This document shows, one piece after another, positions 1-64,000 of a stretch of 64,000 nucleotides of DNA. Under the pieces are notes generated by a model. The model did not search any database. It had not been told where the DNA came from and worked only from the letters and a program-made list of their open reading frames with translations. Each line of letters starts with the position of its first letter. The first letter of the stretch is position 1. The stretch covers positions 1,984,001 through 2,048,000 of the forward strand of contig NZ_CP016591.1 of assembly GCF_001698205.1 (NCBI RefSeq). The letters are read 5' to 3'. Origin of the DNA: Tsuneonella dongtanensis. Lineage in GTDB: Bacteria; Pseudomonadota; Alphaproteobacteria; Sphingomonadales; Sphingomonadaceae. A program made the translations under genes and the position numbers.

Positions 1-428
1 CGCTGGGCCGCGAATACTGGCCTACCTTCATGGATTGCATCGCGCGCAACCTTCGGCCGGGTGGGCGAGCGGCGATACAGTACATCTCGATGAAGGAATC
101 ACTGTTCGAAGCCTATGCGAAGAGCGCCGACTTTATACAGGCTTACATCTTTCCAGGTGGACTGCTGATCAAGACGAGCGAATTCCGCGCGCTCGCCGAA
201 GAGCGTGGCTTGCGGTGGACCGATCAGTCAGACTTCGGGCAGGATTATGCCCGGACGCTGGCGATGTGGCGCAAGAACTTCGACCTCGCGGTCGACGAAG
301 GGCGGTTACCCGCCGGCTTCGATGAACGGTTCATCCGCCTGTGGCGCTATTACCTCATGTACTGCGAAGGGGGCTTCCGCGGCGGCGGAATAGATGTCCA
401 CCAGGTCACCCTGATCAAAGCCAGCTAG
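1..428 (+). CDS. Cyclopropane-fatty-acyl-phospholipid synthase-like SAM methyltransferase, C-terminal part (cut by window edge)
   Basis: This is the C-terminal 141 residues of a class I SAM-dependent methyltransferase whose start lies outside the window; the frame is open from base 3. The core LGREYWPTF...NLRPGGRAAIQ and the later YIFPGGLL segment are typical of the cyclopropane-fatty-acid synthase (Mycolic_acid_cyclo_synth) family. Those enzymes transfer a methylene from SAM to double bonds of membrane phospholipid acyl chains. The C-terminal block with MWRKNF and RLWRYYLMYCEGGF is also usual for this family. Substrate cannot be fixed because the SAM-binding N-terminal half is missing. The family is fairly certain, the exact substrate inferred. 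Confidence 0.8.
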   Translation, partial: LGREYWPTFMDCIARNLRPGGRAAIQYISMKESLFEAYAKSADFIQAYIFPGGLLIKTSEFRALAEERGLRWTDQSDFGQDYARTLAMWRKNFDLAVDEGRLPAGFDERFIRLWRYYLMYCEGGFRGGGIDVHQVTLIKAS

Positions 429-462
429 GGGGATCCCCCCAACCCCGCGGGGTATCGCCCGG

Positions 463-810
463 TCAAGCGACCGGGCGGAACACCGTTCCGCCGGTGTAGC
501 GGGCGAGAATGTTGTCGTGGACGATCGGGCTGAGCAGCTCCGAAAAGGCGCAGCCGGCGATGCAGTTGTCCCACCAGATAACCTCTGCCTGCAGTGATTC
601 GAGCCCGGGAAGCGTGAGCCAGCAGAACTGGCCGACATGCATCCGGTTGATCGCTGCCGCAGAGAAACCCGAAATGGACAGGTCGTGCACGACCGTGCGG
701 AACGGTCGGCCCCCCGATGCGCGCAGTTGCGCCGGGATGCTGATCTTCGTGCGCGGTGCGCACCGGTCTTCCTGTGCTGCCAAGGCATAACGGTCGGTCG
801 TATTGATCAT
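463..810 (-). CDS. PilZ domain c-di-GMP-binding protein
   Basis: This is a 115-residue single-domain PilZ protein. Both c-di-GMP contact motifs are intact: RxxxR at residues 16-20 (R-C-A-P-R) and (D/N)xSxxG at 43-48 (D-L-S-I-S-G). PilZ proteins are c-di-GMP receptors that adjust motility, adhesion or polysaccharide export. The start chosen is the ATG at 810, with an AAGGG about 10 bases upstream; longer in-frame extensions give arginine-rich sequence unlike the domain. A TTAA-N7-TTAAC site about 110 bases upstream suggests CtrA control (inference). The partner is unknown. It is one of three free-standing PilZ proteins in the window. Confidence 0.88.
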   Translation of the reverse strand: MINTTDRYALAAQEDRCAPRTKISIPAQLRASGGRPFRTVVHDLSISGFSAAAINRMHVGQFCWLTLPGLESLQAEVIWWDNCIAGCAFSELLSPIVHDNILARYTGGTVFRPVA

Positions 811-918
811 GGCATTCGAGCCCTTGCTTGCGTCCCTCAGGGTTCGTCTTGCCGGGGCCACCGACCAGACAGATCGCACGGTGCCGCAAGCCGCTTTCGA
901 GAGCGTTGCGAGGGTCGG

Positions 919-933
919 TTAACCGGGTTTTAA
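919..933 (-). promoter_or_regulatory. Candidate CtrA-binding site (TTAA-N7-TTAAC)
   Basis: Read on the minus strand, TTAA-AACCCGG-TTAA is followed by C, an exact match to the alphaproteobacterial CtrA consensus TTAA-N7-TTAAC. It lies about 110 bases upstream of the PilZ gene starting at 810 and overlaps the last codons of the SDR gene. No obvious sigma-70 box could be assigned, so the regulatory role is inferred. Confidence 0.4.
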
Positions 934-1640
934 GGACGTTCGCGGTGGCGCGTGGGAAAGTCGCTCTGGAGCAGCGTGACGATCCGTGCCGCGACATCCT
1001 CGGGTGGCTTCACGCTCGCCGGATCCTCGCCCGGATACGCCTTGGCCCGCATTCCTGTGCGAGTTGCGCCGGGGTCGACGATAGCGACCCGCGTATCGCC
1101 CAGCTTTTCGACTTCCATCGCGTAGCAATCTAGCAGGACTTCGAAGGCGGCCTTGCTGGCGGCATAAGCGGACCAGAAGGCCCGAGGCGCCGAGCCGACT
1201 GAACTCGTCAGTCCGATGACCCGGGCGTGTCCCGCTCGCTTAAGAAGGGGATCGAAAGCCGCCAGCAATGCCTGGGTCGCCAACACATTGACGGTAAGCG
1301 CCTGCCCGAACTGTTTGCTATCGACCTGGGTGACGGGCGAAAGCGTCGGCAGGTAGGCCGCGTTGATCACCATGATGTCCAGACGGTCCCAGCGCTGCGC
1401 GATCGCGGAGGCCAGACGAGGTATCCCGTCCTGCTCTGCAAGGTCGAGCGGTGCAATCGTCGAGCTGCCTCCCACGGCGTGAATCGCATCTTCGACCGTT
1501 TCGAGAGCTTTAACGTCGCGAGCAGTCAGGACGACATGCGCCCCTGACTGGGCCAGCGCGATCGCCGTTGCCCCGCCGATGCCCTTGCTGGCCCCTGTGA
1601 CGAGCGCAACCCGCCCTTCGAGTGCTTTTTCATCAGCCAT
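930..1640 (-). CDS. SDR family NAD(P)-dependent oxidoreductase
   Basis: This 236-residue short-chain dehydrogenase has a Rossmann fold. The N-terminal cofactor loop is TGASKGIG (residues 15-22), followed by the NAA segment. The catalytic Ser...Tyr-x-x-x-Lys is in TSSVGSAPRAFWSAYAASK. Length and motifs are those of classical SDRs, which reduce or oxidise a carbonyl or alcohol with NAD(P)H; the substrate cannot be read from the sequence. The ATG at 1640 directly abuts the purF stop codon at 1641-1643, so the gene is the second member of a purF-SDR operon and probably depends on purF transcription. The linkage may be only positional. Confidence 0.9.
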   Translation of the reverse strand: MADEKALEGRVALVTGASKGIGGATAIALAQSGAHVVLTARDVKALETVEDAIHAVGGSSTIAPLDLAEQDGIPRLASAIAQRWDRLDIMVINAAYLPTLSPVTQVDSKQFGQALTVNVLATQALLAAFDPLLKRAGHARVIGLTSSVGSAPRAFWSAYAASKAAFEVLLDCYAMEVEKLGDTRVAIVDPGATRTGMRAKAYPGEDPASVKPPEDVAARIVTLLQSDFPTRHRERP

Positions 1641-3113
1641 TTACGCGACCTTGTTGACGGGAAGCGGCAGCTGCGCGTCCTGGATCTCGCGCTGCTTCAG
1701 ATCGGTCAGCGAGGTTGGATAATCACCGGTGAAACACGCATCGCAGAATTGCGGCCGGAGGGGGTTGCGACCGGTCTCGCCGACGGCACGGTAGAGACCG
1801 TCGATCGAGACGAAGGCCAGGCTATCCGCCTTGATGAATTGGCGCATCGGTTCGATTTCCATGCGTGCCGCAAGCAGCTTCGAGCGCTCGGGGGTGTCGA
1901 CACCGTAAAAGCACGAATGCGCGGTCGGCGGACTGGCGACGCGAAAATGGACTTCGGTCGCTCCCGCATCGCGCATCATCTCGACGATCTTCATCGAAGT
2001 CGTTCCACGCACGATGGAATCGTCGATCAGGACGATGCGTTTGCCCTCTACGAGGCCACGGTTCGCGTTGTGCTTCCGCTTCACGCTCGAATGCCGGGCG
2101 CCGTCACCGGGTTGGATGAAAGTTCGCCCGACATAGTGCGAGCGGATGATCCCGAGTTCGAACGGCACGCCCGATTCCTGGGCATACCCGATCGCGGCGG
2201 GAACCCCACTGTCCGGAACGGCGACGACGAGGTCGGCTTCCACCGGAGCTTCGATCGCCAGTTCCCGGCCAATCGCCTTGCGGGCCTCGTACACGGAGCG
2301 CCCGTCGAAGATCGAATCGGGGCGACTGAAATAGACATGCTCGAAGATGCACGGCCGGGCCTGGCGCGTGCCGAATGGATGGCTCGAGACCACATTCCCG
2401 TCGAAATCCACGCGGACGATCTCGCCCGGTTCGACCTGCCGAACGAAGTCGGCGCCGACCACGTCGAAGGCTACGGTCTCGCTTGCGAACACCGTGGCGT
2501 CGCCCAGTTTGCCCATGACCAGCGGCCGGATGCCCAGCGGATCGCGGCAGGCAATCATGCCTTCAGGCGTCATCACGACCAGCGAATAGGCTCCCTCGAC
2601 CAGGCGCAGGGCGTCGATGAGGCGGTCGATCGTCGTCGGATACCGGCTCGTCGCGACGAGGTGGATGATGACTTCGGTATCGGAGGTGGACTGGAAGATC
2701 GCGCCCTTCCGGACCAGCTCGTCACGCAAGGTCTGGGCATTCGAGATATTGCCGTTGTGCGCGACCGCGAACCCGCCCGCGGCCAAGTCGGCATAGAGAG
2801 GTTGCACATTGCGCAGCCCCGAACCGCCGGTCGTCGAATACCGGACATGGCCCGCAGCCATGATTCCCGGCAGCTCCGCCAAGGCATCCTGCGAAGAAAA
2901 ATTCTCCGCGACGTGGCCCTGGCCGCGCCGCGAGTAGAATTCCTGCCCGTCGAAGCTCGTGATGCCGGCGGCTTCCTGGCCCCGGTGCTGGAGCGCGTGG
3001 AGGCCAAGAGCCGTTATGGCCGACGCGTCGGCCGCGCCGATCGCGCCGAATACGCCGCACTCCTCGCGGAGCTTGTCGCCGTCCGCAGTTTCGAACGGGT
3101 GATGAAAGATCAT
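1641..3113 (-). CDS. purF: Amidophosphoribosyltransferase (PurF)
   Basis: This 490-residue enzyme carries out the first committed step of purine synthesis: PRPP + glutamine to 5-phosphoribosylamine. The N-terminal Ntn glutaminase domain begins after a short propeptide; the nucleophile is Cys19 in EECGVFGAIG. The C-terminal phosphoribosyltransferase domain carries the PRPP loop VLIDDSIVRGTTS. Cysteines near the C-terminus (RPQFCDACFTGDYPT) resemble the 4Fe-4S ligands of the Bacillus-type enzyme. ATG 3113 was chosen because it places the nucleophile at the usual position; extensions to 3221 are GC-rich non-family sequence. It is divergent from the LolC/E gene and is followed without a gap by an SDR gene. 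Confidence 0.97.
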   Translation of the reverse strand: MIFHHPFETADGDKLREECGVFGAIGAADASAITALGLHALQHRGQEAAGITSFDGQEFYSRRGQGHVAENFSSQDALAELPGIMAAGHVRYSTTGGSGLRNVQPLYADLAAGGFAVAHNGNISNAQTLRDELVRKGAIFQSTSDTEVIIHLVATSRYPTTIDRLIDALRLVEGAYSLVVMTPEGMIACRDPLGIRPLVMGKLGDATVFASETVAFDVVGADFVRQVEPGEIVRVDFDGNVVSSHPFGTRQARPCIFEHVYFSRPDSIFDGRSVYEARKAIGRELAIEAPVEADLVVAVPDSGVPAAIGYAQESGVPFELGIIRSHYVGRTFIQPGDGARHSSVKRKHNANRGLVEGKRIVLIDDSIVRGTTSMKIVEMMRDAGATEVHFRVASPPTAHSCFYGVDTPERSKLLAARMEIEPMRQFIKADSLAFVSIDGLYRAVGETGRNPLRPQFCDACFTGDYPTSLTDLKQREIQDAQLPLPVNKVA

Positions 3114-3265
3114 GGGGCTGTCCGGCCTCGCTGCTCGCGCGCCGCTCAATGGCGATGTTGCAGGGTAAAGACAAGGCCAGTCGCCATGCCTTGCGCCATT
3201 GCGCGGCGCGCGTTGCCTCACTACACGGCCTCACCGACCGCTTCCCTGAACGAGACGCGCCTCTC

Positions 3266-4507
3266 TTGCTGCTTTCCCCTTTCGAATGGACGATCTCCAA
3301 GCGCTACATGCTGCCGGGCAAGGGCGAGGGCTTCATCGCGCTCGTCGCCGGGATAAGCGTGGGCGTCGTCATGCTGTCGGTTGCACTGCTCGTGGTGGTC
3401 ATGAGCGTGATGAACGGTTTCCGGGCGGAACTGCTCGACAAGATCGTGGGCCTGAATGGCCACGCGATCGTTCAGGCATACGGGGGAAGGCTCGATAACT
3501 GGCAGAACATTCTGCAGGACATCCGCAAGACCCCCGGCGTAACCAGTGCAAGTCCGCTGATCGAGCAACCGCTTCTGGTAACCTTCAACGGTCGTGTCGA
3601 AGCGGTTCTGGTGCGGGGTAACACTTCCGAAGATATCCGCGGTCTCGGCGACAAGGTAGTCGCTGGAGATATCTCCATGCTGAAGCCCGACGCCGGAGAG
3701 GTCGCTATCGGGGTCAGGCTGGCGGAGAACATCGGCGCGCAGGTCGGGGACACGATCACGATCATCAATCCTGCCGGGCGGTCCACGCCGTTCGGTCAGG
3801 TGCCGCGACAGGTCGGTTATCGGGTGGCGGCAGTCTTCGAGATCGGAGTCTACGATTACGACAAGGCTTTCGTCGTGATGCCCATCGCCGACGCGCAAAC
3901 CTTGATGCTGATCGGCGATACGATCGGCATGATCGAAGTGACCACGGACGATGCCGACAGCGCCGGAGAATACCTTGAACCGGTTGCGCGGCGGCTCGCC
4001 GGGCAGGCAGTGGTGAATGACTGGAAGACGATCAATGCGTCGCTTTTCGAGGCCCTAGAGGTCGAAAGGGTCGCGATGTTCTTCGCGCTGTCGATGATCG
4101 TGCTGGTGGCGGCATTCAATATCCTGTCGAGCCTCGTCATGCTCGTGCGCGCCAAGACGCGGGACATCGCGATCATGCGGACGATGGGCGCCACGCGCCG
4201 CTCGTTGCTCAAGATATTCGTGACGGCAGGCTTCACCGTCGGTGCGATCGGCACGGGGGGAGGGCTCCTCCTCGGTTTCCTGATCCTCGCGTTCCGTCAG
4301 GGCATCGTGAACGTGATCCAGGTAGTGACGGGGCAGAACCTCTGGGATCCTTCCGTCCGTTTTCTGACCACATTGCCTTCGCGTCCCGATCCGGTCGAAA
4401 TCGTCGGCATTGCCTTGCTCGCGCTCATCCTCAGCTTCCTCGCTACGCTGTATCCCGCCTTCAAGGCGGCGAGCACCGACCCGGTACAGGTGCTGCGCTA
4501 TGAGTGA
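3266..4507 (+). CDS. Lipoprotein-releasing ABC transporter permease (LolC/LolE family)
   Basis: This is an inner-membrane permease of about 413 residues that, with LolD, extracts outer-membrane lipoproteins for hand-over to the carrier LolA. One N-terminal TM segment follows the family motif [20 protein letters not shown] large periplasmic domain comes next, then three C-terminal TM segments (MacB/FtsX topology), ending in the family-typical DPVQVLRYE. Only one permease gene is present beside lolD, so a homodimeric LolDF-type complex is likely (inference). The start is set at TTG 3266, just before the conserved SPFEW motif; an ATG at 3149 would add 39 residues unlike the family. Its stop overlaps the lolD start. 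Confidence 0.92.
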
Positions 4508-5177
4508 CGGCCCTGTCGTCCGGTTGACCAAGCTCGCCCGCTCGTTCGAGCAAGGGGGCGAGCGGATCGACGTCTTGCGCGGTATCGACTTGTCGATCGC
4601 CCCGGGTGAAATCGTTGCGCTTCTGGGCCCGTCCGGGTCCGGCAAGTCGACGATGCTGCAGGCAGTCGGGCTCTTGGAAGGCGGCTTCAAGGGCAAGATC
4701 GAGATTGCCGGGGTCGACGCCAGCGCGCTTCCCCCAGAAGGCCGGACCGCCCTTCGTCGGGAGCACCTGGGCTTCGTCTACCAGTTCCACCACCTCTTGC
4801 CCGACTTCAACGCGATGGAGAATGTCGTCATCCCGCAGCTTGTGGCGGGACGAGGCAAGCCCGAAGCAGAAGAACGCGCCCGGGAAATCCTCGGCTCATT
4901 GGGCCTCGGTCACCGGTTGACGCATCGCCCGAGCCAACTTTCGGGGGGCGAGCAGCAGCGCGTCGCCGTAGGTCGTGCGCTCGCCAACCGACCGCAGCTC
5001 GTTCTTGCCGACGAGCCGACCGGCAATCTCGACGAGCACACTGCCGATATCGTGCTGGAACAATTCCTGGGCCTCGTGCGAGGTGAGGGAAGCGCGGCAC
5101 TCGTGGCGACCCATAACGAACGACTGGCGGGACGCATGGATCGCGTCGTTCGTTTGCACGAAGGGCTTCTCGAATAG
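4500..5177 (+). CDS. lolD: Lipoprotein-releasing ABC transporter ATP-binding protein (LolD)
   Basis: This 225-residue ABC ATPase powers lipoprotein release by the upstream permease. Walker A is GPSGSGKST (residues 43-51), the signature is [16 protein letters not shown], and Walker B with the family DEPTGNLD follows. The ATG at 4500 lies inside the last codons of the permease gene (8-base overlap), which implies translational coupling and a fixed stoichiometry. Length matches LolD. Context and motifs separate it from MacB-type transporters, because there is no membrane-fusion protein gene beside it. Confidence 0.95.
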
Positions 5178-5268
5178 ACGCCTGTCGATAGGCGCGAGGG
5201 CTTCGCAGAATCGCGATTGCTTAGTTGGCAAACCCCAGGCGGTCATCTCCGCTTAAGGGGAGACAGAC

Positions 5269-5796
5269 GTGATATCATTCGCCGCCGCTATCGCATTCGC
5301 TCAATCCGCCGCGCCGGTTGCTTCCGCGCCGCCCCCGGCACCTCCTCCGCCAACGTGTGCCGGAGCGGACTACGAAGCGTTCGACTTCTGGATTGGGGAG
5401 TGGGACGTGTTCCCGAATGGCAGGGACACGCAGGTCGCGCGCAGCAAGATAGAAAAGCTCTACAACGGCTGCGCCGTGCGCGAGAACTGGATGCCCTTGA
5501 AGGGCGCAGGGGGCGGGAGCCTGACCGGTTACGATCCGACGACGAAGCGGTGGACGCAGACCTGGATCGGCAGCGCCCCCGGGCCGGTCTATTTCACCGG
5601 CGGTCCGGTCTCTGGCGGCATGATACTGACAGGGGAGTGGAAGGGATCCGGACCGAAGGGTGAAGATGGCCTTACCCGGATGTCCTATTCCAGGCAGCCC
5701 GATGGAGCAGTCCGCCAACACGGTGAGTTCTCGGCCGATCACGGCCTTACTTGGCAAACATCGTTCGACCTGATCTATCGGCCGCACAAGGAGTAG
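5269..5796 (+). CDS. Secreted protein, DUF1579-like
   Basis: This 175-residue protein has a short hydrophobic N-terminus (MISFAAAIAFAQSAA), likely a signal peptide, and then a proline-rich linker (PPPAPPPP). The folded part contains FDFWIGEWDVFPNG, NGCAVRENW and GSLTGYDPTTKRWTQTW. These blocks recall the DUF1579 group of exported beta-rich proteins of unknown function; that likeness is from memory. The start is GTG 5269, preceded by AAGGGGAGA. It ends 5 bases before the glutathione peroxidase gene, so the two are probably co-transcribed. Confidence 0.8.
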   Translation: MISFAAAIAFAQSAAPVASAPPPAPPPPTCAGADYEAFDFWIGEWDVFPNGRDTQVARSKIEKLYNGCAVRENWMPLKGAGGGSLTGYDPTTKRWTQTWIGSAPGPVYFTGGPVSGGMILTGEWKGSGPKGEDGLTRMSYSRQPDGAVRQHGEFSADHGLTWQTSFDLIYRPHKE

Positions 5797-5801
5797 CGCC
5801 G

Positions 5802-6281
5802 ATGACGACCATTGCCGATTTCACCGTCGAGAAGCCCGACGGCAGCCAGCTCGATCTCAGCGAGAAACTTGGCAAGGTTCTGCTGGTGGTCAACGTGGCC
5901 AGCAAATGCGGTTTCACGCCGCAGTACGAAGGTCTCGAAGCGCTTCAGCGCAAGTATGGCGACAAGGGTTTTGAGGTGCTCGGCTTTCCCTGCAACCAGT
6001 TCGGAGCACAGGAACCCGGTAATGCCGAAGAGATCGCAACCTTCTGCAAGCTGACCTACGACGTCACGTTTCCGGTCCTCAAGAAGGTGGAAGTGAACGG
6101 GGCAGGGGCCAGTCCGCTTTACGACTGGATGAAAGGCGAGGCCCCCGGTCTCATGGGCAGCCGGGCCATCAAATGGAACTTCACGAAGTTTCTGGTCGAT
6201 CGCGAGGGGAACGTCGTGAGGCGCTACGGACCGGCCGACGCGCCCAAGGGAGTCGAGAAGGACATCGAGAAGCTCCTTTAG
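5802..6281 (+). CDS. Glutathione peroxidase family protein
   Basis: This 159-residue thiol peroxidase reduces hydrogen peroxide or lipid hydroperoxides using thioredoxin or glutathione. The peroxidatic Cys36 is in NVASKCGFT, where animal enzymes carry selenocysteine. GFPCNQFG gives the conserved Gln66, and KWNFTKF supplies Trp125 and Asn126 of the catalytic tetrad. Cys82 in FCKLTYDVTFP is placed like the resolving cysteine of thioredoxin-dependent members, so thioredoxin is the likelier reductant (inference). The ATG at 5802 follows the previous stop by 5 bases. Confidence 0.95.
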   Translation: MTTIADFTVEKPDGSQLDLSEKLGKVLLVVNVASKCGFTPQYEGLEALQRKYGDKGFEVLGFPCNQFGAQEPGNAEEIATFCKLTYDVTFPVLKKVEVNGAGASPLYDWMKGEAPGLMGSRAIKWNFTKFLVDREGNVVRRYGPADAPKGVEKDIEKLL

Positions 6282-6346
6282 GCTCTGTGGACAATTTGCG
6301 GACCTGACCCCTTCCGAATCGGCCGGCCACACTTAATGTGACCTCC

Positions 6347-9300
6347 ATGGCCTTCGCTCCCTTTGTGCCGCTGCGCGTCATGTCGAGCTACTCGATGCTT
6401 GAGGGAGCGATCGATCCCAAGGCGATTGCGCGGCTCGCAAAAGATCGCGGCTTTCCGGCCATCGCCATCTGCGATCGCAACGGCCTCTACGGGGTGATGG
6501 CATTTGCGAAGGCGTGTTTCGATCTCGGCATCCAGCCGATCATCGGCACGCTTCTCGGCATCGCCCGAGATGGGTCTGGCCAGACGATCGATCACCTGCC
6601 CCTCTTTGCGCAGGACGAGGCTGGCTACGACAACCTTTGCGACCTGGTTAGCCGGGCACACCTGGCTCGGCCGACCGAGCTGCCGGCGCATGTCACGCTC
6701 GATGATCTCGCCGGGCGCACCGATGGTCTGATCGCCTTGACCGGTGCCGGCGAGGGCGGCCTGACTCGTCTGCTGGCTGATGGTCGCTCGGACGATGCGG
6801 AAGCGCTTTGCGACCAACTTGAAGGACTATTTCCGGGGCGCCTCTATATCGAGCTGGCCCGGCGCAGTTCCTCTGTGTGCGACGCGGCCGAAGACGCGCT
6901 CATCGACCTCGCATATGCCCGCGACCTCCCTCTGGTCGCAACGAACCCGGCAAATTTCGCCGATCCGCATTTTCATCCGGCGCACGACGCGATGTTGTGC
7001 ATCGCGAATTCGACCCATGTCGATGCGGCCGAGCGGCCGCGCTCCAACCCGGAAGCCTTCGTGAAGTCGGCGCCGATGATGGAGGAGTTGTTCGCCGACC
7101 TGCCCGAGGCGACGGCAAACACGCTGGTGATCGCGAAACGCTGCGCCTTTGCGCCACCCAAGCGGGACCCGATCCTGCCCAGTCTCGCCGGCGACCTCGA
7201 GGGCGAGGCGCGGATGCTGGCCGAAGATTCGCGCAAGGGTCTCGCAGCGAGGCTGGAGAAGTACGGTGCGATCCCCGACGAGGAGTTGAGGGTTTACGTC
7301 GACCGCCTCGAATTCGAGATCGGCGTGATCAACCAGATGGGTTTCCCGGGTTACTTCCTGATCGTTGCCGACTTCATCAAATGGGCCAAGGACAACGGGA
7401 TACCCGTTGGGCCGGGGCGCGGTTCGGGCGCCGGTTCGCTCGTCGCCTGGGCGCTGACCATCACCGATCTCGACCCGATCAAGCTGGGCCTGCTCTTCGA
7501 ACGCTTCCTTAATCCCGAACGCGTCTCGATGCCGGACTTCGACATCGACTTCTGCGAAACTCGTCGCGGCGAAGTCATTCGCTATGTGCAGGCCAAGTAC
7601 GGCGACGATCACGTCGCGCAGATCATCACATTCGGCAAGCTGAAGGCGCGCGCTGTGCTGCGTGACGCGGGTCGAATCCTGCAGATGAGCTACGGCCACG
7701 TCGACCGGCTGTGCAAGATGGTGCCCAACCATCCGACCGACCCGTGGACTCTTCCGCGGACGCTCAACGGGGTGTCCGAGTTCAAGCGCGAATACGACAA
7801 CGACGACGACGTGCGTCGTCTGATCGACCTCGCGATGCAGCTCGAAGGGTACCCGCGCAACAGCTCTACCCACGCCGCGGGCGTGGTCATCGGCGACCGG
7901 CCATTGGCGAAACTGGTCCCGCTCTATCGCGACCCGCGATCGGATATGCCCGTCACCCAGTTCGACATGAAGCATGTCGAAAGCGCAGGGCTGGTGAAAT
8001 TCGACTTCCTCGGCCTCAAGACGCTGTCCGTGTTGCAGAAGGCGGTCGAACTGCTGGCGAAGCGTGGGGTCGCGATCGACCTGTCGGCGCTGCCGCTCGA
8101 CGACCCGCGGGTCTATGACCTGATGAAGAGCGGTAACACAGTGGGCGTGTTCCAGCTGGAATCCGAAGGCATGCGGCGCACGCTGACCGCTGTGAAGCCG
8201 ACCAATTTCGGCGACATCATCGCGCTGGTTTCGCTCTATCGGCCGGGGCCGATGGACAACATTCCCCTGTTCGGCAAGCGCAAGGCCGGGGAGGTGCCGA
8301 TCGAGTACCCGCACCCCAAGCTGGAGGGTGTGCTCGCCGAAACATACGGCATCTTCGTCTATCAGGAACAGGTGATGCAGGCGGCGCAAATCCTCGCCGG
8401 CTACTCACTGGGCGATGCGGACCTCCTGCGCCGCGCGATGGGCAAGAAGGTGCAAGCCGAAATGGACGCGCAGCGTCAGCGTTTCGTCGACGGCTGCGCC
8501 GAAGTTTCGCAGATCCCGTCTCGCCAGGCCAACGAGCTGTTCGACTTGATCGACAAGTTCGCAGGTTACGGCTTCAACAAGTCTCACGCCGCCGCCTACG
8601 CCCTGCTGGCCTATCAGACTGGTTGGCTCAAGGCGCATTACCCCGAAGAGTTCTACGCCGCGTCCATGTGCTTCGACATGCACCAGTCGGACAAGCTGGC
8701 CGCATTCGTCGACGACGCAAGGCGATCCGGGATCGAGGTGGCGCCTCCCGACGTGAACCGCTCGGAGGCAGAGTTCACCGTCGAGCGAACCGACGAGGGG
8801 TACGCCGTCCGCTATGCCCTGGCAGGCATCAAGAACGTCGGCGAGAAGGCGATGGAGGCGCTGGTCGCAGAGCGAGAGGCGAACGGGTGGTTCGAATCCC
8901 TCGAGGACCTGTTTCAGCGCTTGCCGAAGGGGTCGCTCAATTCGCGCCAGCTCGAAGGATTGATCGCGGCGGGTGCACTCGACAAGCTTGAGCCCAACCG
9001 TGCCAAGCTTTTCGCCAATGCCGATCTCCTGTTGGCGGTCAGCGAAGCCGCCAATCGTGAGCGGGAAAGCGGGCAGGCGGGGCTTTTCGGCGGCGATGCG
9101 CAACCCGAGACCGCTCTCCGCCTGAAAGACGCCGACGAATGGCCGCGATCCGAGCGCATGGCCATGGAGCGGGAAAACTTCGGCTTCTACTTCTCTGCGC
9201 ATCCGGTCGAACAGTACCGGGCCATCGCTTCCGCCAACGGCGCGCGCAGTTTCGCTTCGCTGATGGAAGCGGGTGCGCCAAACGGCGGGCGCGCTCCGGC

Positions 9301-9817
9301 AGTGATGGCGGCCATGGTCGAGAAGGTAAACAAAGGCCGGACGCGGAAGGGCAAGGACTTCGTGCGGGCCGACTTCTCCGACAGCTCAGGGCAATTCTCC
9401 GCGGCCTGTTTCGAGGAGTCGCTGGTGGCCAACTTCGTGAAGTGGGCCGAAGAAGGCACCTGCGTCCTGCTCAACGTCGAGCTCGACAGTCCCAGCCCGG
9501 ACGAACCACCCCGGGTGACCGTTCGCGGCGCACGGCCCTTGCGGGATGTGAAAGCTGCAGCGCGGATGGTGCTCAGCCTTGACGTCACCGCCGCGGAAGC
9601 GATCGAGGCGCTCAAGGCGGAGCTGTTGCACGGCCCCGATGGCAAGGGCGAAGTGCGCCTGCGGCTGCGGACCGGTAGCGAGAGCGATCCCACGGTGCGG
9701 CTTGGCCGCGATTTCCATCTGGACGGGGAGCTCGCCGAGCGCTTGGCAAGCATCGAGGGACTTGCCAATGTGCAGCTGACAACCCAGCGCGGACCGAATC
9801 TGCGACTGGTCGCCTGA
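6347..9817 (+). CDS. dnaE: DNA polymerase III subunit alpha (DnaE)
   Basis: This is the catalytic subunit of the replicative polymerase, 1156 residues, close to the usual 1160. Domain order is PHP, polymerase palm and fingers, helix-hairpin-helix and OB fold. The active-site aspartates are in PDFDIDFCE, around residues 396-404, after GPGRGSGAGSLVAWAL. The N-terminal PHP domain reads RVMSSYSML where metal-binding PHP domains have a histidine in RVHSxYS, so the domain looks metal-free and proofreading must come from a separate DnaQ (inference). ATG 6347 was chosen over GTG 6338, which adds only three residues; neither has a clear ribosome binding site. Confidence 0.97.
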   Translation: MAFAPFVPLRVMSSYSMLEGAIDPKAIARLAKDRGFPAIAICDRNGLYGVMAFAKACFDLGIQPIIGTLLGIARDGSGQTIDHLPLFAQDEAGYDNLCDLVSRAHLARPTELPAHVTLDDLAGRTDGLIALTGAGEGGLTRLLADGRSDDAEALCDQLEGLFPGRLYIELARRSSSVCDAAEDALIDLAYARDLPLVATNPANFADPHFHPAHDAMLCIANSTHVDAAERPRSNPEAFVKSAPMMEELFADLPEATANTLVIAKRCAFAPPKRDPILPSLAGDLEGEARMLAEDSRKGLAARLEKYGAIPDEELRVYVDRLEFEIGVINQMGFPGYFLIVADFIKWAKDNGIPVGPGRGSGAGSLVAWALTITDLDPIKLGLLFERFLNPERVSMPDFDIDFCETRRGEVIRYVQAKYGDDHVAQIITFGKLKARAVLRDAGRILQMSYGHVDRLCKMVPNHPTDPWTLPRTLNGVSEFKREYDNDDDVRRLIDLAMQLEGYPRNSSTHAAGVVIGDRPLAKLVPLYRDPRSDMPVTQFDMKHVESAGLVKFDFLGLKTLSVLQKAVELLAKRGVAIDLSALPLDDPRVYDLMKSGNTVGVFQLESEGMRRTLTAVKPTNFGDIIALVSLYRPGPMDNIPLFGKRKAGEVPIEYPHPKLEGVLAETYGIFVYQEQVMQAAQILAGYSLGDADLLRRAMGKKVQAEMDAQRQRFVDGCAEVSQIPSRQANELFDLIDKFAGYGFNKSHAAAYALLAYQTGWLKAHYPEEFYAASMCFDMHQSDKLAAFVDDARRSGIEVAPPDVNRSEAEFTVERTDEGYAVRYALAGIKNVGEKAMEALVAEREANGWFESLEDLFQRLPKGSLNSRQLEGLIAAGALDKLEPNRAKLFANADLLLAVSEAANRERESGQAGLFGGDAQPETALRLKDADEWPRSERMAMERENFGFYFSAHPVEQYRAIASANGARSFASLMEAGAPNGGRAPAVMAAMVEKVNKGRTRKGKDFVRADFSDSSGQFSAACFEESLVANFVKWAEEGTCVLLNVELDSPSPDEPPRVTVRGARPLRDVKAAARMVLSLDVTAAEAIEALKAELLHGPDGKGEVRLRLRTGSESDPTVRLGRDFHLDGELAERLASIEGLANVQLTTQRGPNLRLVA

Positions 9818-9860
9818 CCCGGCTCCTCGACCGGCGACAGGCCGGGAAAAGGAGAACGCG

Positions 9861-11474
9861 ATGCTCGGAGCGATGCAGGACTGGGATCTCGTCGTCACGC
9901 ACCTGATTGACCATGCCGCCCGCGAATACGGTGAGCGTGAGCACATCACGTACTGGGCGGATGGAACAGAAACCCGGACGACCTGGGCTGGAGTGCGCCA
10001 TGATGCGAAGCGGATGACCCAGGCCCTGCGAGCCGCAGGCGTCCGCAAGGGCGACCGGATCGCCACTCTTGCGATGAATCACAGCCGCCATCTGGTCACC
10101 TGGTACGGTGCCGTTGGCGTCGGCGGCGTGCTTCACACCATCAACCCCCGGCTGTTCGACGACCAGCTCGAATACATCGTAACCCATGCCGAGGACCGCG
10201 TGCTGCTTTACGACGCGGCCTTTCAGCCCATCGTCGATCGCATGCGCGACAGGTGGCCCTGTGTGGAAACGTACGTCTGCTTCGACTCCGGAGACCACGC
10301 GCCAGCGTTCGAGGACTGGATCGGCGCGCACGACGGCGACACCGAATGGGAGAAGGTCGACGAGCGCGACCCATGCATGCTTTGCTACACCAGTGGGACG
10401 ACCGGCAATCCCAAGGGCGTGCTCTACGAGCATCGGTCGACGATGCTTCATGCGATGGCAGGCGTGCAGCCGAACCTTTTCGACGCCGACAGCCGCACCG
10501 TGGTGCTTCCCGTCGTGCCGATGTTCCATGCGGCGAGCTGGGGCCTGCCGTGGGCCGGCACCATCCCGGGCATCAAGTTCGTCTATTCGCAGGTTAACGA
10601 CCCGAAGGTGCTTTGCGGATTGATGGACCGCGAGCAGGTGACGCACTCGGCAGGCGTGCCGACCGTATGGCTGGCGATGTTCAACTATCTCGATTCGGTC
10701 GGCAAGGACGTCCGCGACGTGGGCAAGCTGCGGCGGGCGATTATCGGGGGTTCTGCTGCCCCGAAGTTCATGATCGAGCGGCTGATGAAGAACGGCGTCA
10801 GCGTTGCCCACGCCTGGGGCATGACCGAAACCAGCCCCATCGGTACGACGGGTTCCCCGCCGGCAAACTGGGACGAGCTATCGTTTGACGAGCAGGTTGC
10901 GCTTGTCATGAAACAGGGGCGCCCAGCGTTTGGCGTGGAATTGCGTTGTGTCGACCTCGACGACCACACGAAGGTCCTGCCACGTGACGGCAAGTCCTCG
11001 GGCGCGTTGCAGGTACGCGGTCCCTGGGTCATCAAGCGGTATTTCAAAGCCGAGGAAGACGCGGTCGATTCCGATCAGTGGTTCGATACCGGCGATGTCG
11101 CCGTTATCCATCCCGATGGTACGCTCCAGCTCACCGACCGGACCAAGGACGTCATCAAGTCCGGCGGAGAATGGATCAGTTCGGTGGAGCTGGAGAACGC
11201 CGCTGTCGGCCATCCCGCTATTGCCGAGGCGGCTGCGATCGGCATTCCCCATCCCAAATGGGATGAGCGTCCCATTCTGGTCTGTGTTGCCAAGCCCGAT
11301 ATGATTGTGCGCGCCGAGGAAGTTCTCGACCATCTCCGGGACAAGGTCGCGAAGTGGTGGATGCCCGATGCAGTTGAATTCGTGGACGAAATACCGCACA
11401 CCGGCACAGGCAAGATCAGCAAGAAGGATCTTCGCGAGAGGTTCCGCGACTACGTGCTGGAGAAGGTAGAATGA
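9861..11474 (+). CDS. Long-chain fatty-acid-CoA ligase (AMP-dependent synthetase)
   Basis: This 537-residue adenylate-forming enzyme activates a carboxylate with ATP and loads it on CoA. The P-loop-like motif CYTSGTTGNPKG is at about residues 174-185. The hinge and gate region reads DRTKDVIKSGGEWIS, and the catalytic C-terminal lysine is in GTGKISKKDLR. The EWIS form is typical of medium- and long-chain fatty-acyl-CoA ligases, but the chain length cannot be read. A good ribosome binding site (AAAAGGAGA) precedes ATG 9861. The stop overlaps the next start by four bases, so a small membrane protein is translationally coupled. It could feed beta-oxidation or PHA precursors. Confidence 0.93.
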   Translation: MLGAMQDWDLVVTHLIDHAAREYGEREHITYWADGTETRTTWAGVRHDAKRMTQALRAAGVRKGDRIATLAMNHSRHLVTWYGAVGVGGVLHTINPRLFDDQLEYIVTHAEDRVLLYDAAFQPIVDRMRDRWPCVETYVCFDSGDHAPAFEDWIGAHDGDTEWEKVDERDPCMLCYTSGTTGNPKGVLYEHRSTMLHAMAGVQPNLFDADSRTVVLPVVPMFHAASWGLPWAGTIPGIKFVYSQVNDPKVLCGLMDREQVTHSAGVPTVWLAMFNYLDSVGKDVRDVGKLRRAIIGGSAAPKFMIERLMKNGVSVAHAWGMTETSPIGTTGSPPANWDELSFDEQVALVMKQGRPAFGVELRCVDLDDHTKVLPRDGKSSGALQVRGPWVIKRYFKAEEDAVDSDQWFDTGDVAVIHPDGTLQLTDRTKDVIKSGGEWISSVELENAAVGHPAIAEAAAIGIPHPKWDERPILVCVAKPDMIVRAEEVLDHLRDKVAKWWMPDAVEFVDEIPHTGTGKISKKDLRERFRDYVLEKVE

Positions 11475-11695
11475 AAGTGCTTCTGAGGACCACGGTCGCG
11501 ATTGGTGCAGGTCTGGCTACGGTACTTGCCGCGCAGCTAGCGATCGAGAATGCCGCTTGGTGGCTGACCGGGCACATGGCGACATTCGACGATCCGCTCG
11601 CCAACGCAATCAAGTTCGGCGTCGCCGCAGCAGGCGGGTTCGCACTCGCGCTTTCGATTGGGGTTCCGCCCGCGCGCAGGCGACGGCTTCTCTAG
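11471..11695 (+). CDS. Small two-TM membrane protein, function unknown
   Basis: This 74-residue protein consists almost entirely of two hydrophobic helices (about residues 6-35 and 46-64) with a basic C-terminus PPARRRRLL. Its ATG overlaps the stop of the acyl-CoA ligase gene (ATGA), which supports real translation. I do not recognise a family. The role is unknown; coupling hints at a membrane partner for the ligase, but this is only positional. It converges with the dienelactone-hydrolase gene, overlapping it by four bases. Confidence 0.7.
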   Translation: MKVLLRTTVAIGAGLATVLAAQLAIENAAWWLTGHMATFDDPLANAIKFGVAAAGGFALALSIGVPPARRRRLL

Positions 11696-12384
11696 CTGAA
11701 AACCTCGTCGAACAGCGACATCGTCGCCGACCAGCTCTGGCGATCGGCACTGGCATCGTAGGCGGGTGGCCCTCCGGATGGAGGAGGTTTCGGATTGGTG
11801 AAGCCGTGAACCACCCGGCTGTAGGAATGGAAATGCCAGTTCGCCCCCGCGCGGTCCATTTCTTCCCAGAAGGCGATGACCTGCTCGCGCGGGACAAGCG
11901 GATCGGCGTCACCATGACAGACCAGGATGCGGGCCTTCACCTTGCCCGGTTCGGCAGGCGCTTTGGTGTCGAGCAGTCCATGAAAGCTGGCGACCGCTTC
12001 GAGGTCCGCACCTTCCCGTGCGAGCTCCAGAACCGCTTGTCCGCCCATGCAAAAGCCGATCGCGCCCTGCGCCAGACCCGGTACCGTTTCGCCCATTGCA
12101 GCGATTCCCGCCCGCAATCGTCTGCGATACTGCTCCGCCGCGGATCGCAGTTTGGTAGACAGATCCACTGACGCTGCGAAATTGGCCGGCGTTTCGCCGT
12201 AGAAATCGCACAGGAATGCAAGGAAACCCGCTTCGGCCAAGGCACGCGCCTTCGCTTCAACGGCAGGTGTCGGGTTCATAATTGTCGGGAACACTGCGAT
12301 TGCGGCCCGTGCATCGCCTGACGGACGGAATACCTTGCCTGTCAGCAAGGTATCCCCGTCTCGATATTCGACCTCCTGAGTCAT
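11692..12384 (-). CDS. Dienelactone hydrolase family protein
   Basis: This 230-residue alpha/beta hydrolase belongs to the DLH family. The nucleophile is Cys112 in GFCMGG rather than serine, as in true dienelactone hydrolases. Asp161 in HGDADPLVP and His193 in VVHGFTNP complete the triad. Family members open lactones or cleave small esters; the natural substrate is not evident. ATG 12384 shares one base with the cysK stop (TGATG), so it is the last gene of an MFS-cysK-DLH operon with overlapping ends. Confidence 0.92.
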   Translation of the reverse strand: MTQEVEYRDGDTLLTGKVFRPSGDARAAIAVFPTIMNPTPAVEAKARALAEAGFLAFLCDFYGETPANFAASVDLSTKLRSAAEQYRRRLRAGIAAMGETVPGLAQGAIGFCMGGQAVLELAREGADLEAVASFHGLLDTKAPAEPGKVKARILVCHGDADPLVPREQVIAFWEEMDRAGANWHFHSYSRVVHGFTNPKPPPSGGPPAYDASADRQSWSATMSLFDEVFS

Positions 12385-13304
12385 CAAGCCTCGGGGAGGA
12401 AATCCGGCACCGAGAGATAGCGCTCACCGGTATCGTAGTTGAAGCCGAGGACGCGTGACCCGGAACCCAGTTCGGGTAGCTTTTGCGCGATCGCCGCCAG
12501 CGTCGCTCCGCTCGAAATGCCGACCAGAAGACCTTCCTCGACCGCGCAACGCCGGGCCATGTTCTTCGCAGCTTCGGCATCCACCTGGATGGCGCCGTCG
12601 ATCGCGCGTGTGTGCAGATTCCCCGGAATGAATCCCGCGCCAATGCCCTGGATCGGGTGCGGGCCGGGCTGGCCACCCGAAATGACCGGCGAAAGGACCG
12701 GCTCCACGGCGTAGGCCTTCATTCCGCTCCATTCGGTCTTCAGAACTTCGGCACAGCCGGTGAGGTGGCCGCCGGTCCCGACGCCCGTGATCAGCACATC
12801 GATAGGGCTGTCGGCGAAGTCGTTCAAAATTTCGCGTGCCGTGGTCCTGGCATGCACGGCGACGTTGGCGGGATTCTCGAATTGCTGCGGCATCCATGCG
12901 CCGGGAGTGCTTTGCACCAGTTCGCCTGCCCGCTCGAGCGCGCCCTTCATGCCCTTTTCGCGGGGCGTGAGATCGAAGGTTGCCCCATAGGCTAGCATCA
13001 GTCGGCGCCGTTCGAGGCTCATGCTCTCAGGCATCACGAGGACGAGCTTGTATCCCTTGACGGCGGCAACCATCGCCAGGCCGATGCCGGTGTTGCCGCT
13101 GGTCGGTTCAATGATCGTGCCGCCCGGTTGGAGCGCGCCCGACTTCTCGGCGTCCTCGACCATCGCGAGCGCGATGCGATCCTTGATCGAACCACCCGGA
13201 TTGGTGCGTTCGCTCTTCACCCAGACTTCGTGGTCGGGAAACATGCGGGCGAGGCGGATGTGAGGGGTGTTGCCGATGGTGGCAAGGACGCTGTCGGCTT
13301 TCAT
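12384..13304 (-). CDS. cysK: Cysteine synthase A
   Basis: This 306-residue PLP enzyme converts O-acetylserine plus sulfide to cysteine. The PLP-binding Lys41 is in NPGGSIKDR, the substrate loop is TSGNTGIG, and the phosphate-binding glycine loop is in [12 protein letters not shown]. Length fits CysK, with no extra domain as in cystathionine beta-synthase. ATG 13304 has a strong AGGAGG upstream and overlaps the MFS stop by four bases (ATGA). Transport and cysteine synthesis are thus co-expressed; the reason is not clear from sequence. Confidence 0.95.
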
Positions 13305-14614
13305 GGCAGGGCCTCCTGGGGTTTGTCTGGGTGCGATAGTGGGGGCGGGTCGAATGTCTTTGCAAGCCTGAGTTCGGGAAACAGGCGCGCCCAATAGAGT
13401 GTAATGGCGATCGCCGCGACACCGCCCGCCACGACCGCCGCTACCGGGCCGATGACCGCGGCGAGCAAACCCGATTCCGTTTCACCTAGTTCGTTCGATG
13501 CCGAAATCGTGAGTGCCGATACCGCGCCGACGCGGCCGCGCATCTCGTCGGGCGTGTGCAACTGGATCAATGACTGGCGGATGTAGACCGAAACCATGTC
13601 GGCCGCACCAGCGACCACGAGAGCGATCAGGCTGAGCCAGAACAGTTTCGATAACCCGAACGTGACGATGGCCAGCGCAAAGACGATCACCGCGGCAAGC
13701 ATCTTTACCCCGACGTCGCTCTTCATCGGGAAGAAGGAGAACCAGATCGACGCAGCCGTTGCCCCGATGCCCATGCCCGCGGCCAGCACGCCGAAGCCGT
13801 CGGGACCTACCTGGAGGATGTCGCGTGCGAAGACCGGGAGAAGGGCGGTCGCTCCTGCGAAAAGCACCACGAACAGATCAAGCGTAATCGTCGCCATGAC
13901 AAGACGGTTGTCGCGCACGTAGCGGAAACCATCAACGACGCGCTGTATCGGTCTCCGATCCTTCTGCACCGCAGGTTGGGGCACCGGCTTTATCAGGAAA
14001 ATGAGCAGCAGCGATGCCGCCAGCATGGCGGATATCGATGCATAGGCCACGTCGGGATGGATTGCGTAAAGCACGCCCCCGACGCTCGGCCCGGCGATCG
14101 TGCCGACCTGCCAGGCCATGGAACTGACCGCAATGGCTGTCGGCAACACCGCGCGAGGGACGAGGTTGGGCGCCAGCGCCGAATACGCTGGTCCGGCGAA
14201 TGCCCTGGCGACGCCGACGAACATCGCGGCGACGAACAGAAAGGGCAGGGAAAGATTCCCCGTCCATGTCAGATAGCCGAGCATGGCGGCATTCAGCGTC
14301 AGCAGGAGCGTGGTCCAGCGGACGATCCAGCGCCGGTCATATGTATCCGCGATCAGGCCGACGACCGGGGTCAGCAGGAAAAGCGGCACGAACTGAACAA
14401 GGCCAATTATGCCGAGAAGCAGGGCGGAATGCTTTATGTCCATCGTCTCGCGGGCCAGGCTGTAAACCTGCCAGCCGATGATGATGGACTGCGCGCTGAT
14501 GGCGATCGTGCCCAGCAGTCGCGACAGGAAATAGGCGCGAAAGTTCGCGATCGAGAGGGGATGCGGCACGGCGCTCACGGCACGCGCAATGGCATTAGCG
14601 GCGGCGCTTGCCAA
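13301..14614 (-). CDS. MFS transporter (EntS/MFS_3-like)
   Basis: This protein of about 437 residues has the regularly spaced hydrophobic helices of a major facilitator, probably 12. The loop between helices 2 and 3 reads [11 protein letters not shown], the usual MFS motif A position. Overall it resembles the MFS_3 / enterobactin-exporter-like group ([22 protein letters not shown]). The substrate is unknown. The start is a TTG at 14614 with AGGG upstream; a GTG at 14578 is an alternative. It is the first gene of the three-gene operon with cysK and the DLH gene. Confidence 0.88.
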
Positions 14615-14654
14615 GCAAGCGCTACCCTATGCGATCTAACGAAATGTTTGAGTG

Positions 14655-15011
14655 TTAGCGCGCCCGGCGCAGGCGCGGATTGGGCTGCAACGCCTCGATG
14701 ATCCGGACAAAATCGTCGAGCCGGATGATGCGCTCGAACTGAAAGCCGGCGCGCTCGTCGCGCGTCCATATTACATAGGCTTCGATCCGGCCCACTTCCG
14801 GCAGCCGGATGATCACTCTATCACCGCGCGACAGGTCGTTCGCACCGTCGACCATGAAACCGTGTGCCGACAGGTTCACGACATGCAGCTTGAGGTCGCC
14901 GTGGACCTGATGCTCCGCAATGACGGGATAATCGACCGGATGCCGCGCCGCACGGCGCAGATCGGTGACCGAAAGCTGGGCTCCAACAGACACTGTACCA
15001 GGTCCCTCCAT
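14655..15011 (-). CDS. PilZ domain c-di-GMP-binding protein
   Basis: This 118-residue PilZ protein has both ligand motifs intact: R19-R-A-A-R23 and N46-L-S-A-H-G51. The rest follows the PilZ barrel pattern, with RGDRVIIRLPEVGRIEAYVIW. The ATG at 15011 is preceded by a short intergenic region holding GGTTAA. It lies between the tyrS stop and the MFS start on the same strand and may read through into the MFS operon. The output is unknown. Confidence 0.88.
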   Translation of the reverse strand: MEGPGTVSVGAQLSVTDLRRAARHPVDYPVIAEHQVHGDLKLHVVNLSAHGFMVDGANDLSRGDRVIIRLPEVGRIEAYVIWTRDERAGFQFERIIRLDDFVRIIEALQPNPRLRRAR

Positions 15012-15071
15012 TGCGTGTGGACGGGAACGTACTGAAGGAAATTCGCTGATATTGGGTTAATCCCGGCCGCT

Positions 15072-16280
15072 TCAGGCAAGGATACCGTGCCGCTTCTTGC
15101 CAAGACTGAGGCGCCCGGTCCGTGCGGGCGCCGACGGATCGGTAACTGGTTCCCCGTCGAGCTTGACCGCACCCTCGGCGATCTTGCGCTTGGCTTCTCC
15201 GTTGGAAGCGGTGAAGCCGATTGCGGTCAGCGCTGCGGCGAAGTTCATGCCGGGCTCGAGCGCGAGGGTAGGAAGGTCCTCGCCTGCACCGCCTCCCGAG
15301 AAGGTGGTTGCCGCGGTTGCTTCGGCCGAGCGTGCCGCTTCCTCGCCCCGGACCAGGCGCGTGACCTCGTTGGCTAGCACGACCTTGGCGGCGTTGATTT
15401 CTGCACCTTGCAGCGCTTCCAGCCGAGCGACTTCGTCGAGCGGGAGGTCAGTGAAAAGGCGCAGGAAGCGACCGACATCGCGGTCGTCAGCGTTGCGCCA
15501 GTATTGCCAGAAATCCCACGACGGCAGTTGCGCTTCATTGAGCCAAACCGCCCCTGCAGCGGTCTTGCCCATCTTTGCCCCGTCGGCTGTGGTCAGGAGC
15601 GGGGTAGTGAGCCCGAACAACTCTGCCCCGTCCATTCGCCGGCCGAGCTCGACGCCGTTGACGATATTCCCCCACTGATCGCTGCCGCCCATCTGAAGGC
15701 GGACACCCATTTCCTTCGACAGGTGCCGGAAGTCGTAACCCTGAAGGATCATGTAGTTGAATTCGAGGAAGGTCATCGGCTGCTCGCGCTCGAGGCGCAA
15801 GCGGACCGAATCGAACGTCAGCATCCGGTTGACGGTGAAGTGTGTGCCGACCTCTTGCAGAAGTTCGATGTAACCAAGCTTGCCCAGCCAGTCCTGGTTA
15901 TTGACCATGACCGCGTCGGTCGGACCGTCGCCGAAGCTAAGCAGCCTCTCGAAGACTGTCTTGATGCCATCGATGTTGTCCTCGATGGTTTGATCGGTGA
16001 GCATCTTGCGGCTCTCGTCGCGGCCGGTCGGGTCGCCGATGCGGGTCGTACCGCCGCCCATCAGCACGATCGGCTTGTGACCGGTCTGCTGCAGACGGCG
16101 CAGCATCATGATCTGGACCAGGCTGCCTATGTGCAGCGAGGGCGCGGTCGCATCGAAACCGATGTAGCCGGGCACGACTTGGCGCGCGGCAAGGGCATCC
16201 AGACCCGCCGCATCGGTCATCTGATGGACATAGCCCCGCTCGTCGAGCAGGCGCAGCAAATCGGATTCGTAAGCGCTCAT
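15072..16280 (-). CDS. tyrS: Tyrosine-tRNA ligase
   Basis: This 402-residue class I synthetase charges tRNA-Tyr. The HIGH signature is HIGS at residues 50-53, and the KMSKS loop appears as KMGKT near residue 236. A C-terminal S4-like RNA-binding segment ([26 protein letters not shown]) ends the protein. Length is normal. It is divergent from the DOMON-like gene, with 32 bases between the two starts. Confidence 0.97.
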
Positions 16281-16312
16281 AGCGGGCGGGCGGTTAGCAC
16301 GGGGGCTCAGAC

Positions 16313-16855
16313 ATGCAAACGCATCGGTTGAAGGCGCATCCTTCGCATCTCCCCGCGCGTATCACAGGGGTCGAAGCGCGGGTCATCGGATTCGACGCAG
16401 ACTGGCTCCGTGTTCGCTGGCGCATCGACGGATCGCAGGATCTTGTGGTGCCGGTGTTCGCCGGGCGCGGCAGGGCTGACGAACTCTGGCAGTCAACCTG
16501 CTTCGAAGTCTTCCTGAAACCCGAAGGAAGCGACGCGTACGTGGAACTGAACCTGTCGCCTTCGGAACGATGGGCCGCTTACGATTTTGACCGGTATCGC
16601 GAGGGGATGGCCGAGCGTCCGGCTTCGCGTGAGCCCGATTGCACGATGCGGCTTGGAAGCAGCTTCGCGATATTCGACGCAGCGATTCCCGTCGACGTGC
16701 TGCCCGCGCTCCCCGCCGCAGCCGGTTTCACCTGCGTGCTCGAAGAAGCGGGCGGCGTAAAAAGCTTCTGGGCGATTGCGCACCCCGCCGCAAAGCCCGA
16801 TTTCCACGACCCGTCTTGCTTCGCCGCGAAGCTTGCGCCACCCACGCGGCCATGA
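16313..16855 (+). CDS. DOMON-like domain protein
   Basis: This 180-residue protein resembles the DOMON-like proteins annotated in many sphingomonads: [45 protein letters not shown] folds bind haem or sugars, but no function is known for this group and no signal peptide is visible. Its stop codon overlaps the ATG of the NamZ-type gene (ATGA), so the two are translationally coupled and may act together on cell-wall sugars (inference). Confidence 0.75.
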
Positions 16856-18051
16856 AATTCGGCATCGACCGGCTCCTGAGCGAGCCGGATCTCATCCAGG
16901 ATCTGTCCGGGCGCCGCGTGGCGCTTGTCGCCCATCCTGCATCCGTAACCGCAAACCTCGACCATAGCCTCGATGCATTGATTGCCGCGGGCGTGAACGT
17001 GACGAGCGCATTCGGTCCCCAGCACGGTCTTAAGGGGGACAAGCAGGACAACATGGTGGAGACGGGGGACGAGACCGATGCAGTCTACGGCATCCCCATC
17101 TTCAGCCTTTACGGCGAAGTGCGTCGACCCTCGGGACAGATGATGAGCACTGCCGACGTGTTCCTGTTCGACCTGCAGGACCTCGGCTGCCGGATCTACA
17201 CGTTCGTCACAACGCTCCTGTATCTTCTCGAAGCGGCGGCGACGCACGGCAAGGAAGTCTGGGTTCTCGATCGACCCAACCCTGCGGGCAGGCCCGTCGA
17301 AGGGACGCTCCTCGTGCCGGGGCAGGAGAGCTTCGTCGGCGCTGCCGAAATGCCCATGCGTCATGGGCTGACGATGGGTGAGATGGGCCACTGGTTCATC
17401 CGACGGTTTGGATTGGACGTGGCATACCGCGTCATCGATATGCATCACTGGCTTCCCGAGGCAGGGCCGGGTTTCGGCTGGCCGACCGACCGCGTGTGGA
17501 TCAATCCCAGCCCTAACGCCGCGAGCCTCAATATGGCGCGCGCCTACGCCGGGACGGTGATGCTGGAGGGCACTACGCTGAGCGAGGGGAGGGGTACGAC
17601 CCGCCCGCTCGAGGTGCTGTTCGGTGCTCCCGATCTCGATGCGGGCAAGATCATGGCCGAAATGCAGCGCATCGCGCCCGAGTGGCTGGAAGGCTGTGCG
17701 ATACGTCCATGCTGGTTCGAGCCCACGTTCCACAAGCATGCCAGGACGTTATGCAGCGGTCTTATGATTCACGCGGAACAGGCGTTTTACGATCATGGTC
17801 TTTTCCGCCCGTGGCGCCTGCAGGCCCTCGCGTTCAAAGCGATCCGCACGCTCTATCCGGATTACGACTTGTGGCGTGACTTCGCCTACGAGTACGAATT
17901 CGATCGCTTGGCGATCGACGTGATCAATGGCGGACCTTCATTGCGCGAGTGGGTCGACGATGCATCATCGGCACCATCCGACCTGGATGCCATTGCAGCG
18001 TCCGACGAGGCAAGGTGGCGCGAAGAGACGAGCGACTGCATCCTCTACTGA
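16852..18051 (+). CDS. DUF1343 / NamZ-type exo-beta-N-acetylmuramidase
   Basis: This 399-residue protein of the DUF1343 family has the sequence blocks FGPQHGLKGDKQDNM, FDLQDLGCRIYTFVTTL, VLDRPNPAGR and EGRGTTRPLE, which are highly typical. The Bacillus founder member NamZ (YbbC) removes terminal N-acetylmuramic acid from peptidoglycan fragments in cell-wall recycling. No signal peptide is seen here, so action in the cytoplasm is possible. It is coupled by overlap to the DOMON-like gene. The NamZ activity is transferred from the family, not proven. Confidence 0.85.
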   Translation: MKFGIDRLLSEPDLIQDLSGRRVALVAHPASVTANLDHSLDALIAAGVNVTSAFGPQHGLKGDKQDNMVETGDETDAVYGIPIFSLYGEVRRPSGQMMSTADVFLFDLQDLGCRIYTFVTTLLYLLEAAATHGKEVWVLDRPNPAGRPVEGTLLVPGQESFVGAAEMPMRHGLTMGEMGHWFIRRFGLDVAYRVIDMHHWLPEAGPGFGWPTDRVWINPSPNAASLNMARAYAGTVMLEGTTLSEGRGTTRPLEVLFGAPDLDAGKIMAEMQRIAPEWLEGCAIRPCWFEPTFHKHARTLCSGLMIHAEQAFYDHGLFRPWRLQALAFKAIRTLYPDYDLWRDFAYEYEFDRLAIDVINGGPSLREWVDDASSAPSDLDAIAASDEARWREETSDCILY

Positions 18052-18146
18052 GCGCCATACCCGATTTTCGCTTGACCGGGGGCCCCACCTGACCGAGCCT
18101 CTCCTGCATAAGCGCACAAAGCGCCGTGTTGAGAGGAAAAAGGCGA

Positions 18147-19436
18147 ATGGCAAGCGCACCGGCGCAGGCGACCGCGCAGCGGGGAGTGACCGCGACGCTC
18201 TGGATCCTGCTGATCGTCTACATCTTCAATTTCATCGACCGCCAGATCGTCAACATTCTCGCCGAGCCCATCGCGAAGGACCTCGGCCTCAGCGACACCC
18301 AGATCGGATTGATGACGGGCCTTGCCTTTGCGCTGTTCTACACCGCGTTAGGCCTGCCAATCGCCAGATATTCGGACCGTCCGACGACGCACCGGCCCAA
18401 GCTGATTGCCATTGCCCTCGCGACCTGGTCGGCGATGACCGCGCTCTGCGGGCTGGCGCAGAACTTCGTTCAGTTGCTTCTTGCCCGCATAGGGGTGGGG
18501 GTGGGCGAAGCGGGATGCACCCCGCCGGCGCACTCGCTCATCGCGGACCTGGTTCCACCGGAACGACGTAGTTCAGCGCTGGCATTCTACGCCCTCGGAA
18601 TTCCCGTCGGGACGCTGCTCGGGATGCTGATCGGCGGGTTTCTCGCCGACTGGGTGGGATGGCGGCAGGCGTTTCTGTTCGTTGGCCTGCCCGGGGTCGC
18701 GATGGCGCTGGTGGTCTGGTTCCTTCTCAAGGAACCTCGCAGGAATCAAACCCTCGAAGCGCTTCGCGATCATGGCGCGCAGAACGTCATGCCGTTCTGG
18801 ACCGCCATACGATCGGTCATGGGATCGCGCGCCTTCGTTCTGCTGGTCTGTGCAGGCTCGGCAGCATCGTTTCTCGCCTACGGTAAGACGACCTGGACGA
18901 CGATCTTCTTTCAGCGCACTCACGGCATGAGCCCGGGAGAGGTTGGCTTCTGGTTCGGCGTCGTCAACGGCGTCGCGGGGATTGCGGGTACCTATCTCGG
19001 CGGATATCTCGCCGATCGATATGGCGCGGTGAATCGCAAATACGTCCTGACGGCTCCGGCAATCGGGATGGCGGTGGCGGCGCCGATTGCGTTCATGGCC
19101 TATCAGGCGACGAGCTGGCAGCTTGGGCTGACACTGCTGTTCCTACCGACACTGCTCAATTCGCTCTATTATGGGCCGACCTATTCTGCGGCGCAGGGGC
19201 TGGTCCCGATCCGCACCCGCGCCATAGCTGCGGCGGTGGTGCTCTTCTTCCAGAACCTCATCGGGCTCGGCCTCGGACCGCTCTTCTTCGGCATGCTGTC
19301 GGATTGGCTGCGGCCCGAATACGGTGAGGAGAGCGTGCGATACGTCCTCTACGGCGCGGCATTCCTGGGGCTGATACCCGCGTTCTTCTTCTGGCGTTGC
19401 AGCCTGCGGCTCAACGCCGAGCTGGACAAGGCTTAG
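18147..19436 (+). CDS. Spinster family MFS transporter
   Basis: This 429-residue 12-TM transporter begins its first helix with YIFNFIDRQIVNILAEPI, the pattern of the spinster-type MFS group common in alphaproteobacteria. The second block GVGVGEAGCTPPAHSLIADLVPPERR fits the same group. The substrate is unknown; related genes often lie in lipid or aromatic catabolism clusters, but none is adjacent here. ATG 18147 follows GAGAGGAAAAAGG. The 3' end overlaps the convergent gene by four bases. Confidence 0.92.
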   Translation: MASAPAQATAQRGVTATLWILLIVYIFNFIDRQIVNILAEPIAKDLGLSDTQIGLMTGLAFALFYTALGLPIARYSDRPTTHRPKLIAIALATWSAMTALCGLAQNFVQLLLARIGVGVGEAGCTPPAHSLIADLVPPERRSSALAFYALGIPVGTLLGMLIGGFLADWVGWRQAFLFVGLPGVAMALVVWFLLKEPRRNQTLEALRDHGAQNVMPFWTAIRSVMGSRAFVLLVCAGSAASFLAYGKTTWTTIFFQRTHGMSPGEVGFWFGVVNGVAGIAGTYLGGYLADRYGAVNRKYVLTAPAIGMAVAAPIAFMAYQATSWQLGLTLLFLPTLLNSLYYGPTYSAAQGLVPIRTRAIAAAVVLFFQNLIGLGLGPLFFGMLSDWLRPEYGEESVRYVLYGAAFLGLIPAFFFWRCSLRLNAELDKA

Positions 19437-19882
19437 CGCGCGGGCTGCAGTCGCGGGGGGCCGTCGGCCGGCGCAGGGATCGGGCGGAGGTCGTTTATGT
19501 CGTTTCGCATCTGCATGACGGCGCAGCCGTCGATCCGCTTGTCGACAGCGGCAATAAGGACCGGATTTTCGGAACTTGCCGGTTTGCGTTCCAGGCGAGG
19601 CTGATCCAATTCCTCGCGCACTTTCCGGATGCGGTCGGGACAGTCGCCTTCGGCCGTCGCGGGACGTCCGCGCAATGGCCCAATGGGTTGATCGATAGCG
19701 ATTGCGGCTACGGGGCAACCTTCGGGGTTGAAGACAGGAACCGAGCCTGTGCAGGGCCTGTACTCCAAAGGAAGCGGAGCCTCGACCGACCTGCCACTAT
19801 CGGGTGACGGTGCGGCTGAAATCGTGACGAGCGCGACAAAGGGCAATGATATCAGGCGCACGAGCGAGTCTCCCATGCGCAT
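19433..19882 (-). CDS. Secreted hypothetical protein
   Basis: This 149-residue protein of unrecognised family has an N-terminal hydrophobic stretch (LVRLISLPFVALVTISAA), a likely signal peptide. The mature part is proline-rich and has several cysteines (YRPCTGS, PEGCPV, GDCPDR, IDGCAV), so disulfides are plausible. It starts only 8 bases after the stop of the VWA gene on the same strand and is probably co-transcribed with it. ATG 19876 is an alternative start. Confidence 0.65.
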   Translation of the reverse strand: MRMGDSLVRLISLPFVALVTISAAPSPDSGRSVEAPLPLEYRPCTGSVPVFNPEGCPVAAIAIDQPIGPLRGRPATAEGDCPDRIRKVREELDQPRLERKPASSENPVLIAAVDKRIDGCAVMQMRNDINDLRPIPAPADGPPRLQPAR

Positions 19883-19890
19883 ATCATACC

Positions 19891-21084
19891 TTATCCCTGT
19901 TTGCGGCTCAACTCGCGCATGGCGTCGTCCAGCCCGTCGAGTGTGAGCGGGTACATCCGATCATTGAGAAGCTGGCGGACAAGCTTGGTCGACTGGGAAT
20001 AGCCCCACTGCTGCTCGGGCACCGGGTTAAGCCAGACGGTCGCCGGGTAGGTGTTGGTCACCCGCTGCAACCAGGTTGCGCCGGCTTCTTCGTTCATGTG
20101 CTCCACCGACCCGCCTGGATGGGTGATCTCGTAGGGGCTCATCGCCGCGTCGCCCACGAACACGATCTTGTAGTCGTGGCCGTATTTATGCAGCACGTCC
20201 CACGTTTTCGTACGCTCCGCCCAGCGACGTCGATTGTCCTTCCACACACCCTCGTAGAGGCAGTTATGGAAGTAGAAGAACTCGAGATTCTTGAATTCTG
20301 CCGTGGCAGCGCTGAACAGCTCCTCGACGAGCTTGATGAACGGATCCATCGATCCGCCGACGTCCAGGAATAGGAGCAGTTTGACAGCGTTGTGCCGCTC
20401 GGGGCGCATGTGAATATCGAGCCAGCCCTGTTTGGCGGTGCCCTCGATGGTCGCGTCGAGGTCGAGCTCGTCGGCCGCTCCCTCGCGTGCGAAGCGGCGG
20501 AGGCGTCGCAGCGCCATCTTGATGTTGCGGGTGCCGAGCTCACGCGTGTTGTCGAGGTTCTTGAACTCGCGCTTCTCCCAGACCTTGAGCGCCCGCTTGT
20601 GCTGACTTTCCCCGCCGATGCGCACGCCCTCCGGGTTGTAGCCGCCATTGCCGAAGGGCGACGTTCCCCCGGTACCGATCCACTTGTTTCCGCCCTCGTG
20701 GCGTTTCTGCTGTTCTTCGAGCCGCTGTTTGAGCGTCTCCATGATCTCGTCCCAAGACCCGAGGGACTTGATCGCTTCCATTTCCTCAGGCGTCAGAAAC
20801 TTTTCGGCTACCGCCTTCAGCCAGTCTTCCGGGATGGCCACTTGCTGCTGGCCGTAATCGGTCAGGATACCCTTGAAGACCTTCTGGAAGACCTGATCGA
20901 ACCGATCGATCAATCCCTCGTCCTTCACGAATGTCGCCCGACTGAGATAGTAGAAAGCTTCGGGCGTCTGTTCGATCACGTCTTTCTCGAGCGCTTCGAG
21001 AAGGGTCAGGTGCTCCTTGAAGCTGGCTGGAATGCCCGCTGCGCGCAGCTCGTCGACGAAGTTGAAGAACATGACCGGTTTCAT
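19891..21084 (-). CDS. VWA domain protein, CoxE-like
   Basis: This 397-residue protein has a C-terminal von Willebrand A domain of the CoxE type. The MIDAS metal site is DVGGSMD, near residue 247. The N-terminal half is helical and contains FKEHLTLLEALEKDV and a glycine-rich linker around IGTGGTSPFGNGG. CoxE-like VWA proteins act with MoxR AAA+ ATPases to assemble or activate metalloenzymes or complexes. The likely ATPase partner is at 23019-23870 on the same strand, with other genes between. The target is unknown. Confidence 0.88.
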   Translation of the reverse strand: MKPVMFFNFVDELRAAGIPASFKEHLTLLEALEKDVIEQTPEAFYYLSRATFVKDEGLIDRFDQVFQKVFKGILTDYGQQQVAIPEDWLKAVAEKFLTPEEMEAIKSLGSWDEIMETLKQRLEEQQKRHEGGNKWIGTGGTSPFGNGGYNPEGVRIGGESQHKRALKVWEKREFKNLDNTRELGTRNIKMALRRLRRFAREGAADELDLDATIEGTAKQGWLDIHMRPERHNAVKLLLFLDVGGSMDPFIKLVEELFSAATAEFKNLEFFYFHNCLYEGVWKDNRRRWAERTKTWDVLHKYGHDYKIVFVGDAAMSPYEITHPGGSVEHMNEEAGATWLQRVTNTYPATVWLNPVPEQQWGYSQSTKLVRQLLNDRMYPLTLDGLDDAMRELSRKQG

Positions 21085-21139
21085 ATCCGCACTTGATGTG
21101 ATGTGCCAGCGCGTTCGGATTGCGTTTTTGCTCGTGGGC

Positions 21140-21155
21140 TTAAACCTTCACTAAC
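21140..21155 (+). promoter_or_regulatory. CtrA-like site upstream of chemoreceptor gene
   Basis: TTAA-ACCTTCA-CTAAC matches the CtrA consensus TTAA-N7-TTAAC at 8 of 9 positions. It lies about 50 bases upstream of the chemoreceptor start at 21204, where a promoter is expected. CtrA activates motility and chemotaxis genes in many alphaproteobacteria. The role here is inferred. Confidence 0.4.
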
Positions 21156-21203
21156 CATGTGCGCCGTAATGCCCCCGGAGACGCGTTTGCGCACAGGGGG
21201 CAC

Positions 21204-22601
21204 ATGGAATACTCCGCCATCGAAATCGCTGCCGGTCACGGGATCGATCGCATTTCAGAAAGCTGCGGCGAAGTGACCGTGGGTTGCACCGATGTGGCCG
21301 GGATCATCGAATCGGTGATGCGGTCTTCCGAGCGTTTGCGGTCCGAACACTCGGCATTGCACGAGACGGTCGCGGCGCTGGAAACCGACCAGCTTCGCGT
21401 GGCCCAGGCCAGCGACGAGGCGCGCCTGTTGTCCGAACGGGCGATCGAGCGCCTGGGTGAGGGCTCTGCCCTGATCCAATCGTCGCTCGGTCAGATAACC
21501 GAGCTTCTCGAACTGGTGGAAACGCTGACCCAGCACGTCACCGGCTTTGCAGCAGCAATGGCCCAGGTCCGCTCGAGCGCGCAGGAAATCGACCAGATTG
21601 CGGAAACGACCAATATCTTGGCGCTGAATGCGACGATCGAAGCGATGCGCGCGGGCGATGCGGGGCGGACTTTCGCCGTGGTCGCGAACGAAGTGAAGAG
21701 CCTGGCGAGCAGCACGCGCCGCGCAACCGAAGAGATCGGCCGGACGATCGACACGCTTGGCAAGGAGGCCGACGAAGTCATCACGAAGATCGAACGGGGC
21801 GGCAAGGCGAGTGGCGAGGCCAAGCTTTCCGTTGGGCAGATCCAGCACACCATGCGCTCGGTCAACGAACTTATCGTCGAGGTCGATGGTCAGAACGACC
21901 AGATCACCCGCGCGACCGCGACGATCAGCAATCACGTGCACGCTGTTCAGGGCGTGCTCGAATCGTTCGACCGGGCAGCGATCGACAACGAGCAGAAGCT
22001 TGCGGGTGCCCACACGCGGATTGAGGACCTCGAACTCACCGCAAGCGGTATGTTCGACGAATTGGTCAAGGCAGGCCTCTCGCCGCAAGACAGTGCCATG
22101 GTGGATAAAGCCCAGACCTATGCGACGGAGATCGTCGCGCTGGCGGAGGCTGCAGTGGCCGAAGGGCGACTGCCGAGTTCCGCACTGTTCGACGAAGACT
22201 ACCGCGAGGTGCCGGGCAGCAACCCCAAGCGGTACCGCACGGCGCTTAGCGATTGGGCCGACAACCACTGGCGTCCCGTAAACGACCGGGTCGTTGCCGA
22301 GGGCGGACCGATCAAGATGTGCAGCCAGGCCGACATGCGCGGCTTCCTGCCAACCCACGTATCGGACCGCTCCCGTCAGCCGACCGGCGACCTAGCGCAC
22401 GACACGAAGTACTGCCGAAACGGCCGCATTCTTTTCGACCCGATCGATCGAAAGGCGAAGGCCAGCAACGCACCGTATATGATGGCGGTCTACAGGCAGG
22501 AGGGCGACGGCACGACCTATGAAATCGTCCGCAATGTCTACGTGCCGTTGGTGATCAACGGTCGTCGCTGGGGGGATTTCGAACTCGCTTACGTGCTCTG
22601 A
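21204..22601 (+). CDS. Soluble methyl-accepting chemotaxis protein with C-terminal sensor domain
   Basis: This 465-residue chemoreceptor has no membrane segment. The signalling hairpin tip is at about residues 128-168 (EIDQIAETTNILALNATIEA, then AGDAGRTFAVVANEVKSLA), where CheA and CheW dock. The C-terminal third (about 325-465) carries YREVPGSNPKRYRT, GFLPTH, CRNGRILFD and NGRRWGDFELAY. This recalls the Cache/PAS-like module found at the end of many alphaproteobacterial receptors. Signalling part first and sensor last is the reverse of membrane receptors. ATG 21204 follows CAGGGGGC. The 3' end overlaps the PilZ gene by 13 bases. Confidence 0.9.
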   Translation: MEYSAIEIAAGHGIDRISESCGEVTVGCTDVAGIIESVMRSSERLRSEHSALHETVAALETDQLRVAQASDEARLLSERAIERLGEGSALIQSSLGQITELLELVETLTQHVTGFAAAMAQVRSSAQEIDQIAETTNILALNATIEAMRAGDAGRTFAVVANEVKSLASSTRRATEEIGRTIDTLGKEADEVITKIERGGKASGEAKLSVGQIQHTMRSVNELIVEVDGQNDQITRATATISNHVHAVQGVLESFDRAAIDNEQKLAGAHTRIEDLELTASGMFDELVKAGLSPQDSAMVDKAQTYATEIVALAEAAVAEGRLPSSALFDEDYREVPGSNPKRYRTALSDWADNHWRPVNDRVVAEGGPIKMCSQADMRGFLPTHVSDRSRQPTGDLAHDTKYCRNGRILFDPIDRKAKASNAPYMMAVYRQEGDGTTYEIVRNVYVPLVINGRRWGDFELAYVL

Positions 22602-22891
22602 CGCGAGAGCCTCAGCCGGATGTGGTCAAAGGTCGGCCCATATAGCCGGTGCTCGAACTCAACCCCGACGTATCCGTCTTCCTGCCAGCGAACCGTAGCC
22701 GGGAAGGGGCCGAGCGTCTCGATCCTCAGGCTGATTTGCATGTCCGGCAGCAGGCTGGAAAACTTATCGTAGAAGCGGCAGCCCGTTTCGGACAGGTCCT
22801 TGATGGGGACTTCGCGCTTGCCGCCCGAACTCGTCCGGTAATAACCCCAGACATCCAGCGGGTGTCGTTGTTCGCTGCGCTCGTCCGCCAC
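22589..22891 (-). CDS. PilZ domain c-di-GMP-binding protein
   Basis: This PilZ protein has about 100 residues, with R5-S-E-Q-R9 and D32-L-S-E-T-G37 intact. The barrel continues through VRWQEDGYVGVEFEHRLYG. Start choice: the GTG at 22903 directly abuts the GGAGGA ribosome binding site, so the in-frame GTG at 22891, 12 bases after it, is preferred. The gene converges on and overlaps the chemoreceptor gene by 13 bases, which ties a c-di-GMP receptor physically to chemotaxis. Confidence 0.85.
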   Translation of the reverse strand: MADERSEQRHPLDVWGYYRTSSGGKREVPIKDLSETGCRFYDKFSSLLPDMQISLRIETLGPFPATVRWQEDGYVGVEFEHRLYGPTFDHIRLRLSRQST

Positions 22892-23018
22892 TGGAGCTGT
22901 CACTCCTCCGTTCAGATTATGCGAAGCTTAACCCGTCCTTGCGAGAGAGCAAACCCTGCGCAGGCACAGTGCTATCAACCCTGACGGGCCGACTTTCTGG
23001 GTACGACCAGATCGTCGC

Positions 23019-23870
23019 TCAGGCGCCTTGCCGCCGCGCCATGAAGGCGAGCCGTTCGAACAACATCACATCCTGCTCGTTCTTGAGCAGCGCGCCGTGG
23101 AGGGGAGGGATGGCCTTCGTCGGGTCCTTGGATTGGAGCACGTCGAGCGGCATATCTTCGTTCAGCAAGAGTTTGAGCCAGTCGAGCAGCTCGCTCGTCG
23201 AGGGCTTCTTCTTGAGGCCAGGGACCTCGCGAATCTCGTAGAACACGTCCATCGCCTTGGTCACGAGCATCTTCTGGATCCCCGGATAGTGGACCTCGAT
23301 TATCTCGCGCATCGTGTCCCGATCGGGGAACTTGATGTAGTGGAAAAAGCAGCGGCGCAGGAAGGCGTCGGGCAGTTCCTTCTCGTTGTTCGAGGTGATC
23401 ACGACGATGGGCCGCTCCTTGGCCTCGATCGTCTCCTGCGTCTCGTAAACGTCGAAACGCATGCGATCGAGCTCCTGCAAGAGGTCGTTCGGGAACTCGA
23501 TATCGGCCTTGTCGATCTCGTCGATCAGGAGAACAGGAAGTTGGGGCGAAGTGAACGCCTCCCACAACTTGCCGCGCTTGATGTAGTTGCGGATGTCGTG
23601 GACGCGCTCTTCACCGAGCTGGCCGTCGCGCAGGCGAGCGACCGCGTCATACTCGTAGAGACCCTGATGAGCCTTCGTCGTCGACTTGACGTTCCATTCG
23701 ATCAACGGCGCGTCGATAGCCTTGGCAATTTCGTAGGCGAGGACGGTCTTGCCTGTTCCCGGCTCACCCTTGACCAGCAGCGGCCTGCGCAAGGTGACGG
23801 CCGCATTGACCGCGACCTTGAGATCTTCCGTCGCGATATAGCTGCTCGTGCCTTCGAAGCGATCGACCAT
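23019..23870 (-). CDS. MoxR-type AAA+ ATPase
   Basis: This 283-residue AAA+ ATPase has Walker A GEPGTGKT (residues 35-42), Walker B LLIDEID (114-120) and sensor 1 in PIVVITSNN. It belongs to the MoxR subgroup that works with CoxE-like VWA proteins as a chaperone for metal-cofactor insertion or complex activation. The partner VWA gene lies at 19891-21084, and a PilZ and a chemoreceptor gene separate them here. ATG 23870 was chosen; the extension upstream to 24053 is antisense-like serine-rich sequence. Confidence 0.92.
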   Translation of the reverse strand: MVDRFEGTSSYIATEDLKVAVNAAVTLRRPLLVKGEPGTGKTVLAYEIAKAIDAPLIEWNVKSTTKAHQGLYEYDAVARLRDGQLGEERVHDIRNYIKRGKLWEAFTSPQLPVLLIDEIDKADIEFPNDLLQELDRMRFDVYETQETIEAKERPIVVITSNNEKELPDAFLRRCFFHYIKFPDRDTMREIIEVHYPGIQKMLVTKAMDVFYEIREVPGLKKKPSTSELLDWLKLLLNEDMPLDVLQSKDPTKAIPPLHGALLKNEQDVMLFERLAFMARRQGA

Positions 23871-23931
23871 ACCCGTTCCTCTATGCAACTTTACGGGAGC
23901 GTTAAGCGGCGCGGACGCGGAGTGCAATACG

Positions 23932-25908
23932 CTAGGCGTCGATGAGCTCGCGATCGAGGTCACCGGCATGGTTCTGGATGAAGTTGAACCGGTGCTCGGG
24001 GTTCCGGCCCATGAGCTGGTCGACAAGCTCCTTGATCGCGTGCCGCTGCTCATGCTCGGGGGGCAGCGTTATCCGTATGAGGCTTCGCGATGCGGGGTTC
24101 ATAGTCGTTTCCCGCAACTGCTGCGGGTTCATCTCCCCGAGGCCCTTGAACCTGCCGACTTCCACTTTCCGGCCCTTGAAGACTGTTGCCTCCAGTTCCG
24201 CGCGGTGCGCGTCGTCGCGGGCGTATGCGCTCTCCTTGCCAGCGGTCAGGCGGTAGAGCGGAGGCTGGGCGAGAAACAGATGACCGCGACGGACAATGTC
24301 GGGCATTTCTTGGAAGAAGAACGTCATCAGCAGCGTCGCGATGTGGGCTCCGTCGACGTCGGCGTCCGTCATGATTACGATGCGGTCGTAACGCAGGCTG
24401 TCCGCATTGCAGTCCTTGCGCGTGCCACAGCCCAGTGCGAGGGCGAGATCGGCAATCTCCTGGTTGGCGCGGATCTTGTCGGCGCTTGCGCTTGCAACGT
24501 TGAGGATCTTGCCGCGGATCGGGAGGATCGCTTGCGTCTTCCGATCGCGTGCCTGCTTTGCGCTGCCTCCCGCGCTATCGCCCTCGACGATAAACAGCTC
24601 CGTTTCGCCGTCGCCTTCTCCGGTGCAATCGGTCAGCTTGCCGGGAAGCCGGACTTTCTTGGCGTTGGTCGCGGTCTTGCGCTTGATCTCGCGCTCCGCC
24701 TTCCGCTTGAGCCGCTCGTCCATTCGATCGACGACCGCGGCCAAAAGCGCGCGACCACGCTCCATGTTGTCAGCCAGAAAATGGTCGAAGTGGTCGCGTA
24801 CCGCATTTTCGACAAGGCGCGCCGCCTCGGGAGATGTGAGCCTGTCCTTGGTCTGGGACTGGAACTGCGGATCGCGGATGAAGACGCTGAGCATGACTTC
24901 GGAGCCTGTCATGACGTCGTCGGCCGAGATGTCCTTGGCCTTCTTCTGCCCGACGAGCTCGCCGAACGCGCGGATCCCCTTCGTCAGTGCGGCACGCAGC
25001 CCTTGCTCGTGCGTCCCCCCGTCGGGCGTGGGCACCGTGTTGCAGTACCAGCTAAAGGCACCGTCGGACCACAGCGGCCAAGCGATCGCCCATTCGACGC
25101 GGCCTTGGTCCTCGGGGAAATCCTGGCGCCCAGTGAAGGGCTGCGTGGTTACGCACTCCCGACCGCCGACCTGCTCCGCGAGGTGGTCGGCCAGGCCGCC
25201 CGGAAACTGAAATACCGCTTCGGCAGGCACATCATCGGCAACCAGCGACGACACGCATTTCCACCGGATCTCTACACCGGCGTAGAGATAGGCTTTGGAT
25301 CGGGCGAGCTTGAACAGGCGCTTGGCGCTGAATTGACGGTCGCCGAAGATCTCGGGGTCGGGATGGAAGGTGACCGTCGTGCCGCGGCGGTTCGGGGTCG
25401 GGCCAAGCTTGCGAATGGGCCCCGTCGGATTTCCCTTCGAGAACTCCTGCGCGAAAAGCTCCTTGTTGCGCGCAACCTCGACGCGGGTGAGATCGCTCAG
25501 CGCGTTGACGACGGATACCCCGACGCCGTGGAGGCCGCCGCTGGTCGCGTAGGCCTTGCCCGAGAACTTGCCCCCCGAGTGCAGCGTGGTGAGGATAACC
25601 TCAAGCGTAGACTTCCCGGGGAACTTCGGGTGCTCGTCGACCGGGATGCCGCGGCCATTGTCCGAAATCGTCAGCGTGTTGTTCTCGCCCAGCTCAACCT
25701 CGATGCGGTTGGCGTGGCCGGCGACCGCTTCGTCCATCGCATTGTCGAGGACTTCGGCGGCCAGATGATGGAGCGCGCGATCGTCGGTGCCGCCGATGTA
25801 CATGCCGGGGCGGCGGCGGACCGGCTCAAGTCCCTCGAGAACTTCGATCGAGGAAGCGTCGTAAGTGCCGGTCGTAGCGGCGGGATTGGCAAACAGGTCG
25901 TCGGACAT
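23932..25908 (-). CDS. parE: DNA topoisomerase IV subunit B
   Basis: This 658-residue GHKL ATPase subunit is needed with ParC to decatenate chromosomes. The N-terminal ATP site shows EVLDNAMDEAVAG (Asn/Glu), DNGRGIP and LHGVGVSVVNALS. The TOPRIM domain carries ELFIVEGDSAGGSAKQARD and later MTDADVDGAHI. The QTK-like loop and the C-terminal GLGEMNPQQLRETTMNP block are standard. Length (658 against about 800 for GyrB), with no long insert, supports ParE over GyrB. Confidence 0.95.
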   Translation of the reverse strand: MSDDLFANPAATTGTYDASSIEVLEGLEPVRRRPGMYIGGTDDRALHHLAAEVLDNAMDEAVAGHANRIEVELGENNTLTISDNGRGIPVDEHPKFPGKSTLEVILTTLHSGGKFSGKAYATSGGLHGVGVSVVNALSDLTRVEVARNKELFAQEFSKGNPTGPIRKLGPTPNRRGTTVTFHPDPEIFGDRQFSAKRLFKLARSKAYLYAGVEIRWKCVSSLVADDVPAEAVFQFPGGLADHLAEQVGGRECVTTQPFTGRQDFPEDQGRVEWAIAWPLWSDGAFSWYCNTVPTPDGGTHEQGLRAALTKGIRAFGELVGQKKAKDISADDVMTGSEVMLSVFIRDPQFQSQTKDRLTSPEAARLVENAVRDHFDHFLADNMERGRALLAAVVDRMDERLKRKAEREIKRKTATNAKKVRLPGKLTDCTGEGDGETELFIVEGDSAGGSAKQARDRKTQAILPIRGKILNVASASADKIRANQEIADLALALGCGTRKDCNADSLRYDRIVIMTDADVDGAHIATLLMTFFFQEMPDIVRRGHLFLAQPPLYRLTAGKESAYARDDAHRAELEATVFKGRKVEVGRFKGLGEMNPQQLRETTMNPASRSLIRITLPPEHEQRHAIKELVDQLMGRNPEHRFNFIQNHAGDLDRELIDA

Positions 25909-25964
25909 GAATACGGCTATAGGCCCCGCTTCCGCGGACCTTCAACTGGCGTATGGAGTTATCG

Positions 25965-27131
25965 TCAGCCGCCGAATTTGGCCGGCGCCGGGTCGATGAT
26001 CGTCACGGTGCCGTCGCGCACTTCGCGCACTTCCATCGCCCTTTCGACGACACCCGAACGGGTGAAGCGAAATGCCCCGTCGAGCCCGAGGAACCCGCCT
26101 TCGTCCCGGAGTCGGGACACCGGAAAGGTGCGACCCGGACGCCAGTCGCGAGCGATCCGCAACGCGAGGAGAACGGAATCATATCCCAGGGTGGAAACAC
26201 GGTAAGGCTGCGCACCGAAACGCGCCCTGTAGCTATCCGAGAACCGCTTGAAGCGCGCATCCGACATCGCTGAGAACCATGCGCCGCGCAGCGACGGCGT
26301 GCGCGTCACATCGCTTTCCCCGCTCCAAAGCTCGGTGCCCAGGATCTGCGTTGAGCCAGTGCCGCGAGGCCGTAGGACTGCCGCGGCTTGTCCGGCGAGC
26401 CGAGAACCGTCGGCAATCAGGACGGTGTCGAATCCGCCCTTCTGCTGCAACCTGGTTGCTGAACTCACGATCGAGGTATTGCCGCGGGCGAAGGTCTCGA
26501 TTCCCGCCAGCGTCCCTCCAGACGAAGCAACCGCCGTGCGAAAGGCCGCAGCAGCCCGCTGACCGTATTCCCCGTCGGGCACGATCGCCGCAAAACGGCT
26601 CGAACCTCTGCCGCGAGCAAACGCGACAGTGCGGGCAACCGATTCGTCCGGTGATTGGCCCATGACGAAGACGTCAGGCCCTGCCACCCCGGTGTCGTTG
26701 GAAAAAGTGATCAGCGGAACGTTCGCCGGACGAGCTTCGGCGAGGACCTGGGCGACATCCTCGGAAAGAAGGGGGCCGAGAATCAGCTTGTTGCCATCGG
26801 CAACGGCCCGCTGTGCAGCGTTTCGTGCACCCGCAGTCGTGTCGTAGGTCGTGATCCGGAGATTGTCCGCGTTGGTATCGAGCAAGGCCATCGTAGTGGC
26901 GTTGGCGATCGACTGGCCGACTGCGCCGTTGCCGCCCGACATTGGTACGAGAAGGGCCACGCGGTGCCGCGCATCGTCTGTCGGCAGCGCGGAAGAGGAC
27001 GTCGGGGTGGGTGTTGGCGCAGGTGCCGGGCCGGTTGTCGCAGGACCCCCGGGAATGATCTTGCACCCCGCCAGAAGGAGCGCGGCGCCGGCCACTATGA
27101 GTTTCCGCCGATCGAACCTGTCGATGTTCAT
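25965..27131 (-). CDS. Penicillin-binding protein activator-like lipoprotein
   Basis: This 388-residue lipoprotein has lipobox LAGC with Cys23, then a Pro/Thr linker (PAPAPTPTPTSSS). The body is a periplasmic-binding-protein fold: RHRVALLVPMSGGNGAVGQSI, LILGPLLSEDVAQVLAEA, VPLITFSNDTGVAGPDVF. This matches the LpoA/PBP-activator and ligand-binding receptor group. LpoA activates PBP1A in gammaproteobacteria, but a role in this lineage is not shown. It is divergent from rsmI, an arrangement seen in many proteobacteria. Confidence 0.85.
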   Translation of the reverse strand: MNIDRFDRRKLIVAGAALLLAGCKIIPGGPATTGPAPAPTPTPTSSSALPTDDARHRVALLVPMSGGNGAVGQSIANATTMALLDTNADNLRITTYDTTAGARNAAQRAVADGNKLILGPLLSEDVAQVLAEARPANVPLITFSNDTGVAGPDVFVMGQSPDESVARTVAFARGRGSSRFAAIVPDGEYGQRAAAAFRTAVASSGGTLAGIETFARGNTSIVSSATRLQQKGGFDTVLIADGSRLAGQAAAVLRPRGTGSTQILGTELWSGESDVTRTPSLRGAWFSAMSDARFKRFSDSYRARFGAQPYRVSTLGYDSVLLALRIARDWRPGRTFPVSRLRDEGGFLGLDGAFRFTRSGVVERAMEVREVRDGTVTIIDPAPAKFGG

Positions 27132-27158
27132 GCTTGCCGCTCCCCGCGTCACTGGTCC

Positions 27159-28016
27159 ATGAGGCGCGTCGTGTCCCACCAATCGTCCGCGTCCCTTCCT
27201 CCCGGCCTCTACATCGTCGCGACGCCGATTGGCAATCTCGGCGACATTACCTTTCGCGCTGTCGAGACGCTCGGTGCCTGCGACGGGGTGGCATGCGAAG
27301 ATACGCGGGTCACAGGCAAGCTGTTGAAGCACCTGGGCCTGTCAAAGCCGCTTTGGCGCTATGACGATCATGCCGGGGACAAGGACCGATCGAGGCTGGT
27401 CGAATCGATGCGCACGCGCGCGGTGGCGCTGGTCAGCGATGCCGGAACGCCGCTCGTCTCGGATCCCGGCTACCGTCTCGTTCGCGAAGCCCGTGAGGCT
27501 GGCATCGAGATTACCTCGATCCCCGGCGCATGCGCGGTTGTCGTTGGGCTTACGCTATCCGGATTGCCCAACGACCGCTTCCTGTTCGCGGGGTTCATCC
27601 CTTCCAAGGAAAAGGCACGGCGTGATCTGTTCTCCGAGCTCGCCGACGTGCCCTCGACGCTGATTTTTTATGAAACCGCGCCAAGACTTGTGAAGTCGCT
27701 CGAAGCAATCGGGGCGACCCTGCCGAAGCGTGACATCGCAGTCGCGCGGGAACTGACCAAGCTCCACGAGGAGTGCCGCACCGGTACCGCGGAGGACTTG
27801 ATCGGGCATTACGAGGCGCATCCGGCGAAGGGCGAGATCGTGCTGCTCGTCGGTCCGCCGTCGGCTGCGCCGCCTTCGGCAGACGATGCCGAGGCGCTGC
27901 TGGTCGAGGCGCTTGCAACCCTCAAGCCTTCGCAGGCCGCCGCGCAAGTATCGAAGGCGACCGGAATCGACCGCAAGGCGCTCTACGCACGCGCTCTTGA
28001 ACTGCGCGGCGAATGA
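27159..28016 (+). CDS. rsmI: 16S rRNA (cytidine-2'-O)-methyltransferase RsmI
   Basis: This 285-residue SAM methyltransferase of the tetrapyrrole-methylase fold modifies C1402 of 16S rRNA. Signature blocks are YIVATPIGNLGDIT, CEDTRVTGKLL, LVSDAGTPLVSDPGYRLV and PGACAVVVGLTLSGLP. The start is ATG 27159, with GTG 27171 possible. Its stop overlaps the yraN start (ATGA), forming an rsmI-yraN-gshB operon, divergent from the lipoprotein gene. Confidence 0.96.
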   Translation: MRRVVSHQSSASLPPGLYIVATPIGNLGDITFRAVETLGACDGVACEDTRVTGKLLKHLGLSKPLWRYDDHAGDKDRSRLVESMRTRAVALVSDAGTPLVSDPGYRLVREAREAGIEITSIPGACAVVVGLTLSGLPNDRFLFAGFIPSKEKARRDLFSELADVPSTLIFYETAPRLVKSLEAIGATLPKRDIAVARELTKLHEECRTGTAEDLIGHYEAHPAKGEIVLLVGPPSAAPPSADDAEALLVEALATLKPSQAAAQVSKATGIDRKALYARALELRGE

Positions 28017-28363
28017 AGCGGCAGCGTGCCGAGGCCGCCGGTCGCAAGGGCGAACTGGCGGCCGAACTCTATTTGCGGGCAAAGGGCTGGTCGGTCCTGG
28101 CGAGGCGGCGCAAAACGGCAGTCGGCGAGATCGATCTGGTAGCAAGGCGGGCAGGCGTGATCGCGTTCGTCGAGGTCAAATGGCGCAAGCGAACGGAGGA
28201 TCTCGGCTTTGCGATCGACGAGTATCGCCTGCGCAGGGTGGCAGCCGCCGCCGAAGCAGTGGCGCACGAATACGCACAGAACGGTGAGGACCTGCGCATC
28301 GATGTGATCCTGCTTGCGCCCGGTCGCCTGCCGCAGCACATCGTCAACGCATGGCAGCCATGA
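28013..28363 (+). CDS. YraN family protein (UPF0102)
   Basis: This 116-residue protein with a PD-(D/E)XK nuclease-like fold has motifs GRKGELAAELYLRAKGW, AVGEIDLVARR and IAFVEVKWRKR. These supply the Asp and the ExK triad. The biochemical role is not established; the family sits beside rsmI in a great many bacteria, as here. It overlaps rsmI by four bases and lies 10 bases before gshB. Confidence 0.92.
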   Translation: MKRQRAEAAGRKGELAAELYLRAKGWSVLARRRKTAVGEIDLVARRAGVIAFVEVKWRKRTEDLGFAIDEYRLRRVAAAAEAVAHEYAQNGEDLRIDVILLAPGRLPQHIVNAWQP

Positions 28364-28373
28364 GGAAATTCGA

Positions 28374-29327
28374 ATGACCTTGCGCATCGCGGTCCAGATG
28401 GATCCGCTGGAGAGCATCAACATTACCGGGGATTCGAGCTTTGCCCTGATGCTGAGTGCGCAGGAGCGCGGTTTCGAGGTGTTTCACTACGACGTGGGAA
28501 GCCTGACGCTCGACGCCGGTGATCGTCTCATCGCCCATGCACGACCGGTGCGGGTGCAGCGGGTCGCGGGCGACCATTTCTCGTCTGGCGAGATGCGTCG
28601 CCTGGACCTCGGTAGAGATGTCGATGTCGTCCTGATGCGACAGGATCCCCCGTTTCATATGGGCTATATCACCGCCACCCACCTGCTCGAGCGGATCGAG
28701 GGCGAGACGCTGGTGGTCAACAATCCGCGATCGGTACGGAATGCGCCCGAAAAGGTGATGGTACTCGACTATCGCGAGTTCATGCCTCCAACGCTGGTCA
28801 CGCGCTCGGTCGATGAAGTTCGGGCGTTTCAGAAGCAGCACGGTGCAGTGGTGGTGAAGCCGATCCACGGCAATGGCGGCAAGGCAATCTTTCGCGTTCC
28901 GGCCGATGGCGACAATCTGTCGGCTTTGTTCGAGGTCTTCAACCAGACCTGGCCCGAGCCGCACATGGTGCAACCCTTTCTCCCCGAAGTGGCGGAAGGC
29001 GATAAACGCATCGTGCTGATCGACGGCGAGGTGACCGGTGCGATCAATCGCAAACCGGGGGAAGGGGAGTTTCGCTCCAATCTCGCCGTCGGCGGAAGCG
29101 CCGAAGCGACGAAACTCAGCCCGAGAGAAGAAGAGATCTGCGCTGCAATGGGGCCGCGCTTGAAAGAGCTGGGCCTGATTTTCGTTGGAATCGATGTGAT
29201 CGGCGGCCGATGGCTGACCGAAATAAACGTCACGTCGCCGACGGGGATCGTCGCCATCGACCGGTTCAACGGGACGGACACACCTGGAATGATCTGGGAT
29301 GCAGTCGAAGCGCGGCTTGGGCGCTGA
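28374..29327 (+). CDS. gshB: Glutathione synthase
   Basis: This 317-residue ATP-grasp ligase joins gamma-glutamylcysteine and glycine. Features are RIAVQMDPLESINITGDSSF at the N-terminus, RQDPPFHMGYITATHLLE, VVVKPIHGNGGKAIFRV (ATP lysine and glycine-rich loop) and LTEINVTSPTG. The ATG at 28374 follows TGAGGAAATT. Glutathione may also supply the glutathione-peroxidase-family enzyme encoded earlier. It is followed 13 bases later by a serine hydrolase gene. Confidence 0.97.
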   Translation: MTLRIAVQMDPLESINITGDSSFALMLSAQERGFEVFHYDVGSLTLDAGDRLIAHARPVRVQRVAGDHFSSGEMRRLDLGRDVDVVLMRQDPPFHMGYITATHLLERIEGETLVVNNPRSVRNAPEKVMVLDYREFMPPTLVTRSVDEVRAFQKQHGAVVVKPIHGNGGKAIFRVPADGDNLSALFEVFNQTWPEPHMVQPFLPEVAEGDKRIVLIDGEVTGAINRKPGEGEFRSNLAVGGSAEATKLSPREEEICAAMGPRLKELGLIFVGIDVIGGRWLTEINVTSPTGIVAIDRFNGTDTPGMIWDAVEARLGR

Positions 29328-29340
29328 AGCAGGGGTTGCC

Positions 29341-30843
29341 ATGAAGATAAGTTCGATAGTCGCTGCCGGCGCCCTTTTCGCATTTTCGGCCCCGGTTGCG
29401 GGAAAGGACGGCGGGGCTGCGTCGATCGACAGTCTGCTTGGCGAGATACACGCGATTTACGAGACCGATCGCGTTGCCGCGCATGTTCCCGGCACCGTTT
29501 ACGGTATTGTCAGTGACGGCAAGCTCGTCTTCGTCGAGGGGCTGGGCACGCGGGACCCCAAGACGGGTGTTCCGGTCGATGCCTATACCCGCTTTCGCAT
29601 CGCATCGATGTCGAAGGCGTTCACCGGTCTCGCGATCCTGCACCTGCGCGACGAGGGTCGCATCGACCTCGGTGCCGCGGTATCCCGCTACGTCCCCGAA
29701 GTCGCCGATTGGCGGCTGCCTACCGCGGATTCGCGGGCGCCGACGGTTTCCGACCTGCTCCATCACACGGCCGGCCTCGTCGAGGATAACCCATGGGGAG
29801 ATCGTCAGCAGGTGCTGACGGAGCCTGAATTCACGCAGCTTATCGGGTCGGGGATGGACTTTGCCAATGCTCCGGGGACCGAGTTCGAATACTCGAACTA
29901 TGGATACGCGTTGCTCGGTCGGATCATCACCAACGTCAGCGGCAAGCGATACCAGGACTATATTCGCGAGACGATCATGCTTCCTCTCGGCATGGCGTCG
30001 ACCTCTTACGACGTTTTCTCGAGCCCGGCCTCGGAGCGCGCGATCGGCTATCGCTGGCAGGACGATGAGTGGGTCCGCGAACCAGACATGCGCGACGGAG
30101 CCTTCGGAGCGATGGGCGGGGTCGAGACGACCGCGAACGATTATGCGAAATGGATGGCCTTCCTGCTCTCCGCCTGGCCGCCAAGCGACGCGCCCGAAAC
30201 CGGTCCGGTCCGGCGATCGACCGTGCGCGATCTGGTGTCCGTTGTCAGCTATGCGCCTCCCGGAAATCGCCCCGAAGTCCTAGGCGCGCCGTGTCGCTGG
30301 TCGGCCGGTTATGGTGCGGGGCTGCGGGTTCTCGGCGAGTGCGAACTCGGCCGGGTCCTGACCCATTCGGGCGGCTATCCCGGCTACGGTTCGCACATGG
30401 CGCTTGTTCCGTCCGCGGGCGTGGGCATTTTCGTGTTCAACAACGCGACCTACACATCGCTTGGATTGACGAACTACAAGGCACTCTTGGCGCTCAGAAG
30501 AGCCGGCGCCATTCCCGACAAGCCGCTCCCCATTTCGACCGGACTGACCGCAGCGTACGAACTTGCCAAGCGGGCGTGGGCATCCGGCACTGTTGCAGGC
30601 CTGCCCCTGGCGAATAACGTCGTGCCGGATCGCGACCTTGGTCGACGGTCACAGGATATCGCCACGATCAAGCAAGCCGTGGGAGCGTGCGAAACGGGAT
30701 CGCCGGTGGTTCCGGTTTCGGCGATGGAAGGCAGGTTCGAGTGGACCTGCACCTCTGGCAGGGTAGCCGGTCGGGTGCAGCGCGCTCCGACCGCGGACCT
30801 CCAGCTGCAGGTCGTCTCGTTCGCGAAGGTCGACAACCCCTAG
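29341..30843 (+). CDS. Serine hydrolase, beta-lactamase class C-like, exported
   Basis: This 500-residue protein has a signal peptide (MKISSIVAAGALFAFSAPVAG) and a class C beta-lactamase / D-aminopeptidase fold. The catalytic SxxK is S89-M-S-K92, YxN is Y184-S-N186, and the third motif is H342-S-G-G. With HSGG in place of KTG it is more likely an esterase or peptidase than a drug-inactivating enzyme (inference). The substrate is unknown. It lies 13 bases after gshB and probably ends that operon. Confidence 0.9.
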   Translation: MKISSIVAAGALFAFSAPVAGKDGGAASIDSLLGEIHAIYETDRVAAHVPGTVYGIVSDGKLVFVEGLGTRDPKTGVPVDAYTRFRIASMSKAFTGLAILHLRDEGRIDLGAAVSRYVPEVADWRLPTADSRAPTVSDLLHHTAGLVEDNPWGDRQQVLTEPEFTQLIGSGMDFANAPGTEFEYSNYGYALLGRIITNVSGKRYQDYIRETIMLPLGMASTSYDVFSSPASERAIGYRWQDDEWVREPDMRDGAFGAMGGVETTANDYAKWMAFLLSAWPPSDAPETGPVRRSTVRDLVSVVSYAPPGNRPEVLGAPCRWSAGYGAGLRVLGECELGRVLTHSGGYPGYGSHMALVPSAGVGIFVFNNATYTSLGLTNYKALLALRRAGAIPDKPLPISTGLTAAYELAKRAWASGTVAGLPLANNVVPDRDLGRRSQDIATIKQAVGACETGSPVVPVSAMEGRFEWTCTSGRVAGRVQRAPTADLQLQVVSFAKVDNP

Positions 30844-30853
30844 GCCGCCAACG

Positions 30854-30880
30854 AAAAAGGGCGCCGGTCTCCCGGCGCCC
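30854..30880 (-). terminator. Rho-independent terminator of the rpsF-rpsR-rplI operon
   Basis: Read on the minus strand, a perfect 9-bp stem (GGGCGCCGG with CCGGCGCCC, loop of four) is followed by TTTTT. It sits 24 bases past the rplI stop. The stem can also form in transcripts of the convergent serine-hydrolase gene, but there it lacks a U-run. Confidence 0.85.
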
Positions 30881-30904
30881 CTCATCTCATTTTCGCTGAT
30901 CGGC

Positions 30905-31516
30905 TCAGGCTTCGTCCGAAGCCTCGGCGCGCTCTTCGATCAGGTCGGCCGGGATTTCACCGGGCTCGAGCGTCGGATCGACGGCTTCGGTGAAGCCTTC
31001 GCTCTCGGCGCGATCTTCCTCGGCCATCTGGCCGATCACGTCGACGCCCTGGCGCTGCAGTTCGGCTTCGTCGTCCGAACGCGCAACGTTCGCCTTGATC
31101 GTGACCTGCACTTCGGGGTGCAACGCGATCGTCACGTCGTGGATGCCCAGCGTCTTGATCGGGTGACCCATGACCACCTGGCGCTTGTCGACCTTGTGGC
31201 CGGCCGCTTCGAGGCCCGAAACGACGTCACGGACGTTGACCGAGCCGTAGAGCTGGCCGGCGTTCGACGACGAGCGGATCAGAACGATCTCGGTCCCGTC
31301 GAGCTTTTCGCCCGACTTCTCGGCGTCCGTGCGGCGTTCGGCGTTTTCCTTCTCGAGCCGCTCGCGATTGGCCTCGTAGACCTTGCGGTTGGCTTCGTTG
31401 GCGCGGAGCGCCTTCTTCTGCGGAAGGAGGAAATTGCGCGCGTAACCGTCCTTGACGCTTACGACATCGCCCATCGCGCCCAGGTTGGCGACGCGTTCGA
31501 GGAGAATGATGTCCAT
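30905..31516 (-). CDS. rplI: 50S ribosomal protein L9
   Basis: This 203-residue L9 has the N-terminal rRNA-binding domain [32 protein letters not shown], the long connecting helix rich in Glu/Lys/Arg, and the C-terminal domain VKITIK-like ([20 protein letters not shown]). It is longer than the roughly 150 residues of the E. coli protein, owing to an acidic tail (residues 165-203) common in alphaproteobacteria. ATG 31516 follows GGAGAAAGA. It is the third gene of the S6-S18-L9 operon. Confidence 0.97.
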
Positions 31517-31526
31517 GCTCTTTCTC

Positions 31527-31751
31527 CTACTTCACGATGTACGGCAGAAGGCCGATCTGGCGGGCGCGCTTGATCGCGGTCGCGAGTTCGCGCTGCTTCT
31601 TGGCCGAAACGGCGGTGATGCGGCTCGGAACGATCTTGCCACGCTCGGACATGAAGCCCTGGAGCAGGCGCACGTCCTTGTAATCGATCTTCGGCGCATT
31701 CTTGCCCGAGAACGGGCAGGACTTGCGGCGGCGGAAAAACGGGCGGGCCAT
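31527..31751 (-). CDS. rpsR: 30S ribosomal protein S18
   Basis: This 74-residue S18 carries [23 protein letters not shown] at its start and [25 protein letters not shown] in the core, the standard family sequence. S18 binds S6 on the platform of the small subunit. Its ATG overlaps the rpsF stop by one base (TGATG), which couples synthesis of the two partners. Confidence 0.97.
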
Positions 31752-32116
31752 CAGTCGCGCTCCTCACGGTCGCGACGCGGCTTGCGGTCGCGGTCGCCCT
31801 TGCGCATCATCACGCTCGGGCCGCTCTCGTGCTCTTCGACACGCACGGTCATGTAACGGATAACGTCCTCGTTGATCCGGGTCTGACGCTCGAGCTCGGC
31901 AACGACGGCACCGGGGCCCTCGATGTTGAGCAGCACGAAGTGCGCCTTGCGGTTGCGGTCGATCTTGTAGGCGAGGTTCTTGAGACCCCAGGTCTCGGTC
32001 TTGGTCACCTTGCCGTCGAGCTTCTCGACGATCTCGGTGGCCGTCGCGGCCAGAGCGTCGACCTGAGCCTGGCTCAGGTCCTGGCGCGCGAGAAAGATGT
32101 GCTCATAGAGAGCCAT
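31751..32116 (-). CDS. rpsF: 30S ribosomal protein S6
   Basis: This 121-residue S6 starts [16 protein letters not shown] and contains [24 protein letters not shown], the canonical core. A charged C-terminal tail ([18 protein letters not shown]) is usual for the alphaproteobacterial protein. ATG 32116 is preceded by AAGGAACCGAGA. It is the first gene of rpsF-rpsR-rplI, and the promoter should lie in the region shared with the divergent DUF808 gene. Confidence 0.96.
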
Positions 32117-32301
32117 GTTCTCGGTTCCTTGTTCATGCCGATCGCTGGCTTGTCCGCGCGGATCGCGGGGCCCCTCCGGCTTTCTTCGTTTCCGCCGCCC
32201 GGGAGCGAGGGAAGGCGCGCACATAGCGGCATCGGGCACAAAAGCAAGTCTTGTGCGTCTGCGAACTGGCGGGCAGGAGCGCGCCTGACAGGGAGAATGG
32301 C

Positions 32302-33270
32302 GTGCCGGGCGGATTGGTAGCACTACTCGACGACGTATCGGTCATCGCGCGTATGGCAGCGGCTTCGATTGACGATGTCGGCGCGGCAGTTGGGAAGGCG
32401 GGGTCGAAAGCTGCCGGGGTGGTCATCGACGATGCGGCGGTCACCCCTTCCTACGTGACTGGACTCGATCCTGCGCGCGAGTTGCCGATCATCGCCAAGA
32501 TCACGAGGGGCAGCCTCAAGAACAAACTCCTGTTCCTGCTTCCAGGTGCTCTGCTGCTCAGCTGGCTGCTACCCCAGGCGATAACCTACATCCTCATCCT
32601 CGGTGGGAGCTATCTTGCTTTCGAGGGTGCCGAAAAGGTGCTCGAGAAGCTTGGCGGCGAGAAACACGGAAAGACTCTCGAGGACGCGATCGAGGACCCC
32701 GCCAAGTTCGAAGAGCAGCGGGTTGCAGGTGCTATCCGCACCGACCTGATCCTTTCTGCCGAAATCATGGCGATCTCGCTGAACGAGATCGCTTCGATCA
32801 CCGACAGCTTCTGGATGCGCGCCATAGCTCTGGCTGCGGTTGCCATCGCCATCACTCTGATCGTGTACGGGGCGGTGGCCATCATCGTGAAAATGGACGA
32901 CGTGGGCCTCCATCTCGCCGAACGGGATTCCCCTACTGCCCAGTCTGTTGGCCGCCTCTTGCTGAAGGCAATGCCCAAGGTCCTTGCAGTGCTGTCGTTC
33001 GTCGGGACGATCGCCATGCTGTGGGTCGGCGGGGGCATTCTCATCCACAGCCTGCACGAGCTCGGAATCCACGGGCCGTCAGACTGGGCCCACGGCGTGC
33101 AACATGCCGTGGAAGCTGCCACTGGAGGACTTGCCGGCATCCTCGGCTGGCTGACCTATGCAGTGATATCGGCGTTGGTGGGCCTGATGCTCGGTTTCCT
33201 GATCGTCTTCGTGCTGCACAAGGTAGTTGGAATGGGGCACGGCGTAGGCGAGCGCGCCGAGGCGCACTGA
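32302..33270 (+). CDS. DUF808 family inner-membrane protein (YedI-like)
   Basis: This protein of about 322 residues starts with [20 protein letters not shown], the DUF808 hallmark, and has at least four hydrophobic segments toward the middle and C-terminus (e.g. around [17 protein letters not shown] and [11 protein letters not shown]). A further block is [24 protein letters not shown]. Function is unknown in the family. The start is GTG 32302 with GGGAGA nine bases upstream. Confidence 0.9.
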
Positions 33271-33273
33271 TCG

Positions 33274-34695
33274 TCAGGACAGCCGCGCAAACACATCCCT
33301 GGCGAATTCGGTCAGGGTATCGTCGCGTGCACCCATGATCACGATCCGATCGCCTGGTCTTGCTAGTGTCAGGATACGATCGGCTACCGCCTTTCGGGAC
33401 GGGATGTAGTCAGCCCGGCCGCCCGCATCCTCGACCAGCCTGACCACCCGCTCTGCGCCCAGGCTGCGGTCGACGGTCCCGCCGTAATAGACAGGATCGC
33501 ACATGATCACCCGGTCGTCCGTTCCAAGTTCGCGCGCGAACGTTTCCGCAAGCTCGGCGCCCATCTGCCGCAACGGGCCGTACCCGTGCGGCTGAAAGAA
33601 CGCGATGATGCGGCCCGGATGCCGCCGCAGCGTGCGGAGAGTGGCGGCACATTTCTCGGGATTGTGGCCAAAATCGTCGATGACCGAAATCGCCGCATGT
33701 GTGGTTCCGATGAGATCGAAGCGCCGAGCAAGTCCCGCAAATCCGGCGATCGCCCGAACAGCATCGACCACTGCCACCCCTGCTGCATTCGCGGCGGCGA
33801 TTGCGCCCAATGCATTCGACAGGTTGTGCCGACCCGGCATCGGTACTGTAAGTGGGTAGTGTGATCCATCACGCCGGTCGACCACGGTCGCGGCCGATGA
33901 AGTCGCAGTCGACGTTTCGGTGCCCGGGACAATCGAAATGTCGGCATCGGCAGCATCGAGTCCGAAAGCGAGCAGATGCGAGGCACCGCTCGCCAAAGCT
34001 GCCGTCTCCGTATCGTCCGCGTTCACCACTGTGGCCCGCGAAGTCGCGACGAAATCGCCGAACAGGGCGCGCAGTTCATCCATGCTCTTGTGGTCGAGGC
34101 TGATGTTGAGGAGCACGCCCACCGCCGGTCGATACAGCGCGATCGACCCGTCGCTTTCGTCGACCTCGCTGACGTACACAGAACTTCCGCCGACGTGCGC
34201 GCTGGCGAACGGATTATCGGGGGAGACGAAGTTCTTCATCACCGCGCCATTCATGACCGTCGGCTCAAGTCCCGCTGAATGGAGGATCCATCCGAGCATC
34301 GCTGTGACGGTCGACTTGCCGCTCGTTCCCGCAACAGCGATGCCGGTATCCGCAGCATTGAACAGGGCCGCGTTCAGCTCGGCGCGACTCATCCGATCAC
34401 AGCCGAGCTCGCGAGCCTTGACGATCTCGGGAACGGTATTCTCGACGGCGGCGCTGGCGACGACAATCTGATCGCGACTGGTCACGCCACTCCCGTCCTG
34501 CGGAAAGAGCTGGAATCCCTTCTCCTCGAGCCATTCGAACTTTGCCGGCGTACGCCCCTGGTCATGGCTGCGATCCGATCCGCCGACGGTTCCGCCAAGT
34601 CCGTGGACGATCTGCGCCAACGGCAGCATGCCCGATCCGCCGATACCGCAGAAGAACCAGGGGCGGGCGGTCGGATCGATCGGGGATTCCATCAT
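33274..34695 (-). CDS. Mur ligase family protein, MurC/Mpl-like
   Basis: This 473-residue Mur ligase has an N-terminal nucleotide-binding motif FCGIGGSGMLPLAQI like MurC, the ATP P-loop GTSGKST, and the C-terminal ligase domain (DDFGHNPEKCAATLRTLRR, FQPHGYGP). The fold joins L-Ala or a peptide to UDP-MurNAc. The biosynthetic MurC is normally in the dcw cluster, which is not here, so this is probably a paralogue such as the recycling ligase Mpl. A divergent LD-carboxypeptidase 57 bases away supports recycling. Mpl versus a second MurC is not resolved. ATG 34692 is an alternative start. Confidence 0.85.
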   Translation of the reverse strand: MMESPIDPTARPWFFCGIGGSGMLPLAQIVHGLGGTVGGSDRSHDQGRTPAKFEWLEEKGFQLFPQDGSGVTSRDQIVVASAAVENTVPEIVKARELGCDRMSRAELNAALFNAADTGIAVAGTSGKSTVTAMLGWILHSAGLEPTVMNGAVMKNFVSPDNPFASAHVGGSSVYVSEVDESDGSIALYRPAVGVLLNISLDHKSMDELRALFGDFVATSRATVVNADDTETAALASGASHLLAFGLDAADADISIVPGTETSTATSSAATVVDRRDGSHYPLTVPMPGRHNLSNALGAIAAANAAGVAVVDAVRAIAGFAGLARRFDLIGTTHAAISVIDDFGHNPEKCAATLRTLRRHPGRIIAFFQPHGYGPLRQMGAELAETFARELGTDDRVIMCDPVYYGGTVDRSLGAERVVRLVEDAGGRADYIPSRKAVADRILTLARPGDRIVIMGARDDTLTEFARDVFARLS

Positions 34696-34752
34696 GCGCG
34701 CCAATGCCTAGGCGGGGCTGACCGCAATGTGAAGCGCTGCTAATGCAACGAC

Positions 34753-35586
34753 ATGACTCGCGTCGCTGTGTGCGCTCCCGCCACTCCCATCTTGCCGCAA
34801 CATGCAGTGGCCATCACCGCGCTCGCTGCAGAGATCGCTCCGGAAGTCGAACTCGTGATCCATGATCAGTGCTTCGCTTCGGAGGGACATTTTGCCGGCC
34901 CTGACACCATGCGCCTGTCCGCGTTGCTGGAGTGCGCCAACGACCCGTCATTCGATGCTGTCTGGTTCGCGCGGGGCGGATACGGCTCGAATCGCATTGC
35001 CGCGGCCGCGATCGAGGGAATGGACGACGTCGCCAGACAGAAGACCTTTCTCGGCTATTCCGATTGTGGCTACCTGCTGGCCGCGATGTACAAAAGCGGC
35101 ATCGGCCGGCCGACACATGGACCGATGGTCGCCGATGTGGGACGCAAGGATGGGGACGCCGCTGCGCGACGTGCACTGCGGTGGCTTTCCGACGGATGCA
35201 CCGGCCTGGAACCGTCGCTGGGCGAAACGCCTGCCGTTGCCTTCAATCTGATGACCTTATCGGCGATTCTCGGAACCGAACTCATGCCGGACCTGTCGGG
35301 ACATGTGGTCATGATCGAAGAGATCGCGGAGCACCTCTATGCGGTCGATCGGTTGATGTTTCACGTCACCAGCAACCTGTCGAAATGCGGGCTTGCCGGG
35401 CTGCGGCTTGGGAGGGTGACCAACGTGCCGAACAATGATCGTCCATTCGGTTCGCAGCCGGAGGACATCGTCCGTTTCTGGTGCGAAAGGCACGCCATCG
35501 ACTACCTGGGCGAAGCTGAAATCGGACACTTTGCCGGCAACCATATTGTGCCCTTCGGGGTTGCCCCGCCGCTGGCCCGCGCATAG
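34753..35586 (+). CDS. LD-carboxypeptidase (S66 family)
   Basis: This 277-residue S66 peptidase removes the terminal D-Ala from cytoplasmic tetrapeptides to give tripeptide for re-use. The Ser nucleophile is Ser103 in FLGYSDCG, with Glu189 or 190 in VVMIEEIAEHLY and His259 in IGHFAGNH. The ARGGYGSNR motif precedes it. There is no signal peptide, as expected for LdcA. It is divergent from the Mur ligase gene whose product would use the tripeptide, so a shared promoter region is likely. Confidence 0.92.
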   Translation: MTRVAVCAPATPILPQHAVAITALAAEIAPEVELVIHDQCFASEGHFAGPDTMRLSALLECANDPSFDAVWFARGGYGSNRIAAAAIEGMDDVARQKTFLGYSDCGYLLAAMYKSGIGRPTHGPMVADVGRKDGDAAARRALRWLSDGCTGLEPSLGETPAVAFNLMTLSAILGTELMPDLSGHVVMIEEIAEHLYAVDRLMFHVTSNLSKCGLAGLRLGRVTNVPNNDRPFGSQPEDIVRFWCERHAIDYLGEAEIGHFAGNHIVPFGVAPPLARA

Positions 35587-35612
35587 GCGCCCCGATAAAG
35601 GAGAGCATTTGC

Positions 35613-36551
35613 ATGAGAGCGTTCGTTTTCCCCGGCCAGGGCAGCCAGAAGGTCGGGATGGGGGTCGATCTTGCTGCGGCCAGCGCGGCCGCCCGCGAGG
35701 TGTTCGAAGAAGTCGACGATGCGCTGGGGCAAAAGCTCTCCATCATCATGGCCGAAGGTCCGGAAGACCAGCTCACCCTGACCGAGAACGCGCAGCCTGC
35801 TATCATGGCGAATGCAATCGCTGTTCTGCGCGTGCTTGAGAAGGAAGGCGGGTTGACGCTCGCCGAGGTCGCGAATTGCGTCGCAGGTCACAGCCTCGGC
35901 GAATACACCGCATTGTGCGCGGCAGGCGCCTTCTCGCTGGCCGAAACCGCGCGACTTCTGAAGCTTCGCGGGCAGGCGATGCAGGCAGCCGTACCTGTGG
36001 GCGTCGGCGCCATGTGCGCGCTGCTCGGCGCCGATCTCGAGAAGGCGCAAAGCCTGGCCGAAGCTGCCGCCGAAGGCCAGGTCTGCCAGGTTGCCAACGA
36101 CAATGATCCGACCCAGGTCGTTTTGTCCGGCCATCGCGAGGCGATCGAGCGGGCGATCGCGCTTGCAAAGGATCACGGCATCAAACGAGGCATCCTTCTA
36201 CCTGTTTCCGCTCCGTTTCATTGCGACCTGATGCAGCCTGCCGCCGATGCGATGGCGGAGGCATTGGAGAAGACACCTCCCAAGGCATTCCGGGTTCCAC
36301 TGTTCGCGAACGTCACTGCAGGGGCTGTCGAAGACCCTGCGGAAGAACAGCGACTGCTGGTCGAGCAGGTTTGCGGGCGGGTCCGCTGGAGGGAGAGCGT
36401 GGTGAATATCGTCGCCTCCGGGGTCGATGAATTTGTCGAGATCGGCGGCAAGGTCATCACGCCGATGATCGGGCGCATCGCCCCCGACGTCAAAGTGACG
36501 AGCATAGTCTCGATGGACGATATTGAAGCGCTGGCGGAGGAGATCGGGTGA
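35613..36551 (+). CDS. fabD: Malonyl-CoA:ACP transacylase
   Basis: This 312-residue acyltransferase loads malonyl from CoA to ACP for fatty-acid elongation. The nucleophile Ser94 is in GHSLGEYTAL, the oxyanion motif is FPGQGSQ at the N-terminus, and the catalytic His is in VSAPFHCDLM. An AAAGGAGAG ribosome binding site precedes ATG 35613. Its stop overlaps the fabG start by one base (TGATG). Confidence 0.97.
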   Translation: MRAFVFPGQGSQKVGMGVDLAAASAAAREVFEEVDDALGQKLSIIMAEGPEDQLTLTENAQPAIMANAIAVLRVLEKEGGLTLAEVANCVAGHSLGEYTALCAAGAFSLAETARLLKLRGQAMQAAVPVGVGAMCALLGADLEKAQSLAEAAAEGQVCQVANDNDPTQVVLSGHREAIERAIALAKDHGIKRGILLPVSAPFHCDLMQPAADAMAEALEKTPPKAFRVPLFANVTAGAVEDPAEEQRLLVEQVCGRVRWRESVVNIVASGVDEFVEIGGKVITPMIGRIAPDVKVTSIVSMDDIEALAEEIG

Positions 36552-37303
36552 TGTTCAATCTCGAAGGGATGACCGCGCTCGTCACCGGGGCCAGTGGGGG
36601 GATCGGGTCGGCGATCGCCTATTCGCTCGCGCGGCAGGGTGCGCGGATTGCGCTGTCGGGTTCCAACTCGGCGAAGCTCCGCGCCTTTCGCGAACAGCTC
36701 AACAGCGAACTGGGTGGCGATCATGTCGAAATCACCTGCGACCTGTCGAACACAACGCAGGTCGAGGAACTCATTCCCGCGACCCTCGACACGTTCGGCA
36801 AGCTCGACATCCTCGTGAACAATGCCGGCATCACGCGCGATAACCTGGCCATGCGGATGAAGGACGAGGAATGGGACGCGGTGATCCGCATCAATCTCGA
36901 GGCTGCGTTCCGCCTCATGCGCGCCGCGTCGAAGCCGATGATGAAGGCCCGGTTCGGCCGGATCGTCACGATAACCAGCGTCGTCGGAGCGACCGGTAAC
37001 CCCGGCCAAGTCAACTACGCCGCGGCCAAGGGCGGGCTCACCGCCATGTCCAAGTCGTTGGCGCAAGAGCTCGCAAGCCGCGGCATCACGGTGAACTGCG
37101 TGGCACCGGGTTTCATCCGCACCGCCATGACCGATACGCTGCCGGATGCGCAGAAGGACGCGCTCAACGCCCGCATCCCGATGGGCCGGATGGGCGAGGG
37201 CGACGACATCGGCGCGGCGGTCGCCTACCTCGCCTCGAAAGAGGCGGGATACGTCACCGGACAGACGCTCCACGTCAACGGCGGGATGGCAATGCTATCC
37301 TGA
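36551..37303 (+). CDS. fabG: 3-oxoacyl-ACP reductase
   Basis: This 250-residue SDR reduces beta-ketoacyl-ACP with NADPH. The TGASGGIGS loop, NNAGITRDNLAMRM and the Ser-Tyr-Lys set in SVVGATGNPGQVNYAAAKGG are exactly those of FabG. The order fabD-fabG is classical, but the usual acpP and fabF do not follow; dnaN does after 167 bases. GTG 36548 is an alternative start. Confidence 0.96.
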   Translation: MFNLEGMTALVTGASGGIGSAIAYSLARQGARIALSGSNSAKLRAFREQLNSELGGDHVEITCDLSNTTQVEELIPATLDTFGKLDILVNNAGITRDNLAMRMKDEEWDAVIRINLEAAFRLMRAASKPMMKARFGRIVTITSVVGATGNPGQVNYAAAKGGLTAMSKSLAQELASRGITVNCVAPGFIRTAMTDTLPDAQKDALNARIPMGRMGEGDDIGAAVAYLASKEAGYVTGQTLHVNGGMAMLS

Positions 37304-37470
37304 GGCGCGTTATCCCCAAGGAATCGGTCCCCCATTGCCTTGGTTCTTGCTCCAAGCGGCCTCACCGCTAAGGATAATTCGACATTTTCCGGCGCCCGTT
37401 GCCGTAATCCGGGGCGAATCCGGCTTGCGGATAGGCTAGCGGGCGCGCGAGAGGGGTAAGAGTTAGACCG

Positions 37471-38598
37471 ATGAAAGCCACCATCGAACGCGCGACGCTG
37501 CTGCGCTGCCTGTCTCACGTCCAGTCGGTGGTCGAACGCCGCAACACGATCCCGATTCTGTCGAACGTGCTGATCGACGCGTCGGACGGTGGCTCCCTCA
37601 AGGTCATGGCAACCGATCTCGACCTGCAGGTGGTGGAACACATGGCCGCAGCCTCGGTCGAGAGCCCGGGCGCGATCACCGTGTCGGCGCATCTGCTGTT
37701 CGATATCGCCCGCAAGCTGCCGGAAGGCAGCCAGGTCAGCCTGGAAACCGCCGACAACCGGATGGCGGTCAAGGCCGGACGCAGCCGGTTCTCGTTGCCG
37801 ACGCTGCCGCGTGACGACTTCCCGGTGATCGTGGAAGGCGACCTGCCGACCAGCTTTGAGCTTCCGGCCAAGACGCTGGCGGAATTGATCGACCGCACTC
37901 GCTTTGCGATCTCGACAGAAGAGACCCGGTATTATCTTAACGGGATCTTCCTGCACGTGTCCGACGAGGACCAGCCGGTGCTCAAGGCGGCGGCGACCGA
38001 TGGCCATCGCCTCGCTCGCTTCACCCTGCCACGGCCCGACGGGGCAGAGGGCATGCCTGATGTGATCGTGCCGCGCAAAGCCGTGGCCGAACTGCGCAAG
38101 CTGCTCGAGGAAGCGCTCGACGGGAATGTCCAAATCGACCTGTCGGCGAGCAAGATCCGCTTCACTCTCGGCGGCGAGGGCGGGGTGGTCCTGACCAGCA
38201 AGCTGATCGACGGGACCTTCCCGGATTATTCGCGCGTCATCCCGACAGGCAACGACAAGCTTCTGAAGCTCGATCCGAAATCCTTCTACGAGGGCGTCGA
38301 TCGCGTCGCGACGATCGCCACGGAAAAGACCCGCGCGGTCAAAATGGGGCTGGAGAACGACAAGGTCACGCTGTCGGTCACCTCTCCCGATAACGGTACT
38401 GCGGCCGAGGAAGTCCCCGCCGATTATCGTGCCGACGGGATGGAGATCGGCTTCAACGCGAACTACCTCAAGGACATCCTGCACCAGATCGACGGCGACA
38501 CCGTCGAACTGCACCTCGCGGACCCGGGTGCGCCGACACTGATCCGGCAGGACGAGAAAAGCCCGGCACTGTATGTCCTGATGCCGATGAGGGTTTGA
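37471..38598 (+). CDS. dnaN: DNA polymerase III subunit beta (sliding clamp)
   Basis: This 375-residue clamp has three repeated domains. It shows the N-terminal MKATIERATLLRCLSHVQSVVERRNTIPILSNVL, the central DGHRLARFTLP block, and the C-terminal YVLMPMRV end that binds clamp-interacting motifs. It tethers DnaE (encoded at 6347) to DNA. dnaA and recF are not nearby, so this is not the classical dnaA-dnaN origin cluster. The DUF2855 gene begins within or just after its stop. Confidence 0.97.
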   Translation: MKATIERATLLRCLSHVQSVVERRNTIPILSNVLIDASDGGSLKVMATDLDLQVVEHMAAASVESPGAITVSAHLLFDIARKLPEGSQVSLETADNRMAVKAGRSRFSLPTLPRDDFPVIVEGDLPTSFELPAKTLAELIDRTRFAISTEETRYYLNGIFLHVSDEDQPVLKAAATDGHRLARFTLPRPDGAEGMPDVIVPRKAVAELRKLLEEALDGNVQIDLSASKIRFTLGGEGGVVLTSKLIDGTFPDYSRVIPTGNDKLLKLDPKSFYEGVDRVATIATEKTRAVKMGLENDKVTLSVTSPDNGTAAEEVPADYRADGMEIGFNANYLKDILHQIDGDTVELHLADPGAPTLIRQDEKSPALYVLMPMRV

Positions 38599-38600
38599 TC

Positions 38601-39674
38601 GTGCTGCGGCAGGTTCTTCTCGAAAAGGCGAACCTGGCCCATGCCGAGATCGTCGAAGCGGCGATGCCGGCACTTGCCGACGGCGCCGTGCGGCTCGCCA
38701 TCGAGAGCTTTTCCGTCACGTCGAACAACGTCACGTACGCCGCGATGGGCGATGCCTTCCGCTATTGGAACTTCTTTCCTGCGCCCGAAGGTTACGGAAT
38801 CGTCCCGATGTGGGGACATGCGTGGGTGATCGAGAGCCGCTGTCCGGACATTGCTGTGGGTGAGCGGGTGTATGGCTACCTGCCGATGGCGACCCACCTC
38901 GATGTCATTCCCGGGAAAGTGTCGCCCTCGGGTTTCACGGACACCGCCGGCCATCGCCAACCGATGAGCCCGGTCTACAACCAGTATGCGCGCCTCGCCG
39001 CCGACCCGGAACACGACCCGTCGCGCGAAGCCGAGCGGATGGTGTTCGGCCCGCTCTTCAAGACCGGCTTCCTGATCGAGAGTTTTATGCGGCGCGAAGC
39101 ATGGTTCGGGGCCGAGCAGGTCATTCTGACCAGCGCATCTTCAAAGACCGCGCTGTCGCTGGCGAGCGTGGCACGCCACCGGTCGCCCGAGGTCGCGCGC
39201 ATCGGCCTTACATCCGCAAGCAATGTCGATTTCGTCTCATCGACCGGTCTCTACGACCGGGTTATCGCATACGACACGATCGACGAGTTGCCGAAGGTCC
39301 CAAGCGTCTCGGTCGACTTCGCTGGCAATGCCGATGTCCTGCGCGCGATCCACACGCATCTGGAAAGCGGTCTGCGCTACTCGTGCCTTGTCGGCGCGAC
39401 GCACCTCGATGCGCGGACGGGCGCGACGGCCGACCTGCCGGGCCCATCGCCGCAGCTTTTCTTCGCCCCCGACCATGCGGTCGCCTTGTTCAAAGAGGTC
39501 GGACCGGCAATGGCGTCGCAACAGATAGCCGAAAGCATGCACAGGTTCCTCTCCGACACCGCGGGAACCGTCGAGATCGAACGGCGCCGCGGTCTGGAAG
39601 CGGCGCGCGACGTCTTTGTCGAGATGCTGGGCGGTTCGGTCGACCCGAAGGTCGGGATCGTCATCGAACCCTGA
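38601..39674 (+). CDS. DUF2855 family protein
   Basis: This 357-residue protein of the DUF2855 family resembles medium-chain dehydrogenase/reductase proteins with a degenerate N-terminus: FSVTSNNVTYAAMGDAFRYWNFFPA, WGHAWVIESRCPDIAVGERVYGY, EQVILTSASSKTALSLA. No catalytic zinc ligands are evident, and the reaction is unknown. The start is GTG 38601, with TTG 38595 overlapping the dnaN stop. Either start implies coupling to dnaN, but a functional link is not known. Confidence 0.82.
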   Translation: MLRQVLLEKANLAHAEIVEAAMPALADGAVRLAIESFSVTSNNVTYAAMGDAFRYWNFFPAPEGYGIVPMWGHAWVIESRCPDIAVGERVYGYLPMATHLDVIPGKVSPSGFTDTAGHRQPMSPVYNQYARLAADPEHDPSREAERMVFGPLFKTGFLIESFMRREAWFGAEQVILTSASSKTALSLASVARHRSPEVARIGLTSASNVDFVSSTGLYDRVIAYDTIDELPKVPSVSVDFAGNADVLRAIHTHLESGLRYSCLVGATHLDARTGATADLPGPSPQLFFAPDHAVALFKEVGPAMASQQIAESMHRFLSDTAGTVEIERRRGLEAARDVFVEMLGGSVDPKVGIVIEP

Positions 39675-39683
39675 CGATCTTCA

Positions 39684-41003
39684 TCATCCGCGCGCGCGGA
39701 TCATGCTTTCCACATCCACAAACTTCTCGCGCGGGGCGCCTTCGCGGGCTGCCCTCGATTCCGCTTCCTCGATCTTCTTCCAGTCACGGAAGGTGACGAC
39801 GTCCAGGCCGCGCGCCTCGGCCAGACGGTCGAAACCGGCACGGCCCTCGCGGATGTTTCCATCGATCGCGCCGCTCGCGAAGTCTTCCGCGATCCGTTCG
39901 ATGACACCGAAGCCGTCCGGCCGATTGGTGCCGATCGTCCCGCTGGGCCCACGCCGTGCCCAGCCTACGGCATACATTCCGGGCAAGATGCGCCCTTCGT
40001 CGTTCGCGAAGCGTCCCGCGCGTTCATCGAACGGCACGCCGGGAATGGGGGAACTGCGGTAACCGATGCAGGCGATGACGATGTCGGCGGGCACGACATA
40101 CGCCTCGCCGGTGCCGATCGCTCTGCCCGCCTCGACCACGGTGCGTTCGACTTCGACCCCTTCGACCTTGCCTTCTCCGACAAGACGGACAGGCGATGCG
40201 AACATGTCGAAGTCGATCTCGATCGGCTTGTCAGCCCGCTCGCTCTCGGGAATGGCCGCGAAGCTTCGCAGATGGGTGACGGATTTCCGCAAACCGGGTT
40301 CGAGGAAGGCGTCTTCGCCTTCGTCGGGCAGGTCGGCAGGATCGACCCGGGGACTCGCTTTGTCGAGATGCATGAGCTCGCCGAGTTCCTTCGGCGTCAT
40401 CATGATCTGGTGCGGACCGCGCCGACCGATGATGGTGACCTGGCGAATGCTCGACGCATTGAGCGCGTCGAGCGCGTGCCTGACAATGTCGCTGCCGTCG
40501 AACTCGCTGCTTTTTTTCGACAACAACCGCGCGACATCGAGGGCAACGTTGCCCATCCCGATCACCGCGGCGCTGCGACCCGACAGGTCGGGCGCCAGCG
40601 AAGCGAACTGGGGGTGCCCGTTGTACCAACCGACGAATGCGGCGCTCCCGAAGACGTTCGTCAGGCCCTCTCCGGGAATACCCAGTGCGCGATCGTGCGG
40701 GGCGCCCGTGGCGAAAACGACCGCATCGTAGAACTGCCGCAGCTCGTCCACGGTCACGTCCCGACCGACCGTGACATTGCCCACGAAACGCACGTTTTCA
40801 CTGAGAGCGGTCGCCTCGTAACGGCGGCTCACGCCCTTGATCGACTGGTGGTCCGGCGCGACGCCGGTTCGGATCAGTCCGTACGGCACCGGCAGGCTAT
40901 CGAAAACGTCGACCCGCACATCATCGCCCCACTGCTTCTGCGCAGCCTCGGCGGTGTAATACCCTGCCGGGCCAGAGCCGATGATGGCGAGGTGGCGCGT
41001 CAT
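39684..41003 (-). CDS. Ferredoxin-NADP reductase, adrenodoxin-reductase type
   Basis: This 439-residue flavoprotein has an FAD site IIGSGPAGYYTAEAAQK at its N-terminus and an NADP site VIGMGNVALDVARLL in the middle; DSLPVPYGLIRTGVAPDHQSIKGV is typical of the adrenodoxin/FprA group. It passes electrons between NADPH and a ferredoxin. ATG 41003 overlaps the PHA depolymerase stop by four bases, so it is the third gene of phaC-phaZ-FNR. The ferredoxin partner is not in the window. A link to PHA redox balance is possible (inference). Confidence 0.92.
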   Translation of the reverse strand: MTRHLAIIGSGPAGYYTAEAAQKQWGDDVRVDVFDSLPVPYGLIRTGVAPDHQSIKGVSRRYEATALSENVRFVGNVTVGRDVTVDELRQFYDAVVFATGAPHDRALGIPGEGLTNVFGSAAFVGWYNGHPQFASLAPDLSGRSAAVIGMGNVALDVARLLSKKSSEFDGSDIVRHALDALNASSIRQVTIIGRRGPHQIMMTPKELGELMHLDKASPRVDPADLPDEGEDAFLEPGLRKSVTHLRSFAAIPESERADKPIEIDFDMFASPVRLVGEGKVEGVEVERTVVEAGRAIGTGEAYVVPADIVIACIGYRSSPIPGVPFDERAGRFANDEGRILPGMYAVGWARRGPSGTIGTNRPDGFGVIERIAEDFASGAIDGNIREGRAGFDRLAEARGLDVVTFRDWKKIEEAESRAAREGAPREKFVDVESMIRARG

Positions 41004-41827
41004 GCAGCCTTGCGAGCCTCCTCCCGATCGAGGAAGGCGCGCATGCAGCTGATCGATTGTTCGCGATGGCTGAGGAGGAACAGGTGTCCGCCGCCCTCGA
41101 AAATCTCGAGTTCGCTGTTCGGGATCAGGCTGTGCAGGAACCGCCCGTTGATGGGCGGCACGATCGCATCCTCGTCGCCCATCATGATCAGCGTCGGCTT
41201 CTTGAGAAAGGGCAGGGCGGGTGCGCTGGTCCACCCGAGCATGGCCAGCAACTGATAGAAATAGCCGCGCCGCGTAGGCGGCTTCAGCCGGCTCATGTGC
41301 GAGCCTTTACCCGCGGTCTTGCCGAGGGCATCCCCATACAGGGTCGCGAAGTGCTTTTCCATGAAAGCCGCATCGACGTAGCGGCGCGGGTCGGCCATCT
41401 TACTCAGCGCAGCGGGATTCCCCGGGACCATCAGCATCCCGGCGCTCGTGGCGCAGAGGATGAGCCGGTGTACGCGATCGCCGTGCTGCAAGGCGAAATG
41501 TTGGGCCATCGCGCCTCCCCAGCTGACGCCCATGACATCGACCAGGTCCAGGCCGAGCTGGTCGAGCAACTGCGCGGTCGTCCAGGCCATCGTGAAGGTG
41601 TTGTAGGGCACCACGGGTTCGGGCGATCCGCCCACGCCCGGCATGTCGAACATCACGAAGCCGCGATCGTCGAGTGCCTCCGCCAGCGGGGCGACCGCCT
41701 CGATATTGGCGCCGATGCCGTTGAAGAACAGGACGGGAAGGTGGTGCGACGGCTCGTTCAGGCGCCAGGTCGCCACGCGCAATTCGCGGCCTCCGGCGGT
41801 CATCATGCGAACGTCCGCGGACGCCAT
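41000..41827 (-). CDS. phaZ: Intracellular poly(3-hydroxyalkanoate) depolymerase
   Basis: This 275-residue alpha/beta hydrolase closely resembles the Pseudomonas medium-chain PHA depolymerase: VLFFNGIGANIEAVAPL, DMPGVGGSPEPVVPY, GVSWGGAMAQ (Ser102), GWTSAPALPFL, and GDEDAIVP and GGGHLFLL for Asp and His. It mobilises stored PHA. It starts 23 bases after the phaC stop and overlaps the next gene. That a class I synthase sits beside an mcl-type depolymerase is worth noting. Confidence 0.88.
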   Translation of the reverse strand: MASADVRMMTAGGRELRVATWRLNEPSHHLPVLFFNGIGANIEAVAPLAEALDDRGFVMFDMPGVGGSPEPVVPYNTFTMAWTTAQLLDQLGLDLVDVMGVSWGGAMAQHFALQHGDRVHRLILCATSAGMLMVPGNPAALSKMADPRRYVDAAFMEKHFATLYGDALGKTAGKGSHMSRLKPPTRRGYFYQLLAMLGWTSAPALPFLKKPTLIMMGDEDAIVPPINGRFLHSLIPNSELEIFEGGGHLFLLSHREQSISCMRAFLDREEARKAA

Positions 41828-41850
41828 GGGGTCGGTCAAATCGGTATCCT

Positions 41851-43539
41851 TCAGGCCTGTTCGAGGACGTAGAGGCCGGGGGCGGGATCGAGCGGCTCGA
41901 AACCTTTGCCGCCCAGTTTCTTCGGAGCGGCTTTCTTGGGTCCCGAGCGCTTCTGCACCCAATCCATCCAAAACGGCCACCAGCTCCCCGCGACTTCTTC
42001 CGTGCCCTTGAGCCATTCTTCGGCCGTTTCGGGAAGATCGCCGCCGCCCTTTTGCACGTAATATTTCGCCTTGGGATTGCCCGGCGGATTCAGGATCGCC
42101 TGCATGTGGCCCGACTGGCTGAGCACGTAGGTTACGTCGTCCGAACCGAACAGTTGCGTCGACCGATAGGTCGCCCGCCACGGCGTGATGTGGTCGGTCA
42201 CCCCGCCGAGGATGAACAGGTCCGCATCGACCTCGCTCAGGTCGACCTTGTGCCCGGCCATTTCCACTTCGCCTTGCTTAGTGAAGGCGAGCGTTTCGAA
42301 CAGGGTCAGGAAATCGCCCATCAGGGTGGCCGACAGGTTCGTCGCGTCGGCGTTCCAGAACAGCACGTCGAAGGCCGGCGGATCGTCGCCGAGCAGGTAG
42401 TTATTGATGACATAGTTCCAGATGAGGTCGTTCGGCCGGAGCCAGGCGAACCCGCGGCTGAGGTCGTCGCCCTTGATGATACCGGCCTTGGCAGCCCGCT
42501 TCTTGGCGAGGGCCAGGCCGTTGTCGGTCATCAGCGAGCCCGCCTCGATATCGCCCTGCTGGGGATGCAGGACGCAGACCATCAGGGTGAGCGAACCGAG
42601 AAGATCGCTGCCATCGGCGGCAAGCTTGCTGGCGACGACCGAAGCCGTCTGCCCGCCCGAACAGCCGGCCGAGATGTTGACCTTGTCGCTACCCGTGATC
42701 TTCGCGACCGCCTTCATCGCCTCTTCGCAGCTCGCCACATACTCGGCCATCCCCCAGACGCCTTGCTCCTTGCTCGGGTTCTTCCAGCTGATGACGAAAG
42801 TCTGGATGCCGTTGTCGACCTGGTATTTGACCACCGATTTCTCGGGAGAGAGGTCATTGATGTACATCTTGTTGATCTGCGGCGGGATCGTCAGCTGCGG
42901 GATCGCATGGACCTCGTCGGTCGTCGGGGCGTACTGGATCAGCTCCATCATCTCGGTCCGCAGCACGACCGCACCCTTGGACGTCGCCACGTTTTCGCCG
43001 ATCTTGAACGGCCTCTTGTTGACCTGACTGACCATGCCCTTGTTGTGGACCATGTCGTCGTAGGCGTTCTTGAGGCCCTTGATCAGCGAGAGCCCGCCGC
43101 TGTCGACGAGGCGCTTCTGCGCGGTCGGATTGCCCCAGAGCGTGTTGGTCGGGGCAAGGGCGTCGATGATGATCTGACTGATGAAGTTGGCCCGGTCACG
43201 CTCGATCGCGTCCAGCTCAAGTTCGCCCAGCCAGTTCTTCATGCCCTTCTGGACGGCCAGGTAATACTGCGCGCCCGCCCTGAGGAACGGATTGTACTGC
43301 CACGCGGGGTCCTTGAACCGCTTGTCCTTGGGATCGGGGGCGAGATCGCTCTGACCGGTCATGATCTTAATCATGTCCTCGCACATCGCCTGGGCGTGGC
43401 GCATCGTGCGCTGGGGATCGGTTGCGGTTTCCCGCAGGAGGAGTGCGACAGCGCCGGCTATGTCCTCGCGGACAAGTCCGACCATCGGTCCGAGGGTAGT
43501 CGTGGATTGTGCTGCTTCATCTTCCAGGCGTGAGCCCAT
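41851..43539 (-). CDS. phaC: Class I polyhydroxyalkanoate synthase
   Basis: This 562-residue PHA polymerase has the catalytic Cys293 in the lipase-like box AGCSGGQTAS, Asp in GGVTDHITPW and His in SGHMQAI. The N-terminal block DPAWQYNPFLRAGAQYYL is standard for class I, matching the length. ATG 43539 is preferred because GGGAGAGA lies upstream at the right distance; ATG 43581 would add 14 residues without a site. phaC leads the operon with phaZ and a ferredoxin reductase. No phasin or phaR gene was seen beside it. Confidence 0.95.
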   Translation of the reverse strand: MGSRLEDEAAQSTTTLGPMVGLVREDIAGAVALLLRETATDPQRTMRHAQAMCEDMIKIMTGQSDLAPDPKDKRFKDPAWQYNPFLRAGAQYYLAVQKGMKNWLGELELDAIERDRANFISQIIIDALAPTNTLWGNPTAQKRLVDSGGLSLIKGLKNAYDDMVHNKGMVSQVNKRPFKIGENVATSKGAVVLRTEMMELIQYAPTTDEVHAIPQLTIPPQINKMYINDLSPEKSVVKYQVDNGIQTFVISWKNPSKEQGVWGMAEYVASCEEAMKAVAKITGSDKVNISAGCSGGQTASVVASKLAADGSDLLGSLTLMVCVLHPQQGDIEAGSLMTDNGLALAKKRAAKAGIIKGDDLSRGFAWLRPNDLIWNYVINNYLLGDDPPAFDVLFWNADATNLSATLMGDFLTLFETLAFTKQGEVEMAGHKVDLSEVDADLFILGGVTDHITPWRATYRSTQLFGSDDVTYVLSQSGHMQAILNPPGNPKAKYYVQKGGGDLPETAEEWLKGTEEVAGSWWPFWMDWVQKRSGPKKAAPKKLGGKGFEPLDPAPGLYVLEQA

Positions 43540-43687
43540 CGTCGTCTCTCCCACGGCGACTGCCTTGACCCTTTCGTTCATGCACGGCGACCCGGACGTT
43601 GGCAAGCGGACGGGGTAGGGCGTGCGTTCAGGTCAATCTCACCGGATTGAAGTCGTTCCCATGAGAGGAAGGAGAGAGCAAGCATAC

Positions 43688-43703
43688 TTAACCCAATTTC
43701 AAG
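43688..43703 (+). promoter_or_regulatory. Weak CtrA-like site upstream of GGDEF-EAL-PilZ gene
   Basis: TTAA-CCCAATT-TCAAG keeps the first half-site and spacing of TTAA-N7-TTAAC but only part of the second half. It is about 24 bases upstream of the first GGDEF-EAL-PilZ start. Listed because it repeats a pattern seen near other c-di-GMP genes; it may be chance. Confidence 0.2.
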
Positions 43704-43725
43704 GGTGGTGCGGCAAGACGCGGCC

Positions 43726-46422
43726 ATGTTGGGGAATGCGCCGGACGCCGATCAGGCCTTCGAGGAACTCGGGCCTTTGCCCGACGCTGCCCCTCGCCTG
43801 GAAATCGACACCGGGCGTGTTCCGCGGGCCCGAACTCCCCGTCGCAGACCAGATCGCGCTGTTTCGCCGAGAACGATTGGCGAGCGGCAAAACGCGTCCC
43901 TTCCTTCTTACTGGAACCGGATCGCGATATTTCTCCCCGCGGCCATGGTGCTTTCCGCAATCGCGGAGAGCTCTTTGCCTCCCTTTTCGTCGGTCGTCGC
44001 CGCTGGGTTTGCGATGGCGATCCTCCTTTGCTCACCCACCCTGTCCCGCGTCGAGCGCGCCATAAAGCCGCAATCGCCACAGTACTTCGCGATCATGGGG
44101 TTCGCCGTGATAGCGCCGATCGGCCTTGCTTCATTGGCCTTTTCGAACTGGATGGTGAACGGTTCGCTCGATTATCATTGGGGAGCCGCCTCGCTCATCT
44201 CGCTGACCGCGCTGACCACCGCGCTTCTCGGCAATCGCATCGTGCTGATTTTTACCGCTCAGGCCGTCTGCTGGTCGATCTACGCCCTTATCGAAGGTAC
44301 AGCTTATGCGGTGGGGGCCACGAGCGCGGCGGTCCTCGTTCTCGTGCTCGTCAGTCGCTACCAGGCACGCATCAACAAGGCGGAAGCCGAGCGCCAGGCG
44401 GCCCTCGAGCGCCGCCAGACACGAGCGGAAGATATCCTTCGCGATTACGAGGAGACCGGGCAGGGGTGGTTTTGGGAAACCGATCGACGCGGACAGATCA
44501 TCTATCTGTCCGATAGTGTCGCTCGCTCACTGAACCGTGAAAAAGCGGAATTGGATGGGCGTCCATTTGTCGAGCTCTTCGACCTCGCCTGCGACAGCCG
44601 TGAGGGGGAGCGGACACTCCTTTTCCACTTGTCCGCGCGATCCGCCTTTACCGAACTAGCGGTCCGATCGAGCAATCCGGACGAGGAGCGCTGGTGGTCG
44701 ATCAACGGTCGCCCCATTTTCGACGAGTATCACAATTTCTGCGGCTTTCGCGGGTCTGGCACCGACCTGACCGAGAAGAAGCGAAGCGCGGACCAGGCGT
44801 CCAGGCTCGCGCGGTTCGACTCCCTGACAGGTCTGGCGAACCGCTTCCAGATGTCGCAGAGCCTGGAAAAGATTCTCGCCAATCCCCTGGAAATGCAGCG
44901 CGAGTGTGCGGTTTTCCTGCTCGACCTCGATCGTTTCAAGCATGTGAACGATACGCTTGGCCACCCGGCGGGCGATGCACTGCTGCGCCAGGTCGCCCAG
45001 CGGCTCGAACGGACAGTCGGAAGATCGGGCCGCGTCGGCCGCCTGGGCGGTGACGAATTCCAGGTGATCGTGCCGGGGCGGATCGACCGGGCTCAGGTCA
45101 GCGCCCTTGCGAAGGACATCATCACAGCAATCTCGCAGCCCTATTCGATCGAGGGTCACCGCGTGGTGATCGGGGTCTCGGTCGGGATTGCAATTTCACC
45201 CGACGACGGCACGACGAATGAAGCGTTGATCCGTAACGCCGACCTTGCCCTCTACGCCGCAAAGGACGGCGGACGCGGTCGTCATCATTTCTACGCGCCG
45301 GACCTGCACGCTGACGCCGAGGAAAGAAGCAAGCTAGAACGAGACTTGCGCGACGCCATCGCCGAGGGAAACCTCGAACTCCATTATCAGCCGGTCGTGC
45401 ATATCGCGACGGAGAAGATCGTCGGATTCGAAGCGCTGCTGCGATGGCACCACCCCGCTCACGGGTGGATGTCGCCTGCGAAGTTCATACCGATCGCCGA
45501 GGAATCTGGACTGATCGGTGCGATCGGCGAATGGGCGATCCGCACAGCCTGTCAGGACTTGGCACGATGGCCACACGATGTCCGCTGCGCCGTCAACGTG
45601 TCGACCCTCCAATTCAAGAATCCCGAACTGCCCTTCATCGTCGAAGATGCGATCGATTCAGCGGGCATCCATCCCGGACGGCTGGAATTGGAAATTACCG
45701 AAAGCGTCTTCCTCACCGACGACGAGGGAACCGACGCGATGTTCGCGGCGCTGAAGCAGATCGGCGTCCGATTGGCCCTCGACGATTTCGGCACCGGGTA
45801 TTCATCGCTGGGCTACTTGAAGAAGGCGCCATTCGACAAGATCAAGATCGACCGGAGCTTCGTCCAGGGTGCTACCGAGAGGGGTAGCAAGAATGGGGCG
45901 ATCATCGCGTCCATCACCAGTCTGGCCCAGGCTCTGGGAATGGATACCACTGCCGAAGGGGTGGAAACTCTCGATGAACTCGATCTTGTCCGGATGTTCG
46001 GTTGCAGCCACGTCCAAGGCTACATCTACGACCAGCCTCTTGATGTCGTAACCGCCAGTTCCCGCTTGGCGACCGGCTTCGATGCTGTTGCGAAGGGGCC
46101 TCGATCAGCGAGGGCTGCCCGTCACTCGATGCTCAGGCGGGTCATTCTCGAGCATCAGGGCCAGTTCTACAACGGAACGATCCGCAATATTTCGCAGACG
46201 GGTGCGCTCGTCGAGGGGCTGTGGAACGTGCCCGTTGGGACGATTTTTTCCATCGCGCTTTCCGATTCCGTGTCGATGACTGCGACGACGCGGTGGTCCA
46301 GCGAGGATCGGATGGGTGTGGAGTTCGCGGTTCCGCTTGTCAGGGGATCTTCGGGCATGTTCGCCGCACTCGATGGGCCGGCGGCCAGTTCCGAAAGCCA
46401 CCTGTTGCGCCGTACGGCCTGA
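43726..46422 (+). CDS. Membrane GGDEF-EAL-PilZ protein (c-di-GMP turnover and sensing)
   Basis: This protein of about 898 residues has this domain order: hydrophobic helices (about 65-190), PAS (about 235-365), GGDEF with intact GGDEF at 441-445, EAL with E569-A-L571 and DDFGTGYSSL, then PilZ. Both enzymatic motifs are complete (ITES, DDFGTG, KIDRSFV, AEGVE), so it could make and degrade c-di-GMP. The PilZ part keeps NxSxxG (N821-I-S-Q-T-G) but has H-S-M-L-R where RxxxR is expected. ATG 43726 was chosen; GTG 43705 is an alternative. A paralogue follows directly. Confidence 0.9.
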   Translation: MLGNAPDADQAFEELGPLPDAAPRLEIDTGRVPRARTPRRRPDRAVSPRTIGERQNASLPSYWNRIAIFLPAAMVLSAIAESSLPPFSSVVAAGFAMAILLCSPTLSRVERAIKPQSPQYFAIMGFAVIAPIGLASLAFSNWMVNGSLDYHWGAASLISLTALTTALLGNRIVLIFTAQAVCWSIYALIEGTAYAVGATSAAVLVLVLVSRYQARINKAEAERQAALERRQTRAEDILRDYEETGQGWFWETDRRGQIIYLSDSVARSLNREKAELDGRPFVELFDLACDSREGERTLLFHLSARSAFTELAVRSSNPDEERWWSINGRPIFDEYHNFCGFRGSGTDLTEKKRSADQASRLARFDSLTGLANRFQMSQSLEKILANPLEMQRECAVFLLDLDRFKHVNDTLGHPAGDALLRQVAQRLERTVGRSGRVGRLGGDEFQVIVPGRIDRAQVSALAKDIITAISQPYSIEGHRVVIGVSVGIAISPDDGTTNEALIRNADLALYAAKDGGRGRHHFYAPDLHADAEERSKLERDLRDAIAEGNLELHYQPVVHIATEKIVGFEALLRWHHPAHGWMSPAKFIPIAEESGLIGAIGEWAIRTACQDLARWPHDVRCAVNVSTLQFKNPELPFIVEDAIDSAGIHPGRLELEITESVFLTDDEGTDAMFAALKQIGVRLALDDFGTGYSSLGYLKKAPFDKIKIDRSFVQGATERGSKNGAIIASITSLAQALGMDTTAEGVETLDELDLVRMFGCSHVQGYIYDQPLDVVTASSRLATGFDAVAKGPRSARAARHSMLRRVILEHQGQFYNGTIRNISQTGALVEGLWNVPVGTIFSIALSDSVSMTATTRWSSEDRMGVEFAVPLVRGSSGMFAALDGPAASSESHLLRRTA

Positions 46423-46493
46423 AGAGGGTTAGCGAATGCTTCAGCATTGGGCTGTATTCTTATCGGGTCGCCCGGGGAAACTGACACGCCGCC

Positions 46494-48683
46494 ATGGCCC
46501 TGAACTCATTTTTCACACGTAACCCGACCAATCGGCGTGACCGCTCGCGTTCCCCTTCGGGGCAGGACCCGGCCACTCGACTGGCCTTGCTCGATCAGTT
46601 CGAGGACTCGGGCATAGCGTGGCTGTGGGCGACGGATGCTGCCGGAATGCTGAGCTACATATCGGCCAGCGCGGCTGACCAACTTGGCAAAGCCAGCGAA
46701 GAGGTAATCGGCAAGCCACTCTCTACCCTTTTCCTGCCGGATAGAGCCGAAGATGAGGACAAGGCCGAACGGCCGCTCGCTTTCCAGCTTCGGGCCAAGA
46801 ACTCGATCTTCGAATTGCCGGTTCGCCTGGCGGTTGACGACCGGGAAGTCTGGTGGGCGATTAGCGCGCGCCCTCAGAACGATGCGAACGGCGAATTCCT
46901 CGGGTATCGGGGGAGTGCAAAGGACATAACAGCGATCCGCGAGACCCAGCGGGATGCATCTCGGATGGCGCAGTACGATGCGCTTACAGGGCTGGCGAAC
47001 CGGCACCGGATGACCAAGCGCCTCACCGCAACCCTGACAGCTTATAAGGCTGCCAAGCGCACCTGTGCCCTGATGATGCTCGATCTCGACCGATTCAAGC
47101 AGGTCAACGATACCTTGGGCCACCCCGCTGGTGACGAACTTCTGAAGCAGGTTTCCCAGCGCCTCGAGCGGATCATTGGCTCGCGCGGGGAAATCGGGCG
47201 GCTTGGCGGAGACGAATTTCAGGTCATGCTGCCTGATATCGACGACCGCGGCCGGCTGGGCGAAATCGCCACGAGTGTCATTCAAATGATCTCGCAGCCC
47301 TATTCACTCGACGGTAGCAGGGCGATCATCGGTACATCCGTCGGCATTGCGATAGCACCGTACGATGGCATCGAGACCGACGAGTTGGTAAGCAGCGCCG
47401 ACCTCGCGCTGTATTCCGCCAAGGGCGGGGGCCGGGGGCAGTACCGGTTCTTCTCGAGCGAACTGAAGGACGGGGCGCGGCTTCGTCGGCAGATCGAGGA
47501 GGACTTGCGCGACGCGATCCAGACCGATCAGCTGGAAATTCATTACCAACCGATCGTTCGTACTTCCGATCACCGTGCAACCGGTATGGAAGCACTGGTT
47601 CGCTGGAACCATCCAGAGCGCGGGTTCATCAGTCCTTCGGAATTCGTACCCGTTGCCGAGGAAACCAACCTCGTAAACGCGCTCGGTGAATGGGTGCTCA
47701 GGCGCGCGTGCGAAGAGGCAGCGCAATGGCCTGATTCCCTCACCGTTGCGGTCAACGTGTCGGCGATCCAGTTCTCCGCGACCGACCTGCCGAAAATCGT
47801 GCGTTCCACGCTCGATCGCACGGGCCTTCATCCGTCTCGCCTGGTGCTCGAGATAACCGAGAGCGTATTCCTGGGCGACCCTCAAGGTACGCGGGCGATG
47901 CTCAAGGCGCTCAAGAAAGTCGGCGTGCGCCTGGCGCTCGATGACTTCGGCACAGGGTACTCGTCACTCGGCTATCTGAGCAGCGCGCCGCTCGACAAGA
48001 TCAAGATCGACCGTAGCTTTGTCGCCGGCGCGACGGAAAGCGATACAAACAACGCGGAGATCATCGCGGCGATCGTTGGTCTCGCCCGTGCACTAAACAT
48101 GGAAACCGTTGCCGAGGGTGTCGAGGCAATGGACGAGTTGAAGCTCATATCGGGGCTCGGTGCCAGCCACATCCAGGGCTGGATATTCTCAAAGGCTATG
48201 CCGCAATCCGAGTTGCTCGCCCGATTGCAGGAGGGCGGGCTCAAGTTCGTTCCCAGCGGTCCTCCCAAACATCGGACCGACCGTCGCTCGACGTACCGAA
48301 AGGTCGGCGTGATTCATGAGGACCACCGGTACGAGGTCGTCATGAGGAACCTTTCGAAGACGGGCGCAGGGATCGAAGGGCTGATCGACGTGCCACTGGG
48401 CACCCAACTGGTCCTGGATCTCGGCGATGGACAACTGGCCGTATGCAAGGTCGTGCGATCAGCGGGATTTACGCAAGGCCTTGAATTCGAAGACAGCCTG
48501 ATCAGCGACGGCGCCGACGGCCTGTGCACGCGGCACCGCATCAGCCCCTACGCACTCGCCGCCGCGGGAATGCCGCTCGCCGCGTTGCCGCCAGGCTATT
48601 ACAATCCGCCGCAGCGCGATGACGGACTACGCCGGAAGCCAGCGTTTCTGCAGGCGGACCTGTCGAGATCGCGCGCGGCGTGA
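46494..48683 (+). CDS. Soluble PAS-GGDEF-EAL-PilZ protein
   Basis: This 729-residue paralogue of the preceding protein lacks the membrane helices. Order: PAS (about 30-145), GGDEF with GGDEF at 238-242, EAL at 366-368 with DDFGTGYSSL and KIDRSFVAG, and PilZ with R598-S-T-Y-R602 and N619-L-S-K-T-G. All catalytic and ligand motifs are intact. The C-terminal tail after PilZ is proline and glycine-rich. Gap to the upstream gene is 71 bases, same strand, so the pair arose by duplication and is likely co-regulated. Confidence 0.9.
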   Translation: MALNSFFTRNPTNRRDRSRSPSGQDPATRLALLDQFEDSGIAWLWATDAAGMLSYISASAADQLGKASEEVIGKPLSTLFLPDRAEDEDKAERPLAFQLRAKNSIFELPVRLAVDDREVWWAISARPQNDANGEFLGYRGSAKDITAIRETQRDASRMAQYDALTGLANRHRMTKRLTATLTAYKAAKRTCALMMLDLDRFKQVNDTLGHPAGDELLKQVSQRLERIIGSRGEIGRLGGDEFQVMLPDIDDRGRLGEIATSVIQMISQPYSLDGSRAIIGTSVGIAIAPYDGIETDELVSSADLALYSAKGGGRGQYRFFSSELKDGARLRRQIEEDLRDAIQTDQLEIHYQPIVRTSDHRATGMEALVRWNHPERGFISPSEFVPVAEETNLVNALGEWVLRRACEEAAQWPDSLTVAVNVSAIQFSATDLPKIVRSTLDRTGLHPSRLVLEITESVFLGDPQGTRAMLKALKKVGVRLALDDFGTGYSSLGYLSSAPLDKIKIDRSFVAGATESDTNNAEIIAAIVGLARALNMETVAEGVEAMDELKLISGLGASHIQGWIFSKAMPQSELLARLQEGGLKFVPSGPPKHRTDRRSTYRKVGVIHEDHRYEVVMRNLSKTGAGIEGLIDVPLGTQLVLDLGDGQLAVCKVVRSAGFTQGLEFEDSLISDGADGLCTRHRISPYALAAAGMPLAALPPGYYNPPQRDDGLRRKPAFLQADLSRSRAA

Positions 48684-48730
48684 CGCTGCACTGCTGACAG
48701 GCCTTTCGCGGGCCGCTAAGGGCGCGCGGA

Positions 48731-50548
<1,818 letters not shown>

Positions 50549-50549
50549 C

Positions 50550-50571
50550 GACCGCAGGCGCCTAAGCGAGA
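50550..50571 (+). repeat. Degenerate direct repeat, copy 1
   Basis: GACCGCAGGCGCCTAAGCGA begins two bases after the lepA stop. It shares GACCGCAGGC and TAAG/TTAGA-type endings with the copies at 50577 and 50732. Confidence 0.4.
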
Positions 50572-50576
50572 ATTAC

Positions 50577-50600
50577 GCAGCAACCGCAAGCTTAGAAGCC
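50577..50600 (+). repeat. Degenerate direct repeat, copy 2
   Basis: GCAGCAACCGCAAGCTTAGA is the core of this copy, matching copy 3 at most positions, with A/G exchanges. Confidence 0.5.
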
Positions 50601-50731
50601 GGTGGCCGAAGGCCAGCGGGAGGATCGGCCGACGTCGGCGCGCAATGGTGAGGATCGACGTCACGTGCCGGACGGAGCGTGTGCGCCGGCAAGCGCGGAG
50701 CGGCGCGTGGCGGCGAAGGTCCCCCGAGATT

Positions 50732-50757
50732 GCGCTGCGACCGCAGGCTTAGAAAGC
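50732..50757 (+). repeat. Degenerate direct repeat, copy 3
   Basis: GCTGCGACCGCAGGCTTAGA lies within this copy, about 156 bases after copy 2; the two share roughly 18 of 21 bases. Function unknown; no third copy lies at the right edge of the island. Confidence 0.5.
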
Positions 50758-50780
50758 GAGAGGCTGTCATCATGGCCGGG

Positions 50781-50798
50781 GGCAGGGGAGCCCCTGCC
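50781..50798. repeat. Perfect 8-bp inverted repeat
   Basis: GGCAGGGG, AG, then CCCCTGCC forms a strong hairpin with a two-base loop. There is no U-run, so it is not a clear terminator. It lies 78 bases before the Sce7726-type gene. Confidence 0.5.
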
Positions 50799-50817
50799 GA
50801 GCTGAGCCCTTCGACAA

Positions 50818-50832
50818 CGCGGCTTTGCCGCG
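50818..50832. repeat. Short hairpin CGCGGC-TTT-GCCGCG
   Basis: A 6-bp perfect stem with TTT loop, immediately after CCTTCGACAA. It may belong to a dispersed intergenic repeat; this is inferred from the look of the element. Confidence 0.4.
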
Positions 50833-50876
50833 GCGGGACTTGCCATCTGGTAGCGCGCGATTATCAGCCCCTCAAC

Positions 50877-51524
50877 ATGGATGAGGTGCAGATCAAAGCT
50901 GAAGTTCTCAACTTAATCCGAAGCCAATCGACGCGGCGCAGGCGGCCCGTGGTGGCTACGGAATTCCAGATACTGAAGGGCCAAACCCGCGCTGATCTCG
51001 CGATTCTCGATGACGAGTTCATCGGCGTTGAAATTAAGTCAAAAAAGGACACGCTAAAACGACTCGTAAAACAAACTAACGACTATCGTAATTGTTTTGA
51101 CAGAACAGTTTTGGTTTTAGATGAATCGCATCTTTTAGCTTACCTTGGTATTAAACTTCCATTCTGCGACGTGTGGACATTCGACGAGAACAAGAATCTT
51201 AGGCAATTTAGCGAAGGACGTCACGAGCGCGTTCCGGATGAAAACCTTTACCGCATGCTCACGCTTAAAGAGCGAGAAATGGCTTTCCGAGATGCGCGCT
51301 TCAGCGGGTGGTCGCAGCGGGAAATTTTTCTCCATTTCTTCAAGTTGAAGTTCGGCCCTACAAGCGATCAATTCTGGAAATCGGTCGGAAGGCGAAAGAT
51401 TCTTCGCCATGACATCCAATTGCTAAGCAGGTTCCGCGAAATCCGACTGAAGGCAGAGAAAAACGTTGCGGCCCGAGATGAGGAGTGGGCAGCGTGGCTT
51501 CAAGCTCAGAACATCGAGCCCTGA
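50877..51524 (+). CDS. Sce7726-type protein, PD-(D/E)XK nuclease-like
   Basis: This 215-residue protein has the look of the Sce7726 family. A restriction-endonuclease-like core reads R-A-D40-L-A-I-L-D-D-E-F-I-G with E52-I-K54 and SKKDTLKRL, the D...ExK layout of PD-(D/E)XK enzymes. Function is unknown. The codons and bases around 51020-51180 are clearly AT-richer than the flanks, a sign of transfer. No ribosome binding site is seen before ATG 50877, so a leaderless message or an earlier start is possible. The stop directly abuts the stop of the convergent operon (51524/51525). Confidence 0.82.
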   Translation: MDEVQIKAEVLNLIRSQSTRRRRPVVATEFQILKGQTRADLAILDDEFIGVEIKSKKDTLKRLVKQTNDYRNCFDRTVLVLDESHLLAYLGIKLPFCDVWTFDENKNLRQFSEGRHERVPDENLYRMLTLKEREMAFRDARFSGWSQREIFLHFFKLKFGPTSDQFWKSVGRRKILRHDIQLLSRFREIRLKAEKNVAARDEEWAAWLQAQNIEP

Positions 51525-52592
51525 CTACTCATCCCAATCGTCTTCTGTCTCTTCCGCAAGTGCGGGATCGTCGTGAAATGTCTGGACTTGGAGATGCAGA
51601 TTTATCCGGGCTGCCGTCGCTTTCTGTGGGCTACTGATTGCCGACCGATCCCCAGCGATTGTGCGCTCAATCATTTGAGTGCCCCAAACTCGGATATTTG
51701 GGTTCCAAAACTGCGTGGCGGCGAGCAGTCGTGCCTGTGCTTGGTATCCCGAAAATCCAGATTGCGTTTCATGACGGAAGAAGCGCCAGTCTGCCGCAAG
51801 AGGATAATCAATGCGGGGATAGGGTTGTCCGCCGCCGCCGCCTGGACGCTCGATCCGTGCGCTACCCCGATCGCTGTAGATTAGTTCAGGAATCCCTAGG
51901 GCCGTCAACTGGTTGAAAAGCCGACGCTCGTATATCTGCTGAGCGGGCAAATTGTCGAAGGACGATGGGAATGATGTGGCTGATAAACAGATGAACGCGT
52001 CTGGGCAGCCATTCCGGATCGTCGCGATGTATCCCTGTGCCAGAGCAGCGACTTGCAAGTGATCTGCTGCGACCGTTTGAAAATCGAGGATGAACACAAC
52101 GTCGTCGCCGCCGTCAGTCAAGTTTCCCACCCTCTGGGCAAGGGCGCCCATTCCCGGAAAAGCAGGTCGTGGCAGATGTATAACTAGCCCTCGGTCGAAC
52201 CCCCAGAGGCAATCAATCTGCGCGCTTTCCTCAACGGTATTAGGGCTTAGCTGCGCGACTGGGATAAAGTTCTCGTGATCCTCGATAAAACCGCACCACG
52301 ATGCGAAACCCCCATCCGCGCGGCGCAATCGATCGAGTTCGCCGAACACTGGACGTTGCTGTGTGGGCTCGCGGTCGCCAACTCCAACGATAATCGGGCG
52401 CTCCCCATAAGCCTCTTCAAGTCGGTCGAGAGCGTTTTGAAGGCGATTTGACCCTACCCAAGGACGCAGGGGCACGTAGGGTAGCATCCGATCTTTTGTG
52501 CTGTCTGGTAACTCCTCAAGCGCCCTCATTTCGCCCGGTCGAACCGAAAGCAAGGGAATGTACGCCAGACTGTCGAAATCTCTAAGCGCCAT
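51525..52592 (-). CDS. T4-beta-like (beta family) protein
   Basis: This 355-residue protein is likely of the beta family named after phage T4 beta (resemblance from memory). Blocks are SLAYIPLLSVRPGEMRALEEL, PLRPWVGSNRLQNALDRLEEA, VVFILDFQTVAADHLQVAAL and PRIDYPLAADWRFFRHE. No catalytic motif is recognised, and there is no TM or signal peptide. The family is found beside Sce7726-type genes in other genomes, to my knowledge. Its start overlaps the ImmA/IrrE gene end by 11 bases, making it the last gene of a three-gene operon. Confidence 0.7.
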   Translation of the reverse strand: MALRDFDSLAYIPLLSVRPGEMRALEELPDSTKDRMLPYVPLRPWVGSNRLQNALDRLEEAYGERPIIVGVGDREPTQQRPVFGELDRLRRADGGFASWCGFIEDHENFIPVAQLSPNTVEESAQIDCLWGFDRGLVIHLPRPAFPGMGALAQRVGNLTDGGDDVVFILDFQTVAADHLQVAALAQGYIATIRNGCPDAFICLSATSFPSSFDNLPAQQIYERRLFNQLTALGIPELIYSDRGSARIERPGGGGGQPYPRIDYPLAADWRFFRHETQSGFSGYQAQARLLAATQFWNPNIRVWGTQMIERTIAGDRSAISSPQKATAARINLHLQVQTFHDDPALAEETEDDWDE

Positions 52593-53094
52593 CTATGTCG
52601 ATCCGAAGTGTCTCCAGCCTCACTGACATCGCTGGTTCAGAGACATTCAGCTCATTTGCAAGATGCGCGAGTCGATCACCCACATCTTTTTCGATTGCGT
52701 CATTTAATGCTGCGTCAATTAGATGTGGCGGCATCAATATATCGGCTGCAAGGCGGTTAGCCTCCTGCTCCCTGCGATCACTCAAGGACGAACGATACAG
52801 CTTATCGTCCTGAATGCCATTTCCAATCTGATCTCGGTGAAGAAGAAAATGGGCTAGTTCGTGAGCCACTGTGAAACGCTGCCGCCGCTTTGGGTCATGC
52901 CGATTGACGCGTATGGTGTAAGTGCCATCTGGCGCGCGGGTGATTTCGCCTGATATCCCTGGCGAAAGCGTAGCAGCTTTCACTTCTACGCCTAAGGCCG
53001 TTGCGATCTCGCGCAGCCTTACGGCACCTTCGGCTTGGAAGCCGAGAATAGTCTCCCGAATACTAGCCGCTAGACCTCTCCACTCAGGAGACAT
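52582..53094 (-). CDS. ImmA/IrrE family metallopeptidase
   Basis: This 170-residue zinc metallopeptidase has the HExxH site at residues 78-82 (H-E-L-A-H), preceded by RRQRFTVA. A downstream acidic ligand lies in REQEANRLAADILMP, usual for ImmA/IrrE. Family members cleave phage repressor-like regulators (ImmA) or act in stress control. No HTH repressor gene is adjacent, so the target is not apparent. It starts two bases after the upstream gene's stop and overlaps the beta-family gene. The lower GC supports transfer with its neighbours. Confidence 0.9.
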   Translation of the reverse strand: MSPEWRGLAASIRETILGFQAEGAVRLREIATALGVEVKAATLSPGISGEITRAPDGTYTIRVNRHDPKRRQRFTVAHELAHFLLHRDQIGNGIQDDKLYRSSLSDRREQEANRLAADILMPPHLIDAALNDAIEKDVGDRLAHLANELNVSEPAMSVRLETLRIDIDGA

Positions 53095-53096
53095 AT

Positions 53097-53591
53097 TTAG
53101 TTCCCGTCATCGTTTGGCAGCGCATCTGGCGCGCCTTCTCCTTCAACATCGTCCTGATAAAGCTCATCATCCTTGGCCCGATTTCCAAAGGTAACTTCGT
53201 CCACCCGAACTTTGATCCGCTCTTCCATCTCGTCTGAGTTGATCTCCTCGCTGATCGCTCGTTCAAGATAGCGACGAATCTCTCCGTTCTCAATCTGTTC
53301 CTTTACCTCCTCAACTGCCGCCTCTTGGGCGGCTAGAGTGGCGCTGCGTTTGAGTTCAGAAAATCCCCAGACCGCCGCGATGGCAAAAGCGACGCCAAGG
53401 ACCGTCACAAGTACACCAACCGCCGTCAACAGGACTGCCGCGAGGTCTAGGTAGCTGAAGCCATTGGGAGTGAGATCTCCCAGCCAACCCAGGAGTATGA
53501 CACTCGCGAAGGCGCCCGTGATCCCCCCTACGACTAAGGGCAAAATCCAGCCATTCAGACCAGAAGTGGTGTTTAGTCTGCGGTTGCTCAT
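53097..53591 (-). CDS. Two-TM membrane protein with acidic cytoplasmic tail
   Basis: This 164-residue protein of unrecognised family has two hydrophobic helices (about 14-36 and 46-76). A coiled-coil-like charged region (KRSATLAAQEAAVEEVKEQI, about 80-125) and a very acidic C-terminus (YQDDVEGEGAPDALPNDDGN) follow. It is the first gene of the operon with the ImmA/IrrE and beta-family genes. A membrane-anchored effector or sensor arrangement is conceivable (inference only). Confidence 0.72.
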   Translation of the reverse strand: MSNRRLNTTSGLNGWILPLVVGGITGAFASVILLGWLGDLTPNGFSYLDLAAVLLTAVGVLVTVLGVAFAIAAVWGFSELKRSATLAAQEAAVEEVKEQIENGEIRRYLERAISEEINSDEMEERIKVRVDEVTFGNRAKDDELYQDDVEGEGAPDALPNDDGN

Positions 53592-53771
53592 GCCTTTGCA
53601 TAATGGGGCTACGCGATGTTGCCTATATCAACCTGCAAACAGAAAAGACGTCATGGAAGTAAATCCCATGACGTCGAACGGGTTCGGTTGACGCCGACCC
53701 GCCGGCCGGCTCGCTCGATGCGCTGCGCGCACTGGCTCGTAACGCGTCGCTAGGCTATCCAAGCTTTGGCG
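53592..53771. other. Intergenic region at right edge of accessory island
   Basis: These 180 bases hold an inverted repeat (53647-53675), a small palindrome CGAAC-GG-GTTCG at 53675-53686 and GC-rich sequence with the palindrome CCGGCCGG. The operon promoter for the minus-strand genes should lie here. No tRNA or duplicated attachment site was recognised. Confidence 0.5.
53647..53675. repeat. Perfect 10-bp inverted repeat, candidate operator
   Basis: GACGTCATGG and CCATGACGTC are separated by 9 bases. It sits 56 bases upstream of the island operon start at 53591, where a repressor site would be expected. There is no U-run on either strand, so a terminator is less likely. Confidence 0.55.
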
Positions 53772-54590
53772 TTACTCGCCTTCGAGCGACCTCCAATCAT
53801 CCTCCCCCGCATCAAACGGCTCCAGTGCCTCCACCGGGTCGCCGAAGCCGTTGATGTCCATGCAGTCGCCGACGGGGGCCCAGTCCTTGTCCGGGGGCAT
53901 GATCACGAAGTCGGTGAGCGGGTCGTCCTCTGGCTTTCCCTCTTCCTCGCGCCGGTGCCAGGCGGCGAGTTCGGACAGCTTGGCCTGCATCGCCTCGATC
54001 TCGGGCAGGGTCATCGCGACGGGATCGAAGTGTTCGATCATCGCGGCGTTGATGTCGTCCTTCTCGGCCTGCGAAGGTACCGGCATCGTTATCGACATGG
54101 GATTGCCGCTCAGCCGGTCCGCACCCGGGTCGAAGTAGCTGGCGGAGAGGCGGCGGCCGTCGCTCCCGCGCATGTTCATCCTGAGGCAGAACATCAGCAG
54201 CCGGTCGTTCTTCACGCGGCGGAAGCCTTTCAGCTTGCCGCCGACGAACACGGGGGAGAGCTGGCCGTTGAGCGCGCGTTCGAACGCCTCGTCCTTCAGC
54301 CGCTGGACTCCGAAATCCAGTGCCGCTTCCCACGCGCGGCGGAACCCCTCGCTGCCGCGCTGGCGGCGGAGGTAATAGGCGCCCTCGGGGCTCATGTTGA
54401 CGTGCATCGCGGCGCGCTTGACGCTGCCGGTGTCGGCCAGCGCCCCGATGAAGGCGCGCTGGCGCTCGGGCGTCCACCCGTCGTGGCGGAACTTGCGGGG
54501 GACGGGCTCGAAGGTGGGGAGGTGGTGGCCGGCGGCCTCCATCTCGGCAAGCGGGGTGCGCGTCTCGCGCGGGTCTTTCTTGCGGGTCAT
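53772..54590 (-). CDS. HTH-containing hypothetical protein
   Basis: This 272-residue protein has an N-terminal helix-turn-helix-like stretch WTPERQRAFIGALADTGSVKRAAMHVNMSPEGAYYLRRQ (about residues 39-77), then a helical basic region, then an acidic Gly/Asp-rich tail. Similar proteins are common and unnamed in Sphingomonadales, to my knowledge; DNA binding is inferred. ATG 54590 follows AGGAGAAG. The codons return to high G/C, unlike the island just upstream. Confidence 0.7.
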   Translation of the reverse strand: MTRKKDPRETRTPLAEMEAAGHHLPTFEPVPRKFRHDGWTPERQRAFIGALADTGSVKRAAMHVNMSPEGAYYLRRQRGSEGFRRAWEAALDFGVQRLKDEAFERALNGQLSPVFVGGKLKGFRRVKNDRLLMFCLRMNMRGSDGRRLSASYFDPGADRLSGNPMSITMPVPSQAEKDDINAAMIEHFDPVAMTLPEIEAMQAKLSELAAWHRREEEGKPEDDPLTDFVIMPPDKDWAPVGDCMDINGFGDPVEALEPFDAGEDDWRSLEGE

Positions 54591-54696
54591 GCGGGGCTTC
54601 TCCTGTCGGTCGGGCAAACCGGACAGGGTGAAGCAGATTCGGGCCGTGTAGGAAAATGCGGGCGAGGGTGCTCCGGCCGGGGGGCCTCGCGGCGCC

Positions 54697-54858
54697 CTAG
54701 AAGGTCATCCCGTCCTTCGCCTCGGTCAGGGTGCCCGACAGCGCGTTGCCAGCGCCCGCCATCGCCGCGACCGCCACGATGGCGATCAGCGCTATGATCA
54801 GGCCGTACTCGATGGCCGTGGCGCCGCTCTCGTCGCGAATCAAACGGTGCAGGATCAT
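54697..54858 (-). CDS. Flp family type IVb pilin
   Basis: This 53-residue pilin precursor has a short positively charged leader (MILHRLIRDESG), the prepilin peptidase site G|ATAIEYG with the essential Glu, and a single hydrophobic helix (LIIALIAIVAVAAMAGAG). Flp pilins form tight-adherence (Tad) fibres. No tad/cpa export genes are in the window. A second pilin gene lies 108 bases upstream on the same strand. Confidence 0.9.
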   Translation of the reverse strand: MILHRLIRDESGATAIEYGLIIALIAIVAVAAMAGAGNALSGTLTEAKDGMTF

Positions 54859-54966
54859 CCCGTCGCTTCCCCTGTTTTCCTGGTGGAGCGAGGGTGAAGC
54901 AGGGCGGTTTCGCACGGGTATGCGAAAATCCCTAACGGCGCGGCAAGGATGCCGGCGGCGCGAGCG

Positions 54967-55131
54967 TCAGCTGGCGTTCTCGTAGGCGGCCTCGACCGTC
55001 TCGAACTGCGCGTTCGAGCGCTGGCCGAGCGCGAACATCGCCCCGATCGCCGCGACCGATATCAGCGCGGCGATGACCGAATATTCGATCGCGGAGGCAC
55101 CTGCGGTGTCCTTCAGGATTCGGCGCAGCAT
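54967..55131 (-). CDS. Second Flp-type pilin, 54 residues
   Basis: This short gene reads MLRRILKDTAG, processing site G|ASAIEYS, then a hydrophobic helix VIAALISVAAIGAMFALG and a polar end FETVEAAYENAS. It has a GGGAAGAGG-like ribosome binding site upstream of ATG 55131. It is only 54 codons and easily missed; a longer overlapping open frame on the same strand is its shadow. The two pilins share about the first 20 residues in pattern but differ after the helix, so they may be major and minor subunits. Confidence 0.88.
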   Translation of the reverse strand: MLRRILKDTAGASAIEYSVIAALISVAAIGAMFALGQRSNAQFETVEAAYENAS

Positions 55132-55274
55132 GGTAAAATCCTCTTCCCTTGTGGTTCAAGCGTTTAGCGGCGATTGGTTCGCAAGCCGTTAACCAACGCG
55201 CGCGCGATTACCCGGGGGAGGAGCGCGCCAACTTCACTTTGCGTTCACGCAAGTGCCGGTTATAGGCGCCGGTC

Positions 55275-56075
55275 ATGCAGACCCGCACGCGCCCCTCCGC
55301 CAAGCTCGTCCTCGCAACCCTCGCGCTCGGCGCGTCGCTCGCCATTACGGGCTGTGCGGGCAGGGCCGGTCCGAAGGACACCGCCTATGTCGCGCGGGAC
55401 GTGGAATCGCTCTACGCCGCGGCCAAGGCCCGGCTCGACCGCGGCCAGCCCAAGATCGCCGCCGCGCTGTTCGACGAGGTGGAGCGCCAGCACCCCTATT
55501 CGCCCTGGGCGCGCCGGGCGCAGCTGATGAGCGCGTTCAGCTATTACGTCGCGGCCGACTACACCAAGGCGGTGGAGAGCGCGCAGCGCTTCCTGTCGAT
55601 CCACCCGGGCAATCGCGACGCGCCCTATGCCTATTACCTGATCGCGATCAGCTATTACGAGCAGATCAGCGACGTGACCCGCGACCAGAAGGTAACCGAG
55701 CAGACCCGCACCGCGCTGCAGGAGCTGATCCGCCGTTACCCCGCGACCGAATATGCGAGCGATGCCCAGCTCAAGCTCGACCTGGTGAACGACCACCTCG
55801 CGGGCAAGGAGATGGAGATCGGCCGATATTACCAGCGCAGCGGCAACTGGCTCGCATCGCAGATCCGCTTCCAGAATGTGGTCGACAACTTCCAGACTAC
55901 CAGCCACGCACCCGAGGCGCTCTATCGCCTGGTCGAAAGCAGTCTGGCGCTCGGCGTGCCCGAGGAAGCGGTGAAGAACGCCGCCGTGCTCGGAGCGAAC
56001 TACCCCGGCAACGAATGGTACGAAAAGGCCTACGCGCTGGTGCAGAAACGCGCGCCCGGCGCTTCCGCGAGCTGA
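55275..56075 (+). CDS. bamD: Outer membrane protein assembly factor BamD
   Basis: This 266-residue lipoprotein of the BAM complex, which inserts beta-barrels into the outer membrane, has lipobox ITGC with Cys27. TPR-like helical repeats follow: YAAAKARLDRGQPKIAAALFDEVERQHPYSPWARRAQLM, and the family block YAYYLIAISYYEQISDVTRDQ. Length and the YSPWA motif are standard. The usual recN neighbour is not downstream here. Confidence 0.96.
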   Translation: MQTRTRPSAKLVLATLALGASLAITGCAGRAGPKDTAYVARDVESLYAAAKARLDRGQPKIAAALFDEVERQHPYSPWARRAQLMSAFSYYVAADYTKAVESAQRFLSIHPGNRDAPYAYYLIAISYYEQISDVTRDQKVTEQTRTALQELIRRYPATEYASDAQLKLDLVNDHLAGKEMEIGRYYQRSGNWLASQIRFQNVVDNFQTTSHAPEALYRLVESSLALGVPEEAVKNAAVLGANYPGNEWYEKAYALVQKRAPGASAS

Positions 56076-56197
56076 TCGCGAGCCGGAAAACCGGCGAAAA
56101 TCAGGAAAAATATCATCTTCCCATAAGGAATCGATGGGCGCGCCGCACGGCCGGCTGAGCGCACGTTCGAACTGGTTTCACACCAGGGCGAACCACA

Positions 56198-56542
56198 ATG
56201 CATTTCATGTATCTTGCATCCGGCGCGAGCGCCGCATTCCTCGTCATCGGTAGCGGGGTGTCGGCCCAGACGGTCGATATTACCGGACAGAACGTCGTCG
56301 TCGACCAGCTGACGCCTCCGGGCGGTCGCTTCGTGCCGACTTACTTCAACACGGTAGCCTACGGGCCCGGAACGCCGCCCGCGTCGGATTGGCCGGCGAG
56401 TTATGACGGTGTGGAAAGGGCCGCGGCTGACCACCGCGACCCGATCCCTGGGAAGGGCAGTCAGCTGCGGCGAAAGTCGGGCTGGCTGCCCGACAGGCGC
56501 CAGTATTTCTCCAGCCCGCTTGCTTTTAGCAGAGCCTGGTAA
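56198..56542 (+). CDS. Putative secreted protein, possibly truncated
   Basis: This 114-residue frame has a good signal peptide (LASGASAAFLVIGSGVSA) and a plausible mature start (TVDITGQNVVVDQLTPPGGRFVPTYFN). The last 30 residues become basic and odd, and overlap the convergent regulator gene by 82 bases. This suggests a truncated or frameshifted small exported protein. I do not recognise a family. Confidence 0.4.
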   Translation: MHFMYLASGASAAFLVIGSGVSAQTVDITGQNVVVDQLTPPGGRFVPTYFNTVAYGPGTPPASDWPASYDGVERAAADHRDPIPGKGSQLRRKSGWLPDRRQYFSSPLAFSRAW

Positions 56543-57918
56543 CGGCTGTCGTTGCGCAGGGGTGCGAAGGCTGGCCGGAAAAGGAATACTGTCGCGACTT
56601 GCAGGGCGATCGTCTTCGATTGCGCCGCCACGGCGAACAGACGTGACAGGCTGTCGAATGCGTCGTCGGCGAAACCCATCGCGACAAGCGTCGGCGCATG
56701 GCGCTGGGCGGAGATGAGGTCGCGCGTGATCTCGGCGGTTATCCGCATCCGCGCATTAGCGAGGGCGGCCTGATCGCCCTTCTGGATCGCCAGCGCCAGT
56801 GCGGCGCGTTGCTCACCGACTTCGGCGGGAATGTAATCCGGCCGGGCGCGCGGGTCGCGGGCGAGGGCGATCGCCTCGTCGTAGCGGCCGAGCTCCAGCA
56901 GGAGAGCGAACCGCTGGTTCCAGAGATAGCCGTGTGCGGGCCACCGCCTCGTGGCTTCCTCGAACGTGGCATCGGCCTGCAGCAGGTCTCCCGACATGGC
57001 ATGGCCGATGGCCACGTTGCCCCAACCGATCGGCAACATCGGATCTATCTCGATCGATCGCTGCGCGAATTGGCGCGAATCCCGCAGGCGGCCGACGTCA
57101 CGCAGGAACATCGCGCGTCGGGCATGGGCGTACCAATAGTCCGGGTGACGATCGAGCAAACCGGTCGTCGCCGCGTCGAAGCGGGCATAGTTGCCGAATG
57201 CCGGTTCGGAGAACGACAGGGCTGCGTCCGCGTCGGGCTGGTCGGGATCGAGGGCGAGGCTGCGACGCGCGGCGCTGATCATCTGCTCGCGTACGGACGT
57301 CCGGTCGCGGTTGCTGAAGCCCGAAAAGGTCAGGAGGTGGGCCAGCGCGAGCGCGCCCCACGAATCCGCGTCGTCGGGGTCGATGGACACGGCCTGCTTG
57401 TAGAACGCGACCGCCTGCTCGCTCGTCCCGGGTTCGCCGGTGAGCTGGATGAGGTGGGCCCGTTCGGCAAGCGCGACCACTCGCGGGTCGCGGGGCGATC
57501 CGAGTATCGCTTCCCGATTGAACCAGGCCGCGACGCTGCCGAGCGCTAGAACCCCACCGGCCCCGCCGAGGATCGCGATCCTGCGGGAAAGGCCCAGCGT
57601 CTCGACACTGCCGCCCGGCGACAGCGCCGGTTCGTCCGTCACGAGGCGAAAGCCGACCTTCTTGATCGTCTCGAGGCGGACCGCTTCACCGACCACTTCC
57701 GCCAGCCCCTGGCGCAAGAGCGAGATGGCCCGGTTGATCGCGTCGTCACCAACGATACGACCGTCCCAGCACAGGGCGATTAGGTTGTCGCGTGAGAGGA
57801 CCTGGCCCGGATTTCGCGCAAAGGCGACGAGGACCTGCATGACCCGCGGTTCGAGCAGAACCTCTTTTCCATCGGCCGCTATGGTCCTCATGGGCGGGTT
57901 GATGGTCAGCGGACCCAC
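56461..57918 (-). CDS. Winged-helix regulator with TM segment and TPR repeats (CadC-like)
   Basis: This 485-residue protein has an OmpR-type winged-helix domain (about 10-95: LLEPRVMQVLVAFARNPGQVLSRDNLI...RLETIKKVGFRL). A hydrophobic helix follows at about 113-132 (AILGGAGGVLALGSVAAWF), then TPR-like repeats (QAVSIDPDDADSWGALALA, SIEIDPMLPIGWGNVAIG). This matches the ToxR/CadC-type layout of a membrane-tethered transcription factor with a periplasmic TPR sensor. The target is unknown. The only upstream start in frame is GTG 57918. Confidence 0.85.
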   Translation of the reverse strand: MGPLTINPPMRTIAADGKEVLLEPRVMQVLVAFARNPGQVLSRDNLIALCWDGRIVGDDAINRAISLLRQGLAEVVGEAVRLETIKKVGFRLVTDEPALSPGGSVETLGLSRRIAILGGAGGVLALGSVAAWFNREAILGSPRDPRVVALAERAHLIQLTGEPGTSEQAVAFYKQAVSIDPDDADSWGALALAHLLTFSGFSNRDRTSVREQMISAARRSLALDPDQPDADAALSFSEPAFGNYARFDAATTGLLDRHPDYWYAHARRAMFLRDVGRLRDSRQFAQRSIEIDPMLPIGWGNVAIGHAMSGDLLQADATFEEATRRWPAHGYLWNQRFALLLELGRYDEAIALARDPRARPDYIPAEVGEQRAALALAIQKGDQAALANARMRITAEITRDLISAQRHAPTLVAMGFADDAFDSLSRLFAVAAQSKTIALQVATVFLFRPAFAPLRNDSRYQALLKASGLEKYWRLSGSQPDFRRS

Positions 57919-58577
57919 GACGATCTGAGGAAGCCGCGAAAGGTCGGTCGGAGGCGCTTCGCTGATTGTCGGCCGCTCGAGATTGATGGGACACCTGCCA
58001 GGCAGTGGATTGCTTACGGATGGCTTCGCGCCGCTCGCACCCTGGCGGTTATCGGACCGGCCCGGGCGCCCATGCCCAATAAAGCCGCCCGACGTCGGTG
58101 GGAAGGGGGCGGGTCGAGGCCCCGGGTGCTCTTCCGGACAGCGGCGACGAACTTTTTTGTGTCGGCTGCGGTAACTTCAAATAAACCCTCGTGAGAAAGG
58201 TTCGCCTGGCGGGGGATAAGACTTTTCGCGGGCCATTCTCGCATCCCGAAGGTGGGGACGGGTCGAGCGGCATCCCGCGGGCCGCTTCTTCGAGAACGCG
58301 CCGCTGCAACCGCAAATGCATCAATTGCCTCGAAAACGTTGTTGGCTGGGGATAGTGCCTGTCGACAAGAGTCGAGGTCACTCGACCCTGCTGGCGTTGT
58401 CGAACAGGCCCGGCGGAACCCTGAACGCGTTAACCATCGCGCCGCCCGCAAATGCCCGTAACCGCGCCAATTCTCCGCGTTAACCGGCAATCAGGGTTAC
58501 GATTTCTTTTCGATTTGGTCCGATAGCGATGTTTCGAAAACTTCGACGTCGGGAAGATCTAATGCTGCTGGTGCGCA
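57919..58577. other. 659-base region without a supported gene
   Basis: Frames here are antisense-like, arginine-rich and without ribosome binding sites. Visible elements are two GCGTTAACC motifs near 58427 and 58475 (the first GTTAACCAT, CtrA half-site-like), a small stem GTCGAG-GTCA-CTCGAC near 58372, and GGCAGG/CCTGCC runs near 57990. The promoter of the CHASE2-EAL gene should be in the right half. Confidence 0.6.
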
Positions 58578-60923
58578 ATGCCTGACATGACCGCCCCAAT
58601 GGACAGCGTGGCTGTGCCGCAGCCGCGGTGGCCGTGGTCGCGCGCGTCGGATGGCAAGCGGCTTTCGGGCGATCGTCCGGGACTGTCGCGAAGGAAGATC
58701 GCCGCGTGGGCGATACTCATCGGTCTTATCGCCGGCTTTTTCGACCTGCCTTTGCCGATCGAGGACACCGCGCGCGCGATAAGGTCGGCGGTGCGCATGC
58801 ATGCGGCGGACCAGAGCGTCGTCGTCGTGACGGTCGACGATCGGTCGCTCAACGAACTCAGCGTCAATGACCCCCTCCGCAGCGACGATGCCCGCTTCCT
58901 CGACCGATTGTTCGAGCTGGGCGCCCGGCGCGTGTTCTTCGACCGAGCATACGCCGACCTGACTGTCGAGAGCGAGGATCGGCAATTCCGCGACGCACTC
59001 GATCGGCACAAGCCCCATGTTTATCTCGGCGCGATGGCCGACTTTCGTCAAGTCGACGGTCGCACGGTTTCGATTGTCCCCCACCCCTATTTCCGGCCGC
59101 ACGCGAGCGTCGTGTCGCTCTATGGTCTGGAAGGCCCCCTCGGACTGTCGACGAAATTTCCCGGCCAGTCGCGCGTGCACGGCGCAATCTATCCGTCGCT
59201 CTCCGTCGCGCTGGCCGGCGTACAACCCTTTGCGGGCAAGTACCGGGTCGACTTTTCGATCGACCACGCGACTGTGCCGATCGTCAGCTACATCGACGTT
59301 CTGAAGGGGAGAGCCGGGCGTTCGGACTTCGCGGGGCGCGACGTCGTCGTCGCCCCGTCGAGCCGCGTGACCCAGGATTATCACCCCGTGCCCTACCGTG
59401 CCCCGGCGCCCGGAGCGGTGCTCCACGTGCTGGGGGCGGAAACCCTGCGCAACGGGATCCCGCGGGACTTGTCATGGTATCCCGCGTTCGTCCTCGCTGC
59501 GCTGGTGGTGATGTGGCAGGTTTCGCGCGTACGCCCGTCGCGCAGGATCATGCTGTCGACCGTGGCAATTCTCGCCGCCGGCCCGCTCGCGCTGGATGCC
59601 CGGAACGTGAATGTCGACGTGGTGCCTGCGCTGATGATCATCGGCATCGCCTGGTTCCGCCTGCACCGGCTTGCCGAGGCGACCTATCGCGGGACGACCG
59701 GCCTGATCCGCATCGACACGCTGCACGCGGGCGGTACGGCGCCCGAAATGGACGTGATCGCGCTCAAGATCCGCAACTTCGGCACGATCAGCGCAAACCT
59801 GACGCCCGAGGACATCGACGAACTGCTCATCAAGGCGCGCGCGATGCTGCGGGCGACCGAGCGCAACGACCAGTTCGCGTTCGACAAGGACACGTTCGTG
59901 TGGCTGCGCCCGCGCGCCCCGATCTCGGAGCTGGAGAATCACGTCCTGGGGCTCCACGCGCTGTTCCGGACCAGCATCACCATCGGGTCGCAGAAACCGG
60001 ACGTCGCATCGTCGATCGGGATCGACACCATCCACGACGGGTCGCTGCGCGAGCGGACCGAGAACGCCATTCAATGTGCCGAGGATGCCGCGCATCTCAA
60101 TAAAATCTACCTGATCAGCGAGCCGGTGCTGGCCGCCGATCGGGCCTGGCGCCTGCAGATCCTTTCCGAACTGGAAGAAGCCCTGGCGACAGATCATGTA
60201 GAGGTCGTCTTCCAACCGAAGGTCTCGCTCGTTAACGAGGCGATCGTCGGCGCCGAGGCGCTGATGCGCTGGACGCATCCGGAACGTGGCCCGATCGACC
60301 CCTCGATGGTCATCGCGAGCGCCGAGGAACACAACCGCGTCGAAATGATCACGCGCTTCGTGCTTGAGCGCGCGATGCGCGACGCGCGTCAGGCCGTGGC
60401 GATCGATCCCGCCTTCAAGGTGGCCGTCAACATTTCCGCGCTGGACTTGCGCGACCCGCGCTTCGTCATCGGGCTGGAGAGCATCATCCAGGCCAACCGC
60501 TTCCCAGTCGCCAACCTCGTGCTCGAAATCACCGAGACCGCGCCCATCGAGAACGATGCCACGGTCACCGCCAATCTCGCCAAACTCAAGAAGCTGGGCG
60601 TGCGCCTGTCGGTGGATGATTTCGGCATCGGCCACGCCTCGCTGCACTACCTTCGCCAAATCCCGGCCGACGAGGTCAAGATCGACCGAAGCTTCGTAAC
60701 AGGTATCGAGACTTCCACAGAAGACCGCGCTCTTGTTCGCACCGCGATCGACATGATTCATTCGCTGGGACGAACAGCGGTCGCCGAAGGCGTCGAAAAC
60801 AAGGCGACGGTCGATATGCTTCGGGTAATGGGCTGCGATGTTGCGCAGGGTTACTTCTACTACCGTCCGATTACGATGGAGACACTTGTTTCACGGCTGC
60901 AGGACGGCGCGATGGCCGCTTAA
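58578..60923 (+). CDS. CHASE2-type sensor phosphodiesterase (degenerate GGDEF plus EAL)
   Basis: This 781-residue protein has an N-terminal TM helix (about 42-58) and a CHASE2-like periplasmic domain (about 75-305). Further TM helices (about 305-365) come next, then a GGDEF-like domain and EAL. At the place of GGDEF it has D436-K-D-T-F440, so cyclase activity is unlikely. The EAL set is intact: E560-A-L, EITETAP, DDFGIG, KIDRSFV, AEGVE. It is therefore a probable c-di-GMP phosphodiesterase under an extracytoplasmic signal. Starts at 58587 or 58599 are alternatives. Confidence 0.88.
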   Translation: MPDMTAPMDSVAVPQPRWPWSRASDGKRLSGDRPGLSRRKIAAWAILIGLIAGFFDLPLPIEDTARAIRSAVRMHAADQSVVVVTVDDRSLNELSVNDPLRSDDARFLDRLFELGARRVFFDRAYADLTVESEDRQFRDALDRHKPHVYLGAMADFRQVDGRTVSIVPHPYFRPHASVVSLYGLEGPLGLSTKFPGQSRVHGAIYPSLSVALAGVQPFAGKYRVDFSIDHATVPIVSYIDVLKGRAGRSDFAGRDVVVAPSSRVTQDYHPVPYRAPAPGAVLHVLGAETLRNGIPRDLSWYPAFVLAALVVMWQVSRVRPSRRIMLSTVAILAAGPLALDARNVNVDVVPALMIIGIAWFRLHRLAEATYRGTTGLIRIDTLHAGGTAPEMDVIALKIRNFGTISANLTPEDIDELLIKARAMLRATERNDQFAFDKDTFVWLRPRAPISELENHVLGLHALFRTSITIGSQKPDVASSIGIDTIHDGSLRERTENAIQCAEDAAHLNKIYLISEPVLAADRAWRLQILSELEEALATDHVEVVFQPKVSLVNEAIVGAEALMRWTHPERGPIDPSMVIASAEEHNRVEMITRFVLERAMRDARQAVAIDPAFKVAVNISALDLRDPRFVIGLESIIQANRFPVANLVLEITETAPIENDATVTANLAKLKKLGVRLSVDDFGIGHASLHYLRQIPADEVKIDRSFVTGIETSTEDRALVRTAIDMIHSLGRTAVAEGVENKATVDMLRVMGCDVAQGYFYYRPITMETLVSRLQDGAMAA

Positions 60924-60991
60924 CACTTGCAAAACGTTTACGACCTGTTAACCATGCCTGTTAGCACATCCCGTGCGAAACAGGAGGTCGT

Positions 60992-61036
60992 ATGTCGTTC
61001 TGGGAATGGTTCGAGAACTGCTTCGGCGGACGCTGA
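60992..61036 (+). CDS. Candidate 14-residue microprotein (MSFWEWFENCFGGR)
   Basis: A 14-codon frame with a near-perfect Shine-Dalgarno (CAGGAGG, 5-6 bases before ATG 60992) is followed 16 bases after its stop by a strong rho-independent terminator. Upstream lie TTAA motifs at about 60920 and 60948, and TTGCAA could serve as a -35 box. It is a free-standing transcription unit, not a leader, as no gene follows on this strand. The peptide is amphipathic (Trp, Phe, one Cys). Family unknown. Confidence 0.55.
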   Translation: MSFWEWFENCFGGR

Positions 61037-61052
61037 ACGCACGAAAATGTTG

Positions 61053-61079
61053 AAAAGCCCCGGTTATTCCGGGGCTTTT
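61053..61079 (+). terminator. Rho-independent terminator after the micro-gene
   Basis: AAAAGCCCCGG and CCGGGGCTTTT form an 11-bp stem with loop TTATT, ending in a run of five T. The A-run on the left makes it usable in reverse too, so it can also stop mfd transcription coming from the other side. Confidence 0.85.
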
Positions 61080-61216
61080 TGATTCCCGGCCCGGGTGTTT
61101 CGGGCTGGAGCAAGTCGGTCGCAAACCCTTGCGAATCACGGTTAAGAATCCCCGAATCGGCAGGCGATTCGCGGCAGGTTTTTGGCTGTCCAAGGCAGAT
61201 TCCGGCCGCAGTAGGC

Positions 61217-64000
61217 TCAGGCGGCCTTCTTTTTCGCCTGTGCCCGCAACGCGACCCCGCTCAAACCCTTGGTCAACTGGTACAACCCGTTGAGGCGGCT
61301 CTGCGGGTCGCCCCATGCGCGGGCCAGCACGAGTTTCATGTCGGGCCGCAATTTCGCGTCCGGACCCACTCGCTCGACCCAGGCGATAAGCCCCGCCGGA
61401 TCGGGGAAATCATCCTTGTGGAACGTGACCAGCGTGCCGCGCGCACCCACGTCGATCTTGGCGATGTTCGCGCGGATCGCCTGGTGCTTGATCTCGATCA
61501 GCTTGACGAGGTTCGCGGTCGCGGCGGGCAGGGGCCCGAAGCGATCGATCATCTCGGCGGCGAGGCTCTCCACTTCGCCCTGGTCGCGCGCATCGTTGAG
61601 GCGGCGATAGAGACCCATGCGCACGGCCAGGTCGGGGACGTATTCCTCCGGGATCATGATCGGCGCGTCGACTGTGATCTGCGGGCTGGGCCCAGCCTCG
61701 CGCTCGAGACCGACATCGCCTGCCTTGGCGGCCAAGATCGCGTCCTCCAGCATCGACTGGTAGAGCTCGAAACCGACCTCGCGGATATGACCCGACTGCT
61801 CGTCGCCGAGCAGGTTGCCCGCCCCGCGAATGTCGAGATCGTGGCTGGCGAGTTGGAACCCGGCGCCCAGGCTGTCGAGATCGCCCAGAACCTTGAGGCG
61901 CTTTTCCGCCACTTCGCTCAGCACGGTGTCCGCCGGCGTCGTCAGGTACGCATAGGCGCGCAACTTCGACCGGCCCACGCGGCCGCGCAGCTGGTAGAGC
62001 TGGGCAAGGCCGAACCGGTCCGCCCGGTGGATCACGATCGTGTTGGCGCTGGGAATGTCGAGCCCACTCTCGACGATCGTTGTCGAAAGCAGCACCTCGT
62101 ACTTGCCCTCGTAGAACGCGCTCATCCGCTCTTCGACCTCGGTCGGGGACATCTGGCCGTGGGCACTGATCGCCTTCACTTCGGGCACGTGCTTGTGCAG
62201 CCACTCCTCGACCTCGGGCATGTCGGCGATACGCGGCACGACGATGAAGCTCTGCCCGCCGCGGTGATGCTCGCGCAGCAGTGCCTCGCGCATGACCATA
62301 TCGTCCCATTCCATGACGTAAGTCCGCACCGCGAGGCGGTCGACCGGCGGGGTCTGGATGGTGGACAGCTCGCGCAGGCCGCTCATCGCCATCTGCAACG
62401 TGCGCGGGATGGGCGTGGCGGTGAGCGTGAGGACGTGGACGTCGGCGCGCAGCTGCTTGAGCTTTTCCTTGTGCGTCACGCCGAAGCGCTGCTCCTCGTC
62501 GACGATCACGAGGCCGAGGTTCTTGAACTCGGTCGATTTCGACAGGATCGCGTGGGTTCCGATCACCACGTCGATATCGCCAGACTTGAGGCCGTCGCGG
62601 GTGTCCGACGCTTCCTTCGCGCCGACGAGGCGGCTGAGTCGCCCGACCTTCAGCGGGAAGCCTGAGAACCGCGCGGCGAAGTTCTCGTAGTGCTGGCGAG
62701 CGAGCAGGGTCGTCGGCGCGACGACCGCGACCTGGCGCCCGCTCATCGCGGTTGCGAAGGCAGCGCGCAGGGCGACCTCGGTCTTCCCGAAGCCGACGTC
62801 GCCGCAGACGAGGCGGTCCATCGGCTTGCCGCTGGCGAGATCTTCCAGGACTTCCTCGATCGCGCGGTCCTGGTCGTCGGTCTCCTCCCACGGGAAGCGA
62901 TCGACGAACTGGTTGAAGCTCGCTTCCTCGGTCTCGACGACCGCAGCCTTGCGCAGCGCGCGGGCGGCCGCCGTGCGGAGCAGTTCGTGGGCGATCTCCC
63001 GGATGCGTTCCTTGAGGCGGCTGCGGCGCTTCTGCCACGCCTCGCCGCCCAATCGGTCGAGCGCGACCATTTCCTCGCTCGATCCGTAACGGCTGAGGAC
63101 CTCGAGGTTCTCTACGGGCACGTAGAGCTTGTCGCCCCCGTGGTACTCCAGCATCACGCAGTCGTGCTTCGACTTGCCGACGGGGATCGCTTCGAGGCCG
63201 AGGTACTTGCCAATCCCGTGGTCGATGTGAACCACGAGGTCGCCCGCATTGAGCGCCTGAAGCTCGGCAAGGAAGGCGTCGGCACTCTTGCGCTTCTTTT
63301 TGCGGCGGACGAGCCGGTCGCCGAGCACGTCGGCTTCGGTGAGGAGATCCACCTGCTCGTTCGCGAACCCGGCCTCGAGCGGCAGGACCAGCGCGACGGG
63401 CTTGCCTTTCGCACTGAGGCCGAGGGCCTCCTGCCAGGTTTCGGCGAGCGCCATCGGTGCGCCCGCTTCACCGATGATCGACGCGATGCGCGCGCGGCTG
63501 CCCTTGGAATAGGTCGCGAGCAAGGGCTTCTTGCCCGCCTTGCCCGCCGCCTTCAGATGATCGGCGGCGGCGGCATAGACGTTGTCGCCTCGGGTCCGTT
63601 CAGGTGCGAAGTCGCGCCCCGAGCGGAAACCGAAATCGACCACGCCCGCGCCTTCGGGCTCCGCAAAGATCGAGGCGCGGTGGATCGGGCCTTCGGCAAG
63701 CGCGGCGTCGAGCTCGCCCTGCGTCAGGTAGAGCGCGTCTTCGGGAAGCGGGCGATATGTGCCTTCCTCGCGCTGGCGGTGGTAGTCGGCCACGTCCGTC
63801 AGGCGCTCGTCGGCGGCACCCAGCGCAGCGTTGTCGATCACCAGAAGGTCGTCGGGCGAAAGGTGGTCGAACAGCGTCGCCATCCGCTCCTCGAACAGGG
63901 GAAGCCAGTGTTCCATGCCCGCAAGGCGCCGGCCGTCGCTGACTGCCTGGTAGAGCGGGTCCTGCGTCGCGTTGGCCCCGAACCGCTCCCGGTAACGGGT
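61217..64000 (-). CDS. mfd: Transcription-repair coupling factor (Mfd), 5' end outside window
   Basis: The C-terminal roughly 928 residues are in the window; the frame is open to base 64000, so the start lies beyond. Visible parts are the UvrB-like N-terminal region, the RNA-polymerase-interacting domain (AGDLVVHIDHGIGKYLGLE, then KLYVPVENLEVLSRYG), and the RecG-like ATPase. Walker A is GDVGFGKTEVALRAAF and the DExQ box is VIVDEEQRFGV. The C-terminal TRCF domain (REAGPSPQITVDAPIMIPEEYVPD) follows. Mfd strips stalled polymerase and recruits UvrA. Confidence 0.96.
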   Translation of the reverse strand, partial: TRYRERFGANATQDPLYQAVSDGRRLAGMEHWLPLFEERMATLFDHLSPDDLLVIDNAALGAADERLTDVADYHRQREEGTYRPLPEDALYLTQGELDAALAEGPIHRASIFAEPEGAGVVDFGFRSGRDFAPERTRGDNVYAAAADHLKAAGKAGKKPLLATYSKGSRARIASIIGEAGAPMALAETWQEALGLSAKGKPVALVLPLEAGFANEQVDLLTEADVLGDRLVRRKKKRKSADAFLAELQALNAGDLVVHIDHGIGKYLGLEAIPVGKSKHDCVMLEYHGGDKLYVPVENLEVLSRYGSSEEMVALDRLGGEAWQKRRSRLKERIREIAHELLRTAAARALRKAAVVETEEASFNQFVDRFPWEETDDQDRAIEEVLEDLASGKPMDRLVCGDVGFGKTEVALRAAFATAMSGRQVAVVAPTTLLARQHYENFAARFSGFPLKVGRLSRLVGAKEASDTRDGLKSGDIDVVIGTHAILSKSTEFKNLGLVIVDEEQRFGVTHKEKLKQLRADVHVLTLTATPIPRTLQMAMSGLRELSTIQTPPVDRLAVRTYVMEWDDMVMREALLREHHRGGQSFIVVPRIADMPEVEEWLHKHVPEVKAISAHGQMSPTEVEERMSAFYEGKYEVLLSTTIVESGLDIPSANTIVIHRADRFGLAQLYQLRGRVGRSKLRAYAYLTTPADTVLSEVAEKRLKVLGDLDSLGAGFQLASHDLDIRGAGNLLGDEQSGHIREVGFELYQSMLEDAILAAKAGDVGLEREAGPSPQITVDAPIMIPEEYVPDLAVRMGLYRRLNDARDQGEVESLAAEMIDRFGPLPAATANLVKLIEIKHQAIRANIAKIDVGARGTLVTFHKDDFPDPAGLIAWVERVGPDAKLRPDMKLVLARAWGDPQSRLNGLYQLTKGLSGVALRAQAKKKAA

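Follow-up and report, generated by a model that had tools for sequence, protein, structure and literature searches.

A membrane protein, ImmA, Beta and Sce7726 gene set behind lepA, apparently an unnamed branch of an established phage-defence family

Layout of the locus

The window considered here is a stretch of 64,000 nucleotides of Tsuneonella dongtanensis (contig NZ_CP016591.1), and its list of open reading frames places four genes where an earlier note on this DNA had put them: a Sce7726-type nuclease gene on the forward strand, opposed to a three-gene operon on the reverse strand which encodes a membrane protein, an ImmA/IrrE peptidase and a Beta protein (Table 1). The nuclease-like gene meets the operon stop to stop, as the note had it, and the two stop codons touch (51524/51525). 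The overlapping gene ends that were reported for the operon are found at one junction, where the Beta and ImmA genes share 11 nt, but not at the other, where the ImmA and membrane protein genes are separated by 2 nt.

Table 1. Features of the locus, in positions of the window
Feature	Position	Strand	Remarks
lepA, conserved, to the left of the hotspot	48731..50548	+	ORF list; in 11/11 genus genomes including the window's
Variable segment (the cassette), between conserved flanks	50839..53663		blastn against sister genome G506
Sce7726/cII-family protein, PD-(D/E)xK nuclease-like	50877..51524	+	215 aa from ATG
Beta protein	51525..52592	-	355 aa
ImmA/IrrE (M78) metallopeptidase	52582..53094	-	170 aa
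Membrane protein	53097..53591	-	164 aa
Stem-loop of 12 pairs that resembles a terminator, upstream of the operon	53647..53675	-	spans right edge of variable segment
terS-like HTH gene, resident, to the right of the hotspot	53772..54617	-	phrog_4044 6.7e-15

The cassette is richer in AT than its surroundings, as had been claimed, with a GC content of 0.536 against 0.65 and 0.667 in the flanking DNA, and a value as low as this occurs in 1 of 613 window tiles of equal length. The window contains no tRNA, and none of the genome's six tyrosine-integrase matches (the type searched for) falls inside it, in keeping with the absence of both that had been noted. The neighbouring HTH gene is where it was described, and its product resembles the small subunits of terminases. 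The stem-loop should be read as indicative at most, because six terminator-like sites were found where 4.2 are expected by chance.

The four proteins

The assignment of the first protein to the Sce7726 family is given by NF033832 (sce7726, 1.6e-24), by the PADLOC model cll (9.1e-17) and by a BLASTP match to P4 cII (7e-7). Upstream of the ATG the frame continues without a stop as far as a GTG at 50679, but homologues mostly have 190-270 aa. Residues E29, D40, E52, K54 and Q66 are invariant in 37/37 aligned sequences and the E-D-ExK residues of PD-(D/E)xK nucleases are present, so that the proposal of a PD-(D/E)XK-like enzyme stands as a prediction of nuclease function from catalytic-type residues. 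The AlphaFold2 model (pLDDT 95.1) has 3dnx as its best match among solved structures (E 9.3e-5), the sole match at or below 0.001, while weaker matches include SfsA, YaeQ, XPF and BamHI, which we take to be members of the restriction-endonuclease-like fold class. When solved relatives were sought by sequence, nothing came up beyond R.SwaI at 0.038 and a dynein chain at 0.96.

The Beta protein belongs to Pfam Beta_protein (3.2e-52) and matches the PADLOC beta model (1.2e-41), and in tblastn it is 27.9% identical to P4 Beta over 94% (2e-24), for which reason the original label "T4-beta-like" is apparently a slip for P4. The PD-Lambda-2_C model reaches only 0.0057 with the window protein, against 8.1e-14 with P4 Beta. 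By these sequence comparisons the window Beta is a homologue both of the Beta of satellite P4 and of PD-lambda-2 C. The AlphaFold2 model (pLDDT 93.8) gives Beta a predicted fold, alpha/beta and TIM-barrel-like. In Foldseek two structures reached 0.001 or better, namely a designed protein at 6.5e-4 and 2y7d at 9.1e-4, and the search for solved relatives by sequence gave only a designed protein (E 0.13). The possibility that Beta is an enzyme was considered and set aside: conserved polar residues at the mouth of the predicted barrel, where the strand C-ends lie, occupy 7/81 as compared with 5/81 positions, and since this is no clear enrichment, no catalytic claim is made.

The third protein was rightly called an ImmA/IrrE metallopeptidase, since it matches Pfam Peptidase_M78 (8.9e-21) and carries an HExxH motif with a downstream glutamate. 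The motif, at residues 78-82, is kept in 29/29 aligned sequences (H78, E79 and H82 each in 29/29), and E109 in 28/29. Its best PADLOC match is capP (1.2e-28), and matches to solved structures by profile A2 include IrrE 3dte (6.8e-13) and CapP 7t5t (1.3e-12). The protein, with 170 aa, lacks an Xre domain. Models of related systems match the peptidase portion alone: PD-Lambda-2_B does so through profile positions 281-369 (8e-10), and the RmrA models cover the peptidase region only, so that the protein lacks the make-up of an HTH-ImmA antitoxin.

The membrane protein has hydrophobic segments at 16-34 and 53-71 with a short loop between them, followed by a charged, acidic tail, which agrees with the suggested two-TM protein as far as topology can be predicted from hydropathy. 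The family searches gave 0.0011 as the best Pfam match (below its cut-off), LeoBC at 2.7e-4 in PADLOC and 0.0053 in PHROG, none of which provides a family. The protein occupies the position held by Gop in P4, and similarity to Gop was not detected by BLASTP (E 13), hhalign (probability 0.6%) or the PADLOC gop model; its profile also found nothing in the protein that precedes Beta in Pasteurella phage Pmp11. In gammaproteobacterial members, judged by eye, the first hydrophobic segment resembles a signal peptide, and what comes after it a periplasmic part.

A defence hotspot behind lepA

The cassette fills a defence hotspot behind lepA, which is here pointed out in one genus. Homology by blastn with the sister genome G506 ends at 50838 and restarts at 53664, save for one 61-bp inverted match, and G506 carries CBASS genes in the variable segment. 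CBASS, a C5 methyltransferase or another ImmA gene is found at the same spot in four of ten sister species, and in one of the ten the spot is empty. The word "island" used in the earlier description overstates what is present, a single cassette of roughly 2.8 kb that occupies a one-system hotspot.

A prophage remnant, which the terS-like neighbour might suggest, was rejected, because this gene has relatives at six other places of the genome and is resident here: DNA homologous to its region follows the variable segment in 6/10 sister genomes.

Co-occurrence, order and co-divergence

The co-occurrence of the four genes was evaluated in two samples of Beta loci. In the sample of 32 loci from named genomes, found with patterns from close relatives of the window, all four genes are intact and in identical order in 28, and the rare co-occurrence which the earlier note would have counted against itself is thus not seen in the close clade. 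The ImmA peptidase is present in 31/32 of these loci (broken in two), and membrane-protein profile matches lie ahead of ImmA/Beta in 30/32, in one of them fused to ImmA. This fusion (L096, 336 aa) was not counted as a sign of partnership, because the split Sce7726 frame at that locus makes an indel, from decay or from sequencing, an equally likely cause. In the broader sample of 33 loci the composition holds in part, with a three-gene core in 14/33 and the less common full set in 7/33; Sce7726 is missing in 7/14 core loci and is therefore not obligatory. Across all front modules, Sce7726 accompanies Beta in 20/33 loci.

Among 385 genomes of the class, 12 have Beta, 10 have Sce7726 and 7 have both (Fisher p 4e-10, or 9e-9 when the window's genome is left out). 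The pairwise distances of the four proteins are correlated over 33 loci with r of 0.68-0.83, values that were reached in 0/2000 permutations (a comparison made without a housekeeping control), and the correlation is tightest between Beta and Sce7726, with r 0.83 over all loci and 0.87 and 0.885 inside the two groups. The absence of the cassette DNA from the lepA spot in all ten sister species could be taken to mean that the genes came together by chance in variable DNA rich in AT, but this explanation is refuted, with next to no probability left to it, by the identical order, the association of Beta with Sce7726 and the correlated divergence. The four genes are one travelling unit. The full set also occurs in 3/13 Beta loci on viral contigs, where a fourth locus has its front cut by the contig end and where neighbours of the cassette include integrase, portal and terminase genes; the set is also known from a conjugative plasmid. 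Magnetospirillum and Sphingopyxis are among the relatives that carry the cassette.

From the flanks of the named-genome loci 93 proteins were scanned, of 122 picked from 27/32 loci. Among the families listed (25 of 120) there are at least four integrases and at least three ResIII proteins, together with transporters and metabolic genes; these mixed neighbours give no strong defence-island signal, and enrichment at these loci is considered weak.

In the Beta tree the window protein is placed in a clade of 36 rows that share its architecture (SH-aLRT 98), and ten rows of the membrane-ImmA type are without Sce7726. Three membrane-ImmA rows stand beside Gop rows in the free tree, but the AU test does not reject a constraint that unites all membrane-ImmA rows (p-AU 0.502), and this result decides neither for nor against a nesting of Gop systems in the membrane-ImmA group.

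Comparison with known systems

The earlier statement that no named system has this composition survives for the exact set: in the literature covered, mostly titles and abstract openings with few subscription papers or preprints, the membrane-ImmA-Beta-Sce7726 set is unnamed among the matches listed, although a name may exist. It does not survive for the parts, because the convergent Beta and Sce7726 genes correspond to the beta and cII pair of P4 gop-beta-cII, and ImmA plus Beta to the B and C pair of PD-lambda-2. Judged from these sequence relationships, the set looks like an unnamed branch of the phage-defence family to which gop-beta-cII and PD-lambda-2 belong.

The likeness to gop-beta-cII consists of homologous Beta and Sce7726/cII proteins, beta and nuclease genes placed tail to tail (in the P4 record) and a small membrane protein that leads the operon. 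PMC9122126 describes gop-beta-cII as protecting against lambda and P1, gop as toxic without beta, and gop and beta as a likely toxin-antitoxin pair. The locus might simply be a form of gop-beta-cII in which Gop has diverged and a peptidase has been gained, a reading which the shared order, the convergent layout and the homology of Beta and cII favour, as does a tree that does not show the membrane-ImmA rows as a single clade separate from those with Gop. It is rather improbable, since P4 Gop is not detectably similar to the window membrane protein, so that position and membrane character alone agree, and since the ImmA peptidase that is missing at that place in P4 is nearly constant in the named-genome loci. 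The Beta proteins of P4 and of the window stand in different clades.

In PD-lambda-2, as described by Vassallo 2022 (PMC9519451), an ImmA-type peptidase likewise comes second and a Beta homologue third, but the first gene is HigB-like where the window has a membrane protein, the peptidase is Xre-fused, and three components without a nuclease are given. The same paper describes abortive defence, a B component (the Xre-peptidase) toxic alone, and a C component "related to a P4 phage antitoxin" that is required for defence, the Beta-type protein being dispensable for toxin neutralisation. PD-Lambda-2_A had no PADLOC match in the five window proteins scanned.

Two further comparisons concern the peptidase. 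CapP of CapH-CapP belongs to CBASS regulation, and the window protein resembles it as a short ImmA-like metallopeptidase; PADLOC found no CapH or cyclase in the five window proteins scanned. RosmerTA (RmrT/RmrA) and other ImmA-based toxin-antitoxin pairs also have a partner gene that adjoins the ImmA peptidase, and neither Beta nor Sce7726 is known to belong to RosmerTA. A difference is that RmrA often has a helix-turn-helix domain (PMC10440598).

Through Beta, two E. coli defence systems that had been described independently are linked, and three architectures may be distinguished in one family around it: the Gop-Beta and convergent cII of satellite P4; the arrangement of PD-lambda-2 and its relatives, where a front gene precedes a long ImmA protein of Xre type and Beta, often with Sce7726; and the membrane protein, ImmA and Beta with convergent Sce7726. 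The proposal that these form one modular immune family, with a predicted alpha/beta-barrel Beta, a usually convergent Sce7726 and differing front modules (Gop, or a small gene with Xre-ImmA, or the membrane protein with ImmA), and that the third is an unnamed widespread system whose membrane protein and metallopeptidase, freed from Beta on infection, would kill the cell, is about evenly balanced between holding and failing. P4 gop-beta-cII may be a reduced form of the membrane-ImmA system from which the peptidase was lost.

Proposed function and mechanism

The cassette is very probably a mobile anti-phage cassette of the Beta family. The defence-like character claimed for it is predicted from the PADLOC beta and cll matches, the fixed gene order, the co-divergence and the hotspot position. 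The best full explanation, to which we give a somewhat better than even chance, is that it acts by abortive infection through a series of steps, each of which we infer. The membrane protein would be the effector, held in check by Beta, which would also report infection; the ImmA peptidase, when infection is sensed, would cleave Beta or the tail of the membrane protein, and this cleavage would release the membrane protein, which would then cause membrane damage. Sce7726 would act alongside as a nuclease against nucleic acid, the second arm of the response, and the population would probably be protected by the shutdown of infected cells. Taken separately, an abortive mechanism in which the membrane protein is the effector stands at about an even chance, and the role of ImmA as a proteolytic switch is tentative, falling somewhat short of even. 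The dispensability of the PD-lambda-2 Beta-type protein for toxin neutralisation speaks against Beta as keeper, and the role of ImmA could be the opposite of the one proposed, since the ImmA protein of RosmerTA is the antitoxin (PMC10440598). The branch adds to the family a conserved peptidase and membrane protein that are open to one-by-one mutation.

In a restriction-like alternative, Sce7726 would be the main effector cutting invading DNA, licensed at the entry site by the membrane protein, ImmA and Beta acting as its sensor. The close correlation of Beta with Sce7726, their association across all front modules and the signal-peptide-like segment with its periplasmic stretch are in its favour, but the alternative is unlikely in view of the ten membrane-ImmA rows that lack Sce7726, the toxicity of P4 gop without beta (as described in PMC9122126) and the absence of a methylase or self-protection gene among the four ORFs. 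A module for addiction or stabilisation, a toxin-antitoxin-like set that retains its own DNA and hardly affects phages, if at all, is quite improbable: the operon is small, its genes are coupled, P4 gop and beta have been described as a likely pair of this kind and the set is found on a conjugative plasmid and in prophage-like contigs, but two Beta-bearing relatives protect against phages (PMC9122126, PMC9519451), addiction has no need of a PD-(D/E)xK nuclease, and the site alternates with CBASS and methyltransferases.

Organization of the cassette

Four open reading frames occupy the place behind lepA where the earlier note had put a four-gene island, and the segment is, as had also been claimed, richer in AT than its surroundings, with a GC content of 0.536 against 0.65-0.667 alongside and an equally low value in 1 of 613 window tiles of the same size. 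The overlapping ends ascribed to the operon hold for the ImmA and Beta genes, which share 11 nt, but the membrane protein gene and the ImmA gene are separated by 2 nt. Family searches of the membrane protein, PADLOC included, gave no match over the cut-off (best PADLOC match LeoBC, 2.7e-4).

Features of the window and of individual Beta loci
Feature	Record	Coordinates	Strand	Description
Tandem pair of long proteins	window	43705-48683		Ends just before lepA; GGDEF/EAL-like by eye
Hotspot stretch behind lepA	window	50549-53771		Intervals L148-L157
Four-gene cassette	window	50877-53591		
Sce7726-family protein	window		+	Stop to stop with operon; sce7726 1.6e-24
Membrane protein, 164 aa	window		-	First operon gene; no family above cut-off
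ImmA/IrrE peptidase, 170 aa	window		-	Second operon gene; Peptidase_M78 8.9e-21
Beta protein, 355 aa	window		-	Third operon gene; Beta_protein 3.2e-52
terS-like HTH gene	window	53772-54617		Six weaker relatives elsewhere in genome (L122-L127); similar genes found near four Beta loci of same family (L045-L048)
Conserved right flank	window	55217-56073		
Reverse transcriptase gene	L002, Neorhizobium plasmid	2465-3712		RVT_1 2.2e-11; immediately upstream of cassette
Beta facing Sce7726, different layout	L004, Azospirillum plasmid	3008-6813		Next to divergent operon of sigma-70-type factor, small protein and CapP-like ImmA peptidase (capP 1.7e-62)
Fused membrane-ImmA frame, 336 aa	L096, complete Sphingomonas genome	3985-4995		
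Membrane-ImmA-Beta locus	L049	4980-8844		Beta in pieces, two separated by ~2.8 kb of other DNA; genome has second, intact Beta of long-ImmA type (L038)

Co-occurrence of the four genes

A search of 385 genomes from the class, among them the one that contains the window, located Beta in 12 and Sce7726 in 10; the two occur together in 7, adjacent every time (Fisher p 4e-10, or 9e-9 when the window's genome is left out). Searches of class, family and phylum yielded a broad sample of 33 Beta loci besides the window, the fragment L063 being left out. Beta stands with a membrane protein and a short ImmA protein at 14 of these, including L049 with its broken Beta; a profile match identifies the membrane protein in 11, and in the other 3 it is assigned solely from its hydropathy and position. 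At 11 loci the ImmA protein is longer (294-497 aa), and neither arrangement is seen beside Beta at the remaining 8. Sce7726 faces Beta at 20 of the 33 loci, and at 7 of the 14 of the membrane-ImmA-Beta type.

The named-genome scan, which used patterns from the six Betas closest to the window, gave 32 loci, a sample that favours the window's clade, since every one of the six pattern sequences was taken from an Sce7726-bearing locus; three of its loci (L102, L103, L109) repeat the broad sample and L094 matches the viral locus L077. A facing Sce7726 match is present in 32/32, and the co-occurrence of the four families, proposed earlier as a check, is borne out at 28, where all four genes are intact and in order. 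There are four exceptions. L099 has a split ImmA and no membrane gene visible at the usual position, L112 has a truncated Beta and lacks the front genes, and L118 is decayed; in L096 the membrane and ImmA frames are fused and Sce7726 is split, so that the fusion could reflect decay or a sequencing indel. At L106 two additional frames separate Beta from Sce7726. The hosts, going by organism name, are Alpha- and Gammaproteobacteria; one Micavibrio is filed under Bdellovibrionota.

Viral contigs contributed 13 further Beta loci: three with all four genes, one whose front part is lost at the contig end, four of the three-gene form and five of gop-beta-cII type. Around the eight loci that are not of gop type, 63 neighbours include integrase, portal and terminase matches.

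Descent of the four proteins

A tree of 76 Betas (quick search, midpoint root; four repeats and five proteins below 300 aa left out) clusters the front modules, with 12 label changes against the 37 needed by shuffles. One side unites all 11 long-ImmA rows with five Beta-Sce7726 rows (support 97), the 7 Gop rows group together (support 65), and the window's Beta lies inside a clade of 36 rows that share its architecture (SH-aLRT 98). The free tree places three membrane-ImmA loci (L040, L072, L074) beside the Gop rows; constraining all membrane-ImmA loci into one clade is not rejected (p-AU 0.502).

Pairwise distances were compared over 33 complete loci (the window, the plasmid locus L002, four broad-sample, three viral and 24 named-genome loci), with L040, L072 and L074 left out. 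The four sets of distances are mutually correlated (r 0.68-0.83; 0 of 2000 permutations as high), also inside each of two host groups (r 0.72-0.885), and the highest correlation is that of Beta with Sce7726, despite their opposite strands. Shared host descent could contribute to these r values, which are given without a housekeeping control. As judged from sequence, the cassette is one unit by descent.

Genomic position

The cassette DNA is missing behind lepA in all ten other genomes of the genus, and blastn homology between the window and the sister genome G506 stops at 50838 and restarts at 53664, so that, within the limits of blastn, the cassette is the exchanged unit. The hotspot scan covered ten proteins, part of those in the sister intervals, with the intervals of G429 and G886 left out. 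It found a CBASS cyclase (2.4e-91) together with an E2-like protein in G506, C5 methyltransferases in G883 and G885, another ImmA protein in G880 and a HARE-HTH protein (Pfam only) in G884; the proteins scanned from G881 and G882 gave no match. In G879 lepA directly abuts the conserved right flank. By tally, five sister species carry CBASS, C5 methyltransferases, another ImmA or HARE-HTH at the site, and one carries nothing. The stretch is a defence hotspot in the genus, and the PADLOC matches at the site in four of the ten sister genomes are position evidence for a defence role of the cassette.

Relationship to known systems and possible mechanism

The protein meant by the earlier label "T4-beta" appears to be P4 Beta. 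The window's Beta matches PADLOC beta (1.2e-41) and its Sce7726 protein matches PADLOC cll (9.1e-17), both of which are proteins of satellite phage P4; in the P4 record gop and beta lie on the same strand, and the gene facing beta is cII, whose product is assigned there to the sce7726 family. A Beta search of 50,697 phage records at 1e-5 returned four matches in all, three of them P4 records and the fourth a Pasteurella phage.

Protection by gop-beta-cII against lambda and P1, and toxicity of gop without beta, are reported by Rousset et al. 2022 (PMC9122126); "gop beta cll" also appears among the DefenseFinder systems in PMC11291487. As described by Vassallo et al. 2022 (PMC9519451), PD-lambda-2 begins with a HigB-like protein, which neutralises the second component, an Xre-peptidase fusion toxic by itself. 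The third component, "related to a P4 phage antitoxin", is dispensable for neutralisation and required for defence. P4 Beta matches a PADLOC model of this third component (8.1e-14). All four longer ImmA proteins scanned match PD-Lambda-2_B at 1.1e-65 or better. Of six front genes of the long-ImmA type that were scanned, the one at L066 matches the HigB-like PD-Lambda-2_A (4.4e-27), the one at L070 gave no match and the other four have weak PDC-M63A matches (5.6e-10 to 1.2e-4), so that strict PD-lambda-2 is just part of the long-ImmA branch.

Because the window cassette has no homologue of Gop, which defines gop-beta-cII, and lacks both the HigB-like protein and the Xre fusion of PD-lambda-2, it is filed under neither. 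The earlier claim that no named system has this composition thus stands for the exact combination, for which the literature search found no published name, but not for Beta and Sce7726, which have P4 counterparts. The parts and logic are known already; their combination is new so far as that search shows.

By analogy, the simplest reading may be a guarded membrane effector with a proteolytic switch. The membrane protein would be the effector under guard, as the P4 front membrane protein is harmful unless Beta is present, and ImmA would be the switch, since in PD-lambda-2 the ImmA protein can be harmful. RosmerTA, whose ImmA protein is the antitoxin (PMC10440598), is a contrary lead for this role. 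The Beta-type protein of PD-lambda-2 is required for defence but plays no necessary part in neutralisation; Sce7726 would provide a nuclease arm here, and the outcome may be abortive infection.

Protein features and predicted structures

The membrane proteins share a core made up of the last hydrophobic segment and the tail. In 16 of 18 loci of the alphaproteobacterial group a short loop joins two hydrophobic segments, while L002 and L044 have one segment over threshold; the other group (15 loci) has a longer stretch ahead of the last segment and an N-terminus that is mostly signal-peptide-like by eye. HExxH is present in 29/29 ImmA sequences, and IrrE and CapP are the closest solved structures. 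In the Sce7726 protein E29, D40, E52, K54 and Q66 are invariant across 37 sequences, and its AlphaFold2 model is confident (pLDDT 95.1); the structural matches, weak except 3dnx, include PD-(D/E)xK proteins.

The Beta model, also confident (pLDDT 93.8), alternates strands and helices. Among the 50 matches listed, most of those with a name are TIM-barrel enzymes, the best natural one being 2y7d (9.1e-4), with TM-scores of 0.4-0.5; conserved residues mapped on the model do not mark the barrel mouth. An unnamed protein of Gordonia phage Powerball (BFVD A0A5J6TRS2) resembles the model (5.7e-13, TM-score 0.69) at 14% identity, so the family may extend beyond the reach of sequence searches.
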